Positions 1 through 56,950 of a stretch of DNA of 56,950 nt are shown here, one piece after another (position 1 is the first letter of the stretch; every line of letters begins with the position of its first letter). Under the pieces are notes generated by a model that worked only from the letters and a program-made list of their open reading frames with translations, had not been told where the DNA came from and searched no databases. The translations under genes were made by a program, and so were the position numbers. Origin of the DNA: Acinetobacter lwoffii (GTDB taxonomy: Bacteria > Pseudomonadota > Gammaproteobacteria > Pseudomonadales > Moraxellaceae); contig SPVA01000045.1 of NCBI GenBank assembly GCA_013530545.1, positions 1 through 56,950 of the forward strand. The letters run 5' to 3'.

Positions 1-336
1 AGTAGTGAATATAAGGTAATAATGAAAAATACAAAGCTGGCATTGTTTTTTCTTTTCCAAAAACTCATCGCGACACCCAAAGCTTGTTCGTAATACCCCA
101 TGTTAACGAGCTTTTCATAAAAAGTGAAATGTATCTAAGCATTTTATTTATAATAATATTTTCATCAAAAATAAATTCTTTACTTTCAAAAAATCAATAT
201 ACAGATTCAGACTTAATTTTTAGTACAGATGCCAAATCGGCATTGCTATTTAAAAAAATGGTAAATATATTCATATTCTTTTTTGCTGGCATCCGTGCTA
301 ATACATAGAATTGACTTTAATTACATAAGAATAGCC
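1..336. other. AT-rich left edge without a supported gene
   Basis: This stretch is very AT-rich. A 74-codon open frame at 84-308 has no recognisable family, a strongly biased composition and no good ribosome site, so I do not call it a gene. The region probably holds the promoter of the hydrolase that starts at 337. Confidence 0.5.
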
Positions 337-1317
337 ATGAAATACTTCACCTCTTCTCTCGTCATGTCACTGCTTGCTTTAGGTTCAATGACGGGTATCT
401 CTCAAACACATGCACAAACCGTTTCTAGCACCCAACAACAAAAACAGGTTCCGGGGTATTATCAGCATAACTTCGGAGATTACCAGATTACTGCCCTGCT
501 GGATGGTAGCAATTATCTGTCCAAAGCCTTATTTAAAGATATTCCAGCAGCCCAAGCCGATCAGATCTTGAAAAAATACTACGTCGATCAGGCCAAAGGC
601 ATCCAGACATCCGTGAATGCCTTTCTGGTCAATACAGCCAAAGAACTGGTTCTGGTCGATAGCGGAACTTCAAGCTGTAATGGTCCACACCTAGGTTCAG
701 TGTATTCCAATTTACAGGCTTCAGGGCATAAACCTGAACAGGTCAATGCCATCCTGCTCACGCATTTGCATCCTGACCATGTATGCGGCATCAGCAATAA
801 TGGCGTGGCCAATTTTCCCAATGCCAATATTTATGTGTCTCAAACTGAACTGGATTTCTGGATGAATCCTAAAACAGCAGACAAATTACCAAAAGCCAAG
901 CAGGCAGGTTTTTTGGGCACAGTCAATAAAATCAAGAAAGCCATTGCACCCTATCAGGCCAAGAATCAGCTTAAAACCTTTAAAACTGGCGATAAAATCC
1001 ATGCTTTCGATGTTATCAGTTCGGCTGGACATACACCGGGGCATTTTGGTTTTAGCTTAAAATCTAAAGGTCAGCAGATGGTGTTTATTGGAGATATTGT
1101 GCACTCACATACGCTGCAGTTTGATCGCCCACAGACCGGCGTTGACTTTGATGTCGATCCGAAAAAGGCGATCGAAACCCGCTTAAAATATTTTGCTGAA
1201 TATGCGAAAAATGGTCAGACGGTAGCAGCACCACATTTGCCATTTCCGGGGATTGGACATATTTATTCTAAAGACAATAAAAGCTATCAATGGATTCCGG
1301 TACATTTTAAAGATTAA
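337..1317 (+). CDS. Secreted metallo-beta-lactamase-fold hydrolase
   Basis: The 326-residue product is probably a zinc-dependent hydrolase exported to the periplasm. I chose the ATG at 337 because it begins a clean Sec signal peptide (MKYFTSSLVM..., a hydrophobic core, cleavage after THAQ near residue 27). Longer frames from 283 would bury that signal. The metal-binding HxHxDH motif (HLHPDH) lies at residues 143-148. Further ligands fit SAGHTPGHFG and the Asp of VFIGDIVHS. The layout matches the MBL-fold branch that includes quorum-quenching lactonases and uncharacterised periplasmic hydrolases rather than class B beta-lactamases, but the substrate cannot be read from sequence. It is monocistronic and followed by a strong hairpin terminator. 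Confidence 0.85.
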   Translation: MKYFTSSLVMSLLALGSMTGISQTHAQTVSSTQQQKQVPGYYQHNFGDYQITALLDGSNYLSKALFKDIPAAQADQILKKYYVDQAKGIQTSVNAFLVNTAKELVLVDSGTSSCNGPHLGSVYSNLQASGHKPEQVNAILLTHLHPDHVCGISNNGVANFPNANIYVSQTELDFWMNPKTADKLPKAKQAGFLGTVNKIKKAIAPYQAKNQLKTFKTGDKIHAFDVISSAGHTPGHFGFSLKSKGQQMVFIGDIVHSHTLQFDRPQTGVDFDVDPKKAIETRLKYFAEYAKNGQTVAAPHLPFPGIGHIYSKDNKSYQWIPVHFKD

Positions 1318-1345
1318 TTGAATACTTCAATAATTTTATCTAGGC

Positions 1346-1380
1346 ATGAAACCCTAATTTTTTAGGGTTTCATTTATTTT
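1346..1380 (+). terminator. Rho-independent terminator of the MBL-fold gene
   Basis: A perfect 12-bp stem (ATGAAACCCTAA / TTAGGGTTTCAT) with a TTTT loop is followed by a T-rich tract, 29 bases after the stop codon. Confidence 0.8.
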
Positions 1381-1765
1381 AAATATCCTTCAGCCAGATT
1401 CCCTATGACTTGGTAAATTTAAAACTTGAATGACGCTTTGAAATTTAAAAGCAATAGTTTCGTTTATTTTTAAATTTTTTCTTAAAAATCTTTTACTTTT
1501 TACGTGCACCTTTAGCATGCTTTTTTAGCACCGTTTTTCTTACGATAAATATAAACACCTAAAAATATAATATAAATCTGAATTTTATGAACTCTCGCCA
1601 TGTCTTAGTTTGGTGCAAAAAAATAGTAACGTGCTTTATATCGAGTCTTATCAATTTCAAGAAATTCTTCATCAAAATTTCCCTTGCTTAGCCCTCTTCT
1701 ACAATCAATTTGCCTCTATATACTGATTTTCTTTTGTGATCCCGCGCACTAAATTGGAACGCACC
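1381..1765. other. AT-rich upstream region of amt
   Basis: I see no open frame worth calling. I looked for a sigma-54 -24/-12 promoter (TGGCAC-N5-TTGC), expected for NtrC-controlled ammonium transporters, and did not find a convincing one. No glnK-like gene lies here. Confidence 0.4.
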
Positions 1766-2953
1766 ATGCAAAATATAGACTTATTATTTCTTCTTCTCGG
1801 TGCAGTTCTAGTGCTTGCCATGCATGCTGGATTTGCTTTTTTAGAGCTTGGAACAGTTCGACATAAAAACCAGGTCAATGCCCTAAGTAAAATTCTAACC
1901 GACTTTGCCATCTCCGCCATCGCCTATTTTTTAGTGGGCTACTATATTGCCTACGGTCAGCACTTTTTCCATGATGCTGCAACCTTGTCTGCCGATCATG
2001 GCTACAATCTGATGCGCTGTTTTTTCCTGTTGACTTTTGCTGCAGCAATTCCAGCGATTATCTCTGGAGGGATTGCAGAGCGTGCCAAAATGCGTTCACA
2101 GGCTTTAGCGACATTATTTCTGGTTGCGCTGATCTATCCGTTTTTTGAGGGTATGATCTGGAATGGCAACCTTGGTTTTCAGGATTGGCTGACCCATGCA
2201 TTTGGTGCAAGTTTTCATGATTTTGCCGGCTCAGTTGTCGTTCATGCAATGGGCGGCTGGATGGCACTCGCCGCAATAATCCTACTTGGTGCGCGTCATG
2301 GCCGTTACAAAAATGATGGCCGGATCACCGCGCATCCTCCTTCATCAATTCCTTTTTTGGCTTTGGGTTCATGGATTCTGATTGTGGGATGGTTCGGCTT
2401 CAATGTCATGAGCGCGCAGCGGCTGGATGCCATTTCTGGACTGGTCGCTATTAACTCTTTGATGGCCATGGTCGGTGGAACAATAGCAGCCAAAGTTGCG
2501 GGGAAAGATGACCCGGGCTTCCTGCATAATGGTCCCTTAGCAGGTCTGGTGGCGATTTGTGCAGGATCAGACGTCGTTCATCCGTTAGGTGCTTTTTTTA
2601 TCGGGATCAGCGCCGGCATTATTTTTGTGAAACTCTTTACCTATACCCAAAATAAACTCAAAGTGGATGATGTATTGGGGGTTTGGCCTTTGCATGGCGT
2701 TTGTGGTGCTTTTGGCGGATTAGCTGTGGGTATCTTCGGTCAGCAATGGCTTGGAGGAATGGGAGGAGTGTCTTTAATTTCACAACTCATAGGTACAGTG
2801 CTGGCGATTGTCATTGCTTTGGCGGGTGGTTTTTTGGTGTATGGCCTGCTTAAGGTTTTGATGGGTATTCGCCTGACTGAGGAAGAAGAGTTCAATGGTG
2901 CAGACTTGTCGATTCATCGTATTTCTGCTAATTCGGAAGAAAATACTTTTTAA
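1766..2953 (+). CDS. amt: Ammonium transporter (Amt/MEP/Rh family)
   Basis: This 395-residue polytopic inner-membrane channel should take up ammonium. The sequence shows about 11 hydrophobic helices and the family's N-terminal signature (HAGFAFLELGTVRHKNQ). The two pore histidines sit in VVVHAMGGWMAL and VWPLHGVCGAFGG. A GTG ten codons upstream (1736) is in frame, but the ATG at 1766 gives the usual short N-terminus before helix 1, so I use it. Unlike the common glnK-amtB pair, no PII gene sits beside it; the PII partner, if used, must be elsewhere. The gene stands alone and converges on a LysE-type exporter, with a shared terminator between them. Confidence 0.93.
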   Translation: MQNIDLLFLLLGAVLVLAMHAGFAFLELGTVRHKNQVNALSKILTDFAISAIAYFLVGYYIAYGQHFFHDAATLSADHGYNLMRCFFLLTFAAAIPAIISGGIAERAKMRSQALATLFLVALIYPFFEGMIWNGNLGFQDWLTHAFGASFHDFAGSVVVHAMGGWMALAAIILLGARHGRYKNDGRITAHPPSSIPFLALGSWILIVGWFGFNVMSAQRLDAISGLVAINSLMAMVGGTIAAKVAGKDDPGFLHNGPLAGLVAICAGSDVVHPLGAFFIGISAGIIFVKLFTYTQNKLKVDDVLGVWPLHGVCGAFGGLAVGIFGQQWLGGMGGVSLISQLIGTVLAIVIALAGGFLVYGLLKVLMGIRLTEEEEFNGADLSIHRISANSEENTF

Positions 2954-2960
2954 TAGACAT

Positions 2961-2993
2961 AAAAAAAGCCTCTACGACTAGGGGCTTTTTTTA
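2961..2993. terminator. Bidirectional terminator between amt and the LysE gene
   Basis: An A-tract, a GC-rich stem (AAGCCTCTA / TAGGGGCTT, one mismatch, CGAC loop) and a T-tract lie between two convergent genes. It can end transcription from both sides. Confidence 0.8.
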
Positions 2994-3022
2994 TTTATAA
3001 GCAGAGCATCTAGATGAAGTAA

Positions 3023-3646
3023 TTACTTCATACCAAAAATTAATTTTAAGCCAAGTACCGTCATAACTGCGCCTGCTGCGCGGTCAAACAAAGCCTTAAA
3101 CTTCAAATAAACACGACGTGGCTTTTCCGCAGATAATGCAACTGCGACTAGTGAACACCAGCCTGCATCAATAAAGAAACATAAGACAGGCAAAACAAAA
3201 TAAAAATACGTTGGAATTTCTTTGGGCAATAACGCGGTAAAAATACTGGCCAGCACAATCGCAATTTTGGGATTGGACAACTGTGTGATTAAACCAGTGG
3301 TAAAAGCACGGCGTAAAGACATCTGTTTGCTAATGGTTGTATCCGCTTCGATCGGATCTTTGGCATGTTTAATGATTTTAAACGCCAACCAAAGTAAATA
3401 TAAACCACCACAAATTTTTAAGGCCAGGTACGCTGAGGGTACAGCCAGTAAAAATGCCTGCAAACCGAGAACCGCCAGCAGACCAAAAATCGCTGCACCG
3501 AGACCAGTACCCAATGCAGTAAATAAACCATGTTTACGTGAAATGGCAATTGAATTTTTTGCCACATAAATAGAAGTTGGCCCGGGACTCATTGCGCCTA
3601 ACATCAGGGCAAAAGCAATCGAACCTAAAATCCAGAATGATTCCAC
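3023..3646 (-). CDS. LysE/RhtB-family amino-acid exporter
   Basis: This 207-residue inner-membrane protein has about six hydrophobic helices and the family's early signature (GAMSPGPTSIYVAKNS, residues 17-32). LysE/RhtB proteins export amino acids or small metabolites by proton antiport; the substrate here is unknown. Length and topology are typical. The start is a GTG at 3646, the only sensible start just before the first helix. It shares a terminator with the convergent amt gene and has no operon partner. Confidence 0.88.
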   Translation of the reverse strand: MESFWILGSIAFALMLGAMSPGPTSIYVAKNSIAISRKHGLFTALGTGLGAAIFGLLAVLGLQAFLLAVPSAYLALKICGGLYLLWLAFKIIKHAKDPIEADTTISKQMSLRRAFTTGLITQLSNPKIAIVLASIFTALLPKEIPTYFYFVLPVLCFFIDAGWCSLVAVALSAEKPRRVYLKFKALFDRAAGAVMTVLGLKLIFGMK

Positions 3647-3749
3647 GAGATAACCTGACTTAAAAATTGAAGGGCTATTTTAAGCAAAAACCTGACAATT
3701 TGCTGTAAAAATTTCTGGATTTGTCATGAATTTCAACTATAGCAATTAC

Positions 3750-3932
3750 TTAAGGTTTCAACTGATCCTGAGCACTCAAATGCTTGTCTAGCAGTTGATA
3801 ATCCTGCTCATATACAGGTACGCCACCAATAATCATGGTACGGGTTTCTGTTTTAGGTTTATTCAACGCATCATCACAGCCCGACAGACTGAGCAGCATG
3901 CCGACCCACACAGCACAGGATAATATTTTCAT
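3750..3932 (-). CDS. Small lipoprotein
   Basis: A 60-residue product with a lipoprotein signal: MKIL, a hydrophobic stretch, then a lipobox ending LSGC at residues 15-18. The mature part is therefore only about 43 residues, polar and without a known domain. The start at 3932 is fixed by a strong ribosome site (GAGGAGGG seven bases upstream); an in-frame longer start would put 29 residues before the signal peptide. Small lipoproteins of this type are common in Acinetobacter. Function unknown. Confidence 0.75.
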   Translation of the reverse strand: MKILSCAVWVGMLLSLSGCDDALNKPKTETRTMIIGGVPVYEQDYQLLDKHLSAQDQLKP

Positions 3933-4112
3933 TATTCTACCCTCCTCAGGGTTTCCTCTGTTTAGATTAGCATTGTTGTTTAAATAATCAGCGGAATATT
4001 TGTGACAATCTACAACCAATTCTATAGCTTTCAGCGAATAATGGCTTATTGAAAAACTTTGATTTTTAGCACTTCCGCTATAATGCCTCTATCATGAACT
4101 TTGCGAACTTTT

Positions 4113-4994
4113 ATGTTTGAAACCATTGCCCAAAATATTCCAGATCAACAGATTAATTTTCACGATATTACTTTAATAATACGTCGTCTGGATCTGGTGC
4201 ATCCACAAATCTCGGGCAACAAGTTTTTTAAACTGAAATATAATTTTCTTGAAGCCAAAAGACAGGGTTATCAGCATATTCTGAGTTTTGGAGGTGCTTA
4301 TTCCAATCATATTGCTGCTACTGCATTTGCCGCACAGCAGTTTAGTTTTCAGAGTGTTGGAGTGATTCGGGGTGAAGAACTGGCTGATCGACCATTGAAT
4401 CCAACATTAGCCACCGCCCAAGAATTCGGGATGCAGTTGCATTTCGTCAGTCGTGATGAATATCGGCGCAAGCAACAGCCTGAGTATTTGGCCGAACTCG
4501 CTCGACAATTTCCTGAACATTATGTGATTCCTGAAGGTGGAACCAATGCTTTGGCGATTCAAGGGTGTCAGGAAATATTAAAAGATAGCGATGCGCAATT
4601 TGATGTGATTTGTTGTGCAGTAGGCACCGGTGGCACCATCAGCGGATTGATCGAAGCCAGTCACGCGCATCAACAGATCTTAGGATTTTCCGCACTGAAA
4701 GGTTCATTTTTAAAAGATGAAGTCGCCCAACTAATGAATAAAACCAACTGGAACATTCTCGATGATTATTGCTGTGGTGGCTATGCCAAAACTAGTGCAG
4801 CCTTGGTACAGTTTATCCGGGATTTTGAGGCCGAATTTTCAATTCCACTGGAGCAGATCTACACGGCTAAAATGCTGATGGGAATTTTTGATTTGATCGA
4901 GAAAAATTATTTTCCGGCTGGATCAAAACTGCTGGTCATTCATAGTGGTGGTCTGCAAGGTCGTAATATTCCCTTTGGTTTTACAGCAACCTAA
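4113..4994 (+). CDS. PLP-dependent D-cysteine desulfhydrase / ACC deaminase family protein
   Basis: This 293-residue fold-type II pyridoxal-phosphate enzyme probably deaminates a small amino acid such as D-cysteine or 1-aminocyclopropane-1-carboxylate, releasing ammonia and an oxo-acid. The cofactor lysine lies in GNKFFKLKYN near residue 38. The conserved Ser/Asn loop is GGAYSNHIAA, and the glycine loop that holds the phosphate is GTGGTISG. The ATG at 4113 fits the family; an in-frame TTG at 4101 would add four residues. Exact substrate cannot be decided. Its 3' end overlaps the convergent membrane-protein gene by four bases. Confidence 0.85.
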   Translation: MFETIAQNIPDQQINFHDITLIIRRLDLVHPQISGNKFFKLKYNFLEAKRQGYQHILSFGGAYSNHIAATAFAAQQFSFQSVGVIRGEELADRPLNPTLATAQEFGMQLHFVSRDEYRRKQQPEYLAELARQFPEHYVIPEGGTNALAIQGCQEILKDSDAQFDVICCAVGTGGTISGLIEASHAHQQILGFSALKGSFLKDEVAQLMNKTNWNILDDYCCGGYAKTSAALVQFIRDFEAEFSIPLEQIYTAKMLMGIFDLIEKNYFPAGSKLLVIHSGGLQGRNIPFGFTAT

Positions 4995-5314
4995 GCTTGA
5001 ATTGGTTGATTGTTATTTAAGGCAATTAACCCTTTGACCAAGCGGTAGATATGCCAGATAAAGACCAGAAACACGATCAGGAAGCCAATCAAGATCACAG
5101 TCAATAAGCCACCGACGATATAACCCAGCAAACTGATCCAGAAGGTTTTAATTTGCCAATCGACATGACTTTCCAGCCAGGTACCGCGCATTTCATCACG
5201 CTTGATATAATTCATCACAATCGCAATAAATGGGGTAAGACCAAGAAAAAATCCTAAAATATAAAGAATATATGTAATCAGATTATATTGTTTTAAATCT
5301 TCCGCACTTGCCAT
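4991..5314 (-). CDS. Small polytopic membrane protein (DUF4870-like)
   Basis: A 107-residue protein with three hydrophobic segments (about residues 12-33, 52-75 and 76-93), an arrangement resembling DUF4870-type membrane proteins of unknown role. The segment before helix 2 carries conserved-looking charged and aromatic residues (RDEMRGTWLESHVDWQ), typical of that group. It is monocistronic and convergent with the upstream PLP enzyme. I infer membrane location only; no enzymatic motif is visible. Confidence 0.75.
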   Translation of the reverse strand: MASAEDLKQYNLITYILYILGFFLGLTPFIAIVMNYIKRDEMRGTWLESHVDWQIKTFWISLLGYIVGGLLTVILIGFLIVFLVFIWHIYRLVKGLIALNNNQPIQA

Positions 5315-5501
5315 TCGCTTTTCCTTGTTATTATGTTTTTAGTTTGTACAAAAACTATGCATGAGTTTTAAGCAGCTTTCAAATATTTTATGTTTAAAAT
5401 GCGCTGCAAATCTGCAATCACGGAACTGATTTTTCTGGAATAGAGAAAGCTGAAATAAAATTGTCTATAATGCTTCCCTTTTCTTCTCCCTTGAGTGTGT
5501 G

Positions 5502-6701
5502 ATGTCTTCCAAGCAATACGATGTTCTAGTCATAGGTGCCGGTGCCTCAGGTTTAATGACGGCGTATATGGCTGCGCAACGTGGGCGCAAAGTCGTGGTA
5601 GTAGAAAAAGCCAACAAGGTTGGCAAAAAAATCCTGATGTCGGGCGGTGGTAAATGTAATTTCACCAATCTGGAAGTCGAACCGAGCAATTATATTTCAC
5701 ACAATCTACATTTTGTGATTTCGGCTTTAACGCGTTATACCAACTGGGACTTTATCGGCTTGGTATGTGAATACGGTATTGCCTATGAAGAGCGCAAACA
5801 TGGACAGCTGTTTACCTTAAATGGTGCAAAAGATATCTTGTCGATGCTGCTGGCGGAATGTGACAAAACCGGTCTGGTCGATATCAAAACCAGCTGCGAA
5901 GTGAAAGCAGTCAATCCAGTCGATGATCAAGGTTTTCAGGTGGCAACCTCACTGGGATACTTTGAAGTTGAATCTGTCGTCGTGGCATCCGGTGGTTTAT
6001 CGATTCCTACGCTTGGCGGTTCAGGCATTGGCTATGAGATTGCAAAACAGTTTGGACATCACGTCTATCCAACCCGTGCCGGACTGGTTCCATTTACCTT
6101 CTCTGACGGATTTAAAGAAGTCACCACGCGCTTAAGCGGCAATGCCGTAGAAGCAACACTCTCGAATGAGCTTAATAGCTTTACCGAAGCGCTACTATTT
6201 ACCCATCGCGGTTTAAGTGGGCCAAGTTCCCTGCAACTTTCCAACTACTGGAATGTCGGGCAGAGCTTTAAGGTAGATTTCTTACCGAGTGTAGATTTAC
6301 TGGATTTCTTTAAAACGAAAAAACGAAGTCAGCCCAAAGTCTTGCTGCGTACATTACTGAATGAATATTTACCGAAAAGTGTGGTGGCTGAATTACAAAG
6401 TCTCATCTGGACTGAAAGCGCTGAAACTGCCATTGGCAATATCAGTGATGACAAGCTGGAACAGATTGCGGCACGTCTGCATGGCTTTGAAGTGAAACCT
6501 TCAGGAACAGAAGGCTACCGTACAGCGGAAGTGACTTTGGGTGGTGTAGACACCACGGAAGTATCCTCAAAAACCATGGAAAGTAAAAAGCAGAAAGGTT
6601 TGTATTTTATTGGTGAAGTGCTGGATGTAACCGGACATTTGGGCGGCTATAATTTCCAATGGGCATGGTCATCGGCACATGCCGCATCGGAATATATTTA
6701 A
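5502..6701 (+). CDS. NAD(P)/FAD-dependent oxidoreductase, YhiN/HI0933 family
   Basis: A 399-residue soluble flavoprotein. The N-terminus holds the FAD-binding Rossmann motif (VLVIGAGASGLMTAYMAA) followed by the HI0933 signature KKILMSGGGKCNFTNLE. A second nucleotide motif reads VVVASGGLSIPTLGGSG, and the C-terminus carries the FAD-contacting segment GLYFIGEVLDVTGHLGGYN. The family is widespread, but its physiological substrate is not established. I prefer the ATG at 5502 over the GTG one codon upstream. It stands alone with an AT-rich leader. Confidence 0.92.
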   Translation: MSSKQYDVLVIGAGASGLMTAYMAAQRGRKVVVVEKANKVGKKILMSGGGKCNFTNLEVEPSNYISHNLHFVISALTRYTNWDFIGLVCEYGIAYEERKHGQLFTLNGAKDILSMLLAECDKTGLVDIKTSCEVKAVNPVDDQGFQVATSLGYFEVESVVVASGGLSIPTLGGSGIGYEIAKQFGHHVYPTRAGLVPFTFSDGFKEVTTRLSGNAVEATLSNELNSFTEALLFTHRGLSGPSSLQLSNYWNVGQSFKVDFLPSVDLLDFFKTKKRSQPKVLLRTLLNEYLPKSVVAELQSLIWTESAETAIGNISDDKLEQIAARLHGFEVKPSGTEGYRTAEVTLGGVDTTEVSSKTMESKKQKGLYFIGEVLDVTGHLGGYNFQWAWSSAHAASEYI

Positions 6702-6730
6702 TCAATAGATAATCTGGTTTGCTACTTAAC

Positions 6731-6880
6731 TCATTCCAGATAGTCTGTTTTAAACAGGTTGAGATTGGCCGTATTTTTTAAACGGTCAATCGTCAGCTGC
6801 ATTTTTTGAGCTTCTCGCAGACATAGCGGTACGTCATCTGCTGAAGATGCCATGAATTTATGTTGTAGTGCTTTCCACAT
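6731..6880 (-). CDS. 49-residue hypothetical protein
   Basis: A short frame begins with ATG at 6880, eight bases after an excellent Shine-Dalgarno sequence (AAGGAGATC). The product (MWKALQHKFMASSADDVPLC...) is soluble, with a likely amphipathic helix over residues 21-40 and acidic plus aromatic residues at the C-terminus. It has no known domain. The strong ribosome site and uninterrupted frame support real translation. It is convergent with the flavoprotein gene, 29 bases away. Confidence 0.6.
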   Translation of the reverse strand: MWKALQHKFMASSADDVPLCLREAQKMQLTIDRLKNTANLNLFKTDYLE

Positions 6881-7009
6881 ATTGTTGATCTCCTTTTCTT
6901 TATATTTCTAATGCAAGAAAAATACCAAAATCATTTTAGTATTCACTTGAATATTCTATACTTTTTAAAAAATAAATTCTATTCCTGGTGACTGAGCAGG
7001 ATTGACTCC

Positions 7010-7177
7010 TCAGTTAAATTCGTCTGTCTCTGGTATTTTCTTATCCAGCTCTCGCTCAGACTGCTCGTCCTGTCTGCTCTTCACAAAAACAAATCGATAG
7101 GCAGCGGTAAAAAAGCCAAGCGTAATTCCTGCAATGACTAAAGGAGCCAGAACTTTGTTAGGTTTTTTGGTATTCAT
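7010..7177 (-). CDS. 55-residue single-pass membrane protein
   Basis: The frame starts at ATG 7177 and encodes MNTKKPNKVL followed by a hydrophobic helix (about residues 10-32) and a charged tail rich in Glu, Asp, Arg and Lys. A short basic N-terminus suggests an N-in orientation with the charged tail outside. An upstream ATG four bases away is in another frame and closes after seven codons. It lies directly downstream of the mechanosensitive-channel-like gene, 68 bases from its stop codon, so it may be co-transcribed. Function unknown. Confidence 0.6.
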   Translation of the reverse strand: MNTKKPNKVLAPLVIAGITLGFFTAAYRFVFVKSRQDEQSERELDKKIPETDEFN

Positions 7178-7245
7178 TCATTTTTCCTTATGACTGAACA
7201 AAATCGACCACATGAGCGTGGTCGATTTTGCTTAAAGATAACAGG

Positions 7246-9192
7246 TTATTTCAGGTCATCTTTTTTCTGAATAGAACGATCAATATCGACATTCGGCTCT
7301 TTTTCTCCAGTTGAACCAAATGGATTATTGACTGGCGGATGAGTCGGATCGACTTTTAGTGAATCTGGTACGGCTTGATCCGCATCCGGATTGACCGGAT
7401 CAATACCCAATGATTCATCATCCTGCGGTGCAGTGGTAAGGATTGCCGGGGTAGTATGAGATAAATCCGTACCCATAGGCATATTCTTGTCTGAATCCTG
7501 ATTTGGCATGATGCCTGCTCCTGGAGTTGTGATTGAAGAATCGCTAGTGCCTGTAGCAGTTTGCGAACCACCAGAGGACTGGCTCATTGAGCTATCTGTA
7601 GAACTCATACCCATCGCCGCACCTGTAGTACCTGACATGTCGGTTGCACTTGTACCTGTGGTCTTGCCACCTAATCCAGAAAATATGCTGTTCTCAGCTT
7701 TTTCTTTGACAGGGTTAGGGTCTTTGGCTTCTCGTTTGGCTTTATCAATCAAATCTGTGAGTACACGCTCTGCAGGTTGACGACCACCCAGACCAAATGC
7801 CAAGGCGAATGCCACTGCTACAGCACCCAAAGTTAGACCAAATGCCAAGTTAACAATCGAATCGGCAATACCCATAGCACGCAGACCCATTGCCACAACC
7901 AGTCCCATGATCAGGACACGAACCAGATTGGCTAACCAGCGTGAGCTGTTATATTCACCACGTTGTACGATATTCGCAACAATATTCGCCAGCCAGAAAC
8001 CGATTACCAGAATCACCGCACCGAGCAGGATATTGGCACCGAAGTAGATGAACATTGCAATCAGACCACTGATCTGTTCAAAGCCCAGACGGTTCGCTGC
8101 TTCAGACACCGCAAATAGCATGGTGAATAAAACGATCAGGAAACCAACTACACTGGAAAGTTTAGTCGTGCCTAAAAAGCGCTGGATATCCAGTTTGGCA
8201 GGAATTTCATCAACACCTGTACCGGCAACTACTTCAACCACCAGACGTGCTACCAGTTTAGACACCACATACGCCAGAATCAGAATCAACGCAGCAGCGA
8301 TGATATTCGGAATGGCATTCATGATTTCATACAGCATGGCTGTAGCAGGCTGAGAAATGGCCTCGATACCCAATGCTTCAAATGCAATGATCAGTGCGGT
8401 AATGATCACCACGGCGAAGATAAATGACCCAATCACCTGGGAAACATTCGAGTTTTTAAAGATGCCTACTTTTTCAGCATGTTGTTGTACGTTCAGACTG
8501 TTTAATAGCCCTTCAACAATACCGCGCACAATTTTCGCCAGGATATAACCAACAAAAATGATGACTGCAGCAATGAAGATGTTTGGTAAGTAGCTTACGA
8601 CATCGGTCAGCATATTTTGAACTGGTAACAACAGACCGTTGAGACCCAAAATAGACAGTACGATTGGCAAGAACAGCAATAAAATTAACCAGTAAGCAAT
8701 TTCACTGATGTTTTTACTAATCGGACTGACACCGACTTCAGCACTGAGTTTTTCATCGAGTTGCGTTCGGTCCAGTAGCTTTTGTAACCCTATCTTGACC
8801 AGATTGGCCACAATCCAACCTATGAATCCGACTGCAATTGCACCTAGTAACTGCGGGATAAATAACAGGAATTGCTGGATCATATTACTGAATGGACCGC
8901 TGACACTGGTAAGATTAAGTACATTCAGCGCACCAATCACGGCAATAATCAGAATAATCCAGAACACGACGCGGGCGATAATGCTCTCCACATTGGAGTG
9001 ATGACCTGTCGCCGTATTTAAATGTGTATTGGTACCCAGTTTCTGCAAGAGCTTTTTAACGCCTGCCGAGACCAGTAACGCAATGATCCAGCCAATTACT
9101 AATATGGCAATTGCACTAAGAATGGGATGGAACTGATCCCAGTAGTACATGGCATCGAAGCCACCACGCGGGCTTCTCATATAATCATTCAT
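7246..9192 (-). CDS. Mechanosensitive-channel-like membrane protein with repeated conserved TM helices
   Basis: A 648-residue inner-membrane protein. Residues 1-480 contain about ten to twelve hydrophobic helices in a repeating pattern (for example the IGWIVANLVKIGLQKLL type, seen four to five times), as in the conserved-TM-helix family related to MscS and Pseudomonas CmpX. The last helix region (LAFGLTLGAVAVAFALAFG, then GGRQPAERVL) resembles the MscS pore helix and exit. Residues 500-648 form a low-complexity Ser/Thr/Gly/Met tail, then an acidic, Pro-rich end that is probably cytosolic. A role in osmotic or membrane-tension response is inferred from the family. A small membrane-protein gene lies upstream and another downstream on the same strand. 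Confidence 0.82.
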   Translation of the reverse strand: MNDYMRSPRGGFDAMYYWDQFHPILSAIAILVIGWIIALLVSAGVKKLLQKLGTNTHLNTATGHHSNVESIIARVVFWIILIIAVIGALNVLNLTSVSGPFSNMIQQFLLFIPQLLGAIAVGFIGWIVANLVKIGLQKLLDRTQLDEKLSAEVGVSPISKNISEIAYWLILLLFLPIVLSILGLNGLLLPVQNMLTDVVSYLPNIFIAAVIIFVGYILAKIVRGIVEGLLNSLNVQQHAEKVGIFKNSNVSQVIGSFIFAVVIITALIIAFEALGIEAISQPATAMLYEIMNAIPNIIAAALILILAYVVSKLVARLVVEVVAGTGVDEIPAKLDIQRFLGTTKLSSVVGFLIVLFTMLFAVSEAANRLGFEQISGLIAMFIYFGANILLGAVILVIGFWLANIVANIVQRGEYNSSRWLANLVRVLIMGLVVAMGLRAMGIADSIVNLAFGLTLGAVAVAFALAFGLGGRQPAERVLTDLIDKAKREAKDPNPVKEKAENSIFSGLGGKTTGTSATDMSGTTGAAMGMSSTDSSMSQSSGGSQTATGTSDSSITTPGAGIMPNQDSDKNMPMGTDLSHTTPAILTTAPQDDESLGIDPVNPDADQAVPDSLKVDPTHPPVNNPFGSTGEKEPNVDIDRSIQKKDDLK

Positions 9193-9350
9193 GTTGTTCT
9201 ACCCTCTTTGTTATTAAGCTATTTATCTGAAATCGGGGGCATCTCCCTGAAACAATCAGCCCCTTCTTCTTCCGGATTCATATTAGATTTGATGTTTTCA
9301 GACTCAAGCCAGGTAGATGGCACTACCTTAAAACATCACCATCCATTGCA

Positions 9351-9385
9351 AAAAAGCCCCAGTGGTTCACTAGAGCTTTTCAGGT
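9351..9385 (-). terminator. Terminator after the 110-residue membrane protein gene
   Basis: On the minus strand a hairpin (AAAAGC...AGTG-AAC-CACT...GCTTTT) is followed by TTTTTT, directly after the stop codon at 9394. It should separate that gene from the downstream channel-like gene. Confidence 0.6.
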
Positions 9386-9393
9386 ATTTTCAG

Positions 9394-9726
9394 TTATTGA
9401 GTCGCCTGTCCATCAGTCGCAGTTGCTGTTGCTTCTGTGCCATCACCCACGGTTGCTGTAGCTTCCGTTCCATCATTCATGGTGGCGGTGCCTTGTGTAG
9501 GCTCACCGACTGGAGTTGAATTATTTGGGGTAGCAGGCTGTACATTCGGATTTGGATGTCCTGCAGGAGCATCATTCGCATCTGGATTCATGTCAGCAAA
9601 CATATAGAACAGTAGTGCGAGTAAAAAAATACCGACCAAAATCAAGATATAAACAGGGATACGCTTTTTCTGCGTCACGTCTGCCTGATGATTTAAAGGT
9701 GGTTTTTTATTGAAATCATCGACCAT
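9394..9726 (-). CDS. Small single-pass membrane protein with a Thr/Ala repeat tail
   Basis: A 110-residue product: a polar, basic N-terminus of about 20 residues, one hydrophobic helix (VYILILVGIFLLALLFYMF), then an Asn/Pro/Thr-rich extracytoplasmic tail ending in near-tandem copies of DGTEATAT. I chose the ATG at 9726 because GTGAGG six bases before it makes a plausible ribosome site; a GTG at 9738 and an ATG at 9732 are alternatives. The tail looks like a disordered linker and has no known fold. It lies upstream of the channel-like gene in the same orientation, but a terminator intervenes. Function unknown. Confidence 0.7.
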   Translation of the reverse strand: MVDDFNKKPPLNHQADVTQKKRIPVYILILVGIFLLALLFYMFADMNPDANDAPAGHPNPNVQPATPNNSTPVGEPTQGTATMNDGTEATATVGDGTEATATATDGQATQ

Positions 9727-9864
9727 AACCATCCTCACTCTTTGTTATTCATAAGTAGATTTTTAGAATAACAAGCTGTGAATAGGGCTTCTGTGACAAA
9801 ACATGGTGAGATGGTGACGGGATGTAAGTCACTAATCCATCAGAATTCTCTGCTAGATGCTACT

Positions 9865-10681
9865 TTAAAATAGCCGTTTGGCTGGGCTATGTTGCATATC
9901 GACTGGGGTTTCGTGTTCATCTTTCAACTGTACCCCTGAAAGCTGTAACTCACAGGATTTACGCATCAATGCCACCAGTCGCTGGATAGCAAGTGGATAA
10001 GCCAAGCCCGCAGGTCGCACATTGGAAATACAGTTGCGCAAGGCATCATGACAGCCTTTAAAAGTATTATAAGTGTAGTAAATTCCCATACTGTCCGGTG
10101 AGCTCAAACCCGGCCGTTCGCCAATCAGCATGACCAGCATTTTAGCCTGTAGAATTTCTGCCACTTCATCTCCCAGTGCCACACGACTGCCACAGGCAAT
10201 CACTAAGGGGGGCAATCTGCCAGCCTTGTTCTTTGCATGCCTCTAGCAACGCTGGAATAAAATGTGGCGTATTTTCCTCAATGGCACGTGCCGAGAGCCC
10301 ATCTCCTAAAATAATGACCACATCCCAATGTTGCTGATGTTCGGCTCGGTATTGCTGCAACCTGGTTTTGGACTGCTCTGAAAGAACACGCCCCAGATCA
10401 GGACGCTTCAGATAAAGATCCTTTTCCACAGCTTGGCTTTCAATTTCCAGAATGGGCAGTCCGGTTTTACTCAAATCTGATTTTAAGGCTTTGATATCAA
10501 GTGGCTTCAGTACCGCATCTTTGGCCTGGGCATGCGCCAGTTGAAATTCCAGACTTGGTCGAGTCGGCAAGCTGCCCCCAGTTCGACCTAAGGCAATCCG
10601 TGCATCAGTAAAGGCTTTTAACTTCTGCCAGGGATTATCCTGCAATTGAGACTCAAATTTCACATCAGCAATTAGTTTCAT
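9865..10681 (-). pseudogene. eutC: Ethanolamine ammonia-lyase small subunit, frameshifted
   Basis: EutC forms, with EutB, the adenosylcobalamin enzyme that splits ethanolamine into acetaldehyde and ammonia. Two overlapping frames together give a full-length EutC: residues 1-160 read well from ATG 10681 (MKLIADVKFESQ), ending ...EQGWQIAP, and the family continuation [17 protein letters not shown] appears in the next frame. The switch falls in a run of six G (10207-10212, six C in the coding strand); five would restore the frame. In the first frame translation would run into about 11 wrong residues and stop near 10166. The C-terminal half keeps family motifs ([17 protein letters not shown]). 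It lies nine bases downstream of eutB. A sequencing indel is possible, but both upstream genes are also broken. Confidence 0.85.
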
Positions 10682-10690
10682 AGCACTTCT

Positions 10691-12076
10691 TCAAGACAAG
10701 ATCAGACGTGAAAATTGCTTCGGCAATTCGGTCGGCCAGTGCAACTGATTAAACTGTTGCGCCAAAATTCCCTGCTGCTCCAGCCAGTGGTCAAATTCAG
10801 GAGCTGGTTTCAGTCCTAATAACTGTCGAATATAAAGAGCATCATGAAAGGATGTCGTCTGATAGTTCAGCATCACATCATCTGAACCGGGAATACCCAT
10901 GATAAAATTCAATCCGGCATTGGCAAGCAAGGTCAGCAGTATATCCATATCATCCTGATCGGCATCGGCATGATTGGTGTAGCAAATATCACAGCCCATT
11001 GGCACACCGAGCAGCTTGCCACAGAAATGATCTTCCAGCCCGGCCCGGATAATCTGCTTGCCGTTATACAGATATTCTGGCCCGATAAAGCCGACTACAG
11101 TATTGACCAGCAAGGGATTAAACTTACGCGCCACGGCGTAGGCACGCGCTTCCAGGGTCTGTTGATCCACGCCATGATGGCCATTGCTGGATAAGGCACT
11201 GCCCTGTCCGGTTTCAAAATACATGACATTTTGGCCCACTGTGCCGCGTTGCAGGCTTAAGGCAGCTTCATAGCCTTCCTGCAGCAGCGCCAGATTGATA
11301 CCGAAACCAGTATTGGCTGTTTAGGTTCCCGCAATGGACTGGAACATCAGATCAATCGGAACATTTTTATTTGCCAGCTGAATGCCAGAAGTAATATGGG
11401 TCAAAACACAAGATTGAGTCGGAATCTCATATTCCTGAATGACATGATCGAGCAGTTTGAGCAGCTCAGTCAAATTCTGCAGATTATCTGTGGCCGGATT
11501 AATCCCGATCACGGCATCACCATTGCCACACATTAGTCCATCCAGAATCGAAGCTGAAATGCCCATCAGATCATCAGTCGGGTGGTTCGGCTGCAAGCGG
11601 GTAGAAAGATGCCCTGCCAGCCCGATGGTATTTCTGAACCGAGTCACTACTCGGCATTTTTTTGCCACCAGAATCAGATCCTGATTGCGCATGATTTTAC
11701 TAACCGCTGCGACCATTTCCGGAATCAGGCCCATTTTTAAAGCAGCAAGTTTTTCTGTGGTGGCATCTGCACTCAGCAGCCAGTTACGAAAATCTCCGAC
11801 AGTAAAATGCGAGATTGGATAAAAGGCATCAGCATCATGTTCATCCATGATCAGGCGGGTGATTTCATCCTCTTCATAAGGAACCACTGCTTCTTTCAAA
11901 AACTGCTGTAATGGTACTTCTGCCAGACACATTTGTGCAGCAACACGCTCGGTTGCATCAGTGGCCGCAATCCCTGCCAGCTGATCACCAGAACGTTCAG
12001 GGGTGGCCTTGGCCAATAAGGTTTTTAAATCCTCAAAGACATAATGCTGACTGGCCACATTGATCTGATACAGCAT
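10691..12076 (-). pseudogene. eutB: Ethanolamine ammonia-lyase large subunit with an internal stop
   Basis: A single frame of 462 codons from ATG 12076 covers the whole EutB length (TIM-barrel catalytic subunit) but is interrupted by one TAA at 11321-11323, after residue 251. Reading through gives ...QSIAGT-stop-TANTGFGINLALLQEGYEAA..., where relatives have a glutamate right after AGT, so a GAA to TAA change explains the lesion. Downstream motifs are intact (SLQRGTVGQNVMYFETGQGS, NHADADQDDMD, GIPGSDDVMLNYQTTSFHDA). No frame change is needed. The truncated product would lack the second half of the barrel and should be inactive. Confidence 0.9.
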
Positions 12077-12101
12077 AAGCGTGTTCTCCCTGCTAGATAA
12101 T

Positions 12102-13544
12102 TTATTTCAATTCCTTTTCTGCTGCCTCGATACGGGCAAATTCTTCTTCCGGTGTCCCGGCCACCAGATGATGACGGCTATACAATAGGAAATAGAGAAT
12201 CAGTACGACATAAATCGCAGCTGCCATTAACCAGACTTTAGGATCGACCAGAAAGCCAGCCACTACGGCAATCGCCGCAAGTACCAGCGCAATTGATGCA
12301 GTCACAATACCACCAGGTGCTTTATACGGACGCGCCAGATTTGATCTGGATAACTTAAGCTTGATGTACGACATCATCATCAGCACATAGGAAATGGTGG
12401 CACCAAAGACCGCCATCAGAATCAGCAAATCACCTTCACCTGAAAGGGATAGCAGGAATCCGATAATGCCCGGAATAATAATGGCCAAATAAGGTGCATG
12501 ATTGCTGTTGGTTAAGGACAATTTTTTCGGTAAATAACCGGCACGTGAGAGCGCAAAAATTTGACGGGAATAGGCATAGATAATCGAGAAGAAACTGGCA
12601 ATCAGACCCGCCAGCCCGACAAAATTCACGAAACTTGCCATCCAAGTATTGGCCCCATAAACCGCTACTAAAGCATCAACCAGTGGCGCACCGGAATCTT
12701 TCAGCGTATCTGCACCTGCTGCGCCAGGACCGAGTAACAAGATACTTAGCGCAAAGAATGCCAGAATCAGCATGGAACCAATCAGGCCACGTGGCAAGGA
12801 TTTGGCTGGTTCTTTGGCCTCCTCTGCTGCCAGCGGCACCCCTTCAACTGCCAGAAAAAACCAGATCGCATAAGGCACTGCTGCCTAGATGCCCAGATAG
12901 CCCAATGGCAGGAAACTGCTTGCACCCGCCGCTTCCGTACTGACCGCAATATCAAACAGGTTTGCACTATTAAAATGAGGCAACATGCCAAAGATAAACA
13001 CCATCAAGGCAACCGCAGCAATTGCGGTAATCACAAACATGATCTTGAGTGCTTCACCTGCACCTTTCAGATGCAAGCCCATAAAAACCAGATAGCTCAC
13101 CAGATAAATGATCCAGCCGCCAATACCAAACAAGGCTTCGCAATAGGCACCAATGAAACAGGCAATTGCTGCCGGAGCAATGGCATATTCAATCAGGATG
13201 GCACTCCCGGTCAGATAGCCGCCAAAGGGACCAAAAGCAGTACGAGCAAAACTGTAACCCCCACCTGCAGTCGGCAGCATGGTCGACATTTCGGACATGG
13301 CCAGACACATACACAGATACATGAATGCCACCACAATGGTCGCAATAAACATGCCTCCCCACCCCCCCTGTGCCAAACCAAAATTCCAGCCAGCGAAGTC
13401 ACCGGAAATCACATACGCGACCCCCAGACCGACGAGAAGCAGCCAACCTACGGCGCCTTTCTTGAGCTGGCGCAAGGCAAAATAATCTTCTTGTACTGCT
13501 GTTTCAGTCACACTGGTATCAATCACACTTTTTGACTCTGACAT
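12102..13544 (-). pseudogene. eat: Ethanolamine permease (APC superfamily) with an internal stop
   Basis: The 481-codon frame from ATG 13544 encodes a 12-helix amino acid/polyamine/choline-type permease that fits the ethanolamine permease placed before eutBC in Acinetobacter and Pseudomonas. A single TAG at 12885-12887 interrupts it after residue 219 (...LGYLGI-stop-AAVPYAIWFFLAVEGVPLAAEEA). The position is normally tryptophan in relatives I recall, so TGG to TAG is the likely change. Upstream signatures (GWLLLVGLGVAYVISGDFAGWNFGL, TAGGGYSFAR) and all later helices are otherwise clean. It is the first gene of the eat-eutB-eutC cluster, 25 bases before eutB. Confidence 0.87.
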
Positions 13545-13693
13545 AGCAACCTCGTTGTTTTTATCGTTGTTCCCTGAAGATATGCATAAGCCATACCGGT
13601 TCCGCAGGCTTTAGTGAAGACAGTTGAGACGCTGCCTTTCAGCGATGAAATGCGTTATAATTATCCACCTTCTCATTTATACACCCGAGTTAT

Positions 13694-14116
13694 ATGGCGT
13701 ATCGTCAACAAAGTGTATCGCTTGATCTTGATACTGACGTCACACATCAATGTACGCTGCACTACAGCCGTGATCAGCATCTGATTGGAATTATTGAATT
13801 TAGCAAGCCAAGCTTCCTGCTTCGCTGGCAGGATCTGGAATATTTCCGTCGTCGTACCGAAGAATTTTCCGTGATGCCTTTTCCGGACTGTGTCAATGCG
13901 ATGATTATCGATATTCGAGATGTGACAGCATGGCTGGATAATGAAGTGCCGATTATTCCATGGCGTTTACTGGAAGAAGACTGTCCAGTGCGCCTGGTGG
14001 TGCCTGCAGACCGTATTGAGCACTATGCCGGATTTTTTGAACCGACCTGGCTCAGTCCCGATGTCGAAACCGCCATTCAGGAAATCCGTGAATCAATGGA
14101 TATGTTTGTGCATTAA
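13694..14116 (+). CDS. 140-residue hypothetical protein
   Basis: A soluble protein beginning MAYRQQSVSLDLD, with alternating strands and helices and no signal peptide or membrane segment. The segments IIDIRDVTAWLD and RLVVPADRIEHYAGFFEPTW give a pattern reminiscent of STAS/SpoIIAA-like folds, but I cannot assign it. It is divergent from the broken ethanolamine permease and is followed by a good terminator, so it is a single transcription unit. Codon use matches the neighbouring core genes. Confidence 0.7.
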   Translation: MAYRQQSVSLDLDTDVTHQCTLHYSRDQHLIGIIEFSKPSFLLRWQDLEYFRRRTEEFSVMPFPDCVNAMIIDIRDVTAWLDNEVPIIPWRLLEEDCPVRLVVPADRIEHYAGFFEPTWLSPDVETAIQEIRESMDMFVH

Positions 14117-14192
14117 GCTTGAATCGAAAAAACCTCCGCAATGGGCAATGCTGTTTACTTAAGCATTTGAATCATTTTGGAATTCATTAGAG

Positions 14193-14226
14193 AATCCGAT
14201 GTCAGGTTTGGCATCGGATTTTTTTA
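14193..14226 (+). terminator. Rho-independent terminator
   Basis: A perfect 9-bp stem (AATCCGATG / CATCGGATT) with a 10-base loop is followed by TTTTTT, downstream of the 140-residue gene. Confidence 0.8.
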
Positions 14227-14621
14227 TGGTATTTCAGCAGGATATTTTAGATCTTAACAATCTGTTTAAGCTCTCGAATCTGAGTACTTTTATTCACAAT
14301 ATCCCCGTTGAGTGGGTCAAGTCCACACTCAGGTTGAGCAGTCCCGCGACTATTCGCAGGCGGTGCTTGCCTGCGGATCAGGTACTTTGGCTGGTTCTTG
14401 GAATGGCGATTTTCCGTGATGTCCTCATCCATGAAGCAGCAAGAAGACTCAATATTTGCACTCAGTGGTTAGCCTCTTATGACTTGCTGACGCGCATTAG
14501 TCTAACCAATACACGTAAACATCTTGGTGCAGATTCTGTGGAGTGGCTATTTCACCAGACCGATCAGCACTGGGGACAAGAGCATTATCCGGCTGGGCTG
14601 TCGGAACTTAGACAGGGATAG
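14226..14621 (+). pseudogene. IS4-family transposase, N-terminal remnant
   Basis: About 130 codons match the N-terminal DNA-binding domain of IS4-type transposases (ATIRRRCLPADQVLWLVLGMA, then FRDVLIHEAARRL). The catalytic DDE part, normally some 250-300 residues further, is missing: the frame ends at 14621 and the following 140 bases show no continuation before the fpr gene. I see no clear terminal inverted repeats, so this is an old insertion-sequence scar. The ATG at 14226 is used because the earlier in-frame start at 14199 lies inside a terminator stem. Confidence 0.75.
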
Positions 14622-14762
14622 GTAGTTTGTTTTAGAGAGGCCTACAAGGCTTCGGAGAGTCAAAATGTTAAAAAACCGTTATCCCTTAGATCACAATGCC
14701 GCTCCTGTTAAAGGAACCGCATTGCCTTCAAGCAGGGGGTTTTGCTCATAAATCCTTCAACC

Positions 14763-15524
14763 TTACCAGTAATTCTCGACCGCAATATTTCCTTCACCAC
14801 GACGGTTCATGGTCAGGCCACGAGCTTTTAAGGCTTCTTTGGTATCATCGACCATATCCGGGTTACCACAAAGCATGACATGCGTCGTTTCCGGATTAAA
14901 CGCGATACCTGCTGCCTTTTCCAGCTCACCATTGGCAATCAAAATCGGTAAACGGTCGTGCAAAGGTGCATCAGGCTCACGGGTAATAATCGGGATAAAC
15001 TTAAAACCGGTATGTCCTTCACCAAAGGTCTCGGCGATTTCCTGAATCCGATCTACATAAGCGAGTTCTGCCCGGGTGCGCACACTATAAACCAGATTGA
15101 TTTTTTCGTATTTGCTCCAGGTTTCAAAGTCTTGCAACATACAAATAAACGGTGCCAGCCCTGTGCCGGTACCCAGTAACCACAAGTCTTTAGGCAAAGG
15201 CAATTGATAACGTGCCAGAGTCAGATAACCATAAGGATTTTTTTCCAGATGCAGCACATCCCCGACTTTGAGGTGCTGTAAATTGGAAGTAAATTTACCT
15301 TCTGGAACGACAATCGAGAAAAACTCCAGAGTTTCATCAAAAGGAGATGACACTACCGAATAGGCACGAACCACCAGTTCATCCCCCACTTGTAAACCAA
15401 TACGCGCAAACTGCCCTGCCGTGAATTTGAAATGTGCTGGGCGTGTCATCGTAAAACTAAATAATGTATTGGTCCAACGGTGTACAGATAAAACTTTTTC
15501 TCGGGTAAATTTTTCAATTGACAT
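14763..15524 (-). CDS. fpr: Ferredoxin/flavodoxin-NADP+ reductase
   Basis: This 253-residue cytosolic FAD enzyme moves electrons between NADPH and ferredoxin or flavodoxin. The FAD-binding motif RAYSVVSSP lies near residue 52, the NADP-binding GTGTGLAPF near residue 115, and the C-terminal aromatic closing the active site is the final VENYW. A longer in-frame start at 15572 exists, but ATG 15524 (MSIEKFTREKVLSVHRWT) gives the family N-terminus. The gene is divergent from a LysR regulator, the arrangement of fpr with finR/fpxR in pseudomonads, suggesting redox- or superoxide-dependent control. Confidence 0.93.
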   Translation of the reverse strand: MSIEKFTREKVLSVHRWTNTLFSFTMTRPAHFKFTAGQFARIGLQVGDELVVRAYSVVSSPFDETLEFFSIVVPEGKFTSNLQHLKVGDVLHLEKNPYGYLTLARYQLPLPKDLWLLGTGTGLAPFICMLQDFETWSKYEKINLVYSVRTRAELAYVDRIQEIAETFGEGHTGFKFIPIITREPDAPLHDRLPILIANGELEKAAGIAFNPETTHVMLCGNPDMVDDTKEALKARGLTMNRRGEGNIAVENYW

Positions 15525-15548
15525 GATTTCAACGTGGCATGAAAGACT

Positions 15549-15564
15549 ATGCTCATGGTAGCAT
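15549..15564. promoter_or_regulatory. Candidate LysR-type operator between fpr and its regulator
   Basis: An imperfect dyad (ATGCT-N6-AGCAT) that fits the T-N11-A pattern of LysR-family sites lies in the short divergent region. It is placed to influence both promoters. The assignment rests on pattern and position only. Confidence 0.35.
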
Positions 15565-15609
15565 GGCAACATAATTTATTAATATTTTTTAAATGTTAAG
15601 GCTCTACTC

Positions 15610-16488
15610 ATGCGCATGACTTTACGCCAATTGGCTGTTTTTGTAGCAGTGGCACAAGAGGGTACCGTAACGAAGGCTAGCGATGCCGTCAAGCTTACAC
15701 AAAGTGCGGCTAGTATGGCTTTAGCAGATCTGGAAGATGGTCTGGGTGCTCCACTATTTGACCGTCTAGGCAAACGTTTACAGCTAAATGACCTAGGGCG
15801 CTTTCTTCTCCCTCAAGCCCTGGAAATTTTAGGCCGCTGTGAATCTTTTGAACAAGTCGCTAAAGGTGAGCTTCAAAGTATCGATTTACGTTTAGGTGCA
15901 ACCCTGACGATTTCAGATTACCTGATTCCTGACCTGATGGCCGATTTCCTGAAAATCAAGCCGCAAGCACATTTACAGCTTCAAGTCGGTAATACCCGTC
16001 AAATGATTGAAGCGGTGAATCAGTTCCAGCTGGATCTTGCCTTAATTGAAGGTTCCTGTCATCTACCACAGCTACAATGTATCCATTGGCGTGATGATGA
16101 GCTGGCCGTGTGCTGTGCGCCAGACCATCCTCTTGCGCAATTGAACCGTGAACTAACCGCTGAAGATTTCAAATCTGTTGAATGGATTTTGCGTGAAGAA
16201 GGTTCAGGTACCCGTGAGGTGTTTGACAATGCCATCTTGAAAGATGTGCCAGATGCCAATATCCGTCTGACACTCGGTCATAATGAAGCGATTTTAAAAA
16301 TTGTAGCGGGCGGAATTGGCATGTCCTGTATTTCCAAACTTGCAATTGAGCCTTTACGTGAAAAAGGTCAACTGGTGATTCTAGATACACCATTCTGGTC
16401 ACTGACTCGTCCTCTGTTTATGCTGGTACATCGCCAGAAATATCAGGGTCCAGGTCTAAGAGCCTTTATGAATTTTTGTGAAAGCTAA
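15610..16488 (+). CDS. LysR-family transcriptional regulator, FinR-like
   Basis: A 292-residue LysR regulator. Residues 1-62 form the winged helix-turn-helix (MTLRQLAVFVAVAQEGTV, then LTQSAASMALADLE). From about residue 90 there is a periplasmic-binding-protein-like effector domain (LRLGATLTISDYLIPDLMAD). Its divergence from fpr with only 85 bases between the start codons points to a FinR/FpxR-like activator of fpr; that role is inferred from context. The start at ATG 15610 (MRMTLRQLAV) is the usual LysR N-terminus. A perfect hairpin terminator follows. Confidence 0.9.
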   Translation: MRMTLRQLAVFVAVAQEGTVTKASDAVKLTQSAASMALADLEDGLGAPLFDRLGKRLQLNDLGRFLLPQALEILGRCESFEQVAKGELQSIDLRLGATLTISDYLIPDLMADFLKIKPQAHLQLQVGNTRQMIEAVNQFQLDLALIEGSCHLPQLQCIHWRDDELAVCCAPDHPLAQLNRELTAEDFKSVEWILREEGSGTREVFDNAILKDVPDANIRLTLGHNEAILKIVAGGIGMSCISKLAIEPLREKGQLVILDTPFWSLTRPLFMLVHRQKYQGPGLRAFMNFCES

Positions 16489-16494
16489 AATATT

Positions 16495-16518
16495 AAAAGC
16501 ACCTTAAGGTGCTTTTTT
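16495..16518. terminator. Bidirectional terminator
   Basis: Perfect stem AAAAGCACC / GGTGCTTTT with a TTAA loop, flanked by A and T tracts, between the convergent LysR gene and the cold-shock/Excalibur gene. Confidence 0.85.
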
Positions 16519-16526
16519 ATGATTCA

Positions 16527-17249
16527 TCAAAACTGACTTTCACATGGTATCCCATCGCCGTCACCATCCATTTTAGTATTCGGACAGTTACGAATAAAAA
16601 ATAATGCTTCCTCATAAGAACCCATCTGACCACAGTGTTCTCGACCATCGCATTTAAATTGAGATACAGATGGCGAAGCCGTTTCTGAAGTTTTCGGATT
16701 AACGGGGTTACTTTGGCTTCTTAACTCAGTGCCGCGATTTTCCAGGTTCTTCCTGCCCTGCTCAGATAATCCTTGCATAGCTAGATCACCTTGCGCTGCT
16801 CGCTGCTCAGCGACAATTCGTTGCTGCTCTACCATCAGTCTTTCCAGCTTTTGCTGTTTTTGAATTTGGTAGCTTTGATATTTGTTATAAACAAGACCAG
16901 CAAGAATCACAATAATCACCAGTCCTGATATTGTGATTATTTTTGATGTAGTTGATGATTTTTTCCTTTCATAACGTGGAGAAGCTCTGGTTTCAATATC
17001 TCTATGTAGATCATTGTTTTGCGTAACAGGCACTTCTTGCTTAATATCCAAGCGAACAATATGGTTTGCCTTAAACTTTCCATTATCTTCCACCATTAAA
17101 AACTTTAATTTTTCCCCAATTCTTGGCGGAATATTTTTATTGGGAAAGTCTTTGACGTGAAAAAATAAATCTTTAGATTGCCCCTCGATCTGAATAAAAC
17201 CAAAACCACGATCTTCGTTATAGGTTTTGATTTTCCCCTCTTGAAACAT
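16527..17249 (-). CDS. Membrane protein fusing a cold-shock domain to an Excalibur domain
   Basis: A 240-residue protein in three parts. Residues 1-68 are a cold-shock domain with both nucleic-acid motifs recognisable (RGFGFIQ and LFFHVKDF). A transmembrane helix follows at about 104-121 (ISGLVIIVILAGLVYNKY). Then comes a Gln/Glu/Arg-rich stretch (about 125-170) that could form a coiled coil. The C-terminus (about 198-240) is an Excalibur domain with two cysteines and the DGDGDGIPCE calcium-type loop. The topology implies a cytosolic nucleic-acid-binding head and a periplasmic Excalibur tail. It is the first of three cold-shock-domain genes in a row. Function unknown. Confidence 0.82.
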   Translation of the reverse strand: MFQEGKIKTYNEDRGFGFIQIEGQSKDLFFHVKDFPNKNIPPRIGEKLKFLMVEDNGKFKANHIVRLDIKQEVPVTQNNDLHRDIETRASPRYERKKSSTTSKIITISGLVIIVILAGLVYNKYQSYQIQKQQKLERLMVEQQRIVAEQRAAQGDLAMQGLSEQGRKNLENRGTELRSQSNPVNPKTSETASPSVSQFKCDGREHCGQMGSYEEALFFIRNCPNTKMDGDGDGIPCESQF

Positions 17250-17405
17250 AATTCGCTCTTATCTCTAATATTTTTTATGATTGTAATCAAAAAGAGACTG
17301 AAAAGCTTTTGTAAAATTCTCTAAAGCAGAAACACAAAAACTAGAAGTGCATCTTATGGCGGAAGAATAGATCCCTAGTTAAAAGTAATAAAAAATCTTT
17401 TTTAT

Positions 17406-17765
17406 TTATACTTCGCCAAAAATCATAAAGCCAACAGCTGATGCCAATGCCAGCCATAGGGTCGGACTAAAGAAAAGTGAATTACGTACCGGAACAGGAA
17501 CTGTGGGTGCCAAAGATTGCAAGGCGACGACTTCTGGCACAAATTCATCCTTCACTTGAATATCCAGACGTACCATGTTGGCTAATGTCATGCTGCCTTG
17601 TTGGGGAATGATTCTAAATTTAAGCCGCTCTCCAATTTGTGGCTCAATTTCAGGCGAAGGTAAATCCTGCAACTTGAAACTTAACTCTTGAGCTTCCCCT
17701 ATCAACTCCAAAGTACCCATACCACGTTCGGAATCGTAAGTTTTAATTTTTCCATCCGTAAACAT
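17406..17765 (-). CDS. Degenerate cold-shock-domain protein with a C-terminal membrane helix
   Basis: A 119-residue product from ATG 17765 (AGAGAT ribosome site; an upstream in-frame start at 17801 would add 12 residues). Residues 1-65 keep the cold-shock-domain skeleton (MFTDGKIKTYDSERGMG), but the RNA-binding motifs are changed: GFGFI is replaced by GMGTL and FFH by SFK, so nucleic-acid binding may be lost. The last 22 residues are hydrophobic (FSPTLWLALASAVGFMIFG), suggesting a tail anchor. It lies between two related genes on the same strand. Function unknown. Confidence 0.72.
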   Translation of the reverse strand: MFTDGKIKTYDSERGMGTLELIGEAQELSFKLQDLPSPEIEPQIGERLKFRIIPQQGSMTLANMVRLDIQVKDEFVPEVVALQSLAPTVPVPVRNSLFFSPTLWLALASAVGFMIFGEV

Positions 17766-17904
17766 GACATTTATCTCTATAGAATTCATTATAGAATTCA
17801 TTTAATTTGTATTCTAAGCCAAAGGAAATGTTCAGCATTGTTGCTGTTTGGTGGATTTTTTATGTGTTGTTTGTCTCTTTGAATATGTAAGCGGTGGCAT
17901 TATA

Positions 17905-17930
17905 AAAAAGAGGCTCGAAAGCCTCTTTTT
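17905..17930 (-). terminator. Terminator of the 97-residue cold-shock gene
   Basis: Perfect stem AAAAAGAGGC / GCCTCTTTTT with a 6-base loop; symmetrical, so it could act on either strand. Confidence 0.75.
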
Positions 17931-17969
17931 AAATGTGACTAAACACGATTTAAGTATGAAGATTATCCA

Positions 17970-18263
17970 TTAACCGCGGAAGTTGTTTAACAATGCCGAT
18001 GTAATTGATTTATTGTGTGTTGCCACTTTGGTTTTTTTAGCTTTCTTTGAGTTGTCTTCGACACGTTCAATTTTAATCGCTTTGTACTTATCGCCATTTT
18101 CAACAACATTAAATTTTACGCGTTCATTGCGTTTTGGCTCGCCTTCTGCCGCAGGGAAGTCTGAAATATGGAAGAATACATCTCCCTCAGCGCAGCCAAT
18201 AAAACCGAAACCTTTGGCAGGGTCATACTGTTTGATTTTGCCCTGATACAATTCATCTTTCAT
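17970..18263 (-). CDS. Cold-shock-domain protein with a basic tail
   Basis: A 97-residue soluble protein. Residues 1-68 are an intact cold-shock domain with RNP-like motifs KGFGFIGC and VFFHISDF. The remainder is a Lys-rich tail (NSKKAKKTKVATHNK) that could aid RNA binding, and it ends LLNNFRG. It is longer than the 70-residue CspA type and resembles the CspA-like proteins with extensions found in Acinetobacter. It has its own terminator and a ribosome site just before ATG 18263. A role as an RNA chaperone is inferred from the family. Confidence 0.85.
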   Translation of the reverse strand: MKDELYQGKIKQYDPAKGFGFIGCAEGDVFFHISDFPAAEGEPKRNERVKFNVVENGDKYKAIKIERVEDNSKKAKKTKVATHNKSITSALLNNFRG

Positions 18264-18303
18264 GCTATTGTCCTATCCTGAAAATGCCCTGTCTACATTA
18301 TAT

Positions 18304-18332
18304 AAAAAAGAGGCTGTAGTAGCCCCTTTTTT
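18304..18332 (-). terminator. Terminator of upp
   Basis: Stem AAAAAGAGGCT / AGCCCCTTTTTT (one mismatch) with a GTAGT loop, directly after the upp stop codon. Confidence 0.75.
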
Positions 18333-18347
18333 CATCATATTCAAAAA

Positions 18348-18983
18348 TTAGTCTTTTTGAACTGAACCAAAGATTTTATCGCCAGCATCGCCAAGACCTG
18401 GAACGATATAACCATTTTCATTTAAGCCATTATCGATAGAAGCAGTAAAAATCACGACATCCGGATGCGTAGCTTCTACGCGCTTAATGCCTTCTGGTGC
18501 AGCAACCAGAACCATCACACGAATGTCTTTACAGCCGCTGGCTTTCAGTACATCAATTGCAGCCACTAAAGAAGAACCTGTCGCCAACATTGGATCAATG
18601 ATCATCGCGATACGGTTTTGTACATCTGGAACCAGTTTTTTATAATAGGTACGTGCTTCCAGAGTTTCTTCATCACGCTCTAAACCAAGTACCGATACTT
18701 TTGCACTTGGAATCAGGTTCAGGAAACCGTCGAGCATGCCAATACCGGCACGTAGAATTGGCACAACGGTGATTTTTTTACCCGCGATACGGTCAACTGT
18801 AACAGCGCCATTCCAACCATCAATGTCATGTTCAACCATTGGCAGGTCTTTAGTTGCTTCATAAGTCAGAAGCATGGTCACTTCTTGAGCTAACTCACGG
18901 AAATTCTTGGTACTGATATCTGCACGACGGAGTAAACCAAGCTTATGTCGAATGAGTGGATGACGGATTTCATGGATTGCCAC
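18348..18983 (-). CDS. upp: Uracil phosphoribosyltransferase
   Basis: This 211-residue cytosolic enzyme makes UMP from uracil and PRPP in pyrimidine salvage. It has the expected N-terminus ([18 protein letters not shown]) and the PRPP-binding motif [17 protein letters not shown] near residue 130. The uracil-binding C-terminal segment is present ([16 protein letters not shown]). Length is typical. It lies alone between its own terminator and the terminator of the nuo operon. Confidence 0.96.
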
Positions 18984-19051
18984 GGGAGAACACCTAAAAG
19001 GTTAAAGATAAATTTCCGCTATTATAAAGGCTTTTATTGATTTGTATAAAT

Positions 19052-19082
19052 AAAAAAGCCCCCAATCATGGAGGCTTTTTTG
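19052..19082 (-). terminator. Terminator of the nuo operon
   Basis: Stem AAAAAAGCCCCCA / TGGAGGCTTTTTT (one mismatch, AATCA loop) lies just after the nuoN stop codon on the minus strand; it may also act on the other strand. Confidence 0.8.
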
Positions 19083-19106
19083 TAATAACGTCAATCTTTG
19101 CAGATA

Positions 19107-20651
19107 TTAGTTAAAACCACTTTGAACCAAAGTGAAAATGAACTGTTGCAATTCAGGTGACATGGCAAAGAATGCATATTTAGACACTGCAATCACCGGA
19201 TCTGGGTAGACACCGATCACAAGTACCGCAAGCGCAGCAAGAAGTACCATGATACCACCGACTTTTTGACCCCAATGATTCACCGCATCTAGACGTGGTG
19301 TTTCAGGTGGTGTCATGTAAAGCACAACCATCACACGTAGGTAGTAGTACAGACCGATACCAGAACCCAGGATGACCATGGCAGTCAGGAACCAGGCTTC
19401 GCCTGCAACTGCAGTTTTAATCACCAGGAACTTACCGATAAAGCCGGCAGTTAAAGGAATACCTGCAAGAGACAGCATCATCACTGTCAATACAGCAGTC
19501 AATACTGGACGGCGCCAGAACAGACCACGGTATTCAGCCAGACTACCCGCTTCATCCGTATTGTTATACGGACTAGACATTAGCGTAACAACACCGAACG
19601 CACCGATCGTGGTTAATACATAAGTAATCACGTAGACGTTTACACTTTCAAAAGTCGCGAAACCTTGAACTTGTAAGAAATCCGTATTACGTGAACTGAC
19701 GATGGCAACCAGCAAATAACCAAAGTGTGCAATTGAAGAGTATGCCAGGATACGTTTCAAGTTCACTTGGCGAACCGCCAGCAAGTTACCAGCAAGGATA
19801 GACAGAACCGCAATAATCGAAATAATTGTTACAAAGCTGTCTGCTAGGATTAAACCTGAAGACAATGCATAACGAACAAACAGACCAATCATCGCCACTT
19901 TCGCAACAGTCGCAAGGAAAGTCGCGATTGGCGCTGGTGCACCAGCGTATACGTCTGGTGTCCATTTGTGGAATGGTGCCAGCGATAATTTAAATGCGAC
20001 TGCAAATACAATTAATGCCAGACCAATCACGACAGCCGGTTGACTGAATACAGTAAACAGTTTGCCTGGTTCAGCAACGAAACTTAAAGTACCTGTATAT
20101 GCATAAATATATGCCATACCCATTAACAGCATTGCAGACGCAGTTGCTGAAAGCACTAGATATTTCACACCCGCTTCAAGCGATTGAGAACGTTGATGTG
20201 TATATGCCAACAAGCCATATACAGGAATCGACATCAACTCAAGGCTGATAAAGAATGATGCATAGTGTGAGCTAGCCACCATTAGCATGGCACCCGCAAC
20301 GGATGTCAGCATCAGGATATATAACTCTTCACGGTTATCTTTATAGGTTTCGATATACGCGTGAGATAGCGTTGCACATGCAAGTGCAGCAATCAGGATC
20401 ACAAACTGGTACAGCATCGTAAATGGATCTACGATGAACAGATTCATCACGTTGGCAGGTGCAAACACGCCTGCCAACAAAACGAAAATGATATAGAACG
20501 CAGCAAGGTTTAAACCAATCACCGTGGTGGTAGCCACCAAGTTATGGTTACGCTTGATTGCGGTCAGCAACATCACGACGATCGCAGTTAACGACACGAT
20601 CATCACAGGTGCTAGAGGCATAAGCTCAGAAAAAGACATTGTGAAGTTCAT
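19107..20651 (-). CDS. nuoN: NADH-quinone oxidoreductase subunit N
   Basis: A 514-residue, about 14-helix antiporter-like proton-pumping subunit of the membrane arm of complex I. Conserved lysine-bearing helices are present (AFKLSLAPFHKWTPDVYAGA; LKRILAYSSIAHFGYLL). It is the last of the 13 nuo genes, three bases after nuoM, and is followed by the operon terminator. Length and helices are normal for the family. Confidence 0.96.
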   Translation of the reverse strand: MNFTMSFSELMPLAPVMIVSLTAIVVMLLTAIKRNHNLVATTTVIGLNLAAFYIIFVLLAGVFAPANVMNLFIVDPFTMLYQFVILIAALACATLSHAYIETYKDNREELYILMLTSVAGAMLMVASSHYASFFISLELMSIPVYGLLAYTHQRSQSLEAGVKYLVLSATASAMLLMGMAYIYAYTGTLSFVAEPGKLFTVFSQPAVVIGLALIVFAVAFKLSLAPFHKWTPDVYAGAPAPIATFLATVAKVAMIGLFVRYALSSGLILADSFVTIISIIAVLSILAGNLLAVRQVNLKRILAYSSIAHFGYLLVAIVSSRNTDFLQVQGFATFESVNVYVITYVLTTIGAFGVVTLMSSPYNNTDEAGSLAEYRGLFWRRPVLTAVLTVMMLSLAGIPLTAGFIGKFLVIKTAVAGEAWFLTAMVILGSGIGLYYYLRVMVVLYMTPPETPRLDAVNHWGQKVGGIMVLLAALAVLVIGVYPDPVIAVSKYAFFAMSPELQQFIFTLVQSGFN

Positions 20652-20654
20652 GGC

Positions 20655-22268
20655 TTATTGGATCTCCACATTTTCAAGTTGAGTCGTTACTTGATCAGCA
20701 ACTTCAACCACTTCTTGAACTGGAATGTAGCTATTCGCTAACCACGCCATGCTTGAGTTAGAAACGTCAAGGAAGCTTTGTGGATATAGACCAAGCCAAA
20801 GTAGACCAAACGCACAGATCAACAATAATGCGATTTCACGTGCATTTAGATCTTTTAACGGATTTGTATAATGCTGCTGTTGCGCTTCATTTGGTACACC
20901 AAACAAGGCTTTGTGAATCAGGATCAGACCGTACAGACCCGCAAATACCAAGCTGATTGCCGCAAGAATGGTAAACGCCGGGAATTTCGCATAAGCACCC
21001 ATCAGGATCAGGAACTCACCAATGAAGTTACCTAGACCTGGAATACCCACCAACGCCGCAACGAAGAACATCAGGAAGAATGCAAGATACGGGAATTGAC
21101 CACGCATACCACCCATCAAACGCATATCACGCGTATGTACACGCTCATATACCTGACCACACATAATGAACAGTGCAGCAGATGAAATACCATGTGCCAA
21201 CATCATGATCATCAGACCCTGGAAGGTCAGGATGTTACCTGCGTAGATCGCAAGTAAAACGAAGCCCATGTGTGAAATAGAGGTATAAGCCAACAGGCGT
21301 TTCATGTCGGTTTGCCGGAAAGCACACCAAGCACCGTAGAAAATACCGATTAAACCAAGAATGATTGCGAAGTCTGCAAACTGTGCAGATGCTGCCGGGA
21401 AGAACGGAATCACGAAACGTAATAAACCGTACGCCGCAGTCTTAATCAAGATACCTGCAAGATCGACAGAACCCGCTGTTGGTGCTTGCGCATGCGCATC
21501 TGGTAACCAGCCGTGTAATGGGAAAACTGGAAGTTTTACCGCAAAACCGATGAATAAACAGATCATGAATGCATAAGCCACCGCTGGAGCCTGAGCATCA
21601 AGCGTATTCGCCACACCTAATAAATAGTTGTAGTCGAAACGGATTTCGCCAGTCATGGTATAGCCTACAGTCACCAGACCCAGGATACCAATCAGCATCA
21701 CCAAACCGGCAACCTGCGTGTAAATGAAGAACTTGTTAGCTGCATAAACACGTGACTTGCCTTCTGCCCCTTTATGACCCCAAAGGGCAATCAGGAAGTA
21801 GATAGGTACCAGCATCATCTCCCAGAAGAAGAAGAACAGGAACAGGTCAATCGCAAGGAAGACACCGATGACGCCACCCAACGACCATAAAAGGTTCAAG
21901 TGGAAGAAACCAACGTTCTTTTGAATCTCGCCCCATGAACAGCCTACTGCCAGCACACCCAGGAGTGCAGTCAAGCCAACCATAAGAAGTGATAAACCAT
22001 CCACTGCCAAGTGAATGTTAATGCCCAGAGTTTGAATCCAAGGCAATTTGAATTCGGCAGCCCACGAAGGTGCAGCACCGCCTAATTCATAGTTATAAGT
22101 ACCAGTCTGCCAAAGGACGATGGTCAAAACCAAGGTCACCAGCATACCGATCAGCGCGATATAACGCGGCAAGTGTTGGTCGAGTTTATCGACCAACCAG
22201 CATATGAAACCTGCAATGAACGGAATGAGGATCAGAGCCGGCAAAATAATATTGTTTGGAGCTTCCAT
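20655..22268 (-). CDS. nuoM: NADH-quinone oxidoreductase subunit M
   Basis: A 537-residue polytopic proton-pumping subunit. Key segments are FAVKLPVFPLHGWLPDAHAQ (pump lysine and proton-channel residues), FFFFWEMMLVPIYFLI with its conserved membrane glutamate, and MKRLLAYTSISHMGFVLLA. It is separated from nuoL by a single base, so translation is probably coupled. Full length. Confidence 0.96.
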   Translation of the reverse strand: MEAPNNIILPALILIPFIAGFICWLVDKLDQHLPRYIALIGMLVTLVLTIVLWQTGTYNYELGGAAPSWAAEFKLPWIQTLGINIHLAVDGLSLLMVGLTALLGVLAVGCSWGEIQKNVGFFHLNLLWSLGGVIGVFLAIDLFLFFFFWEMMLVPIYFLIALWGHKGAEGKSRVYAANKFFIYTQVAGLVMLIGILGLVTVGYTMTGEIRFDYNYLLGVANTLDAQAPAVAYAFMICLFIGFAVKLPVFPLHGWLPDAHAQAPTAGSVDLAGILIKTAAYGLLRFVIPFFPAASAQFADFAIILGLIGIFYGAWCAFRQTDMKRLLAYTSISHMGFVLLAIYAGNILTFQGLMIMMLAHGISSAALFIMCGQVYERVHTRDMRLMGGMRGQFPYLAFFLMFFVAALVGIPGLGNFIGEFLILMGAYAKFPAFTILAAISLVFAGLYGLILIHKALFGVPNEAQQQHYTNPLKDLNAREIALLLICAFGLLWLGLYPQSFLDVSNSSMAWLANSYIPVQEVVEVADQVTTQLENVEIQ

Positions 22269-22269
22269 T

Positions 22270-24165
22270 TTATTTCCCCACGACCTGAATCACGATCAAG
22301 ATCATCAGTAGGACAACGACACCGAGCCCCATACTAGATGCATATTCACGCAGTGAACCGGTTTGACGTGAACTTGTAAAGCTGTGACCACCTTTAACAA
22401 GTGCAGGAAGTACCAGCCATAGGCCATCAATTGGATCACGACCAAAGATCTTCGCGAACATTAAATATGGCTTCACGAAAATGATGTCATACAGCGTATC
22501 GAAACCTAATGCATTACGGCAGATATTGACCAAGCCAGCACCTACAGAAGTGGCTGCAAAACGTTTGACTGCATTGTAAGCAAAAGCGAACAGCACGACA
22601 CCCACTGCAAGACCTGTTAAAGCAACAGCAATTGCGATGTATTCAGCACCATGTGCACCTGCTTCAAGCGCTTCAGGAATAATGAAGGCTGGAATTTGTG
22701 CAGCATCTAGAATACTCATTACCGGTGCTTTTAGTACGATCGCAAGACCTGTTGAAAGTACAGCAAGAATCGCCAGTGGCGCCCAGTAAGTTGCACCTTT
22801 GATTTCATGATAAGGCGTGTTTTCTTTGCCGAAGAATACAACCCAGATTAAACGGAATGTATAAATAGACGTTAAGAATGCACCTGCAACACCGACCCAG
22901 TACAGCGTGTTATACACTGGTAAACCAGCAATATGACTTTGCGTCCAGACTGCAGCAAGAATCGCATCTTTGGAGAAGAAACCAATCGTCAGGAATGGAA
23001 TCGCTGCCAATGCACCGCCACCAATCGCGAAACATGCAAACAGGAATTTGTTCTTGTAGAACAGACCGCCCATCTTGAAGATGTTTTGTTCGTGATGGTA
23101 AGCCAGAATCACCGCACCAGATGACAAGAACAATAATGCCTTGAAGAATGCGTGAGTCAGCATATGGAACAGACCTGCCTGGTATGCTTCAGCACCCACC
23201 GCCATAAACATATAACCGAGCTGACTCATGGTTGAGTATGCCAGAATACGTTTGATGTCGGTTTGAACCAGTGCAGCAAAACCAGCCACAAGCAAGGTCA
23301 CCGCACCTGTGATCGAAATAAATACCATCACTTCTGGTGCAAGTTCAAAGACTGCGAATAGACGGCAGCACAGGTAAACACCCGCTGTTACCATCGTTGC
23401 AGCATGGATCAATGCAGAAACAGGTGTTGGACCTGCCATCGCATCGGCTAACCATGTTTGTAACGGGATCTGTGCAGATTTACCCGCCGCACCCAAGAAC
23501 AAGAGCAATGCTGTCCAGATGGTCAAAGATGAACTTTGCATCATTACAGTCGCTGCATTTTCAACGATGTACTGAATGTTCAAGGTACCGAATTGCTGGA
23601 AGATCAGGAACATGGCAATCAGCAAGAATACGTCACCGATACGGGTCACGGTAAATGCCTTGATTGCCGCCAGACCGTTTGCAGGGTTCTGGTAGTAATA
23701 ACCGATCAGCAGGTATGAACACAGACCTACGCCTTCCCAACCCAGGAATAACAACGCCAGGTTGTCACCCAATACCAGCAATAACATGCTTGCAACGAAC
23801 AGGTTGAAGTAAGAGAAGAAACGTGCGAAGTCTTCTTCACCGCGCATGTACCATGATGCAAAGATGTGAATTAAGAAACCCACGCCTGTCACCATGCCCA
23901 GCATCAATAAAGACAAGCCATCCAGCTGCAAGCTGATGCCCGGAGCAAAACCGCCAACACTGAACCAGGTCCAGAGATGTTGCACAACTGCAGTTGAACC
24001 ATTATTCACAAAGTCCATACCCGCAATCAGTGCGAACAGTGCAGATAAACCGACTGCACCGACACCAATCATTGCTGCAACAGATTCCGGAAGCTTGTTA
24101 CGCCCCGCCGCTAACAGGACAAAACCAATGAGCGGAAATAAAATTGTTAGATATAAATAACTCAT
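22270..24165 (-). CDS. nuoL: NADH-quinone oxidoreductase subunit L
   Basis: This 631-residue subunit sits at the distal end of the membrane arm. It has the antiporter core ([20 protein letters not shown], then [20 protein letters not shown]) and a long C-terminal part consistent with the lateral helix that runs along NuoM and NuoN. The first codons overlap nuoK by four bases. Full length, no lesions. Confidence 0.96.
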
Positions 24166-24470
24166 CCGCGCATCTCACTAGCAGCATCCACATCCAGGTG
24201 ATGGAAGCGATGATAGAACTGAAGGACGATCGCAAGACCAATACAAGCCTCTGCCGCAGCAAGCGTCAGGATCAGGATAAACATGATCTGACCATCTGGC
24301 TGTGCCCATGCACTGCCCGCCAGGACGAACGCTAAAGCAGCAGCGTTCATCATGATTTCAAGGCTCATTAAAATAAATAGTAGGTTGCGTCGCACCATTA
24401 CACCGTAAAAACCCAGTGCAAAGAGAATAGATGCAACGATCAAACCATGCTCTAAAGGGATGTTGCCCAT
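24162..24470 (-). CDS. nuoK: NADH-quinone oxidoreductase subunit K
   Basis: A 102-residue subunit with three helices; the two membrane glutamates needed for proton movement are present ([13 protein letters not shown] and [13 protein letters not shown]). It overlaps nuoJ by one base and nuoL by four, indicating coupled translation. Confidence 0.95.
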
Positions 24471-24991
24471 TATTCTTTTTCCTCTTCTGCATCTGGTTCA
24501 CGTTTACCTAAATGGAATGCAGCTACCAGGGCAGCAAGCAATAACATCGCGGCAACTTCAACCAACAACAAGTATTGCGTAAAGAGTGCTTGACCCACTG
24601 CTTTCGGGCCCACCATTTCTGTACCCATTACCAGTGAAGCTTGTGTGTAATCAGAGTTTAATACCCATACCAGTACCAAACCGATCAGGAAGCTCATCAA
24701 CGCCGGATAAGCCCAAGCCGATGAGGTCAACCATTTGCGTTCTTGTTCAACGGTCTGCTCACCCAGGTTCAGCATCATCACCACGAACACGAACAACACC
24801 ATGATCGCGCCCGCATAAACGATCACTTCCAGCGCACCAGCGAATGGTGCACCGACAATCAGGAACATGCCTGCGACTGCAAGCAATGACACGATCAGGC
24901 TTAATAAAGCATGTACCGGATTCGCGTTAGTCACCACGCGAACCGTAGAGACAATGGCCACGAGGGCCATTAAATAAAATGGCCACATCAT
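24470..24991 (-). CDS. nuoJ: NADH-quinone oxidoreductase subunit J
   Basis: A 173-residue membrane-arm subunit with five helices; the helix containing [19 protein letters not shown] is the family hallmark next to the proton channel. It overlaps nuoI by four bases and nuoK by one. The acidic C-terminus (EPDAEEEKE) is cytosolic. Confidence 0.95.
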
Positions 24992-25530
24992 GGTAATAGA
25001 CTCCGTACATCAACAGGTGCACTTTCACGCTGTGCTTGACCTTTGTCCTTGCCTGCAACTGCCATACCGGTTACACGGTAGAAGTTATAGTCAGGATATT
25101 TACCAGGACCAGAAATCAGCAGGTGTTCTTTTTCATAGACCAAGTCCTGACGAACATATTCGCCAAGCTCGAAGTCCGGGGTCATCTGAATCGCAGTGGT
25201 TGGACACGCTTCTTCACACATACCGCAGAAAATACAACGCGAGAAGTTGATACGGAAAAATTCCGGATACCAGCGACCATCTTCACGTTCTGCTTTTTGT
25301 AGTGAAATACAGCCTACCGGACAGGCAACCGCACACAGGTTACATGCCACACAGCGTTCTTCGCCATCAGGGTCGCGCGTCAATACGATACGACCACGGA
25401 AGCGTGGTGGCACGATTTCTTCGGCCGGCACTTCCGGATATAAAATGGTGTCACGTTTACGTGTTGCGTGGCTGAACACCATCCACAACGAACGAACGAT
25501 TGACCCGAATCCAGCTAGAAATTTAAACAT
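24988..25530 (-). CDS. nuoI: NADH-quinone oxidoreductase subunit I
   Basis: A 180-residue peripheral-arm subunit carrying two [4Fe-4S] clusters (N6a and N6b). The two ferredoxin motifs are [12 protein letters not shown] and [12 protein letters not shown]. These clusters pass electrons from NuoG toward NuoB. It overlaps nuoJ by four bases and follows nuoH by 18 bases. Confidence 0.97.
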
Positions 25531-25548
25531 TTTGTTCTCCCTGCTGTC

Positions 25549-26565
25549 TTAGGCCTGATTCATCAGAATCACAGCACCAGTCACCAAAAGGTTAACCAAC
25601 GCCAATGGCAAGCAAATTTTCCAACCAAAGTTCATCACCTGGTCATAACGTGGACGCATTAATGAACCACGCGCCAGTACAAACATCATTACAAAGAATG
25701 CTGTTTTGATAATGAACCAGAATGCTGCTGGAAGGAACGGAATATCAAGGTTGAATGGCGCAAGCCAGCCACCGAAGAATAAAGTCACGATCAATGCAGA
25801 GATCAGTACCACGTTGACGTATTCCGCAACGAAGAACATCCCCCACTTCATACCGCCGTATTCGACATGGTAACCTTCTGCCAGTTCTTGTTCTGCTTCT
25901 GGTTGGTCAAATGGGTGACGATGCGTTACCGCAACACCCGCAACCACGAAGATCAGGAAACCCAGGAACTGAGGAATCACAAACCAGACATCTTTTTGCG
26001 CTTCAACGATTTCACGCATGTTGAATGAACCGGCAATTGCCACCACACCCATCAACGAGATACCCAAGAACACTTCATACGAAATGGTTTGAGCTGCAGA
26101 ACGTAAACCGCCCAGTAAGGCATATTTGTTGTTTGATGACCAGCCACCGAACAGGACTGCATAAACTGCAATACCCGCCATTGCCATAAAGAACAACAGG
26201 CCGATGTTCATGTCTGCTACACCTAAATAAGGTGATACAGGAATAACCATGAACGATAGCACCGCAGTTGCCATCGCAACTGCTGGCGCCATACGGAACG
26301 TCAATTTGTCAGCAAATTTTGGTGTCCAGTCTTCCTTGAACATGATTTTCAGCATGTCGGCAACAATCTGGAACATACCGCCCGGACCAACACGGTTCGG
26401 ACCGTAACGGTCTTGCCACAAGCCGAGTAAACGACGTTCAATAAAAGACATCAACGCAGCGATCAGTACTACAACCAGCAAGATCACAATCGCTTGAATG
26501 ACTGAATAGGCAATTGGCCAGTTTTCAGCCCACAACGGCGTTTGACGGATTAATTCTTGTTCCAT
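25549..26565 (-). CDS. nuoH: NADH-quinone oxidoreductase subunit H
   Basis: This 338-residue subunit, with about eight helices, helps form the quinone-binding chamber. Signatures are [19 protein letters not shown] in the first loop and [20 protein letters not shown], the glutamate-rich loop near the quinone site. Three bases separate it from nuoG. Confidence 0.97.
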
Positions 26566-26568
26566 GAA

Positions 26569-29247
26569 TTACACTCCTACCGCGACTGAAACAGGCTCTG
26601 CAAGAGATACCGTCGGTGCCAGACCGATTGGGTAGCCAATATAACCTGTCGGTAAATATTCAATCACTTGAACTGGAAGAACGATTGACGTCTCACCTGC
26701 TTTCACCGTGATTGTCTGACCATCTTGAACATTCAGGCGCGCTGCATCCTGCTCACCCACTGCAAATACCGCTTCAGGAATACGTGTTTCCATCGCTGGT
26801 GTTTTGATGGTAAATTCACCTGAACCAAAAATATGGTGCATCGGTACTAGACGGAAGCTTTCAGCATTGACCAGAACAGGTGCCGGTGCAACGAATGTAC
26901 GTGCCGGACGTTTTGCCAAACGGTCGAATAAACGAACGCCTGAATCACCACCTTTCAGTGAACCACCCACAGTTTCCTGGAACTTGTTCCAAGCTTGTGG
27001 CGAGTTCCAGCCTGCAGACCATGCAAATGGAACCAGTGGAGATGGAGTCTGGTCTCCGACATAACCTTCCATCGAGAATGTTAATGCGGAGTCTTTATCT
27101 GTAGGCTGTTTCGGCTCATGTACAGACAATGGCGAACGCATTGAAGTACGACCTGAGTAACGACGTGGTTCACGTGCCACTTTCAAGCCATGAACACGGA
27201 AGCCCGCATCAGGTGCAACATCCAGAATGCCTTCAAGCGCAGGAACGTTTTTCGCCACTGACTCGATCACATCATCCAGTAAAGTCCAAGAAATCGCTTT
27301 GCCTTTTACGCCTGTTTCCAGAGCGTGTAACCAGCGCCAAGATTCCTTGATCGCCAATTCAGGATTGTAGTAGCTTGGGTCATACACTTGGTAGAAACGT
27401 TGTGCACGGCCTTCTTGAGAAACGACAGTACCATCACCTTCAGCAAACGAAGCGGCAGAAAGTATGATGTCGGCTTTCTTCACAGTTTCAGTTTCAGAGT
27501 GATCCAGAACGATCACTTCTTTGCCTGCAAGTGCGGCATCCACTTGTGCTGCTGGTAAACGACGATAAAGGTCATTTTCAACAATCACGACAGTGTCGTA
27601 GTCCTGAGCAAAAGCTTGCTCCAGGCTTTGACCACCGAAGATTGCCATACCCATCGAGTTCACTTCAGGAACCGTCAAGGTCAGACCTGCATTACCCAGA
27701 TTCTGTGCAACTTGTGCAGCAGCTTCCATAATGGCAGGATCTTGCAAGCTTGTACCCGAGATGACCAGTGGTTTCTTCGCAGCTTTTAAAGTGTCCGCAA
27801 TGGTTTGTGCAAATGCTTTGGCATCGTCATCTAAACCAAGAATCGTTTCACCCGCAACTGCTGCAGCAACTGCAAAACCTAAACGCGCGATGTCGTTTGG
27901 AGAAGCAACCACTTCACCTTCGGCAACATCAGACAAACGGGTTTGTGTCGCAGCCAGGATATAAATCGGAGATTTCGCATCTTGGGCAATACGTTGTACC
28001 GGTTCAGCCAACCATTCTTGGGTACGGCGCTCTGCCGCCATCTCTTTGCCTTTATTTTTCGCAGCCTGGCGAACAGATAAAGCCATACGAGGCGCAGTTT
28101 GTGTGAGGTCTTCACCCAAAATTAACACAGCATCGTAGCTTTCAATTTCACGCATGTTCGGGTTGTAAACACCCTCGGTTTGCATGATTGAAGCTGCTAA
28201 TTCAACCAGGTTTTGCTCTTTTTGAGATAGACCTGTTGAGAAGTTCTCTTGACCCACCAACTCACGAAGTGCGAAGTTTGATTCAAGTGATGCACGCGGT
28301 GAACCAATACCCAATACTTTTTTGCCCTGGATATTTGCAATGACCGTGTCTAGTGCTGCATCCACTGAAACAGTTTCAACAGTTGCACCTTGACGAAATT
28401 GTGGTTGACGCGGACGGTCTTCACGGTTCACATAACCTGTACCGAAACGGCCTTTGTCGCATAGGAAGTATTGGTTGACTTCACCATTATAACGGTTTTC
28501 TACGCGGCGAAGTTCGCCATAACGTTCACCCGGAGAGATATTACAACCTGAAGAACAGCCTTGGCATACGCTTGGCGCATACTGCATGTCCCATTTACGG
28601 TTGTAGCGAGCCGAATGAGTTTTGTCTGTGAATACACCTGTTGGACAGACTTCTGTCAGGTTACCCGAGAATTCAGACTCTAGAGTGCCTGATTCAGGCC
28701 GACCAAAGTACACACGTGATGCGTTGGCATACACGCCAAAGTCCGTACCACCTGCGTAGTCTTTATAGTAACGCACACAACGGTAACACGCGATACAACG
28801 GTTCATTTCATGCGAAATGAATGAGCCAAGCTCCTGGTTGTAATGGGTACGTTTGGTGAAACGGTAGCGACGACGGTCATGCTGCGTCATTACAGTCATA
28901 TCTTGTAAATGACAGTGACCACCTTCTTCACAGACTGGACAGTCGTGCGGGTGGTTGGTCATCAAGAATTCAACAATCGAAGCACGGAAATCTTTGGCTT
29001 CTTTGTCTTCAATCGAGATGTAGGTATTGTCAGATGCAGGCGTCATACATGACATGACCAAACGGCCACGCGTATCTTCTGGATTCGCGTACTGGGTCAC
29101 GGCACATTGACGGCAAGAACCGACAGAACCTAAGGATGGATGCCAACAAAAGTATGGGATATCAATGCCAAGACTCAAACATGCTTGTAGCAAGTTTTCC
29201 GAGCCGTTGACTTCATACGATTTGCCATCGACATGAATTGTAGCCAT
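26569..29247 (-). CDS. nuoG: NADH-quinone oxidoreductase subunit G
   Basis: This 892-residue subunit is the largest of the peripheral arm. The N-terminus has a [2Fe-2S] ferredoxin domain (YFCWHPSLGSVGSCRQCAV), a His/Cys-ligated cluster (HPHDCPVCEEGGHCHLQ) and a [4Fe-4S] cluster (RCIACYRCVRYYKD ... VCPTG). A further four-cysteine motif CQGCSSGCNI starts the molybdopterin-oxidoreductase-like domain and would hold the off-path N7 cluster found in some bacteria. Full length and undisturbed. It follows nuoF by 11 bases. Confidence 0.97.
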   Translation of the reverse strand: MATIHVDGKSYEVNGSENLLQACLSLGIDIPYFCWHPSLGSVGSCRQCAVTQYANPEDTRGRLVMSCMTPASDNTYISIEDKEAKDFRASIVEFLMTNHPHDCPVCEEGGHCHLQDMTVMTQHDRRRYRFTKRTHYNQELGSFISHEMNRCIACYRCVRYYKDYAGGTDFGVYANASRVYFGRPESGTLESEFSGNLTEVCPTGVFTDKTHSARYNRKWDMQYAPSVCQGCSSGCNISPGERYGELRRVENRYNGEVNQYFLCDKGRFGTGYVNREDRPRQPQFRQGATVETVSVDAALDTVIANIQGKKVLGIGSPRASLESNFALRELVGQENFSTGLSQKEQNLVELAASIMQTEGVYNPNMREIESYDAVLILGEDLTQTAPRMALSVRQAAKNKGKEMAAERRTQEWLAEPVQRIAQDAKSPIYILAATQTRLSDVAEGEVVASPNDIARLGFAVAAAVAGETILGLDDDAKAFAQTIADTLKAAKKPLVISGTSLQDPAIMEAAAQVAQNLGNAGLTLTVPEVNSMGMAIFGGQSLEQAFAQDYDTVVIVENDLYRRLPAAQVDAALAGKEVIVLDHSETETVKKADIILSAASFAEGDGTVVSQEGRAQRFYQVYDPSYYNPELAIKESWRWLHALETGVKGKAISWTLLDDVIESVAKNVPALEGILDVAPDAGFRVHGLKVAREPRRYSGRTSMRSPLSVHEPKQPTDKDSALTFSMEGYVGDQTPSPLVPFAWSAGWNSPQAWNKFQETVGGSLKGGDSGVRLFDRLAKRPARTFVAPAPVLVNAESFRLVPMHHIFGSGEFTIKTPAMETRIPEAVFAVGEQDAARLNVQDGQTITVKAGETSIVLPVQVIEYLPTGYIGYPIGLAPTVSLAEPVSVAVGV

Positions 29248-29258
29248 AGTCGAATTCC

Positions 29259-30590
29259 TTAAGCTTGTTCTACGTTGCTGGTTTGAGCGGCGGCATTCAC
29301 AACCTTCGCTTCAAATTCGCCACGGAAATATTTGAGTGCGCCCATAAGCGGCTCCATTGCACCCGGTGCGTGGGCACAGAAAGTTTTACCAATCCAAAGC
29401 TTACGAGTCAGTTCTTGTAAGTGATCGATATCTTCTTTCTTACCTGTGCCATCTTCCAGTGCTTTCAGCGCTTTCACAGCCCAAGGTAAGCCATCACGGC
29501 AAGGCGTACAGAAACCACATGATTCGCGTGCAAAGAATTCTTCGAGGTTACGTGTCGCTGAAACCATACATTGGGTTTCATCTACCACCATCAATAAGCA
29601 AGTTCCTAAACGCGAACCTGCTTTCATGATGCTTTCCGCATCCATAGGAAGATCAATATGCTCGGCAGCCAGGAAGTCAGTCGATGCACCACCCGGTAAC
29701 CATGCTTTCAGTTTTAAGCCGTCACGCATACCACCAGCATGGTCTTCAATCACTTCACGTGCTGTCGTACCAAATGGAAGCTCCCATAGACCCGGGAATT
29801 TCACTTTACCTGATGCACCATAAATCTTGGTGCCTGGATCTTTCGACTTACCAGCAGATAAGTTGATGTACCATTCAGGACCGCGCAGCATGATTGCCGG
29901 TAAGTTGTTGTAGGTCTCTACGTTGTTCACAATCGTAGGACGACCCCAAGCACCTGCAACTTGCGGGAATGGCGGTTTAGTACGCGGGTTGGCACGGCGA
30001 CCTTCAAGCGAGTTAATCAATGCAGTTTCTTCACCGCAGATATAACGACCCGCACCGGTATGCACGTGTAACTCGAAGTTCCAGCCTGTACCAAGGATGT
30101 TATCCCCTAAGTAACCTTTGGCACGAACTTGCTCAAGTGCTTCATTTAAGTACTGAGCAGCTTCGATGTACTCGCCGCGGATAAAGATATAACCGTGTGT
30201 TGCTTCAAGCGTATAACCCGCAATCAGCATCCCTTCGATCAATTGATGCGGAAGATCTTCCATCAACAAACGGTCTTTAAAGGTACCTGGTTCCATCTCA
30301 TCGGCATTACAAATCAGGTAACGTGGACCTGAGTTGTCGTTTGGCGCCATCAAAGACCATTTGATACCTGCCGGGAAGCCTGCACCACCACGACCTTTTA
30401 CAGTCGCTGCCTTAACCACTTCTAATACATCTTTAGGCGACATAGACAGGGCTTTTTTAAAGCCTGCATAACCTTCCAGCGCTTCGTAATCATCTGCATT
30501 ACGTACGTTGGCCTGCTTGCTTAAACGCCATGTTAATGGATGCGTTTCCGGGTTACCGTCGCCATAAATTGGTTTTGGTTCAGTATTCAT
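29259..30590 (-). CDS. nuoF: NADH-quinone oxidoreductase subunit F
   Basis: A 443-residue subunit that oxidises NADH through FMN. The NADH/FMN glycine-rich motif is [14 protein letters not shown], and the [4Fe-4S] N3 motif is [12 protein letters not shown] with its fourth cysteine downstream ([11 protein letters not shown]). The start overlaps nuoE by four bases, as expected for a coupled pair that forms the dehydrogenase module. Confidence 0.97.
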
Positions 30591-31096
30591 ACATACTTCT
30601 CCAACAGCTGTTTCACCGAAGTCACTTCAACCAGACCGTGCGTGTCTTCATCAATCATTAAGGTTGGACCTTTGTCACAGTTGCCCAGACAGCAAATTGG
30701 CAGCAAAGTGAAACGACCATCTGCAGTCGTTTGACCAAACTGGATTCCTAATTCGCGCTGGAATGCTTCTGCCAAAGTTTCCGCACCCATCAAGAAACAC
30801 GCAATCGAATCACATAACAAAATTACGTGACGACCGACCGGCTGACGGTAAATACGGTTATAGAACGTTGCCACACCTTCAAGGTCCGCAACGCTCATGC
30901 TCAGCATTTGTGCGATGGCATTCATTTGCGCATCATCTACCCAGCCATTACGGCGTTGTACACACTTCAGCGCATCTAGACACGCTGCACGTGGGTATGG
31001 GTAGTGCCCCATGTGATGTTCGATATCGTGAATTTCGTCCGCAGTCAAAATCCCTTCAACATTCACACGTGGCTTTTTATCAGTCAAAATCATCAT
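30587..31096 (-). CDS. nuoE: NADH-quinone oxidoreductase subunit E
   Basis: A 169-residue thioredoxin-fold subunit with one [2Fe-2S] cluster (N1a). The four cysteines lie in CDSIAC and [10 protein letters not shown]. It partners NuoF. The product begins MMIL; either of the two initial ATG codons could be used. It follows nuoCD by 14 bases. Confidence 0.96.
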
Positions 31097-31110
31097 AATG
31101 CGTTTACCCC

Positions 31111-32898
31111 TTAGCGATCCACGTCAGCCATTACGACATCAATGGTCGCTAAATAAATGATTAAGTCAGACATTAAGCTGCCGTTAATCACAGAAGGCAT
31201 TTGCTGTAAATGCGTGAAGGTTGGTGTACGGATACGGGTACGGTAACTCATGGTTGACTTGTCTGAAGTCAAGTAGTAGTTCGACGCGCCTTTCACCACT
31301 TCCGCCATCACAGATGCTTCACCCGCAGGCATTACAGGACCCCAAGATACACTCAGGAAGTGCGTAATCAAGGTTTCAATATCTTGTAATGTCTTGTCTT
31401 TTGGTGGTGGAACAGCCAGTGGATGATCTGCTTTGTACGCACCAGACGGCATATTATCTAAACATTGTTTGATAATTTTCAGTGATTCTTCGATTTCACG
31501 GTAGTGAACGATAACACGTGCATAGGCATCGCCTTCGTACTCAACCGGCACTTCGAAGTCATAATTTTCATAGCCGCTATATGGACGATATTTACGTACG
31601 TCAAAGTCGATACCTGTAGCGCGTAGACCTGTACCTGTTACACCCCAAGCCAATGCAGATTTTGCATCGTATTGCGCAACATTACGGGTACGACCCACAA
31701 ACACCGAGTTTTTCAGCGCTGCAGTATGGTATTCCTTCAAACGTTTCGGCATCCAGTCCAGGATTTCACGGATCAGGTGCTGCCAGTTGTTTGGAAGGTC
31801 ATGTGCTGTACCGCCAATACGGAACCATGCCGGGTGCATACGGTAACCGGTGATCGCTTCAATCGCGTCATAGATTTTCTGACGGTCAGCAAACATGTAG
31901 AAGACTGGCGTCATACCGCCGGCATCCTGAATCGCAGTACCAATGAACAGCAAGTGGTTATTGATACGAAACAGTTCAGACATCATCACGCGAATACATT
32001 GCGCACGGTCAGGTACCGTAATACCCGCCATTTGCTCTACGCCAAGCACGTAAGGCATGTTTTGCGCACAACCACCGAGGTAGTCGACACGGTCTGTATA
32101 CGGAATGAATGAATGCCAGGTTTGACGTTCAGCCATCTTTTCCACACCACGGTGGTGATAACCGATGTCAGGCACACAGTCTTTCACTTCTTCACCGTCC
32201 AGCTGCAAGATCACACGGAACGCACCGTGCGCAGATGGATGGTTCGGACCCAAGTTCAGGAACATGAAGTCTTCATCGGCATTGCCGCGCTTCATACCCC
32301 AATCTTCAGGGACGAAACGAAGATGTTCCTGTTCGTAGTCCTGTTTGGCTTTATCTTGCAAATACGGCGTATATTCAGTCGCACGCGCAGAATATTCTTT
32401 ACGTAGCGGATGACCTTCCCAATAGGTTGGCAACAAGATACGACGGAGCATTGGATGCCCTTCGAAATTGATCCCGAACATATCGTAAGCTTCACGTTCG
32501 TACCAGTTGGCATTTGGCCAAATATTGGTTGCCGTCGGAAGATTCAAATCGCTTTCAGCTAAGGCAACTTTAATACGAATGTCAGTATTACGCTCGAGCG
32601 ACAACAGGTGATAGAACACGGTGAAGTCAGACGCAGGTAAACCGTCGCGGTGCGTACGCAGACGCTCATCTACCGCTGACAGGTCGAACAACATCACGTA
32701 AGGACGTGACACTGTACGCAAGAACATTAAAACTTCTTGTACACGTGCGCGCTCAACCCAGACTGTCGGGAAATCCTCGAAAGTCGTTTGCACAAAGAAG
32801 TTCTCACCAAATTTGGTTTTGAGTTCTTCAATGATGGCAAATGCTGGGCGTGAATCAACAGGCGTTGATTCTGGCATAGCAATGTCAATTTCAGCCAT
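31111..32898 (-). CDS. nuoCD: NADH-quinone oxidoreductase fused subunit C/D
   Basis: This 595-residue fusion joins the 30-kDa NuoC domain (residues 1-185; [18 protein letters not shown]) to the 49-kDa NuoD domain (from about 210; [16 protein letters not shown], with the quinone-site histidine). The fusion is normal in many gammaproteobacteria. NuoD forms the quinone pocket with NuoB. About 90 bases separate it from nuoB, the longest gap inside the operon. Confidence 0.97.
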
Positions 32899-32989
32899 TG
32901 GCTTGGCTTCCTATTTAATACAAATTCAGTCAATCTAAACGACAATTACACCCATAGCGGGTGCACAACAAAACAACCTGTCGTTTAAA

Positions 32990-33670
32990 TTATTTAATTT
33001 CATCCATAGAGCGTAAGTTCTTCACAGCAACACGCTGGTCTTTCTTACGGTCACGTTCCGGCATCATCTTTGGCTTATACACTGGCTTAAGATCATCACC
33101 GATCACCGCAGAAAGCGGACGACGCTCTAGTTGAATCTGGTCTTGCAACAGCATCAATGCCTGAATCAAAGCTTCAGGACGTGGTGGGCAACCTGGAATA
33201 TACACATCGACCGGGATGATTTTATCCACACCTTGTACGACTGAATAAATATCGTACATACCACCTGAGTTGGCACATGCACCCATTGAAATGACCCATT
33301 TCGGTTCCAGCATCTGTTCATATAGACGTTGAATTACTGGTGCCATTTTCACGAAGCAAGTACCCGCTACAATCATTAAGTCTGCCTGACGCGGTGAAGC
33401 ACGGATAACCTCGGCACCAAAACGTGACAAGTCATGCACGCCGGTCAAGGTGGTTGCATATTCTACGTAGCAGCAAGATGTACCAAAGTTAAATGGCCAA
33501 ACTGAGTTTTTACGACCCCAGTTGACTGCTGTATGTACCACATCCTCTAAGCGAGTCATGAATACATTTTTATTCACTTCTTCTTCTAGCAACGGATCTT
33601 CTACAACAATACGTTCCTGAAGTGGATATTGGTCAGCATCCGGATTCGCACGGGTTAATGTGTATTTCAT
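32990..33670 (-). CDS. nuoB: NADH-quinone oxidoreductase subunit B
   Basis: This 226-residue subunit carries the terminal [4Fe-4S] N2 cluster that hands electrons to quinone. Its ligands are the adjacent pair in GTSCCYVEY and single cysteines in [11 protein letters not shown] and [12 protein letters not shown]. The conserved [11 protein letters not shown] follows the third ligand region. The N-terminal 35 residues and basic C-terminal tail are longer than in E. coli and match Acinetobacter versions. It is six bases from nuoA. Confidence 0.96.
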
Positions 33671-33676
33671 CCCGTC

Positions 33677-34222
33677 TTACTCCTTATCAGATGATTTAGC
33701 CGGTGAGCTTTTCACACGACCAGAGGATTGAGCTGGGATTTGACCTGTAGGGTCGATTACCAATTCTTCAATTGAGTTGAAGCGCGTAATTTCTGCTAGA
33801 TCCATATTTGGCGAACCAATTTTAGCTTTAACACCTGCGGCTTTACGTCTGTCTGAAGGTGCCCAATTGAGTGCACCTGTCGATAATTCGTAAATCAAAC
33901 CAACAAGTAAAACCAAAATAAAGATAGCTGCAGTTGCAAAACCAATCCAACCTACTTCACGAACAGAAACCGCCCATGCATATAGATAAAGTGCTTCTAA
34001 ATCAAACACCACGAAGAAAATTGCAACTAAATAGAACTTTGCAGACAAGCGGATACGAGCTCCACCTGCGCTAACTACACCTGACTCAAACTGCTCCTGC
34101 TTGGCACGGCCCCATGATTTACCCCCGAGGAGTAATGGGACAGTCAGCATAAAGACGCATAAAAATGTAACGCCGATCACGAAGGCAATAATTGCCCATT
34201 CGTATGGAGTAATAGCACTCAT
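33677..34222 (-). CDS. nuoA: NADH-quinone oxidoreductase subunit A
   Basis: A 181-residue membrane-arm subunit and the first gene of the nuo operon. Three helices and the family motifs YEWAIIAFVIGV and FYLVAIFFVVFDLEALYLYAW are present. I chose ATG 34222 (MSAITPYEWAI); a longer frame to 34294 would add 24 unlikely residues. The C-terminal 60 residues form a polar tail beyond the usual NuoA end, typical of Acinetobacter. Confidence 0.95.
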   Translation of the reverse strand: MSAITPYEWAIIAFVIGVTFLCVFMLTVPLLLGGKSWGRAKQEQFESGVVSAGGARIRLSAKFYLVAIFFVVFDLEALYLYAWAVSVREVGWIGFATAAIFILVLLVGLIYELSTGALNWAPSDRRKAAGVKAKIGSPNMDLAEITRFNSIEELVIDPTGQIPAQSSGRVKSSPAKSSDKE

Positions 34223-34794
34223 GCGGGGATAACTCCTGGCAGGCCTATTTGTTAACAAAGAATGTATGTATTGGCCTTCAAATACACCAAACACAAAATT
34301 AATCCCGCCAATTGTACCTGATTTTGGATTTCACTTGCTAGTTTATAAGCCTTAGTCTTTGGGATGATTTTTTAGACATTTCAGCATTTAATTTGACTTT
34401 AATCATTCAGAATTCGTTTTAATCGTTTTCCTAAATTAAATTTTAATTATCTATTAATTTTTCTATAAATAGCGCTGCCAGAAAATAGACTGATCGATGA
34501 GCTGCTTTTCTCGCCCACCCATTTACATATAGTCCTTTTCACTATTGAATCCAAGTTAAATCAGATAAAAACTTATTTTAACACCTATTATTCCCTTCAA
34601 ACTATTTGATTTAACTTGAGATTTAATGTGATTTTTTACATTTAACTGCTGATTTACCCCCTGCAGCCACTTGGTAAGCTTAGATTGGCAATTGTGTCTT
34701 TTTGCAACATGCTCAACGGACTGATTCAGAATATGTTATTTCTATTTCTAAACCACATCATGACATTAATAAAGTAACAATAAGGAGTCCTTGC
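34223..34794. other. Divergent intergenic region with the nuo promoter
   Basis: About 570 AT-rich bases between nuoA and the 118-residue gene. It must hold the nuo operon promoter and that of the divergent gene. I see no supported open frame, RNA gene or strong dyad. An in-frame extension of the downstream gene begins at 34702 but lacks a ribosome site. Confidence 0.5.
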
Positions 34795-35151
34795 ATGTCT
34801 CTACGCTTTTCTCATCGACCTAATTATTTTTTATTTGCTCAATTACTGGTTCGACATATAGAAAATTACATCCAAAAAAATCCCAACATAAGCCAGGCAG
34901 CTTTTGACTTACGTGACATCCATGCACTTTTTCAAGAAGATCACGCCTCTTCCAGCATCAATCTGGATGGCATTATGAATATCGCTGACGAATATAAAGT
35001 CGAAACGTTATCAGGCGACCAGAAACTGATTCAGCGCTATAATGTCGATGCGAAAAACACCAAACTATTGATCGACTTTAACCCTGAAGCGCTACAAAGC
35101 TTAAAAGAGGGTAAATCACTCATTGAACCTGATGCGACCATTCAGGAATAA
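34795..35151 (+). CDS. 118-residue hypothetical protein
   Basis: A soluble protein from ATG 34795, chosen because AAGGAG lies about ten bases upstream. The sequence (MSLRFSHRPNYFLFAQLLVR) suggests helices at residues 10-28 and 33-60, then short strands (LLIDFNPEALQSL) and an acidic end. It has no membrane segment and no domain I can name. It stands between the nuo promoter region and the bfmS end and shares a terminator with bfmS. Function unknown. Confidence 0.65.
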   Translation: MSLRFSHRPNYFLFAQLLVRHIENYIQKNPNISQAAFDLRDIHALFQEDHASSSINLDGIMNIADEYKVETLSGDQKLIQRYNVDAKNTKLLIDFNPEALQSLKEGKSLIEPDATIQE

Positions 35152-35165
35152 AAATCGCTCCCAAT

Positions 35166-35195
35166 AAAAAAACGATGCCGATGCATCGTTTTTTT
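35166..35195. terminator. Bidirectional terminator between the 118-residue gene and bfmS
   Basis: Perfect stem AAAAAAACGATGC / GCATCGTTTTTTT with a CGAT loop, between two convergent genes. Confidence 0.9.
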
Positions 35196-35219
35196 ATGAC
35201 TAAAATCATTCACACAATA

Positions 35220-36868
35220 TCAAGCTAAATGATCGCTCGCTTCCTCAGGCTTTTTTTCTAGCATCTTGCGCTTACTCTTCTTGACATAACGTTGTGCCGG
35301 CCAAGTCATGGTAAAACGCGCACCACCCAGGGTCGGACTTTGATCAACTTGAATCGTACCACCAAACCAGTATGCAATCCGGCTGACAATCGACAAACCT
35401 AAACCATAACCACCCGAAGCACGGGTACGACTATCATCCAGTCGGGCAAAGGCTTCAAAAATGCGGGCGCGATCTATTTGCGGAATCCCCGGCCCGTCAT
35501 CTTCTACACAAACATAGGCCTGACCATCTTGGTCCAGACCACCGCTAATCAAGATTTTATTATCACAATAACGGATGGCATTCCCCACCAGATTCTGAAT
35601 TACACGATGCAGGTAGCGACGCTCTGCCTCTACCGTAATCGCAACAGGCATTGGATATAAATCAATGATTTTCTGGGTTTTCAGTGCTTCTGTTTCTTGT
35701 GCCACCTGATTCAGTACGTCATACAGATCAATCTGTTCAAACTCAATCGACGGCATGCCCTGTTCCAGTTTGGCATAGGTCATAATCTCATCAATCAAGG
35801 TATTCAGTGCTTCGATGTCCTTATCAATCTGCTCCACCTGTTGCAGACGATAATCGTAGTCGTCTTCATCTGCCATCATTTCCACACCAAAACGGATCCG
35901 TGCCACCGGTGTACGCAACTCATGCGACACTGCACGCATCAGCTCACGCTGTGCTTCGATTAAACGCTGGATATGGTCTGACATATTGTTATAGCTAGAT
36001 GCCAGTGTAGACATCTCGTCACTGCCTTCCACAGGAAGACGCAATGACATGTTACCCGATTTCATTTTGTTTAAGGCATAGCTGACTTCACGTAACTTGC
36101 GCTGCATCGGAACCAGCAGACCATAAACACCCAGACTCAACACAAACAGGCTTAATAAGGTAATACCGGTCGCCAACTGGAATGGCATCCAGTTAAACAA
36201 GGGTACCGGCCCCATGACCAATACTTGCGAGGTCGAACCAGGAATCGGTGAAATAATTGAAATTGTCGGTATAAAATGATGCTGTGATCCAGACGCAGAC
36301 GTCCGATTTGCTCGGAGTCTAAAGGTAGATTCTGGACATTTTCGATAGAAACCGGATAAGAAAAATAATCCTGAATACGAGCCAGATATTCTTTTTCCTG
36401 ACCTGGATAGTAGACCAGGTAGTCCAAAATAAAGACTGGTAAGGCCTTCATCTGACGTTCAGTAATACTGTCAGCCTTAATATAAAGGTAATGACCTGGG
36501 TCATCGCGCAGCCCTACCACAATATAGGCAATACCGGACTCGGCATCCCAGCGCACCACCGCTTTACGTTCGGCAATACGGCGCCCTTCAGCACGGGTAA
36601 TGTCGACCTTGCTGGCTTCTACATAGTGAATGGGCAATTCCAGCAAATCGGAGGCATCAGAAACCCAATCCATTTTTTGCTGGAGATTTGGCTGGCGTGC
36701 AACCCCTTCACTGATGATATATGCCATACCATCAGTCAGGGATTCGCGATATTCTTGCGCACGCTGATAGTTGATAATCTGTACCAACAGATAGCCGAAC
36801 ACCGCCACCAAGACTACAAGAATGACGAGTCCTGCGTATATACGCAAAAATATACTGTGCTTAAACAC
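35220..36868 (-). pseudogene. bfmS: Sensor histidine kinase BfmS, frameshifted
   Basis: BfmS senses envelope conditions and controls BfmR phosphorylation. The N-terminal part (from ATG 36868: MFKHSIFLRIYAGL, first membrane helix, periplasmic domain) reads to DHSIILYR and then loses homology, ending at 36152. The rest appears in another frame from about 36266 (TISIISPIPGS, then second membrane helix, HAMP, the phospho-acceptor box AVSHELRTPVARIRFG and the ATPase domain with GYGLGLSIVSR) to 35220. The frames differ by a net loss of one base (a 3n+1 deletion). Relatives I recall have several extra residues here, so a small deletion is likely. An internal ATG at 36215 could give a kinase without its sensor domain. 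Confidence 0.85.
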
Positions 36869-36910
36869 CTATAATTTATCCTGCTTATTCAAGCAACAAA
36901 CCACATTTGC

Positions 36911-37627
36911 TTAAAGACCATTGGTCTCTTTAACAAAAAGATAACCTTTACTACGTACTGTTTTAATACGCTTCGGATTTTCTGGGTCATCACCGATTTT
37001 TGGACGGATACGAGAAATACGCACATCGATTGAACGGTCTTGACCATCATATTCGATACCACGTAAACGCTCGAAAATATCTTCGCGAGAGAGAATACGG
37101 CCAGCATTCGATGCAAGCAACCATAACAGGTCATATTCTGCACTGGTAAAATCAACCAGATCGCCATTTAAGGTCACTGAACGACCGCCATTGTCGATGA
37201 CCAGATCATCAAATTCGATGCGCTGTGCCACTTCATCTTCAGGCACCTTGTCAGTACGACGCAATAATGCACGAATACGTGCTAGCAATACACGCGGCTG
37301 AACAGGTTTAGCGACATAGTCATCTGCACCCATTTCCAGACCCAAAACCTGATCCATATCTTCAGTACGCGCAGTCAACATCAAAATCGGTTGATGATAA
37401 TGTGGACGCACTTCACGGCAAATGGTCAAGCCATCAGCACCTGGCAACATCACATCCAGCACTACCATATCTGGCTGTTCAGCAATAATCCGACGAATGG
37501 CACGATTACCATCCGGCTCTACCCCTACCTCAAGTCCGTTACGGATCAGGTATTCTTGCGTTAAACGAGCAAGACGCTCATCATCTTCAACAATTAAAAT
37601 CTTGGGTAACTTTTCTTCTTGGCTCAT
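36911..37627 (-). CDS. bfmR: Response regulator BfmR (OmpR family)
   Basis: A 238-residue regulator. Residues 8-125 are a receiver domain with acidic pocket EDD at 14-16, phospho-acceptor D58 (MVVLDVMLPGADG) and the conserved lysine in DYVAKPVQ. The C-terminal OmpR-type winged helix ends TVRSKGYLFVKETNGL. It is nearly identical by eye to A. baumannii BfmR, which controls capsule, biofilm and envelope stress genes. It is upstream of bfmS (43-base gap). The regulator is intact while its kinase is broken. Confidence 0.95.
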   Translation of the reverse strand: MSQEEKLPKILIVEDDERLARLTQEYLIRNGLEVGVEPDGNRAIRRIIAEQPDMVVLDVMLPGADGLTICREVRPHYHQPILMLTARTEDMDQVLGLEMGADDYVAKPVQPRVLLARIRALLRRTDKVPEDEVAQRIEFDDLVIDNGGRSVTLNGDLVDFTSAEYDLLWLLASNAGRILSREDIFERLRGIEYDGQDRSIDVRISRIRPKIGDDPENPKRIKTVRSKGYLFVKETNGL

Positions 37628-37717
37628 GTATTGCCCCTTATTTGGTGGATCTACGCTATAGGCGTATCCTTTTGAAATCCAATAGATACGTTTTTAATAT
37701 GCTTGCAATATACACAC

Positions 37718-37732
37718 GTTTACATTGTAAAC
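37718..37732. promoter_or_regulatory. Perfect palindrome upstream of bfmR
   Basis: GTTTACATTGTAAAC: seven-base arms around a single T, about 90 bases upstream of the bfmR start codon. It is a candidate operator, possibly for BfmR autoregulation, but the binding protein is unknown. Confidence 0.45.
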
Positions 37733-37893
37733 AAGATAGCGTTCACCAAACTGATACATCAAGATAGCATTTTGTAATATTTTATCGTGCATTTTTTGGA
37801 CAATTATGCTTGAAACAGTGGCTTAGATCTGATTTGCGATTTACACAACTCTTACATGGACAAAATATGACTGCTTGATTCAGCACTTTTTAG

Positions 37894-37902
37894 TTATCCA
37901 CA
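37894..37902 (+). promoter_or_regulatory. DnaA box upstream of nrdA
   Basis: TTATCCACA matches the DnaA-box consensus exactly, about 290 bases before the nrdA start. DnaA regulates nrdAB in E. coli; the same link here is inferred. Confidence 0.5.
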
Positions 37903-38060
37903 GTGTTATCTATAAGCACTTTCTTTGGACTTTGTTATGCTATGCCTTGCCTGATAAGGCTTATACAAAAATCAATAAAAATAGCGATATTTTTACAAGG
38001 ACTAAAGCACAACTTAAGAAAAATATTTAGCTAAATGTCAATATTGATCTACCCTAAATT

Positions 38061-38108
38061 TTCCCGTATCTTGTGTTCAATTAATTTTAAAACCACTAGG
38101 TCTTGTGT
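38061..38108 (+). promoter_or_regulatory. Candidate pair of NrdR boxes upstream of nrdA
   Basis: Two 16-base windows ending in TCTTGTGT (38061-38076 and 38093-38108) are spaced exactly 32 bases apart, three helical turns, as is usual for NrdR box pairs. The second agrees with the consensus acaCwAtATaTwGtgt at about 12 of 16 positions, the first at about 10. Placed 87-134 bases before the nrdA ATG, they fit repression by NrdR. Confidence 0.45.
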
Positions 38109-38194
38109 TTATTCCTCAAACACTGTGGCACGAATTTTGCCCAGTTCAAACGGTCCATAAACATAAAAATAGATGACAATGGAGCTATGCTAAC

Positions 38195-41032
38195 ATGAGC
38201 GTAATCACTTCAACTCCTGGTCAACTTCAGGTGATTAAACGCACCGGTGATGTTGCCGCTTTTGATGCAGAAAAAATTTCTGTCGCAATTGGTAAAGCGT
38301 TTTTGGCGGTTGAAGGCCAACAAAGCGCTGACTCGAGCCGGATCCATGATCGTATCGAGCAACTGACGGAAATGGTATTAAATACCTTTAAACGTCGTTT
38401 ACCTTCTGGCGGAACGATTCATATTGAAGAAATTCAAGACCAAGTTGAACTTGCGCTAATGCGTACGGGCGAACAGAAAGTTGCACGCTCTTATGTCATT
38501 TATCGTGAACAACGTTCTGAAGCACGTAAACAATTAGGTGCACATCATCACCCGACCCTGCAAATTACCGATGCTGAAGGCAAACTCAAGCCACTGGATT
38601 TAAGTGCTTTAACTGCGCATGTTACTAAAGCAGCTGAAGGCCTTGAAGGCATTGATGTACAAGCGATTGTCGATGAGACTGTGAAAAACTTGTACAACGG
38701 CGTAAAAGAGTCAGACATCTCGACCACGATGATGATGGCGACCCGTACTCGTATCGAGCAAGAGCCTAACTATACGTATGTGACTGCACGTTTATTGCGT
38801 GATGACCTGGTTGCGACTGGTTTGAAATTCCTGGGTCTACCTGTAGATACAGTTGAAGGCGATGCGCTGGAAACTTACCTGAAAAAAGGGATTGAGCTTG
38901 AGCTGCTTTCTCCAGAATTGCTGAACTTTGACCTGGCTAAACTGGCAGCTGCGATTCAACCGGAACGCTCTAACCAGTTTACTTACTTGGGTCTGCAAAC
39001 TTTATTTGACCGTTACTTCATCCATTCAGATGGCGTACGTTTCGAACTTCCGCAATTGTTCTTTATGCGTGTTTCTATGGGCTTGTCGCTCAATGAAGAA
39101 AACCGTGAAGACCGCGCGATTGAGTTCTATAACTTATTGTCTAGCTTCGACTACATGGCATCGACGCCTACCCTGTTTAACTCAGGTACGCTTCGTCCAC
39201 AATTGTCGAGCTGCTATTTAACAACCATTGATGATGACCTGTATGACATTTATGGCGCGATGCGTGATAACGCAATGCTGTCTAAATGGGCAGGCGGTTT
39301 GGGTAATGACTGGACGCCAGTCCGTGCCTTGAACTCATACATCAAAGGCACTAACGGTAAATCTCAAGGTGTAGTTCCGTTCCTGAAAGTGGCGAATGAT
39401 ACTGCTGTTGCGGTTAACCAAGGTGGTAAGCGTAAAGGTGCAGTTTGTGCATACTTAGAAACCTGGCACCTGGACATCGAAGAATTCTTGGAACTGCGTA
39501 AGAACACCGGTGATGACCGTCGTCGTACCCACGACATGAACACTGCGAACTGGGTTCCTGACCTGTTCATGCAACGTGTATTCGAAGATGCAGAATGGAC
39601 ACTGTTCACCCCTTCTGAAACGCCTGATCTACATGATTTGACGGGTGCAGAATTCGCTGAGCGTTATGCACATTACGAAGCGATTGCCAAAGAAACAAAT
39701 ATGCTGCACAAGAAAATCCGTGCAAAAGATTTGTGGCGCAAAATGCTGTCCATGCTGTTTGAAACTGGTCACCCGTGGATCACATTCAAAGACGTATGTA
39801 ACTTACGCTCACCACAGCAACACGTAGGTGTGGTGCACTCTTCTAACCTGTGTACAGAAATTACACTCAACACAAGCAAAGAAGAAATTGCGGTATGTAA
39901 CTTAGGTTCAATTAACCTGGTACAACACGTCAAAGGCGGTGTACTTGATCGTGAAAAACTGGCACGTACAGTTAAAACTGCGGTTCGTATGCTCGATAAC
40001 GTGATTGACATCAACTACTACGCTGTTCCACAAGCACGTAACTCGAACCTGAAACACCGTCCGGTTGGTATGGGTATCATGGGCTTCCAGGATGCACTAT
40101 ACGAAATGAACCTGGCTTATGGTTCTGATGCTGCGGTTGAGTTTGCTGATGAATCGATGGAAGTGATTTCGTACTACGCAATTTCAACATCTAGCGATTT
40201 GGCTGTTGAACGTGGTACATACGAAACATTCAAGGGTTCATTGTGGGATCAAGGTATCCTGCCAATCGACTCGCTTGATCTGGTTGCGAAAACTCGTCCT
40301 GAACGCATGTTCGAAGTCGACCGCACTCAACGTCTGGACTGGGACACTTTACGTACCAAAGTTCAAAAAGATGGTATGCGTAACTCGAACGTGATGGCGA
40401 TTGCTCCGACTGCTACGATTTCAAATATCTGTGGTGTTTCTCAATCTATTGAGCCGACATTCCAGAACTTGTATGTGAAATCAAACCTGTCTGGCGAATT
40501 CACCGTGATTAACCCGTACCTGGTACGTGCGTTGAAAGAACGTGGTCTTTGGGATGCAGTAATGGTCAACGACCTGAAACATTTCGAAGGTTCTGTTCAG
40601 AAGATTTCTCGTATACCTGAAGAGCTTAAAGCCATCTTCGCGACTGCGTTTGAAGTTGAAACGCGCTGGATCGTGGATGCTGCATCACGTCGTCAAAAAT
40701 GGATTGATCAGGCGCAGTCTCTTAACCTTTACATCGCTGGTGCAAACGGTAAGAAACTGGACATCACTTACAAGATGGCCTGGTTACGTGGTCTTAAGAC
40801 GACTTATTACCTGCGTGCATTGGGTGCGACTTCTGCCGAGAAATCAACAATCAACACTGGCGCATTGAATGCAGTTAAACCTGCAACTGTTGCGGCGCCT
40901 GTTGTAGCAGCAGCTCCGGTGGTTGAAGCGCAAAAACCTGAAGCTCCTGCAGAGGAAGAAGGTTTTGCACAAGCGGCTCCAGTGCCAATGGCATGTTCAA
41001 TTGACAACCCTGATTGTGAGGCTTGTCAATAG
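38195..41032 (+). CDS. nrdA: Class Ia ribonucleoside-diphosphate reductase, alpha subunit
   Basis: This 945-residue enzyme makes deoxyribonucleotides and needs NrdB for its radical. The N-terminus carries an ATP-cone (residues 10-110, QVIKRTGDVAAFDAEKI) and a second, weaker cone-like segment (about 125-215), making it longer than E. coli NrdA. Catalytic features are the redox cysteine in RPQLSSCYLTTI, the N-x-C-x-E active site in SSNLCTEITL with the partner cysteine in AVCNLGSINL, and a tyrosine pair in LKTTYYLRAL. The C-terminal tail ends with the thiol pair CEACQ. In Acinetobacter nrdB normally follows; here a recombinase module begins 135 bases after the stop. Confidence 0.96.
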   Translation: MSVITSTPGQLQVIKRTGDVAAFDAEKISVAIGKAFLAVEGQQSADSSRIHDRIEQLTEMVLNTFKRRLPSGGTIHIEEIQDQVELALMRTGEQKVARSYVIYREQRSEARKQLGAHHHPTLQITDAEGKLKPLDLSALTAHVTKAAEGLEGIDVQAIVDETVKNLYNGVKESDISTTMMMATRTRIEQEPNYTYVTARLLRDDLVATGLKFLGLPVDTVEGDALETYLKKGIELELLSPELLNFDLAKLAAAIQPERSNQFTYLGLQTLFDRYFIHSDGVRFELPQLFFMRVSMGLSLNEENREDRAIEFYNLLSSFDYMASTPTLFNSGTLRPQLSSCYLTTIDDDLYDIYGAMRDNAMLSKWAGGLGNDWTPVRALNSYIKGTNGKSQGVVPFLKVANDTAVAVNQGGKRKGAVCAYLETWHLDIEEFLELRKNTGDDRRRTHDMNTANWVPDLFMQRVFEDAEWTLFTPSETPDLHDLTGAEFAERYAHYEAIAKETNMLHKKIRAKDLWRKMLSMLFETGHPWITFKDVCNLRSPQQHVGVVHSSNLCTEITLNTSKEEIAVCNLGSINLVQHVKGGVLDREKLARTVKTAVRMLDNVIDINYYAVPQARNSNLKHRPVGMGIMGFQDALYEMNLAYGSDAAVEFADESMEVISYYAISTSSDLAVERGTYETFKGSLWDQGILPIDSLDLVAKTRPERMFEVDRTQRLDWDTLRTKVQKDGMRNSNVMAIAPTATISNICGVSQSIEPTFQNLYVKSNLSGEFTVINPYLVRALKERGLWDAVMVNDLKHFEGSVQKISRIPEELKAIFATAFEVETRWIVDAASRRQKWIDQAQSLNLYIAGANGKKLDITYKMAWLRGLKTTYYLRALGATSAEKSTINTGALNAVKPATVAAPVVAAAPVVEAQKPEAPAEEEGFAQAAPVPMACSIDNPDCEACQ

Positions 41033-41067
41033 GGATGATATACTTTAAATAGTATACAATATTTTAG

Positions 41068-41113
41068 TATACCCCTTGTAAATCTTATACTTAAGCTCTT
41101 TACAAGGGGTATA
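41068..41113. repeat. Perfect 15-bp inverted repeat at the left end of the island
   Basis: TATACCCCTTGTAAA (41068-41082) and its exact complement (41099-41113) flank a 16-base spacer. A T-rich stretch follows, so it could serve as the nrdA terminator; its position between nrdA and the first recombinase also suits an end or recombinase-binding site. A second smaller hairpin (TTGTATTT / AAATACAA) follows immediately. Confidence 0.6.
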
Positions 41114-41167
41114 TTTTTGTATTTAATAAAATACAAGGTAGATGACAATTAGAAAACGTATATATTA

Positions 41168-42418
41168 ATGATAAAACGTAGCATAAAGAACTTTATTGCA
41201 AGTGATGGTCAACCTATGGTTGTTCTCATTGATGAAAATAGAATCCCTCTGTTTCATCCTAATATTTATGCCATGACAAAGTTTCGAACTTTAGGTCGTC
41301 AAGTTAGTACTACAGAAAAAAATCTCTACTGCATTGGCATGGCCCACCTGTGGGCAACTATTCATAATATTGACTTGGAACATACAATTTTAAATGCTCA
41401 GTTTTTAACTATTGAACAACTTCAAGATTTAGCTTTTTTTCTAAGATTAAAAAGAACGAAACAAAATGAGCTACTGATACAAAAAATAGGATCTCAACCC
41501 TTAACCCCAAAAAAAATTGCCAAAAAAATTGAAAATATAATTTACATGTCCACCCAGGTCTCCATTCAAAAAACTACCACGACTGCAACAGAGGGGGCTT
41601 TTCGGATTAAAGCTGTTCATCAATATTTTAAGTTTTTACTGCAAAGATCGAAGCATCGCTTTAATAAAGAGAAAATTGATAATTTTGAACAAAGCCTCAA
41701 CTACTTCTATACCCTTGCACCAAAAAATAAGAACAAGGGTGATCAAGACGTACTAGAAGGGCTTAGCCGATCAGAGCAAAATATTATTATCGAAATCATG
41801 AACCCAACCCACCCAGACAACCCATTTAGAAGTAACTTTAACAGGCATCGTAATCAACTAATTTATGAGATGCTTTTAGGCACTGGAATGAGACGCAGTG
41901 AGCTTAGATTCTTAAAAATTGAAGATGTCGACTTTAGAACACATCAAATCCATATTCGTGTGTCCAAAACAAAAGAACGAACTGTTCCATGCTCATCCAA
42001 TACCTGTGAACTGTTTCATCAATTCATCACACGGCATTTATCTAAAGTGCCTTTCAAAAATAGAAAACATGGTTATCTATTCACAACTGAAACAGGTCAA
42101 CACTTGTCCAATGATGCGATCAATTTAATTTTTAGGACATTAAAAAAACAAGTAAATATTTCAACATGTATTACACCTCATACTATGAGAAGAACATGGA
42201 ATGACAATCTAAATATACTTATTGATAGCCTTCCACCAGATCAGAAACCAAACCAAGAGTTAGAAAAGCAAATAAGAAATAGACTAATGGGTTGGAGTTC
42301 AATTTCTGAAATGAGTAGCAGATATAGCAGACGATCAATCAGAGAAAAGGCTGATGAATTGGGTGAACTACTAGCAAACTCAATTGCTCAAAACAAAGGA
42401 GAAAATAATGCAATATAG
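41168..42418 (+). CDS. Tyrosine recombinase 1 of the island integration module
   Basis: A 416-residue site-specific recombinase. The C-terminal catalytic domain shows the first arginine in GTGMRRSELRFLK (near residue 240), a lysine in VSKTKERTVP, the H-x-x-R box PHTMRRTW (near 338), a tryptophan in the last basic position (MGWSS) and the nucleophile in SSRYSRR (near 384). The N-terminal half is probably the core-binding domain. It opens a cluster whose genes overlap, so the proteins are probably made together. The layout recalls Tn554-type TnpA/B/C, RIT elements and the gamma-mobile-trio islands. Confidence 0.88.
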   Translation: MIKRSIKNFIASDGQPMVVLIDENRIPLFHPNIYAMTKFRTLGRQVSTTEKNLYCIGMAHLWATIHNIDLEHTILNAQFLTIEQLQDLAFFLRLKRTKQNELLIQKIGSQPLTPKKIAKKIENIIYMSTQVSIQKTTTTATEGAFRIKAVHQYFKFLLQRSKHRFNKEKIDNFEQSLNYFYTLAPKNKNKGDQDVLEGLSRSEQNIIIEIMNPTHPDNPFRSNFNRHRNQLIYEMLLGTGMRRSELRFLKIEDVDFRTHQIHIRVSKTKERTVPCSSNTCELFHQFITRHLSKVPFKNRKHGYLFTTETGQHLSNDAINLIFRTLKKQVNISTCITPHTMRRTWNDNLNILIDSLPPDQKPNQELEKQIRNRLMGWSSISEMSSRYSRRSIREKADELGELLANSIAQNKGENNAI

Positions 42419-43808
42419 TTTGGATCTTTTTAGCCCATCGGTATCAGTACGGAAAATCATTAGTTTAGATGGACAATTATTAAAAGTTCCTCTTTTTCAA
42501 AAATTTAAAATTACCAATCACGATAATCAAATATTCACACTAAACTTAGATATTTTTGACAGCGGTAATCCACTACACACCGCATTATCAAACCTAGTTA
42601 TTGATATGATTCAAACAAAATCGATAACTTATGTTTCAACCACAACAAGAGCCTTAAAAAAATGGTTTAATTCAAATATATTTCAAGAAAGCCACCTTGA
42701 TATTAATTGCTTGGAAACACTGAATAATATTAATCCTAGCTATCAGCCTTTCCTAATCCCACTTTTGAGAAAATTAAGTCTACGTCATAAAGATTTGATG
42801 ACAGAAGAACTTATAGATTTTTTTAAAAATACGAACAAATGGGAAGAACGAAACCCTGCATACTTCAAATTAATTGTAAATGACCCTGAAAAAGGAGTTT
42901 TTACTACACAAGAGCTTGTAAACCTACATGACAATTTAAACTTGGCTTTTAGCCAAAAAAAATTAAGTCAGTACGATTACACACTTGCATGGTTTGTTAT
43001 TGCAACAGGTGCAAGGCCTGTACAGCTTTCAAGATTAAAATTCAATGATATAAATATCATTGAAAATGATGTCATGATCAAAATGCCATTAGCAAAAGGC
43101 GAAGGTATAATTGATCAAGGATTTTTTTTAAGAAAAGCTCCAACAATATTAGCGGATTGCCTTATTAGATACATTTCCAATTCTAATCATAAAAATATAG
43201 ACACCCCCCTTTTTGGTTTAAACCCCAATGAAATTAGTAAGAAAATAAAAGTAATTTTTGAAAATTTAGACACCTACTCTTCAAGATTAGAGGGAGAAAT
43301 TCCTGTCAACGCATATCGCTTTAGATACACCCTTGCAACCAGAGCCTTGAAAAATGGTGCTTCAGACCATGAAGTTGCGCGATTACTTACACATCGTTCT
43401 TTAAGCTGTATTAAATACTATCGTGCATCTTTACCTGAGCTGCAGAAACCAATACAAGATGCGTTATCAGAGGAAATGAGCTTTTTTGCGCATGCATTCA
43501 AAGGAAAAATCATCACCTCTCTTGATGATGCAACGTTCAAAAACTCGGCTATTGCCGATTTCTTTCGCTTAGCAGGAAAAAGCATTGGCTCCTGTGGCAC
43601 ACAAGCAAAATGCTATCAGAATGCCCCTATTTCATGTTTGACTTGTCCTTATTTTGAACCTTTAGCTGATGCTCCATGGAATAGCCTTTTAGAATTTTTA
43701 CTGGATGACCAAGCGAAAGAACAAGAGGAAAGGATTAAAGAAATTACCACTAGAGCTATTGAAGCAGTCAAAGAAATTATGTCAATCGTTGAGGAGTCAA
43801 ATAACTAA
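42408..43808 (+). CDS. Tyrosine recombinase 2 of the island integration module
   Basis: A 466-residue recombinase starting at ATG 42408, with AAAGGAG just upstream and an 11-base overlap with gene 1. The catalytic pattern is GARPVQLSRLKF (arginine near 202), a lysine in MPLAKGEG, then YRFRYTLATRA where tyrosine replaces the usual histidine of H-x-x-R, followed by LTHRS and the nucleophile region IKYYR (near 335). A C-terminal cysteine cluster (CYQNAPISCLTCPYF near 411, plus an earlier GSCGT) looks like a zinc-binding knot. It is one of three consecutive recombinases. Confidence 0.87.
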   Translation: MQYSLDLFSPSVSVRKIISLDGQLLKVPLFQKFKITNHDNQIFTLNLDIFDSGNPLHTALSNLVIDMIQTKSITYVSTTTRALKKWFNSNIFQESHLDINCLETLNNINPSYQPFLIPLLRKLSLRHKDLMTEELIDFFKNTNKWEERNPAYFKLIVNDPEKGVFTTQELVNLHDNLNLAFSQKKLSQYDYTLAWFVIATGARPVQLSRLKFNDINIIENDVMIKMPLAKGEGIIDQGFFLRKAPTILADCLIRYISNSNHKNIDTPLFGLNPNEISKKIKVIFENLDTYSSRLEGEIPVNAYRFRYTLATRALKNGASDHEVARLLTHRSLSCIKYYRASLPELQKPIQDALSEEMSFFAHAFKGKIITSLDDATFKNSAIADFFRLAGKSIGSCGTQAKCYQNAPISCLTCPYFEPLADAPWNSLLEFLLDDQAKEQEERIKEITTRAIEAVKEIMSIVEESNN

Positions 43809-45865
43809 TGCATTCATTTATAGACTTCAATGATTCTAGAAAGCTAGAAGCTAAGAAAAAATTAAATGCATATATTTTAAAGTATAAAAATAACTTTATA
43901 TTTCAAGACAATCATTGGGATGATTCTATATGGGACATTACAGACTTTTTAAAAAACAAGATAAGAAATCATCAATCACAAAGAGTACATTTCAGATCTT
44001 ATGTTGATGACTCAAAAATCAAATCGATAGTTGAAAAACCCATTTCAAAGCCGCTCTTAGATTTTGTTAAGGCATCGTTTTGCGAAATTATGTTGGCCAA
44101 AAAACTACTAGAATCTAGACGGATTATTTATGCATACCAAGCCTTAGAGCATGCATTACATAAACAAAACCGTGAAATCTGCGTGACTGAAATTAATATT
44201 GAAACTCTAAATTTAGCTGAAGCATATCTTTTATCAAGATTTCAAGATGCTTGGGCTGTTGCTAAAAATCTAGAGAATATTATCAACAATTTTATTATTG
44301 CAAAGGGGCTAAATACAGAAGTTTACCAATGGTCTACTAGTATCAAATATACAGCACCAATAAGAAGTGACCGTACACAAAGAGAACATATCAATCAAAA
44401 AAAATCTAAACTTCCACATTTAGAAGAGATTATAGCGCTCGCTGACATACACTGCTCAAGTACTCACACCTCAGATAAAATCGTTACATCTTTTGTTTCC
44501 CTAGCCATGTTCGCACCTAGCAGAGGAACTGAAATACTAACACTACCTATAGATTGCAAGACATTCGCTTCCCAAGATGAGCAAGAAATTATGGGACTAA
44601 AATGGCTTCCATCAAAAGGTGGTGACCCAATTACTAAATTTAGCATTGGCCCTGAATGGGATGATATAGCATCAAAATCCATTGACTATTTAACTAGACT
44701 TGGAGCTTCTGCACGTATAGCAGCAAAATGGTACAGTGAAAACCCTCAAAACTTATATCTACCAGAGCATCTAACTCACCTCAGAAATCAACCCATTACC
44801 CTTTGGGAAGTTGCACAAATTTTAGGAAAAGAAAATTCAATCAAAGGATGCCATGCCTTTAGATATGGTTTCTCAAAAAATATTGGAAGAACCTCTGATA
44901 AAGGAAGAATGTTCGATAAGGACAGCTCTTGGGTTAACCTATATCAATTTGAAGAACTTGAGAAATTTATCATTTCCAAATTTCCGAAGACTTTTCCTGT
45001 ATTAAATGGCTCTACTCAACAATATTGGCACGATTCATTATTTGTATTACCTAAAAACATTCTAAAACCTGATGCAGATAATCTTCAAAATGTCCCTGAA
45101 CCTATTAACTTAGGCCAAATTAACAAACAATTAGGAAGTAATCCAAATGGTAATACAATCTTTACAAGAAATCATAAGTTCCTAAATACTCAAGGTGATA
45201 AACAAAAAATGTATATCACTACACATCAGTTTAGACACTTACTAAATACTTTGGCACAGCTAAAAGCATTACCACAGGAACTTATTGCATTTTGGTCTGG
45301 CAGGAAAAGTATTAAACAAAATGATGTTTACAACCACATCTCTCAAGATGCTTATATTGAGGCTTTCACTAATATAGAAGATAAATTCCAAAAAATTTCA
45401 CAGACAGGATATTTAGACGAAAAAATAAAAAAAATTATACACCTCAATCCAATTAACTATGAAGAAGCGTTAAAAATTGAATTAGGATCCATTCATATCA
45501 CGCAATATGGCATCTGTAGACATGATTACTCGCTCACTCCTTGCCCCAAAGACAAGGATTGCGGAAATTGTAGTGAGTTTTCGGTAATGAAAGGAAATGA
45601 AGCACATTTTACAAAAGCCAATCAACAAGTCGAATTGCTTTCTAAAGCGCTTTTAAATGCCAAACAAGCAGAAAAAGATGGTCATCCAGGTGCAAGAAAA
45701 TGGATTGAACTAAACGAACCCAAATATGAGCGCTGGCAAAAAATTAAAGCTTTTTTAGAGGATGACTCTATCCCCAACAATACGATGTTTACTTTAGCCG
45801 ATCCAATTGAACAACATCAAACTCAAATCGGTTTTGCATATTCAATACGAGAATTAAAAAATTAA
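43808..45865 (+). CDS. Tyrosine recombinase 3 of the island integration module
   Basis: This 685-residue recombinase is the largest of the three; its start overlaps the previous stop codon (TAATG). Catalytic residues are the arginine in APSRGTEILTL (near 237), a lysine in LPSKGGDP, H-x-x-R in HQFRHLLNTL (near 473), a tryptophan in FWSGRKS and the nucleophile in DVYNHIS (near 508). The C-terminus holds a four-cysteine segment (CRHDYSLTPC, then DCGNC, near 571-590), probably a zinc site. The long N-terminal 200 residues are unlike ordinary phage integrases and resemble the large TnpB-type partner of Tn554. Confidence 0.85.
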   Translation: MHSFIDFNDSRKLEAKKKLNAYILKYKNNFIFQDNHWDDSIWDITDFLKNKIRNHQSQRVHFRSYVDDSKIKSIVEKPISKPLLDFVKASFCEIMLAKKLLESRRIIYAYQALEHALHKQNREICVTEINIETLNLAEAYLLSRFQDAWAVAKNLENIINNFIIAKGLNTEVYQWSTSIKYTAPIRSDRTQREHINQKKSKLPHLEEIIALADIHCSSTHTSDKIVTSFVSLAMFAPSRGTEILTLPIDCKTFASQDEQEIMGLKWLPSKGGDPITKFSIGPEWDDIASKSIDYLTRLGASARIAAKWYSENPQNLYLPEHLTHLRNQPITLWEVAQILGKENSIKGCHAFRYGFSKNIGRTSDKGRMFDKDSSWVNLYQFEELEKFIISKFPKTFPVLNGSTQQYWHDSLFVLPKNILKPDADNLQNVPEPINLGQINKQLGSNPNGNTIFTRNHKFLNTQGDKQKMYITTHQFRHLLNTLAQLKALPQELIAFWSGRKSIKQNDVYNHISQDAYIEAFTNIEDKFQKISQTGYLDEKIKKIIHLNPINYEEALKIELGSIHITQYGICRHDYSLTPCPKDKDCGNCSEFSVMKGNEAHFTKANQQVELLSKALLNAKQAEKDGHPGARKWIELNEPKYERWQKIKAFLEDDSIPNNTMFTLADPIEQHQTQIGFAYSIRELKN

Positions 45866-45901
45866 CTGTTCTCTCCCATTTTATTTGAATTAGGATAATG
45901 T

Positions 45902-46318
45902 ATGGCAACTGCACCAAGACTCACAAACGAGAGAATAGAAATTGCTCTCAAACTTTTAGATGGGTGGACTGGAAAATTAACGTGGTCTCGCTTTTTAGCA
46001 TTGCTAGAATTAGATATAGGACACAAATATACAAAAGCTGCTTTATTAAGACATCCAAAATTCAAAGATGCTTGGGATAAAAGACGGTGGAATGAAAATC
46101 CCGATAAAAATATAGCAAAAGGTTTTGGCAATTATGGATTACAAACAGCTTTAGAAAAAATTGAAAAGCTAGAAGCTACAATTGAACGCCTTGAAAATGA
46201 AAATAATCTGCTGACTGAAAAGTTTGTAGTATGGGCAACAAATGCTACGAATAGAGGTCTATCTTTAGAAGATTTAGATAGAGCAATCCCCTCTCATGCA
46301 GAGAAAAATTTTAGATGA
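45902..46318 (+). CDS. Small coiled-coil accessory protein of the recombinase module
   Basis: A 138-residue protein 36 bases after recombinase 3. Residues 1-75 look like a compact DNA-binding-type helical domain (RLTNERIEIALKLLDGW, with many Trp, Lys and Arg), and residues 80-112 form a heptad-rich coiled coil (TALEKIEKLEATIERLENEN). Small proteins of this kind end Tn554-type (TnpC) and gamma-mobile-trio (GmtX) modules and influence excision or orientation; equivalence here is inferred from size and place. Confidence 0.75.
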   Translation: MATAPRLTNERIEIALKLLDGWTGKLTWSRFLALLELDIGHKYTKAALLRHPKFKDAWDKRRWNENPDKNIAKGFGNYGLQTALEKIEKLEATIERLENENNLLTEKFVVWATNATNRGLSLEDLDRAIPSHAEKNFR

Positions 46319-46372
46319 TTACACATTCTTATTTAGAGGCTCAATCACTCATTTCTTACCTTCTTCAAAAAT

Positions 46373-49300
46373 TTAAGCCACCGCTTCATTAAACGCTTCA
46401 ACCACCCCAAATATACTGTCTGCATCCCCATCACCAAACACACCATCGATCCCTTCATAGTGAATTTGGTTAAACGGTGGTTCATATAATTGAGCAGCCT
46501 CTAATACACCATTTTGTGTTAAATGTTCGATTAACATTTCCACAAAACGTATCTGTTTTTCGTTATACGTTGAACCTTGTAGATACTTTGAGAATGCTTC
46601 TTGTACCGCTTGACGATCCAACCCCACCAAAGAGCGAATGAATAATGGTAGTGACTTTTCTGTACCAAAACATTCTTCAAACTTATCTCGGCTTTCTACT
46701 TCTTGAGCTTCAAAAACAAAACGCTCTAGCTCACTTAAATCAGTCGGTGTAAGAGTCAAACCACGTTTTAACTTTGCAATCGTAATATGATTTTCATTCG
46801 CCTTAATAAAGCTTTCTACACGTTTACGGTACTGTGCAAGATTGACACCACTTGATACGACAGGAATATCAACCGCTTGCATCTGTCCAATTTCATCATC
46901 GAGCATAGAATACACAATGGTCGAGGTCGATTTTTCAATCAGTTTCACCAAATCGCGAATACGTTTACGCATCGCTTCGAGCATTGGCAAGGTGATGCCT
47001 TTCCAGTATTCAACGGTTTGAATGTCTTGAATTAGCGCAATCTGTTCTGCAACAACAGGAATATTTTCTTTGCTTTCCAGTTTAGAAGCAATTTCAATCA
47101 CTTTATTGGCATAGCTTTGAGCTGCTGTATTGTTCTTTTCTAATACTGCTAGTTCAAGGTTATAACACAACATATCAAACAGTTTGGCTTCTAAGGTTTC
47201 AGGCTCAAGCTGGTTTGGTAATTTAGAAATGTGTTCTCGTAACGTACCGATGGCAAGATCATCTAAGTTGTTCCAAGCATCATCATTTTTGAAATGTTCA
47301 ACATGCTCAAGTTCAGATTTCACAATGAAATTCTCATTGTTCATGGACTTTACTTCAGTCTGTAAACTCTGACGCATATCTTGCTGTACAGCTTTCAATT
47401 CTTCGGTGTTATAGTCTTTAGCATTGAGCAGATTCAGGATATTTAAACGTGCTTTAAACAAGCGTTGTCCGAGTGGCTCTGTGGTCGATACAGGCGCACC
47501 ATCTGGATTTTCATTGAAGTATTCAAAGTTAGAGCAATAATCGAAAATAAAGAATTCTTTTTTATCTTTTTCAGGGCTAAACAATTCTTTGCAGAGTCGT
47601 GTACCACGCCCAATCATCTGCATAAACTTCACTTTAGAACGTACAGCTTTAAAGAATACTAAGTTGACCACTTCAGGTACATCAATGCCTGTATCGAGCA
47701 TATCCACTGAAATCGCAATCTGTGGCTCAGGTAAATCTTTCTTGCTAAAGTCATCAATTAAGCTTTGTGGATACTTAGTGGCATGTGTAATGACACGGGC
47801 AAACTTGCCATCATATTGCGGATAGTTTTCATTGAAGCGATCAGCAATAAACTGGGCATGTTTTTGATTGACGGCAAAGATAATGGTTTTACCAAGACGA
47901 TCTCCACCTTCAGTTTTAATACCATTTTCCATCAAGTGCTTGAGCATTAAATTAATCGTGCCTGTATTAAACAGCTCTTTATTAATCTTGGATGCTGAGA
48001 CCTCTTCAGGTGCATCTTGATTGCCCCAATTTAGACTATCCCAATGTTGTTTTTCTTCTTCGGAAAGTTCGTCATATTTCACGCCTTCACGCATGAATTT
48101 AAGCGGAACAGAATAAGCTTTTGGTGGCACAAGATAGCCATCGGCAATGGCTTGATCAAGGTCGTAGTAATCGGTTGGGACACCGCTTTCTAAGCCAAAC
48201 AGTGCGTATGTATCACGGTCAACTTCATCTCGTGGCGTTGCGGTTAAACCAACAAGCAAACTATCGAAGTATTTAAAAATCTCGCCAAATTTTTGATAAA
48301 CGCTGCGGTGTGCTTCATCAATAATAATCAGGTCAAACATGCCTGTACCGAATTGGCGTGTACCGTCCGCATTTTTTTCATCAATCAAGCCGATCATGGT
48401 TTGATAGGTAGAGAAATACACTCGACCAACCTGATTTTTATCCTCAAGTAAATTGACGAATGAGGCATCTTTTAAATTGGCTTTAAAGGCATTGTGCGCT
48501 TGATTGACCAATGAAGTGCGGTCTGCAAGGAATAAGGCTTTTTGCACCAGATTGGCTTTCATCAGCACATCGACCAGTGCAATGGCAGTACGTGTTTTAC
48601 CTGTGCCTGTTGCCATAATCAGTAAGCCTGCACGTTCTTTACGTTGATAGGCTGCAAGCATGGCTTTGATGGCACGAGTTTGGTAGTAACGCTCGACAAT
48701 CTCTGCATTGATCGGGAAGCTGCTTAAATCAGGGTTGTTCTTACGTCTTTCGATCAAGCGTTTGAGTTCTGCTTGTGTGTAAAAGCCATGAACTAAGCGT
48801 GGTGGGCCACCTTGCACATCATTCCAAATTCGGGTTTTGTAGCCATTGGTATAGAATATGACAGGGCGTTGTCCTGTTTGTTGCTCTAAACAGTCTGCAT
48901 AGAGCTTGGCTTGTTGTTGTCCAATATCAGGGTCGGTTGATGTGCGTTTTGCTTCAACCACAGCCAAAGGCAAGCCATTGGCATCATACAGCACATAATC
49001 CACTGCACCTTTACCCGATGGGCTCGGCATACCTGTTACAGCAACTTCCTCTCGAACCGATGTACCTATTTCCCAGCCTGCTTCTTCAAGCATGAGGTCA
49101 ATTTTAAGTTTTCGAGTTTCGTCTTCTTTATAGTCGGTATGGTCTTCGATTTTGCTGTTGGCAATTTTGGCTTGTTCAACATCAGCACGTTTTTGTGCAA
49201 GTTCAGCATCTATATTTGCAAGTAATTTTTCACGCTCTTCTAAACTTGCAGACAGTTCAAATAGTTTTTGTTCACGTTCCCGTAAAGCTTTATGTTGCTC

Positions 49301-49813
49301 CGCAAACTGTTTTTCTTTAGCTTCTGTTTCTTTTTGCAGTTGTTCTTTGTTGGCGGTGATTTGCTGAGTATTGTCAGCATTTGGTATTAGTTTTGGGTTA
49401 AATAAAATCGACTGAGAGCGATCTTTTGAGGGTGAGCCATAGTTTCGTTCAAACCAGACATACATCAGAAATAAATGGCTAATGTGTTTAACGGTTTCTT
49501 CTGTTGTGAGCTGCTTGAACTTTTTCCCATGTACGGCACTGTTACCGACCATGCGGATGTTGTCCATTTTGTCCCAAATATAGGGCGGAATCAGGTCTTT
49601 GAATTTGAGGTCGTTGAGTAAGTTATGTAGTGAAGCATCATAAGGTTGGGTCAGTTTTTTGTCGTATTGATACAGCCACAGCACGAGGTTTTCAAGTGAG
49701 GTACGAGCAGCAGCAAGAGCAAATTGGGGGGATATATACGTGAGCTTTTCGGCTTCTTTGGCAGTCGCTGCCAAGCTTTTAAATTCAGGTTCTAAAAACG
49801 AGAAGTTGCTCAT
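46373..49813 (-). CDS. hsdR: Type I restriction endonuclease, motor/nuclease subunit
   Basis: A 1146-residue ATP-driven translocase and nuclease. Residues 1-130 resemble a DUF4145-type N-terminal domain, and about 150-220 is a Glu/Lys/Gln-rich coiled coil. The PD-(D/E)xK nuclease core is around 270-290 (D272, E288-A-K290). The helicase has motif I MATGTGKTRT (400-409), DEAH box (499-502) and motif III GLTATP; the end resembles an EcoEI-type C-terminal domain. Full length. It is the last gene of the hsdM-hsdS-DUF4850-hsdR transcript and is convergent with the recombinase module. Confidence 0.95.
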   Translation of the reverse strand: MSNFSFLEPEFKSLAATAKEAEKLTYISPQFALAAARTSLENLVLWLYQYDKKLTQPYDASLHNLLNDLKFKDLIPPYIWDKMDNIRMVGNSAVHGKKFKQLTTEETVKHISHLFLMYVWFERNYGSPSKDRSQSILFNPKLIPNADNTQQITANKEQLQKETEAKEKQFAEQHKALREREQKLFELSASLEEREKLLANIDAELAQKRADVEQAKIANSKIEDHTDYKEDETRKLKIDLMLEEAGWEIGTSVREEVAVTGMPSPSGKGAVDYVLYDANGLPLAVVEAKRTSTDPDIGQQQAKLYADCLEQQTGQRPVIFYTNGYKTRIWNDVQGGPPRLVHGFYTQAELKRLIERRKNNPDLSSFPINAEIVERYYQTRAIKAMLAAYQRKERAGLLIMATGTGKTRTAIALVDVLMKANLVQKALFLADRTSLVNQAHNAFKANLKDASFVNLLEDKNQVGRVYFSTYQTMIGLIDEKNADGTRQFGTGMFDLIIIDEAHRSVYQKFGEIFKYFDSLLVGLTATPRDEVDRDTYALFGLESGVPTDYYDLDQAIADGYLVPPKAYSVPLKFMREGVKYDELSEEEKQHWDSLNWGNQDAPEEVSASKINKELFNTGTINLMLKHLMENGIKTEGGDRLGKTIIFAVNQKHAQFIADRFNENYPQYDGKFARVITHATKYPQSLIDDFSKKDLPEPQIAISVDMLDTGIDVPEVVNLVFFKAVRSKVKFMQMIGRGTRLCKELFSPEKDKKEFFIFDYCSNFEYFNENPDGAPVSTTEPLGQRLFKARLNILNLLNAKDYNTEELKAVQQDMRQSLQTEVKSMNNENFIVKSELEHVEHFKNDDAWNNLDDLAIGTLREHISKLPNQLEPETLEAKLFDMLCYNLELAVLEKNNTAAQSYANKVIEIASKLESKENIPVVAEQIALIQDIQTVEYWKGITLPMLEAMRKRIRDLVKLIEKSTSTIVYSMLDDEIGQMQAVDIPVVSSGVNLAQYRKRVESFIKANENHITIAKLKRGLTLTPTDLSELERFVFEAQEVESRDKFEECFGTEKSLPLFIRSLVGLDRQAVQEAFSKYLQGSTYNEKQIRFVEMLIEHLTQNGVLEAAQLYEPPFNQIHYEGIDGVFGDGDADSIFGVVEAFNEAVA

Positions 49814-49867
49814 GTATATACCCTCAAATTTTAAATTAAATTTTATAGATTCTTGATATTAAGTAAT

Positions 49868-50617
49868 TTACTTATGTGTTAAAGAAAAAAAGTTTAACAT
49901 TATTCGAGCATATTCCATTTTATCTGATGCAACTGTAACACTAAGTCCATCATAAATATTGTCTTCATTTGGCCGAAATTTTGCGACCCCATTGGTTTGA
50001 TATTGTCCTTTTAATTGATACTGATAATAAACAGTTTGTTGATTCGCTCTTACTATGTGTACAGGTGGTGTTGTCCCACTAAACTTAGTACCATATAGTT
50101 GATGATTTTGCCTTGCAGCTTCTGGGAAAAATGGTGTTGCGGCATCAAGTCCACAACCGACACAAGCAGGGACAGCATATAAACTTAGGTTTGACTTTTG
50201 ATCTGCTGATGCAAGTGCTAAAACGGTGTTGCCGTTTACACCAATAGCACCTTTCAATCGTGTCCATTCAGCAGGTGCTAAGATCCATTCTTCTGTTTCA
50301 GCAATGTTATATACCCTCATGCTGGCAGCAAGTTTTTTTGGTAAATCCATTGCGAAATAGCACTTTGACTTATTACAACTTGCTGTAGGTCTATGTGGTG
50401 CATCAGTTTCATCCATACCCATAGGGACGCTGATCGAATATGCAGGGACTTGCACACCATTTTTAAATATTGCTGTACCTATAGCCGTTATAGGATGCAT
50501 TTTTCTTTGTTCATTTACGCTGATATCTATTCTTACAGGAGAAAATGTATATTTTTCAGCAAAACTAGCAGTTGAAAAAAAACTTAAGCCAACGGCTACG
50601 ATTAATTTAAATTTCAT
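49868..50617 (-). CDS. Exported DUF4850-like protein inside the hsd operon
   Basis: A 249-residue protein with a clear Sec signal peptide (MKFKLIVAVGLSFFSTASFA, cleavage near residue 20), so it should be periplasmic or secreted. Two cysteine pairs (SCNKSKC, CVGC) could form disulfides. The body appears beta-rich and resembles DUF4850-type proteins found mainly in Acinetobacter; their role is unknown. Its start codon lies inside the end of hsdS (11-base overlap) and hsdR follows 54 bases later, so it is part of the restriction operon. That is an unexpected place for an exported protein. Confidence 0.78.
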   Translation of the reverse strand: MKFKLIVAVGLSFFSTASFAEKYTFSPVRIDISVNEQRKMHPITAIGTAIFKNGVQVPAYSISVPMGMDETDAPHRPTASCNKSKCYFAMDLPKKLAASMRVYNIAETEEWILAPAEWTRLKGAIGVNGNTVLALASADQKSNLSLYAVPACVGCGLDAATPFFPEAARQNHQLYGTKFSGTTPPVHIVRANQQTVYYQYQLKGQYQTNGVAKFRPNEDNIYDGLSVTVASDKMEYARIMLNFFSLTHK

Positions 50618-51809
50618 AACTGTCCTTGTATCTTAGATTCTCAAATGAAGTGCCGTTAAAAGCTTGGTTTTGTAGTGATTTGAATAAATCATCTGCTTGA
50701 TTCAATGCAAGTTTAGATTTGATTTTTAAACTTTCAATCACTTCACACTTTTGGACAAAATAATTTTGTTCATCTAAGGAGATATTGAATACTATAATTT
50801 CTTTTAAATCCTTAAGATTTAGCGTTTTTTGGGCAACTCCACGCACTAAACGATCTGCCTGTCGTCTGACACCATAACTTGATAACATCTTTTCTAAAAA
50901 CTTAGGATTTACCTTATCGAAATTAGGTTTGATATGTGCGATATGTCTTTGAAAACAAAATAATTGATTACTTTTAACCCTAGCTACATTACCATAACTA
51001 CCAACAGTTGTATAAAGAATATCATTCAACTCAATTTTGGTACTTTTTGTTAATGAATCATACGTGACTTGATCAATAAACTTTTGAGAAGAATAATCAA
51101 TTTCTCCATCAACTATATTGCTGATAAATAAAAATGGAATACCTTCTGTTGTCCACTTAGGACTTTGATGTGTGCCATCAGTAACTTTTTTGCATAAATC
51201 TAATAAGGCAACTGTTTCTAATCCTTTTAGGTTATCAATAGGATCGCCAAACATATCAATAAAGGTGGCTTGTAAAAGCTGATCTAACTTTTCAATGGCT
51301 TGCTGACGTTTTTGGCGTAAATCATCCGCTTGATCTAAAATTGACGCAATTCGGCGTTGTTCTGCAAGTGGTGGGAGTGGGATTTTTACTTCACTTAACT
51401 TAGCTTTATTTAATGTTTTACCCATTGCAGCACGATCAGCATTTTCAAGTAAATCAATATGCTGTAAAGCCCAATATAAATAGTTTATATCTACTTGTGA
51501 GTCTAACTCTGTTAATGATGCAATAGCCTCATTTGTATACATCGGTTTTTGAGTTATACCAACTTTACCAATACTTAGTTTATAACTTAGTACCAATGTA
51601 TTCTTAGGAATAAGCTTTATATTTGATGCTTTTACACCAAGATCAGTAATACATTCCTTCGTATTATTTAAATATCTCCCTTGATTCATATCTGCAATAG
51701 ATAGCCAAGCATGAGTACCATCTCTCCAATAATCATTTTCATGACGAGATGGTGTTTTGCCAATCTGAATAGTACAAATATCTTTCAGAGCTTTTAGTTC
51801 AAAACTCAC
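50607..51809 (-). CDS. hsdS: Type I restriction-modification specificity subunit
   Basis: This 400-residue subunit sets the DNA target of the methylase and nuclease. It has two target-recognition domains (about residues 1-150 and 200-350). A conserved helical spacer lies between them (PPLAEQRRIASILDQADDLR near 148), and a second, weaker spacer-like segment is at the C-terminus. Recognition domains are highly variable, so the bipartite target cannot be read. It overlaps hsdM by four bases and the downstream exported protein by eleven. Confidence 0.93.
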   Translation of the reverse strand: MSFELKALKDICTIQIGKTPSRHENDYWRDGTHAWLSIADMNQGRYLNNTKECITDLGVKASNIKLIPKNTLVLSYKLSIGKVGITQKPMYTNEAIASLTELDSQVDINYLYWALQHIDLLENADRAAMGKTLNKAKLSEVKIPLPPLAEQRRIASILDQADDLRQKRQQAIEKLDQLLQATFIDMFGDPIDNLKGLETVALLDLCKKVTDGTHQSPKWTTEGIPFLFISNIVDGEIDYSSQKFIDQVTYDSLTKSTKIELNDILYTTVGSYGNVARVKSNQLFCFQRHIAHIKPNFDKVNPKFLEKMLSSYGVRRQADRLVRGVAQKTLNLKDLKEIIVFNISLDEQNYFVQKCEVIESLKIKSKLALNQADDLFKSLQNQAFNGTSFENLRYKDSYEI

Positions 51810-53287
51810 TTAAGCATCTCCTTAAGTGCAGCCATTCCTTTTAAAATATCTTGTTCAAGCACTTCTAAATCCGCCAATATTTTACTTGGTGCTTCATATT
51901 CCACTTGCTCATACACCACTTCCTTATAACGGTTAATCGACAAGTCATAACCATTGGCAGCAATATCAGCTTTGTCAACTAAGAAGCTTTGCTCTGTCGC
52001 TTTACGAGAGCTTTCCACTTCTAAGTTTTTAAAACGAGCAATAATGTCAGGAATATTATTATTTTCATGCTTAGACGCATCTAATTCATTGCGCTTATCA
52101 TCCAACGAATAACCATCCGCCTGCATATCATAAAACCAAACTTTGTCCGTACCGCCCGACATGGTTTTGGTGAAAATCATAATGGCAGTCGAAACGCCTG
52201 CATACGGCTTAAAAACACCAGAAGGCATTGAAATAATTGCTTCAAGCTTTTGTTCTTCCACAATCTTTTGACGCAAATCCTTATGCGCTTTTGATGAACC
52301 AAATAACACACCATCAGGCACAATCACCGCAGCACGACCACCTGTTTTTAATAGACGTAAGAACAAGGCTAAAAATAACAATTCGGTCTTTTTGGTTTTG
52401 ACTACGGCTTGAATGTTCTTGGCACAGCTTTCATTGTCTAAACTGCCTGCAAATGGAGGATTGGCTAGAATCAGGCTGTATTTTTCAGCAATATGAGAAT
52501 GCGTTTCACTCAAAGAATCACGGTTTTCAATACGTGGGTTTTCAACACCGTGCAGCATCATGTTCATTGAACCAATACGAAGCATGGTGCTGTCAAAGTC
52601 ATATCCAAAGAAGGTGTCGGAGCTAAAACGCTTAGCCGCTTCAGGATTGGCAAAAATTTCAGTGCTGTAATGATCATTTAAATATTCACTTGCAGCAACA
52701 AGGAAGCCAGCTGTACCACACGCAGGGTCACAGATGGTATCGGTTGGCTTAGGTTGCATCAGCTCCACAATCATCTTGATGATATGGCGAGGGGTACGGA
52801 ACTGACCGTTTTGACCTGCTGAAGCGATCTTACCGAGCATGTATTCGTAAATATCGCCTTTAGTGTCTTTATCATCCATTGGTACATCGGCAACCAAATC
52901 CACCACTTTGGTTAAAAGTGCAGGTGTGGGAATGGTAAAACGGGCATCTTTCATGTGGTGGCTATAGGTGGTTTCGTCTTCTGCACCTAAGTTTTTAATG
53001 AAAGGAAAGACTTCATTGGCAACGGTATTATATAAAGTTGCAGCATCGCCTAAAGTGATGAATTTCGACCAACGTAAGTGGTCTTGTTCAGGCGTAAAAA
53101 TTGGATGTTCTACAGCTTTCTTTAAACGATTAGCTTTCTTCTCTTTAGTGATCTGAATTTCATCAAGTCGGCGAATAAACAGCAAATAGGTCATTTGCTC
53201 CATGACTTCTAAAGGATTGGAAATACCACCACTCCAAAATGCATTCCAAATCTGGTCAATTTTGCTTTTAATTTCGCCTGTAATCAC
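51806..53287 (-). CDS. hsdM: Type I restriction-modification DNA methyltransferase subunit
   Basis: A 493-residue adenine N6-methyltransferase. I start it at the GTG 53287 (M/VITGEIKSKIDQIWNAFWSG), the usual HsdM N-terminus; a TTG five codons upstream is possible. Motif I (DPACGTAGFL) is at about 187-196, and the catalytic NPPF at 276-279. The N-terminal helical domain (SNPLEVMEQMTYLLFIRRLDE) is complete. It is the first gene of the hsd operon, divergent from the HAD hydrolase with about 160 bases between starts. Confidence 0.95.
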   Translation of the reverse strand: MITGEIKSKIDQIWNAFWSGGISNPLEVMEQMTYLLFIRRLDEIQITKEKKANRLKKAVEHPIFTPEQDHLRWSKFITLGDAATLYNTVANEVFPFIKNLGAEDETTYSHHMKDARFTIPTPALLTKVVDLVADVPMDDKDTKGDIYEYMLGKIASAGQNGQFRTPRHIIKMIVELMQPKPTDTICDPACGTAGFLVAASEYLNDHYSTEIFANPEAAKRFSSDTFFGYDFDSTMLRIGSMNMMLHGVENPRIENRDSLSETHSHIAEKYSLILANPPFAGSLDNESCAKNIQAVVKTKKTELLFLALFLRLLKTGGRAAVIVPDGVLFGSSKAHKDLRQKIVEEQKLEAIISMPSGVFKPYAGVSTAIMIFTKTMSGGTDKVWFYDMQADGYSLDDKRNELDASKHENNNIPDIIARFKNLEVESSRKATEQSFLVDKADIAANGYDLSINRYKEVVYEQVEYEAPSKILADLEVLEQDILKGMAALKEMLK

Positions 53288-53448
53288 GTGGATGACTCTC
53301 AAATTTGTTTGAGGTCTATTGTGTTGGATTTACAAGGGAAATGCTATGGGGAAATAGTGGGGTGCGACATCATTTGACTTTCATAGAAGTTTATTCTTAG
53401 GCAAAAAATATTAAACTGAATCATCTAAAAAGTAGATTGTGAAATAGC

Positions 53449-54051
53449 ATGAAGAATGATCCTAAAGTCATAATATTTGATGCTTTCGGTACACTTGTAA
53501 AAATTGGTACAAGCCGATCTCCATATCGTAAATTAATGAAATGGCTAAAAGATAATGGGAGAAAACCAAGCCCTAAAGATGCAAATATCATCATGTCACA
53601 AGCTATTGATATTGCACAATTAGCTCTGCATTTTGGACAAGTGATTCCTGAACAGCTTTTAAATGAAATCAATGATGACCTTCAATTTGAGTTAAATACG
53701 ATTGAACTCTATGAAGATACGATACCTACGCTACAAGTTTTACAAAAACATGATTTTAAAATTGCGCTTTGTTCCAATTTAGCAATGCCTTACGGTGAAC
53801 AACTTAAAACACTTCTGCCTAGTTTATTTGATGTCGTTGTCTTTAGTTATGAGGTAGGATCAATAAAGCCTGAACAACAAATTTATGAATTCATTAAGGT
53901 ACATTTCGACTATGAAATATCAGAAATGTTATTTATTGGAGATCATCCAGTTTTAGATGTTGAAAAACCAATTTCATTAGGAATGAATGCACGCTTGATT
54001 CAACGTCTTAAAGGGCAGCAACTTTTGGATGTAATAGCAGATTTATTATAA
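53449..54051 (+). CDS. HAD-superfamily hydrolase
   Basis: A 200-residue soluble enzyme. Motif I is IFDAFGTLV (nucleophile D10; the second aspartate is replaced by phenylalanine as in many haloacid-dehalogenase-type members). Motif II is the Ser in LCSN, motif III a Lys in GSIKPEQQIYEF, and motif IV IGDHPVLDVE. A helical cap lies between motifs I and II. The substrate is unknown; likely a phosphatase. It is divergent from hsdM and may be ordinary cargo of the island. Confidence 0.85.
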   Translation: MKNDPKVIIFDAFGTLVKIGTSRSPYRKLMKWLKDNGRKPSPKDANIIMSQAIDIAQLALHFGQVIPEQLLNEINDDLQFELNTIELYEDTIPTLQVLQKHDFKIALCSNLAMPYGEQLKTLLPSLFDVVVFSYEVGSIKPEQQIYEFIKVHFDYEISEMLFIGDHPVLDVEKPISLGMNARLIQRLKGQQLLDVIADLL

Positions 54052-54064
54052 AGCGCCTTTTACA

Positions 54065-54319
54065 TTAATACTCAACACAATACATAGGACAAGTATATCT
54101 ATATGGATACCCCCCACTATCAATAATCACATGACCTTCAGCTTCTATGGCTCTAAATGCTCGATAGATTTTGTTATTAAGTGATTTTTCCCTAAATTGA
54201 GGATAAGCATATAAAAAACTCTCTTTAATCTCTTTAAATGTCAAATATTTAAAAGGTGAAGATGATAAAAAAGCGAACCAATAATCCTTAATACACTGAT
54301 ATTCAAAAATATTTTCCAA
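54065..54319 (-). CDS. 84-residue hypothetical protein divergent from an XRE regulator
   Basis: A small soluble protein rich in aromatic residues. The order of helices and strands (LTFKEIKESFLYAYP, then NKIYRAFRAIEAEGHVIID, then a short hairpin YPYRYTC) suggests a winged-helix-like DNA-binding fold, but no family is recognised. Two cysteines lie near the C-terminus (TCPMYC). It diverges from the XRE gene across a 70-base region containing a perfect palindrome, implying joint regulation. Confidence 0.6.
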   Translation of the reverse strand: MENIFEYQCIKDYWFAFLSSSPFKYLTFKEIKESFLYAYPQFREKSLNNKIYRAFRAIEAEGHVIIDSGGYPYRYTCPMYCVEY

Positions 54320-54340
54320 AGCCTACCACCAAAAATAAAA

Positions 54341-54363
54341 AAATATCCCATTTTGGGATATTT
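54341..54363. promoter_or_regulatory. Palindromic operator candidate between the divergent pair
   Basis: AAATATCCCA and its exact complement TGGGATATTT flank three T bases. The site is centred 38 bases before the XRE start codon and about 33 bases before the start of the 84-residue gene, ideal for an autoregulating XRE protein. Confidence 0.55.
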
Positions 54364-54389
54364 ATAATAATAGTACAACATCTTGAGCC

Positions 54390-54629
54390 ATGAGCTCAAT
54401 ACACGATCCTCGCTACAAAAAGCTAATACAAAAACTTATTCATATACGTGAGTTAAAAAAAATAACTCAGGTAGAGCTCGCTGCATCTTTAAAAAAGCCT
54501 CAATCTTATATTGCCAAAGTTGAAAACCTAGACCGAAGGCTAGATATTTTGGAATTGAATGATTGGCTAAACGTATTAGATATTTCTATTATTACTTTCA
54601 TAGAAGAAGCTCTTAGCATTGACACTTAA
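54390..54629 (+). CDS. XRE-family transcriptional regulator
   Basis: A 79-residue protein that is almost entirely one helix-turn-helix domain: helix 1 (YKKLIQKLIHIRELK), turn and recognition helix (TQVELAASLKKPQSYIAKVENLDRRLD), and a supporting helix (LNDWLNVLD). Proteins of this size act as autoregulators of toxin-antitoxin, restriction (C-protein) or island genes. The start ATG at 54390 is fixed by the domain. Its target is probably the palindrome just upstream. Confidence 0.85.
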   Translation: MSSIHDPRYKKLIQKLIHIRELKKITQVELAASLKKPQSYIAKVENLDRRLDILELNDWLNVLDISIITFIEEALSIDT

Positions 54630-54956
54630 ACCACGGAAACAACCTCCACATTGTTCATGTTTTAGTAAAAGTTTAGTTCTATTTTGGGTACCTATCCCCT
54701 AAAAAATGACAGTTAAGTCCCATATTAGGTACTTAACTGTCACACTTAAGTCTTCGTTAAACTATTAAATAGAACTCTTAGATCAAACTGAAAAATTCGA
54801 TTTAAAAATGGAAGTCCACGGGGAAACTTTGGAAGGGTAATCCTCATATATCCCTGAAGTAGTTGTTACAGATAAAATATCCATTTGTCGGAATGGACTA
54901 CCTCTGAGTACTACAAGCACTTTAGAGCAAATAACTAAAAAGGACATGAAAATCAA
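54630..54956. other. Gene-free stretch between the XRE gene and a qatC remnant
   Basis: About 330 bases with no supported open frame. It contains the 12-bp inverted repeat described separately and may mark a junction between insertions. Confidence 0.5.
54707..54742. repeat. Perfect 12-bp inverted repeat
   Basis: TGACAGTTAAGT (54707-54718) and ACTTAACTGTCA (54731-54742) are exact complements around a 12-base spacer. No T-tract follows, so it is not a typical terminator; it could be a protein-binding site or a mobile-element scar. Confidence 0.55.
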
Positions 54957-55532
54957 TTATACTAAGCCCAAGTCCCCAAAAAAGTTCTGCATTTCAATCA
55001 AGCCTCTTTCAACGGTATCCTGATACTCTGGTTTATCCTGTATTAAACTAGAACTCAATGATGCACCGATCCATCTTGATGTTCCCAATTGCGCTCTATT
55101 CAATATTGCCATTCTCATAGAAAAAACATCATCAAAATTTGCATGATCTTCATCATTTATAGTTAAGTCATCAAATTTGTACTTAGTCTTATCGAATGAT
55201 GAACCCTTCCAATAAAAAATGGATGCTCTGCGGACTAGACAGGGAACACAGCGACCACAATGCGTATTGTTATAAACTCCATACCGCCCACAGCTTGTCG
55301 TGACATGTGCATATTTCTTAAGGAGGTTCTGATCCAAACACTTTTCTAACATCTCGCCTTTTGTCATAAATCTATAGGGATTACAAATAGAAATCTTGAG
55401 TCCACAATTGTTTAAGATCTCTTGAAAAAGATTTAAAACTACGGGATGAGTTGTTCTTGTGCTTAAGCTTCCTATACGCCCTGGTGTTATAGCTGGATTT
55501 ATTGATATATATCCATTTTCACAGACGTAAAG
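54957..55532 (-). pseudogene. QatC-like (QueC-family) defence protein, C-terminal remnant
   Basis: About 190 codons read without a start codon from roughly 55532 down to 54957. The sequence contains the distinctive C-terminal half of QatC, the QueC-like member of the Qat anti-phage system: LYVCENGYISINP, RIGSLSTRTTHP, NPYRFMTKGEML, and a four-cysteine zinc site (SCGRYGVYNNTHCGRCVPC followed by LVRRA). The ATP-pyrophosphatase N-terminal half is missing, and QatA, QatB and QatD are not seen. Homology ends where plus-strand sequence of another gene begins, so a rearrangement cut the gene. Confidence 0.75.
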
Positions 55533-55682
55533 GGTAACTATATCAGTGTTGCAGGGCTGATTCTGGATAAATCTAATGGTGTGGTAGAGGTTGGATCAAC
55601 GCTAGATTATCAAGGTGCACACTTTGAAGTAACCGAATTAGAAGCCAATCATATTAAGACTGTTATTATTACTTTAAGGTAA
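55533..55682 (+). pseudogene. CorC/HlyC-type transporter-associated domain, C-terminal remnant
   Basis: Reading plus-strand codons from 55533 to the TAA at 55680-55682 gives about 49 residues (GNYISVAGLILDKSNG..., then FEVTELEANHIKTVIITLR), the pattern of the C-terminal CorC/HlyC domain found in hemolysin-like and TerC-like membrane proteins. No start codon or upstream domain is present; the preceding bases belong to the opposing qatC remnant. A terminator follows, as for an originally complete gene. Confidence 0.6.
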
Positions 55683-55694
55683 TGAGCAATTGAT

Positions 55695-55724
55695 AAAGCC
55701 CTCATAAAATTATGGGGGCTTTTT
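55695..55724 (+). terminator. Rho-independent terminator after the CorC-type remnant
   Basis: A 13-bp stem (AAAGCCCTCATAA / TTATGGGGGCTTT, one G-T pair) followed by a short T-tract. It lies between convergent sequences and may serve both. Confidence 0.65.
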
Positions 55725-55732
55725 GATTCAAG

Positions 55733-55978
55733 CTATTCGTTCGTTAATAAAGAAATTTCGGCTGGAGTATAGCCACGCTCATATAGAATACTTGTAATAG
55801 CTGCTCTAATGTTTTGACAGTTAGATTTCTTATTTTTTTTGAGTAAGTCCAAATCACTATAACCGCTTAAGTTATATTTTAATTCGAGGACTTTTGAATT
55901 TGGTGATGAATAAAGAGAATGTAAAAACTTACGTATTCGGGGGCGCATATGGTGCTTAATCAGGAAATGAAATATCAC
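55733..55978 (-). CDS. 81-residue hypothetical protein
   Basis: A basic, mostly helical small protein (MIFHFLIKHHMRPRIRKFL...). Its C-terminal segment (NIRAAITSILYERGYTPAEI) could be a DNA-binding helix pair, but no family is recognised. A second ATG at codon 11 is an alternative start. It lies in a region of remnants, so its integrity is uncertain. Confidence 0.4.
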   Translation of the reverse strand: MIFHFLIKHHMRPRIRKFLHSLYSSPNSKVLELKYNLSGYSDLDLLKKNKKSNCQNIRAAITSILYERGYTPAEISLLTNE

Positions 55979-56066
55979 TTTATCGTATTTTAAAACAATA
56001 AAAAAGTAGATAAGTAAAAAATTCTACAATACTTAATTTGTGAATTTTAACTTAAGTATCAGTACT

Positions 56067-56366
56067 TTAATTAAAGTTAAGCTGATACTCATCAGTCGTA
56101 ATCTTAATTTTCAGATTTTTATATTTTCTTTTAGTTGAACTAAGAGCTGAATTAGTGACCTCTTCATAAAATTTAGGATCATTCATGAGATCGTGAAATA
56201 ACTTATATCCAATTAATACCTTACTGGTATCTTTGTTTTCTTTTAACGTATTTTCGATGAGTTGATCTAAATCTGTTACTGAAAAATTATGCATATTACG
56301 CTCTATAGTATCTTTCTGATAGAACAATACAGACTTAGCAATAGGATTTAAAGCTTTATTAGACAA
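56067..56366 (-). CDS. 99-residue hypothetical protein
   Basis: A soluble, charged protein. A helical N-terminal half includes FSVTDLDQLIENTLKENKD, and a Lys-rich strand-like end includes KYKNLKIKITTDEYQLNF. No known domain is visible. Size and position next to a resolvase suggest element cargo. Function unknown. Confidence 0.5.
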   Translation of the reverse strand: MSNKALNPIAKSVLFYQKDTIERNMHNFSVTDLDQLIENTLKENKDTSKVLIGYKLFHDLMNDPKFYEEVTNSALSSTKRKYKNLKIKITTDEYQLNFN

Positions 56367-56421
56367 TTGATATTTATGAAATTATGAATCGCCACCGATT
56401 TTGTAGACAAATATAGTCTAT

Positions 56422-56833
56422 TCACTTCAAATATCGATAAACAGCCTGTCGACTGATGCCAAAAGCATTTGCTAACGCAACTTTCGATGAGAATTTTCTA
56501 TCTATCCATGATTGTCGTAAAGCCTCAGCCTGCTCAGGCTTTAATTTGTGGGCTCGACCTTTATATTTCCCTTGTGCAGCTGCAATTTTAATTCCCTCTT
56601 TCTGACGTTCCAAAATAATCTCTCGTTCAAATTGGGCAAAAGCTCCCATTAACTGCAACATCAGATTATCCATCGGAGTAGCCTGTGCCGTGAAGGTAAT
56701 ATTCTCTTTCACAAACTGGATGGCCACTCCCCTTTTTACGAGTTGATCAACCTCAGTAACCAAATCTTTCAGACTTCGAGCAAAACGATCCATGGAATGG
56801 ACAATCACACTGTCCCCTTCCCGGACATAGTTC
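56422..56833 (-). pseudogene. Serine resolvase/invertase, 5' end lost to an IS6-family element
   Basis: The reading frame covers the C-terminal two thirds of a Tn3-type resolvase: the segment after the catalytic region (YVREGDSVIVHSMDRFARSL), the long helix (LMLQLMGAFAQFEREIILER), and a C-terminal helix-turn-helix (KVALANAFGISRQAVYRYLK). The first 50-60 residues, including the catalytic serine, are absent. Upstream coding sequence stops at 56833, exactly where the IS6-type terminal repeat begins, so the IS interrupted the gene. The fragment cannot be an active recombinase. Confidence 0.82.
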
Positions 56834-56950
56834 GGCACTGTTGCAAATAGAGATTTGAGTCGATGATGTTCCCTTTAAAAAGTACTTAGAGACCGAAAAC
56901 CCTGTTGATTAGACACACTTCACCCTGAGGCTGACCATAATAAAATGACG
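56834..56950. mobile_element. IS6-family insertion sequence (IS26-like end), partial
   Basis: GGCACTGTTGCAAA at 56834-56847 is identical to the IS26 terminal inverted repeat. Past it, the non-coding end and the final codons of a transposase on the minus strand are visible. The rest of the element lies outside the window. The eight bases before it (CATAGTTC) would be the target duplication. Confidence 0.85.
56886..56950 (-). CDS. IS6-family transposase, C-terminal end (partial)
   Basis: Twenty codons ending at TAA 56886-56888 read SFYYGQPQGEVCLINRVFGL, the typical tail of IS6-type transposases from Acinetobacter (IS1006/IS1008-like). The upstream DDE catalytic part is beyond the window edge. 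Confidence 0.65.
   Translation of the reverse strand, partial: SFYYGQPQGEVCLINRVFGL

Follow-up and report, generated by a model that had tools for sequence, protein, structure and literature searches.

The question raised by this locus is to which kind of mobile element four adjacent genes of Acinetobacter lwoffii belong, three coding for different tyrosine recombinases and one for a small protein. They are located on the forward strand of the window, i.e., the whole stretch of DNA analysed, which corresponds to one entire contig (G000:C116, 56,950 bases) of a genome in 127 contigs. An earlier note, made from the sequence alone, had considered the combination undescribed and the module a possibly distinct vehicle of defence islands.

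GInts, or the Tn6571 family, are a described kind of mobile bacterial island (Bardaji 2017, PMC5385486) characterized by an operon in the order A-B-C-D at the 5′ end of the island, encoding three tyrosine recombinases and one small protein. The insertion sites named in the same paper are the terminus of the gene for the ribonucleoside-diphosphate reductase alpha subunit, as in Pseudomonas aeruginosa PA_D16, the ends of ssb genes, and the 5′ end of ettA; the islands are bounded by short imperfect direct repeats of 10–17 nt, the 3′ end is AT-rich, and restriction-modification systems are frequent cargo. Circle formation and the requirement for all four genes were demonstrated in another GInt, and most GInts excise at a low level (PMC5385486). 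The available part of PMC10121019 lists GInts, as a Tn6571-family transposon, among the defence carriers in E. coli.

The module is very probably the ginABCD operon, that is, the left end of a GInt inserted in the last codons of nrdA and predicted to excise as a circle and reinsert at the same codons. A distinct vehicle is not needed, since GInts have this gene set, the reductase site, and restriction cargo; by the published description all four genes correspond to one known element type with the same target and cargo, and three recombinases accompanied by a small protein are what described GInts possess (PMC5385486). The vehicle of an Acinetobacter restriction operon is thus named as a described element class, and the exact ends given here make its excision testable.

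Genes of the Module and Catalytic Residues

The four open reading frames that the earlier note had placed at 41168..46318 are all open there: ginA (41168..42418, 416 aa), ginB (42408..43808), ginC (43808..45865, 685 aa), and ginD (45902..46318, 138 aa). The overlaps of 11 and 1 bases were borne out; ginA and ginB overlap by 11 bases when the ATG at 42408, preceded by AAAGGAG, is taken as the ginB start (an upstream TTG at 42384 is also in the list of open reading frames), ginB and ginC share 1 base, and a gap of 36 bases separates ginC from ginD. The element is larger than this interval, starting about 140 bases earlier in the nrdA tail and reaching the contig end.

The identification of three different tyrosine recombinases and a small protein is confirmed for GinA and GinB by Pfam (83.4 and 37.5 bits, respectively, against the Phage_integrase cut-off of 27.1) and for GinC by a Foldseek search with the predicted structure (mean pLDDT 76), in which tyrosine recombinases fill the top 43 of the best 50 rows listed, with a best E-value of 0.003 and none at E ≤ 0.001. 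GinC and GinD have no match in the curated families of NCBIfam and Pfam. GinD is predicted to consist of a helical N-terminal bundle and a long C-terminal helix (residues 77–117).

Recognisable catalytic residues were found by alignment in each recombinase, as had been proposed. R242, K267, H338, R341, W376, and Y386 of GinA are present in 11 of 11 aligned rows, and K238, R314, H337, and Y346 of GinB in 12 of 12, R211 of GinB being kept in 10 rows and replaced by N in two dnaN-type relatives. R239, K270, R476, and Y508 of GinC occur in all 52 aligned sequences and H473 in 50, with about 200 residues between K270 and H473. The extra cysteine clusters noticed in two recombinases are likewise conserved: C404, C410, C418, and C421, at the C-terminus of GinB, are invariant among the 12 rows, and C570, C579, C585, and C588 of GinC are found in 48 to 51 of the 52. 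The conservation of R, K, R, and Y in GinC is modestly new; judged from the alignment, it contradicts the published description, which makes GinC a non-catalytic partner, and a catalytic GinC, if borne out, would change the modelling of three-integrase recombination. In A. colistiniresistens (L036:6618-8595), ginA is apparently split, with a reverse-strand open reading frame between the parts.

Target Site and Ends of the Island

The target gene is nrdA (38195..41032, forward strand), coding for the ribonucleoside-diphosphate reductase alpha subunit, which ends in DNPDCEACQ and a stop codon; its end reads GATTGTGAGGCTTGTCAATAG and its DNA is 82% identical to A. baumannii nrdA. The attL core TGTCAATA (41024..41031) coincides with the Cys-Gln-stop codons and is followed by the left end of the element (41033..41167, 76% AT), which lies between nrdA and ginA.

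The nrdB gene of the same genome is located on another contig, C80 (L055), at 1801-3081, and the eight bases of TGTCAATA recur on it at 1064-1071, adjoining nrdB. The direct repeat between the window attL and C80, on separate contigs, comprises 8 of 10 shared bases, and none of 20000 random 12-mers from the right-end region shares eight bases with the nrdA tail. Past the core of C80, 34 of 40 bases are those of the uninterrupted nrdA-nrdB junction of a congener (G011); on the other side, positions 802-1072, a stretch that closes with TGTCAATA, are 73% alike to the right end of the A. seifertii island, and positions 120-496 are 95% alike to the Cap4 gene of that island. The right end is 72% AT, compared with 58% across the window. 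From these similarities, the right end on C80 is likely that of the same island, although window and C80 are separate contigs.

A. seifertii NIPH 973 carries a complete sister island of about 18.4 kb between nrdA and nrdB, and Acinetobacter provides the nearest operon among named records. Empty sites are found in seven of the eight congeners fetched, in which nrdB starts 366–801 bases behind nrdA with no operon between them; in the eighth, no operon is present up to the end of the stretch, about 730 bases past nrdA. In A. baumannii, the two genes are 327 bases apart. The core was placed in the Cys-Gln-stop codons because of the ends in the window, C80, and A. seifertii together with these empty junctions. 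In the literature, no report was found of nrdA as an integration site of genomic islands in Acinetobacter.

GTATAC occurs, counted by eye, twice in the window left end (41033-41167), twice in the C80 right end (L055:900-1072), and three times at the left end in P. psychrophila (L038:7168-7310), and these copies are candidate binding sites. At 35220-36868 of the window, a sensor-kinase beside a response regulator, which we take to be the bfmRS pair, is represented by two overlapping open reading frames, where A. seifertii (L035) has a single one of 549 aa.

The Hairpin Behind nrdA

The left end contains a hairpin followed by TATATTTTT (41066..41115, forward strand; z −5.6), with counterparts in A. 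seifertii (z −6.3), P. psychrophila (z −3.9), and A. colistiniresistens (z −3.4), in the last of which the stem bases differ but stay paired. The short left end of P. antarctica has no hairpin (z −0.15), and the consensus scan did not report the window hairpin. The empty A. baumannii site has a different hairpin at the nrdA end (z −6.4). On these folding scores, we infer that the element-borne hairpin is a replacement terminator behind nrdA; an element that supplies a stop codon of its own together with a hairpin resembling a terminator is modestly new. The main text of PMC5385486 contains no match for ‘terminator’.

Cargo

The restriction operon pointed out in the earlier note is indeed cargo and is encoded on the reverse strand by hsdR (46373..49813, restriction subunit), hsdS (50607..51809, specificity subunit), and hsdM (51806..53302, methyltransferase) of a type I system, with a gene for a DUF4850 protein (49868..50617, reverse strand) between hsdR and hsdS. 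It is followed by a HAD-family hydrolase (53449..54051, forward strand) common to the A. seifertii island, by the C-terminal piece of a QatC-like gene (54957..55367, reverse strand; 136 of about 398 aa), and, near the contig end, by a serine resolvase with an incomplete start (56422..56838, reverse strand). This restriction operon recurs in the A. seifertii island with about 90% similarity in DNA and with about 31 bases in place of the DUF4850 gene; that island also carries a CBASS set of cyclase, E1-E2, JAB, and Cap4. On C80 (L055:1-500), an apparent transposase end precedes a Cap4 piece, and the CBASS set of the window's island seems broken.

Ten chosen cargo proteins were scanned from the A. 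seifertii, A. colistiniresistens, and P. psychrophila islands. The A. colistiniresistens island encodes a CBASS with TRIP13, HORMA, cyclase, and SAVED nuclease, and that of P. psychrophila an ATPase of a candidate defence family and HamA; defence genes are thus present in all four islands looked at, matching the published descriptions.

Relatives and Their Target Sites

GinD at 76% identity or more is present in 3 of 175 genomes of the genus and any GinD at E 1e-10 in 13 of 175; GinC relatives at E 0.001 occur in 22 of 149 genomes of the genus, and the GinC profile at E 1e-20 finds 14 of 390 genomes in the order and 13 of 398 in the phylum, each count including the genome studied here. Within this lineage, the reductase alpha gene is occupied at its end, at the codons of a Cys-x-Ala-Cys-Gln tail, in 10 distinct loci belonging to Acinetobacter, Pseudomonas, and alphaproteobacteria. 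Four of them are alphaproteobacterial, with a reductase of another subfamily (PRK09102) that yet ends in EECLACQ; the full four-gene set was read in one (L041), and ginA and ginC matches were seen in the others (L042-L044). In a tree of 52 GinC sequences, all ten nrdA loci fall in a 14-row group with support of 100/100, the other four rows being two cut at a contig end and two with other flanks. The available part of PMC10214605 distinguishes GInts from SEs and gives a count of 409 ginC-ginD blocks, of which none is alphaproteobacterial.

A scan of 53 loci for tail motifs assigned 20 to ssb, 11 rows (10 distinct) to nrdA, and 2 to dnaN, a site that the main text of PMC5385486 does not mention. 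Rows L041 and L111 probably represent one genome. The loci were collected by likeness to the window GinC, and the shares do not describe all GInts. This lineage at the reductase Cys-x-Ala-Cys-Gln codons, with more distant relatives at ssb or dnaN ends as judged by the motifs, is modestly new. A general rule of tail-motif targets was rejected, as 20 of the 53 loci show none of the three motifs: the 5′ end of ettA is the site of L104 (by profile) and of L106 (by a like start), L081 and L100 allow no judgement, and L046, L049, L082, L083, L086, L093-L097, L107, L108, L114, L116, L118, and L120 have other or no assignable flanks. Outside the count are L039 and L045, cut inside ginB, and L087, L098, L113, and L121, which have no ginA match.

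Some loci have unusual arrangements. On the P. aeruginosa plasmid pCF39S (L049:4350-11627), an operon of the nrdA lineage without adjoining nrdA has an aminoglycoside phosphotransferase gene on either side and limited space for cargo, and may occupy a secondary site. One contig (G482:C13) has a complete gin operon at ssb (L099) and then a second ginC-ginD pair (L100) for which neither a ginA nor a ginB match was seen; another (G084:C1) carries a pair of ssb-type operons, L085 and L086, that encode identical GinC proteins, the first type of position being at ssb and the second behind a different gene. In Acinetobacter, L093-L098 hold a more distant recombinase operon (about 449, 531, and 785 aa; some copies also have a small fourth gene), tied to the GInt group by weak matches only.

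Proposed Mechanism

The mechanism is likely that of other GInts, as the anatomy of the locus suggests. GinA, GinB, and GinC would act as tyrosine recombinases on the short core TGTCARTA, with GinD as an accessory DNA-binding protein: the recombinases would bring together the core copies of the two ends and free the island as a circle by strand exchange; in a new host, the circle would enter the same codons through strand exchange between its joint and the Cys-Gln-stop codons of nrdA. Insertion would leave the NrdA protein unchanged, with TAG as stop codon compared with TAA in relatives without the island, shift nrdB beyond the island, and place the element-borne hairpin, likely a terminator, behind nrdA. 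We infer the activity of this copy and the division of labour among its recombinases.

A broader reading, to which we give slightly less than even credence, is that GInts home on nearly unchangeable codons at protein tips (the Cys-x-Ala-Cys-Gln reductase tail, the DDDxPF tip of SSB, the DnaN end). Given a fixed tip, a single recombinase lineage could stay with one gene across gamma- and alphaproteobacteria with no need for a new target, the host gene would survive because the element restores its codons and supplies stop and terminator, and GinA, GinB, and GinC would all be catalytic, strand exchange thus involving three different active subunits. The target pattern would explain in simple terms how such islands can occupy one site in hosts that are only distantly related.

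Alternative Explanations

A GInt by descent, of which this copy is an immobile remnant retained for its cargo, would agree with the low excision of most GInts (PMC5385486) and with QatC and Cap4 genes present only as pieces, which may indicate that the copy is old; it is considered unlikely, as the four gin genes are open, the catalytic residues are kept, and the core is preserved at both mapped ends. Much less probable is a separate, undescribed element type that merely resembles GInts. GinC and GinD are indeed without a curated family and were likened to published GInts by description, but the gene set and order, the reductase site together with the ssb and ettA sites of the relatives, the AT-rich right end, and the restriction cargo all fit the printed features.

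A gamma-mobile-trio, RIT, SE, or Tn554-like element shares with the module the presence of several tyrosine recombinases, and the available part of PMC10214605 describes TnpC and Srap as counterparts of GinD by predicted structure. Such an assignment is nevertheless extremely improbable, since gene number and order differ in RIT, SE, and Tn554 and GinA scores far below the GmtY cut-off; the earlier statement that the gene set differs from Tn554, RIT, and the gamma-mobile-trio therefore stands. In the profile check, GinA reached 18.4 bits with the GmtY profile against a cut-off of 340, with no stretch passing, and none of the four proteins had a profile match named GmtZ or GmtX in a library that probably holds such models.

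Comparison with Known Systems

The gamma-mobile-trio (GmtY, GmtZ, GmtX) resembles the island described here in bearing defence cargo beside recombinases, according to the available part of PMC12715929, and differs in the GmtY profile. RIT elements (PMC3414803) also have three adjacent overlapping tyrosine recombinase genes, but they are three-gene elements of about 3.5 kb flanked by 28–34 bp inverted repeats, whereas the present island has one gene more, includes a recombinase of 685 aa, and carries long cargo, and the inverted match between the element ends is at most 12 of 14 bases. SEs, strand-biased circularizing integrative elements with the order intA-tfp-intB-srap, are likewise site-specific and have four genes, three of recombinase fold and one for a small auxiliary protein; in the available part of PMC10214605, however, the large protein is second and Tfp lacks catalytic residues, whereas here the large protein occupies third place and retains R, K, R, and Y. 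Tn554 (TnpA, TnpB, TnpC) shares site-specific insertion and tyrosine recombinases with a small helper and is set apart by gene count, having two recombinases and no large third one.

The GInts of PMC5385486 agree in the number, A-B-C-D order, sizes, and kinds of proteins, matched through the published description, and in having the operon on the left (5′) side of an island whose insertion site is the last part of the reductase alpha gene, here the nrdA tail. Short imperfect direct repeats are found at the shortest fit, with the right end on another contig; the 3′ end is AT-rich, the cargo, which includes restriction systems, is variable and differs among the sister islands, and relatives have an empty attB (seven of eight congeners and A. 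baumannii, the eighth as far as its stretch extends). Three differences remain: the direct repeat, with 8 of 10 bases, is at the short end of the published 10–17 nt; the hairpin behind the target gene is absent from the main text of the paper; and the first arginine of GinC, said there to be missing, is present here within a set of R, K, R, and Y.
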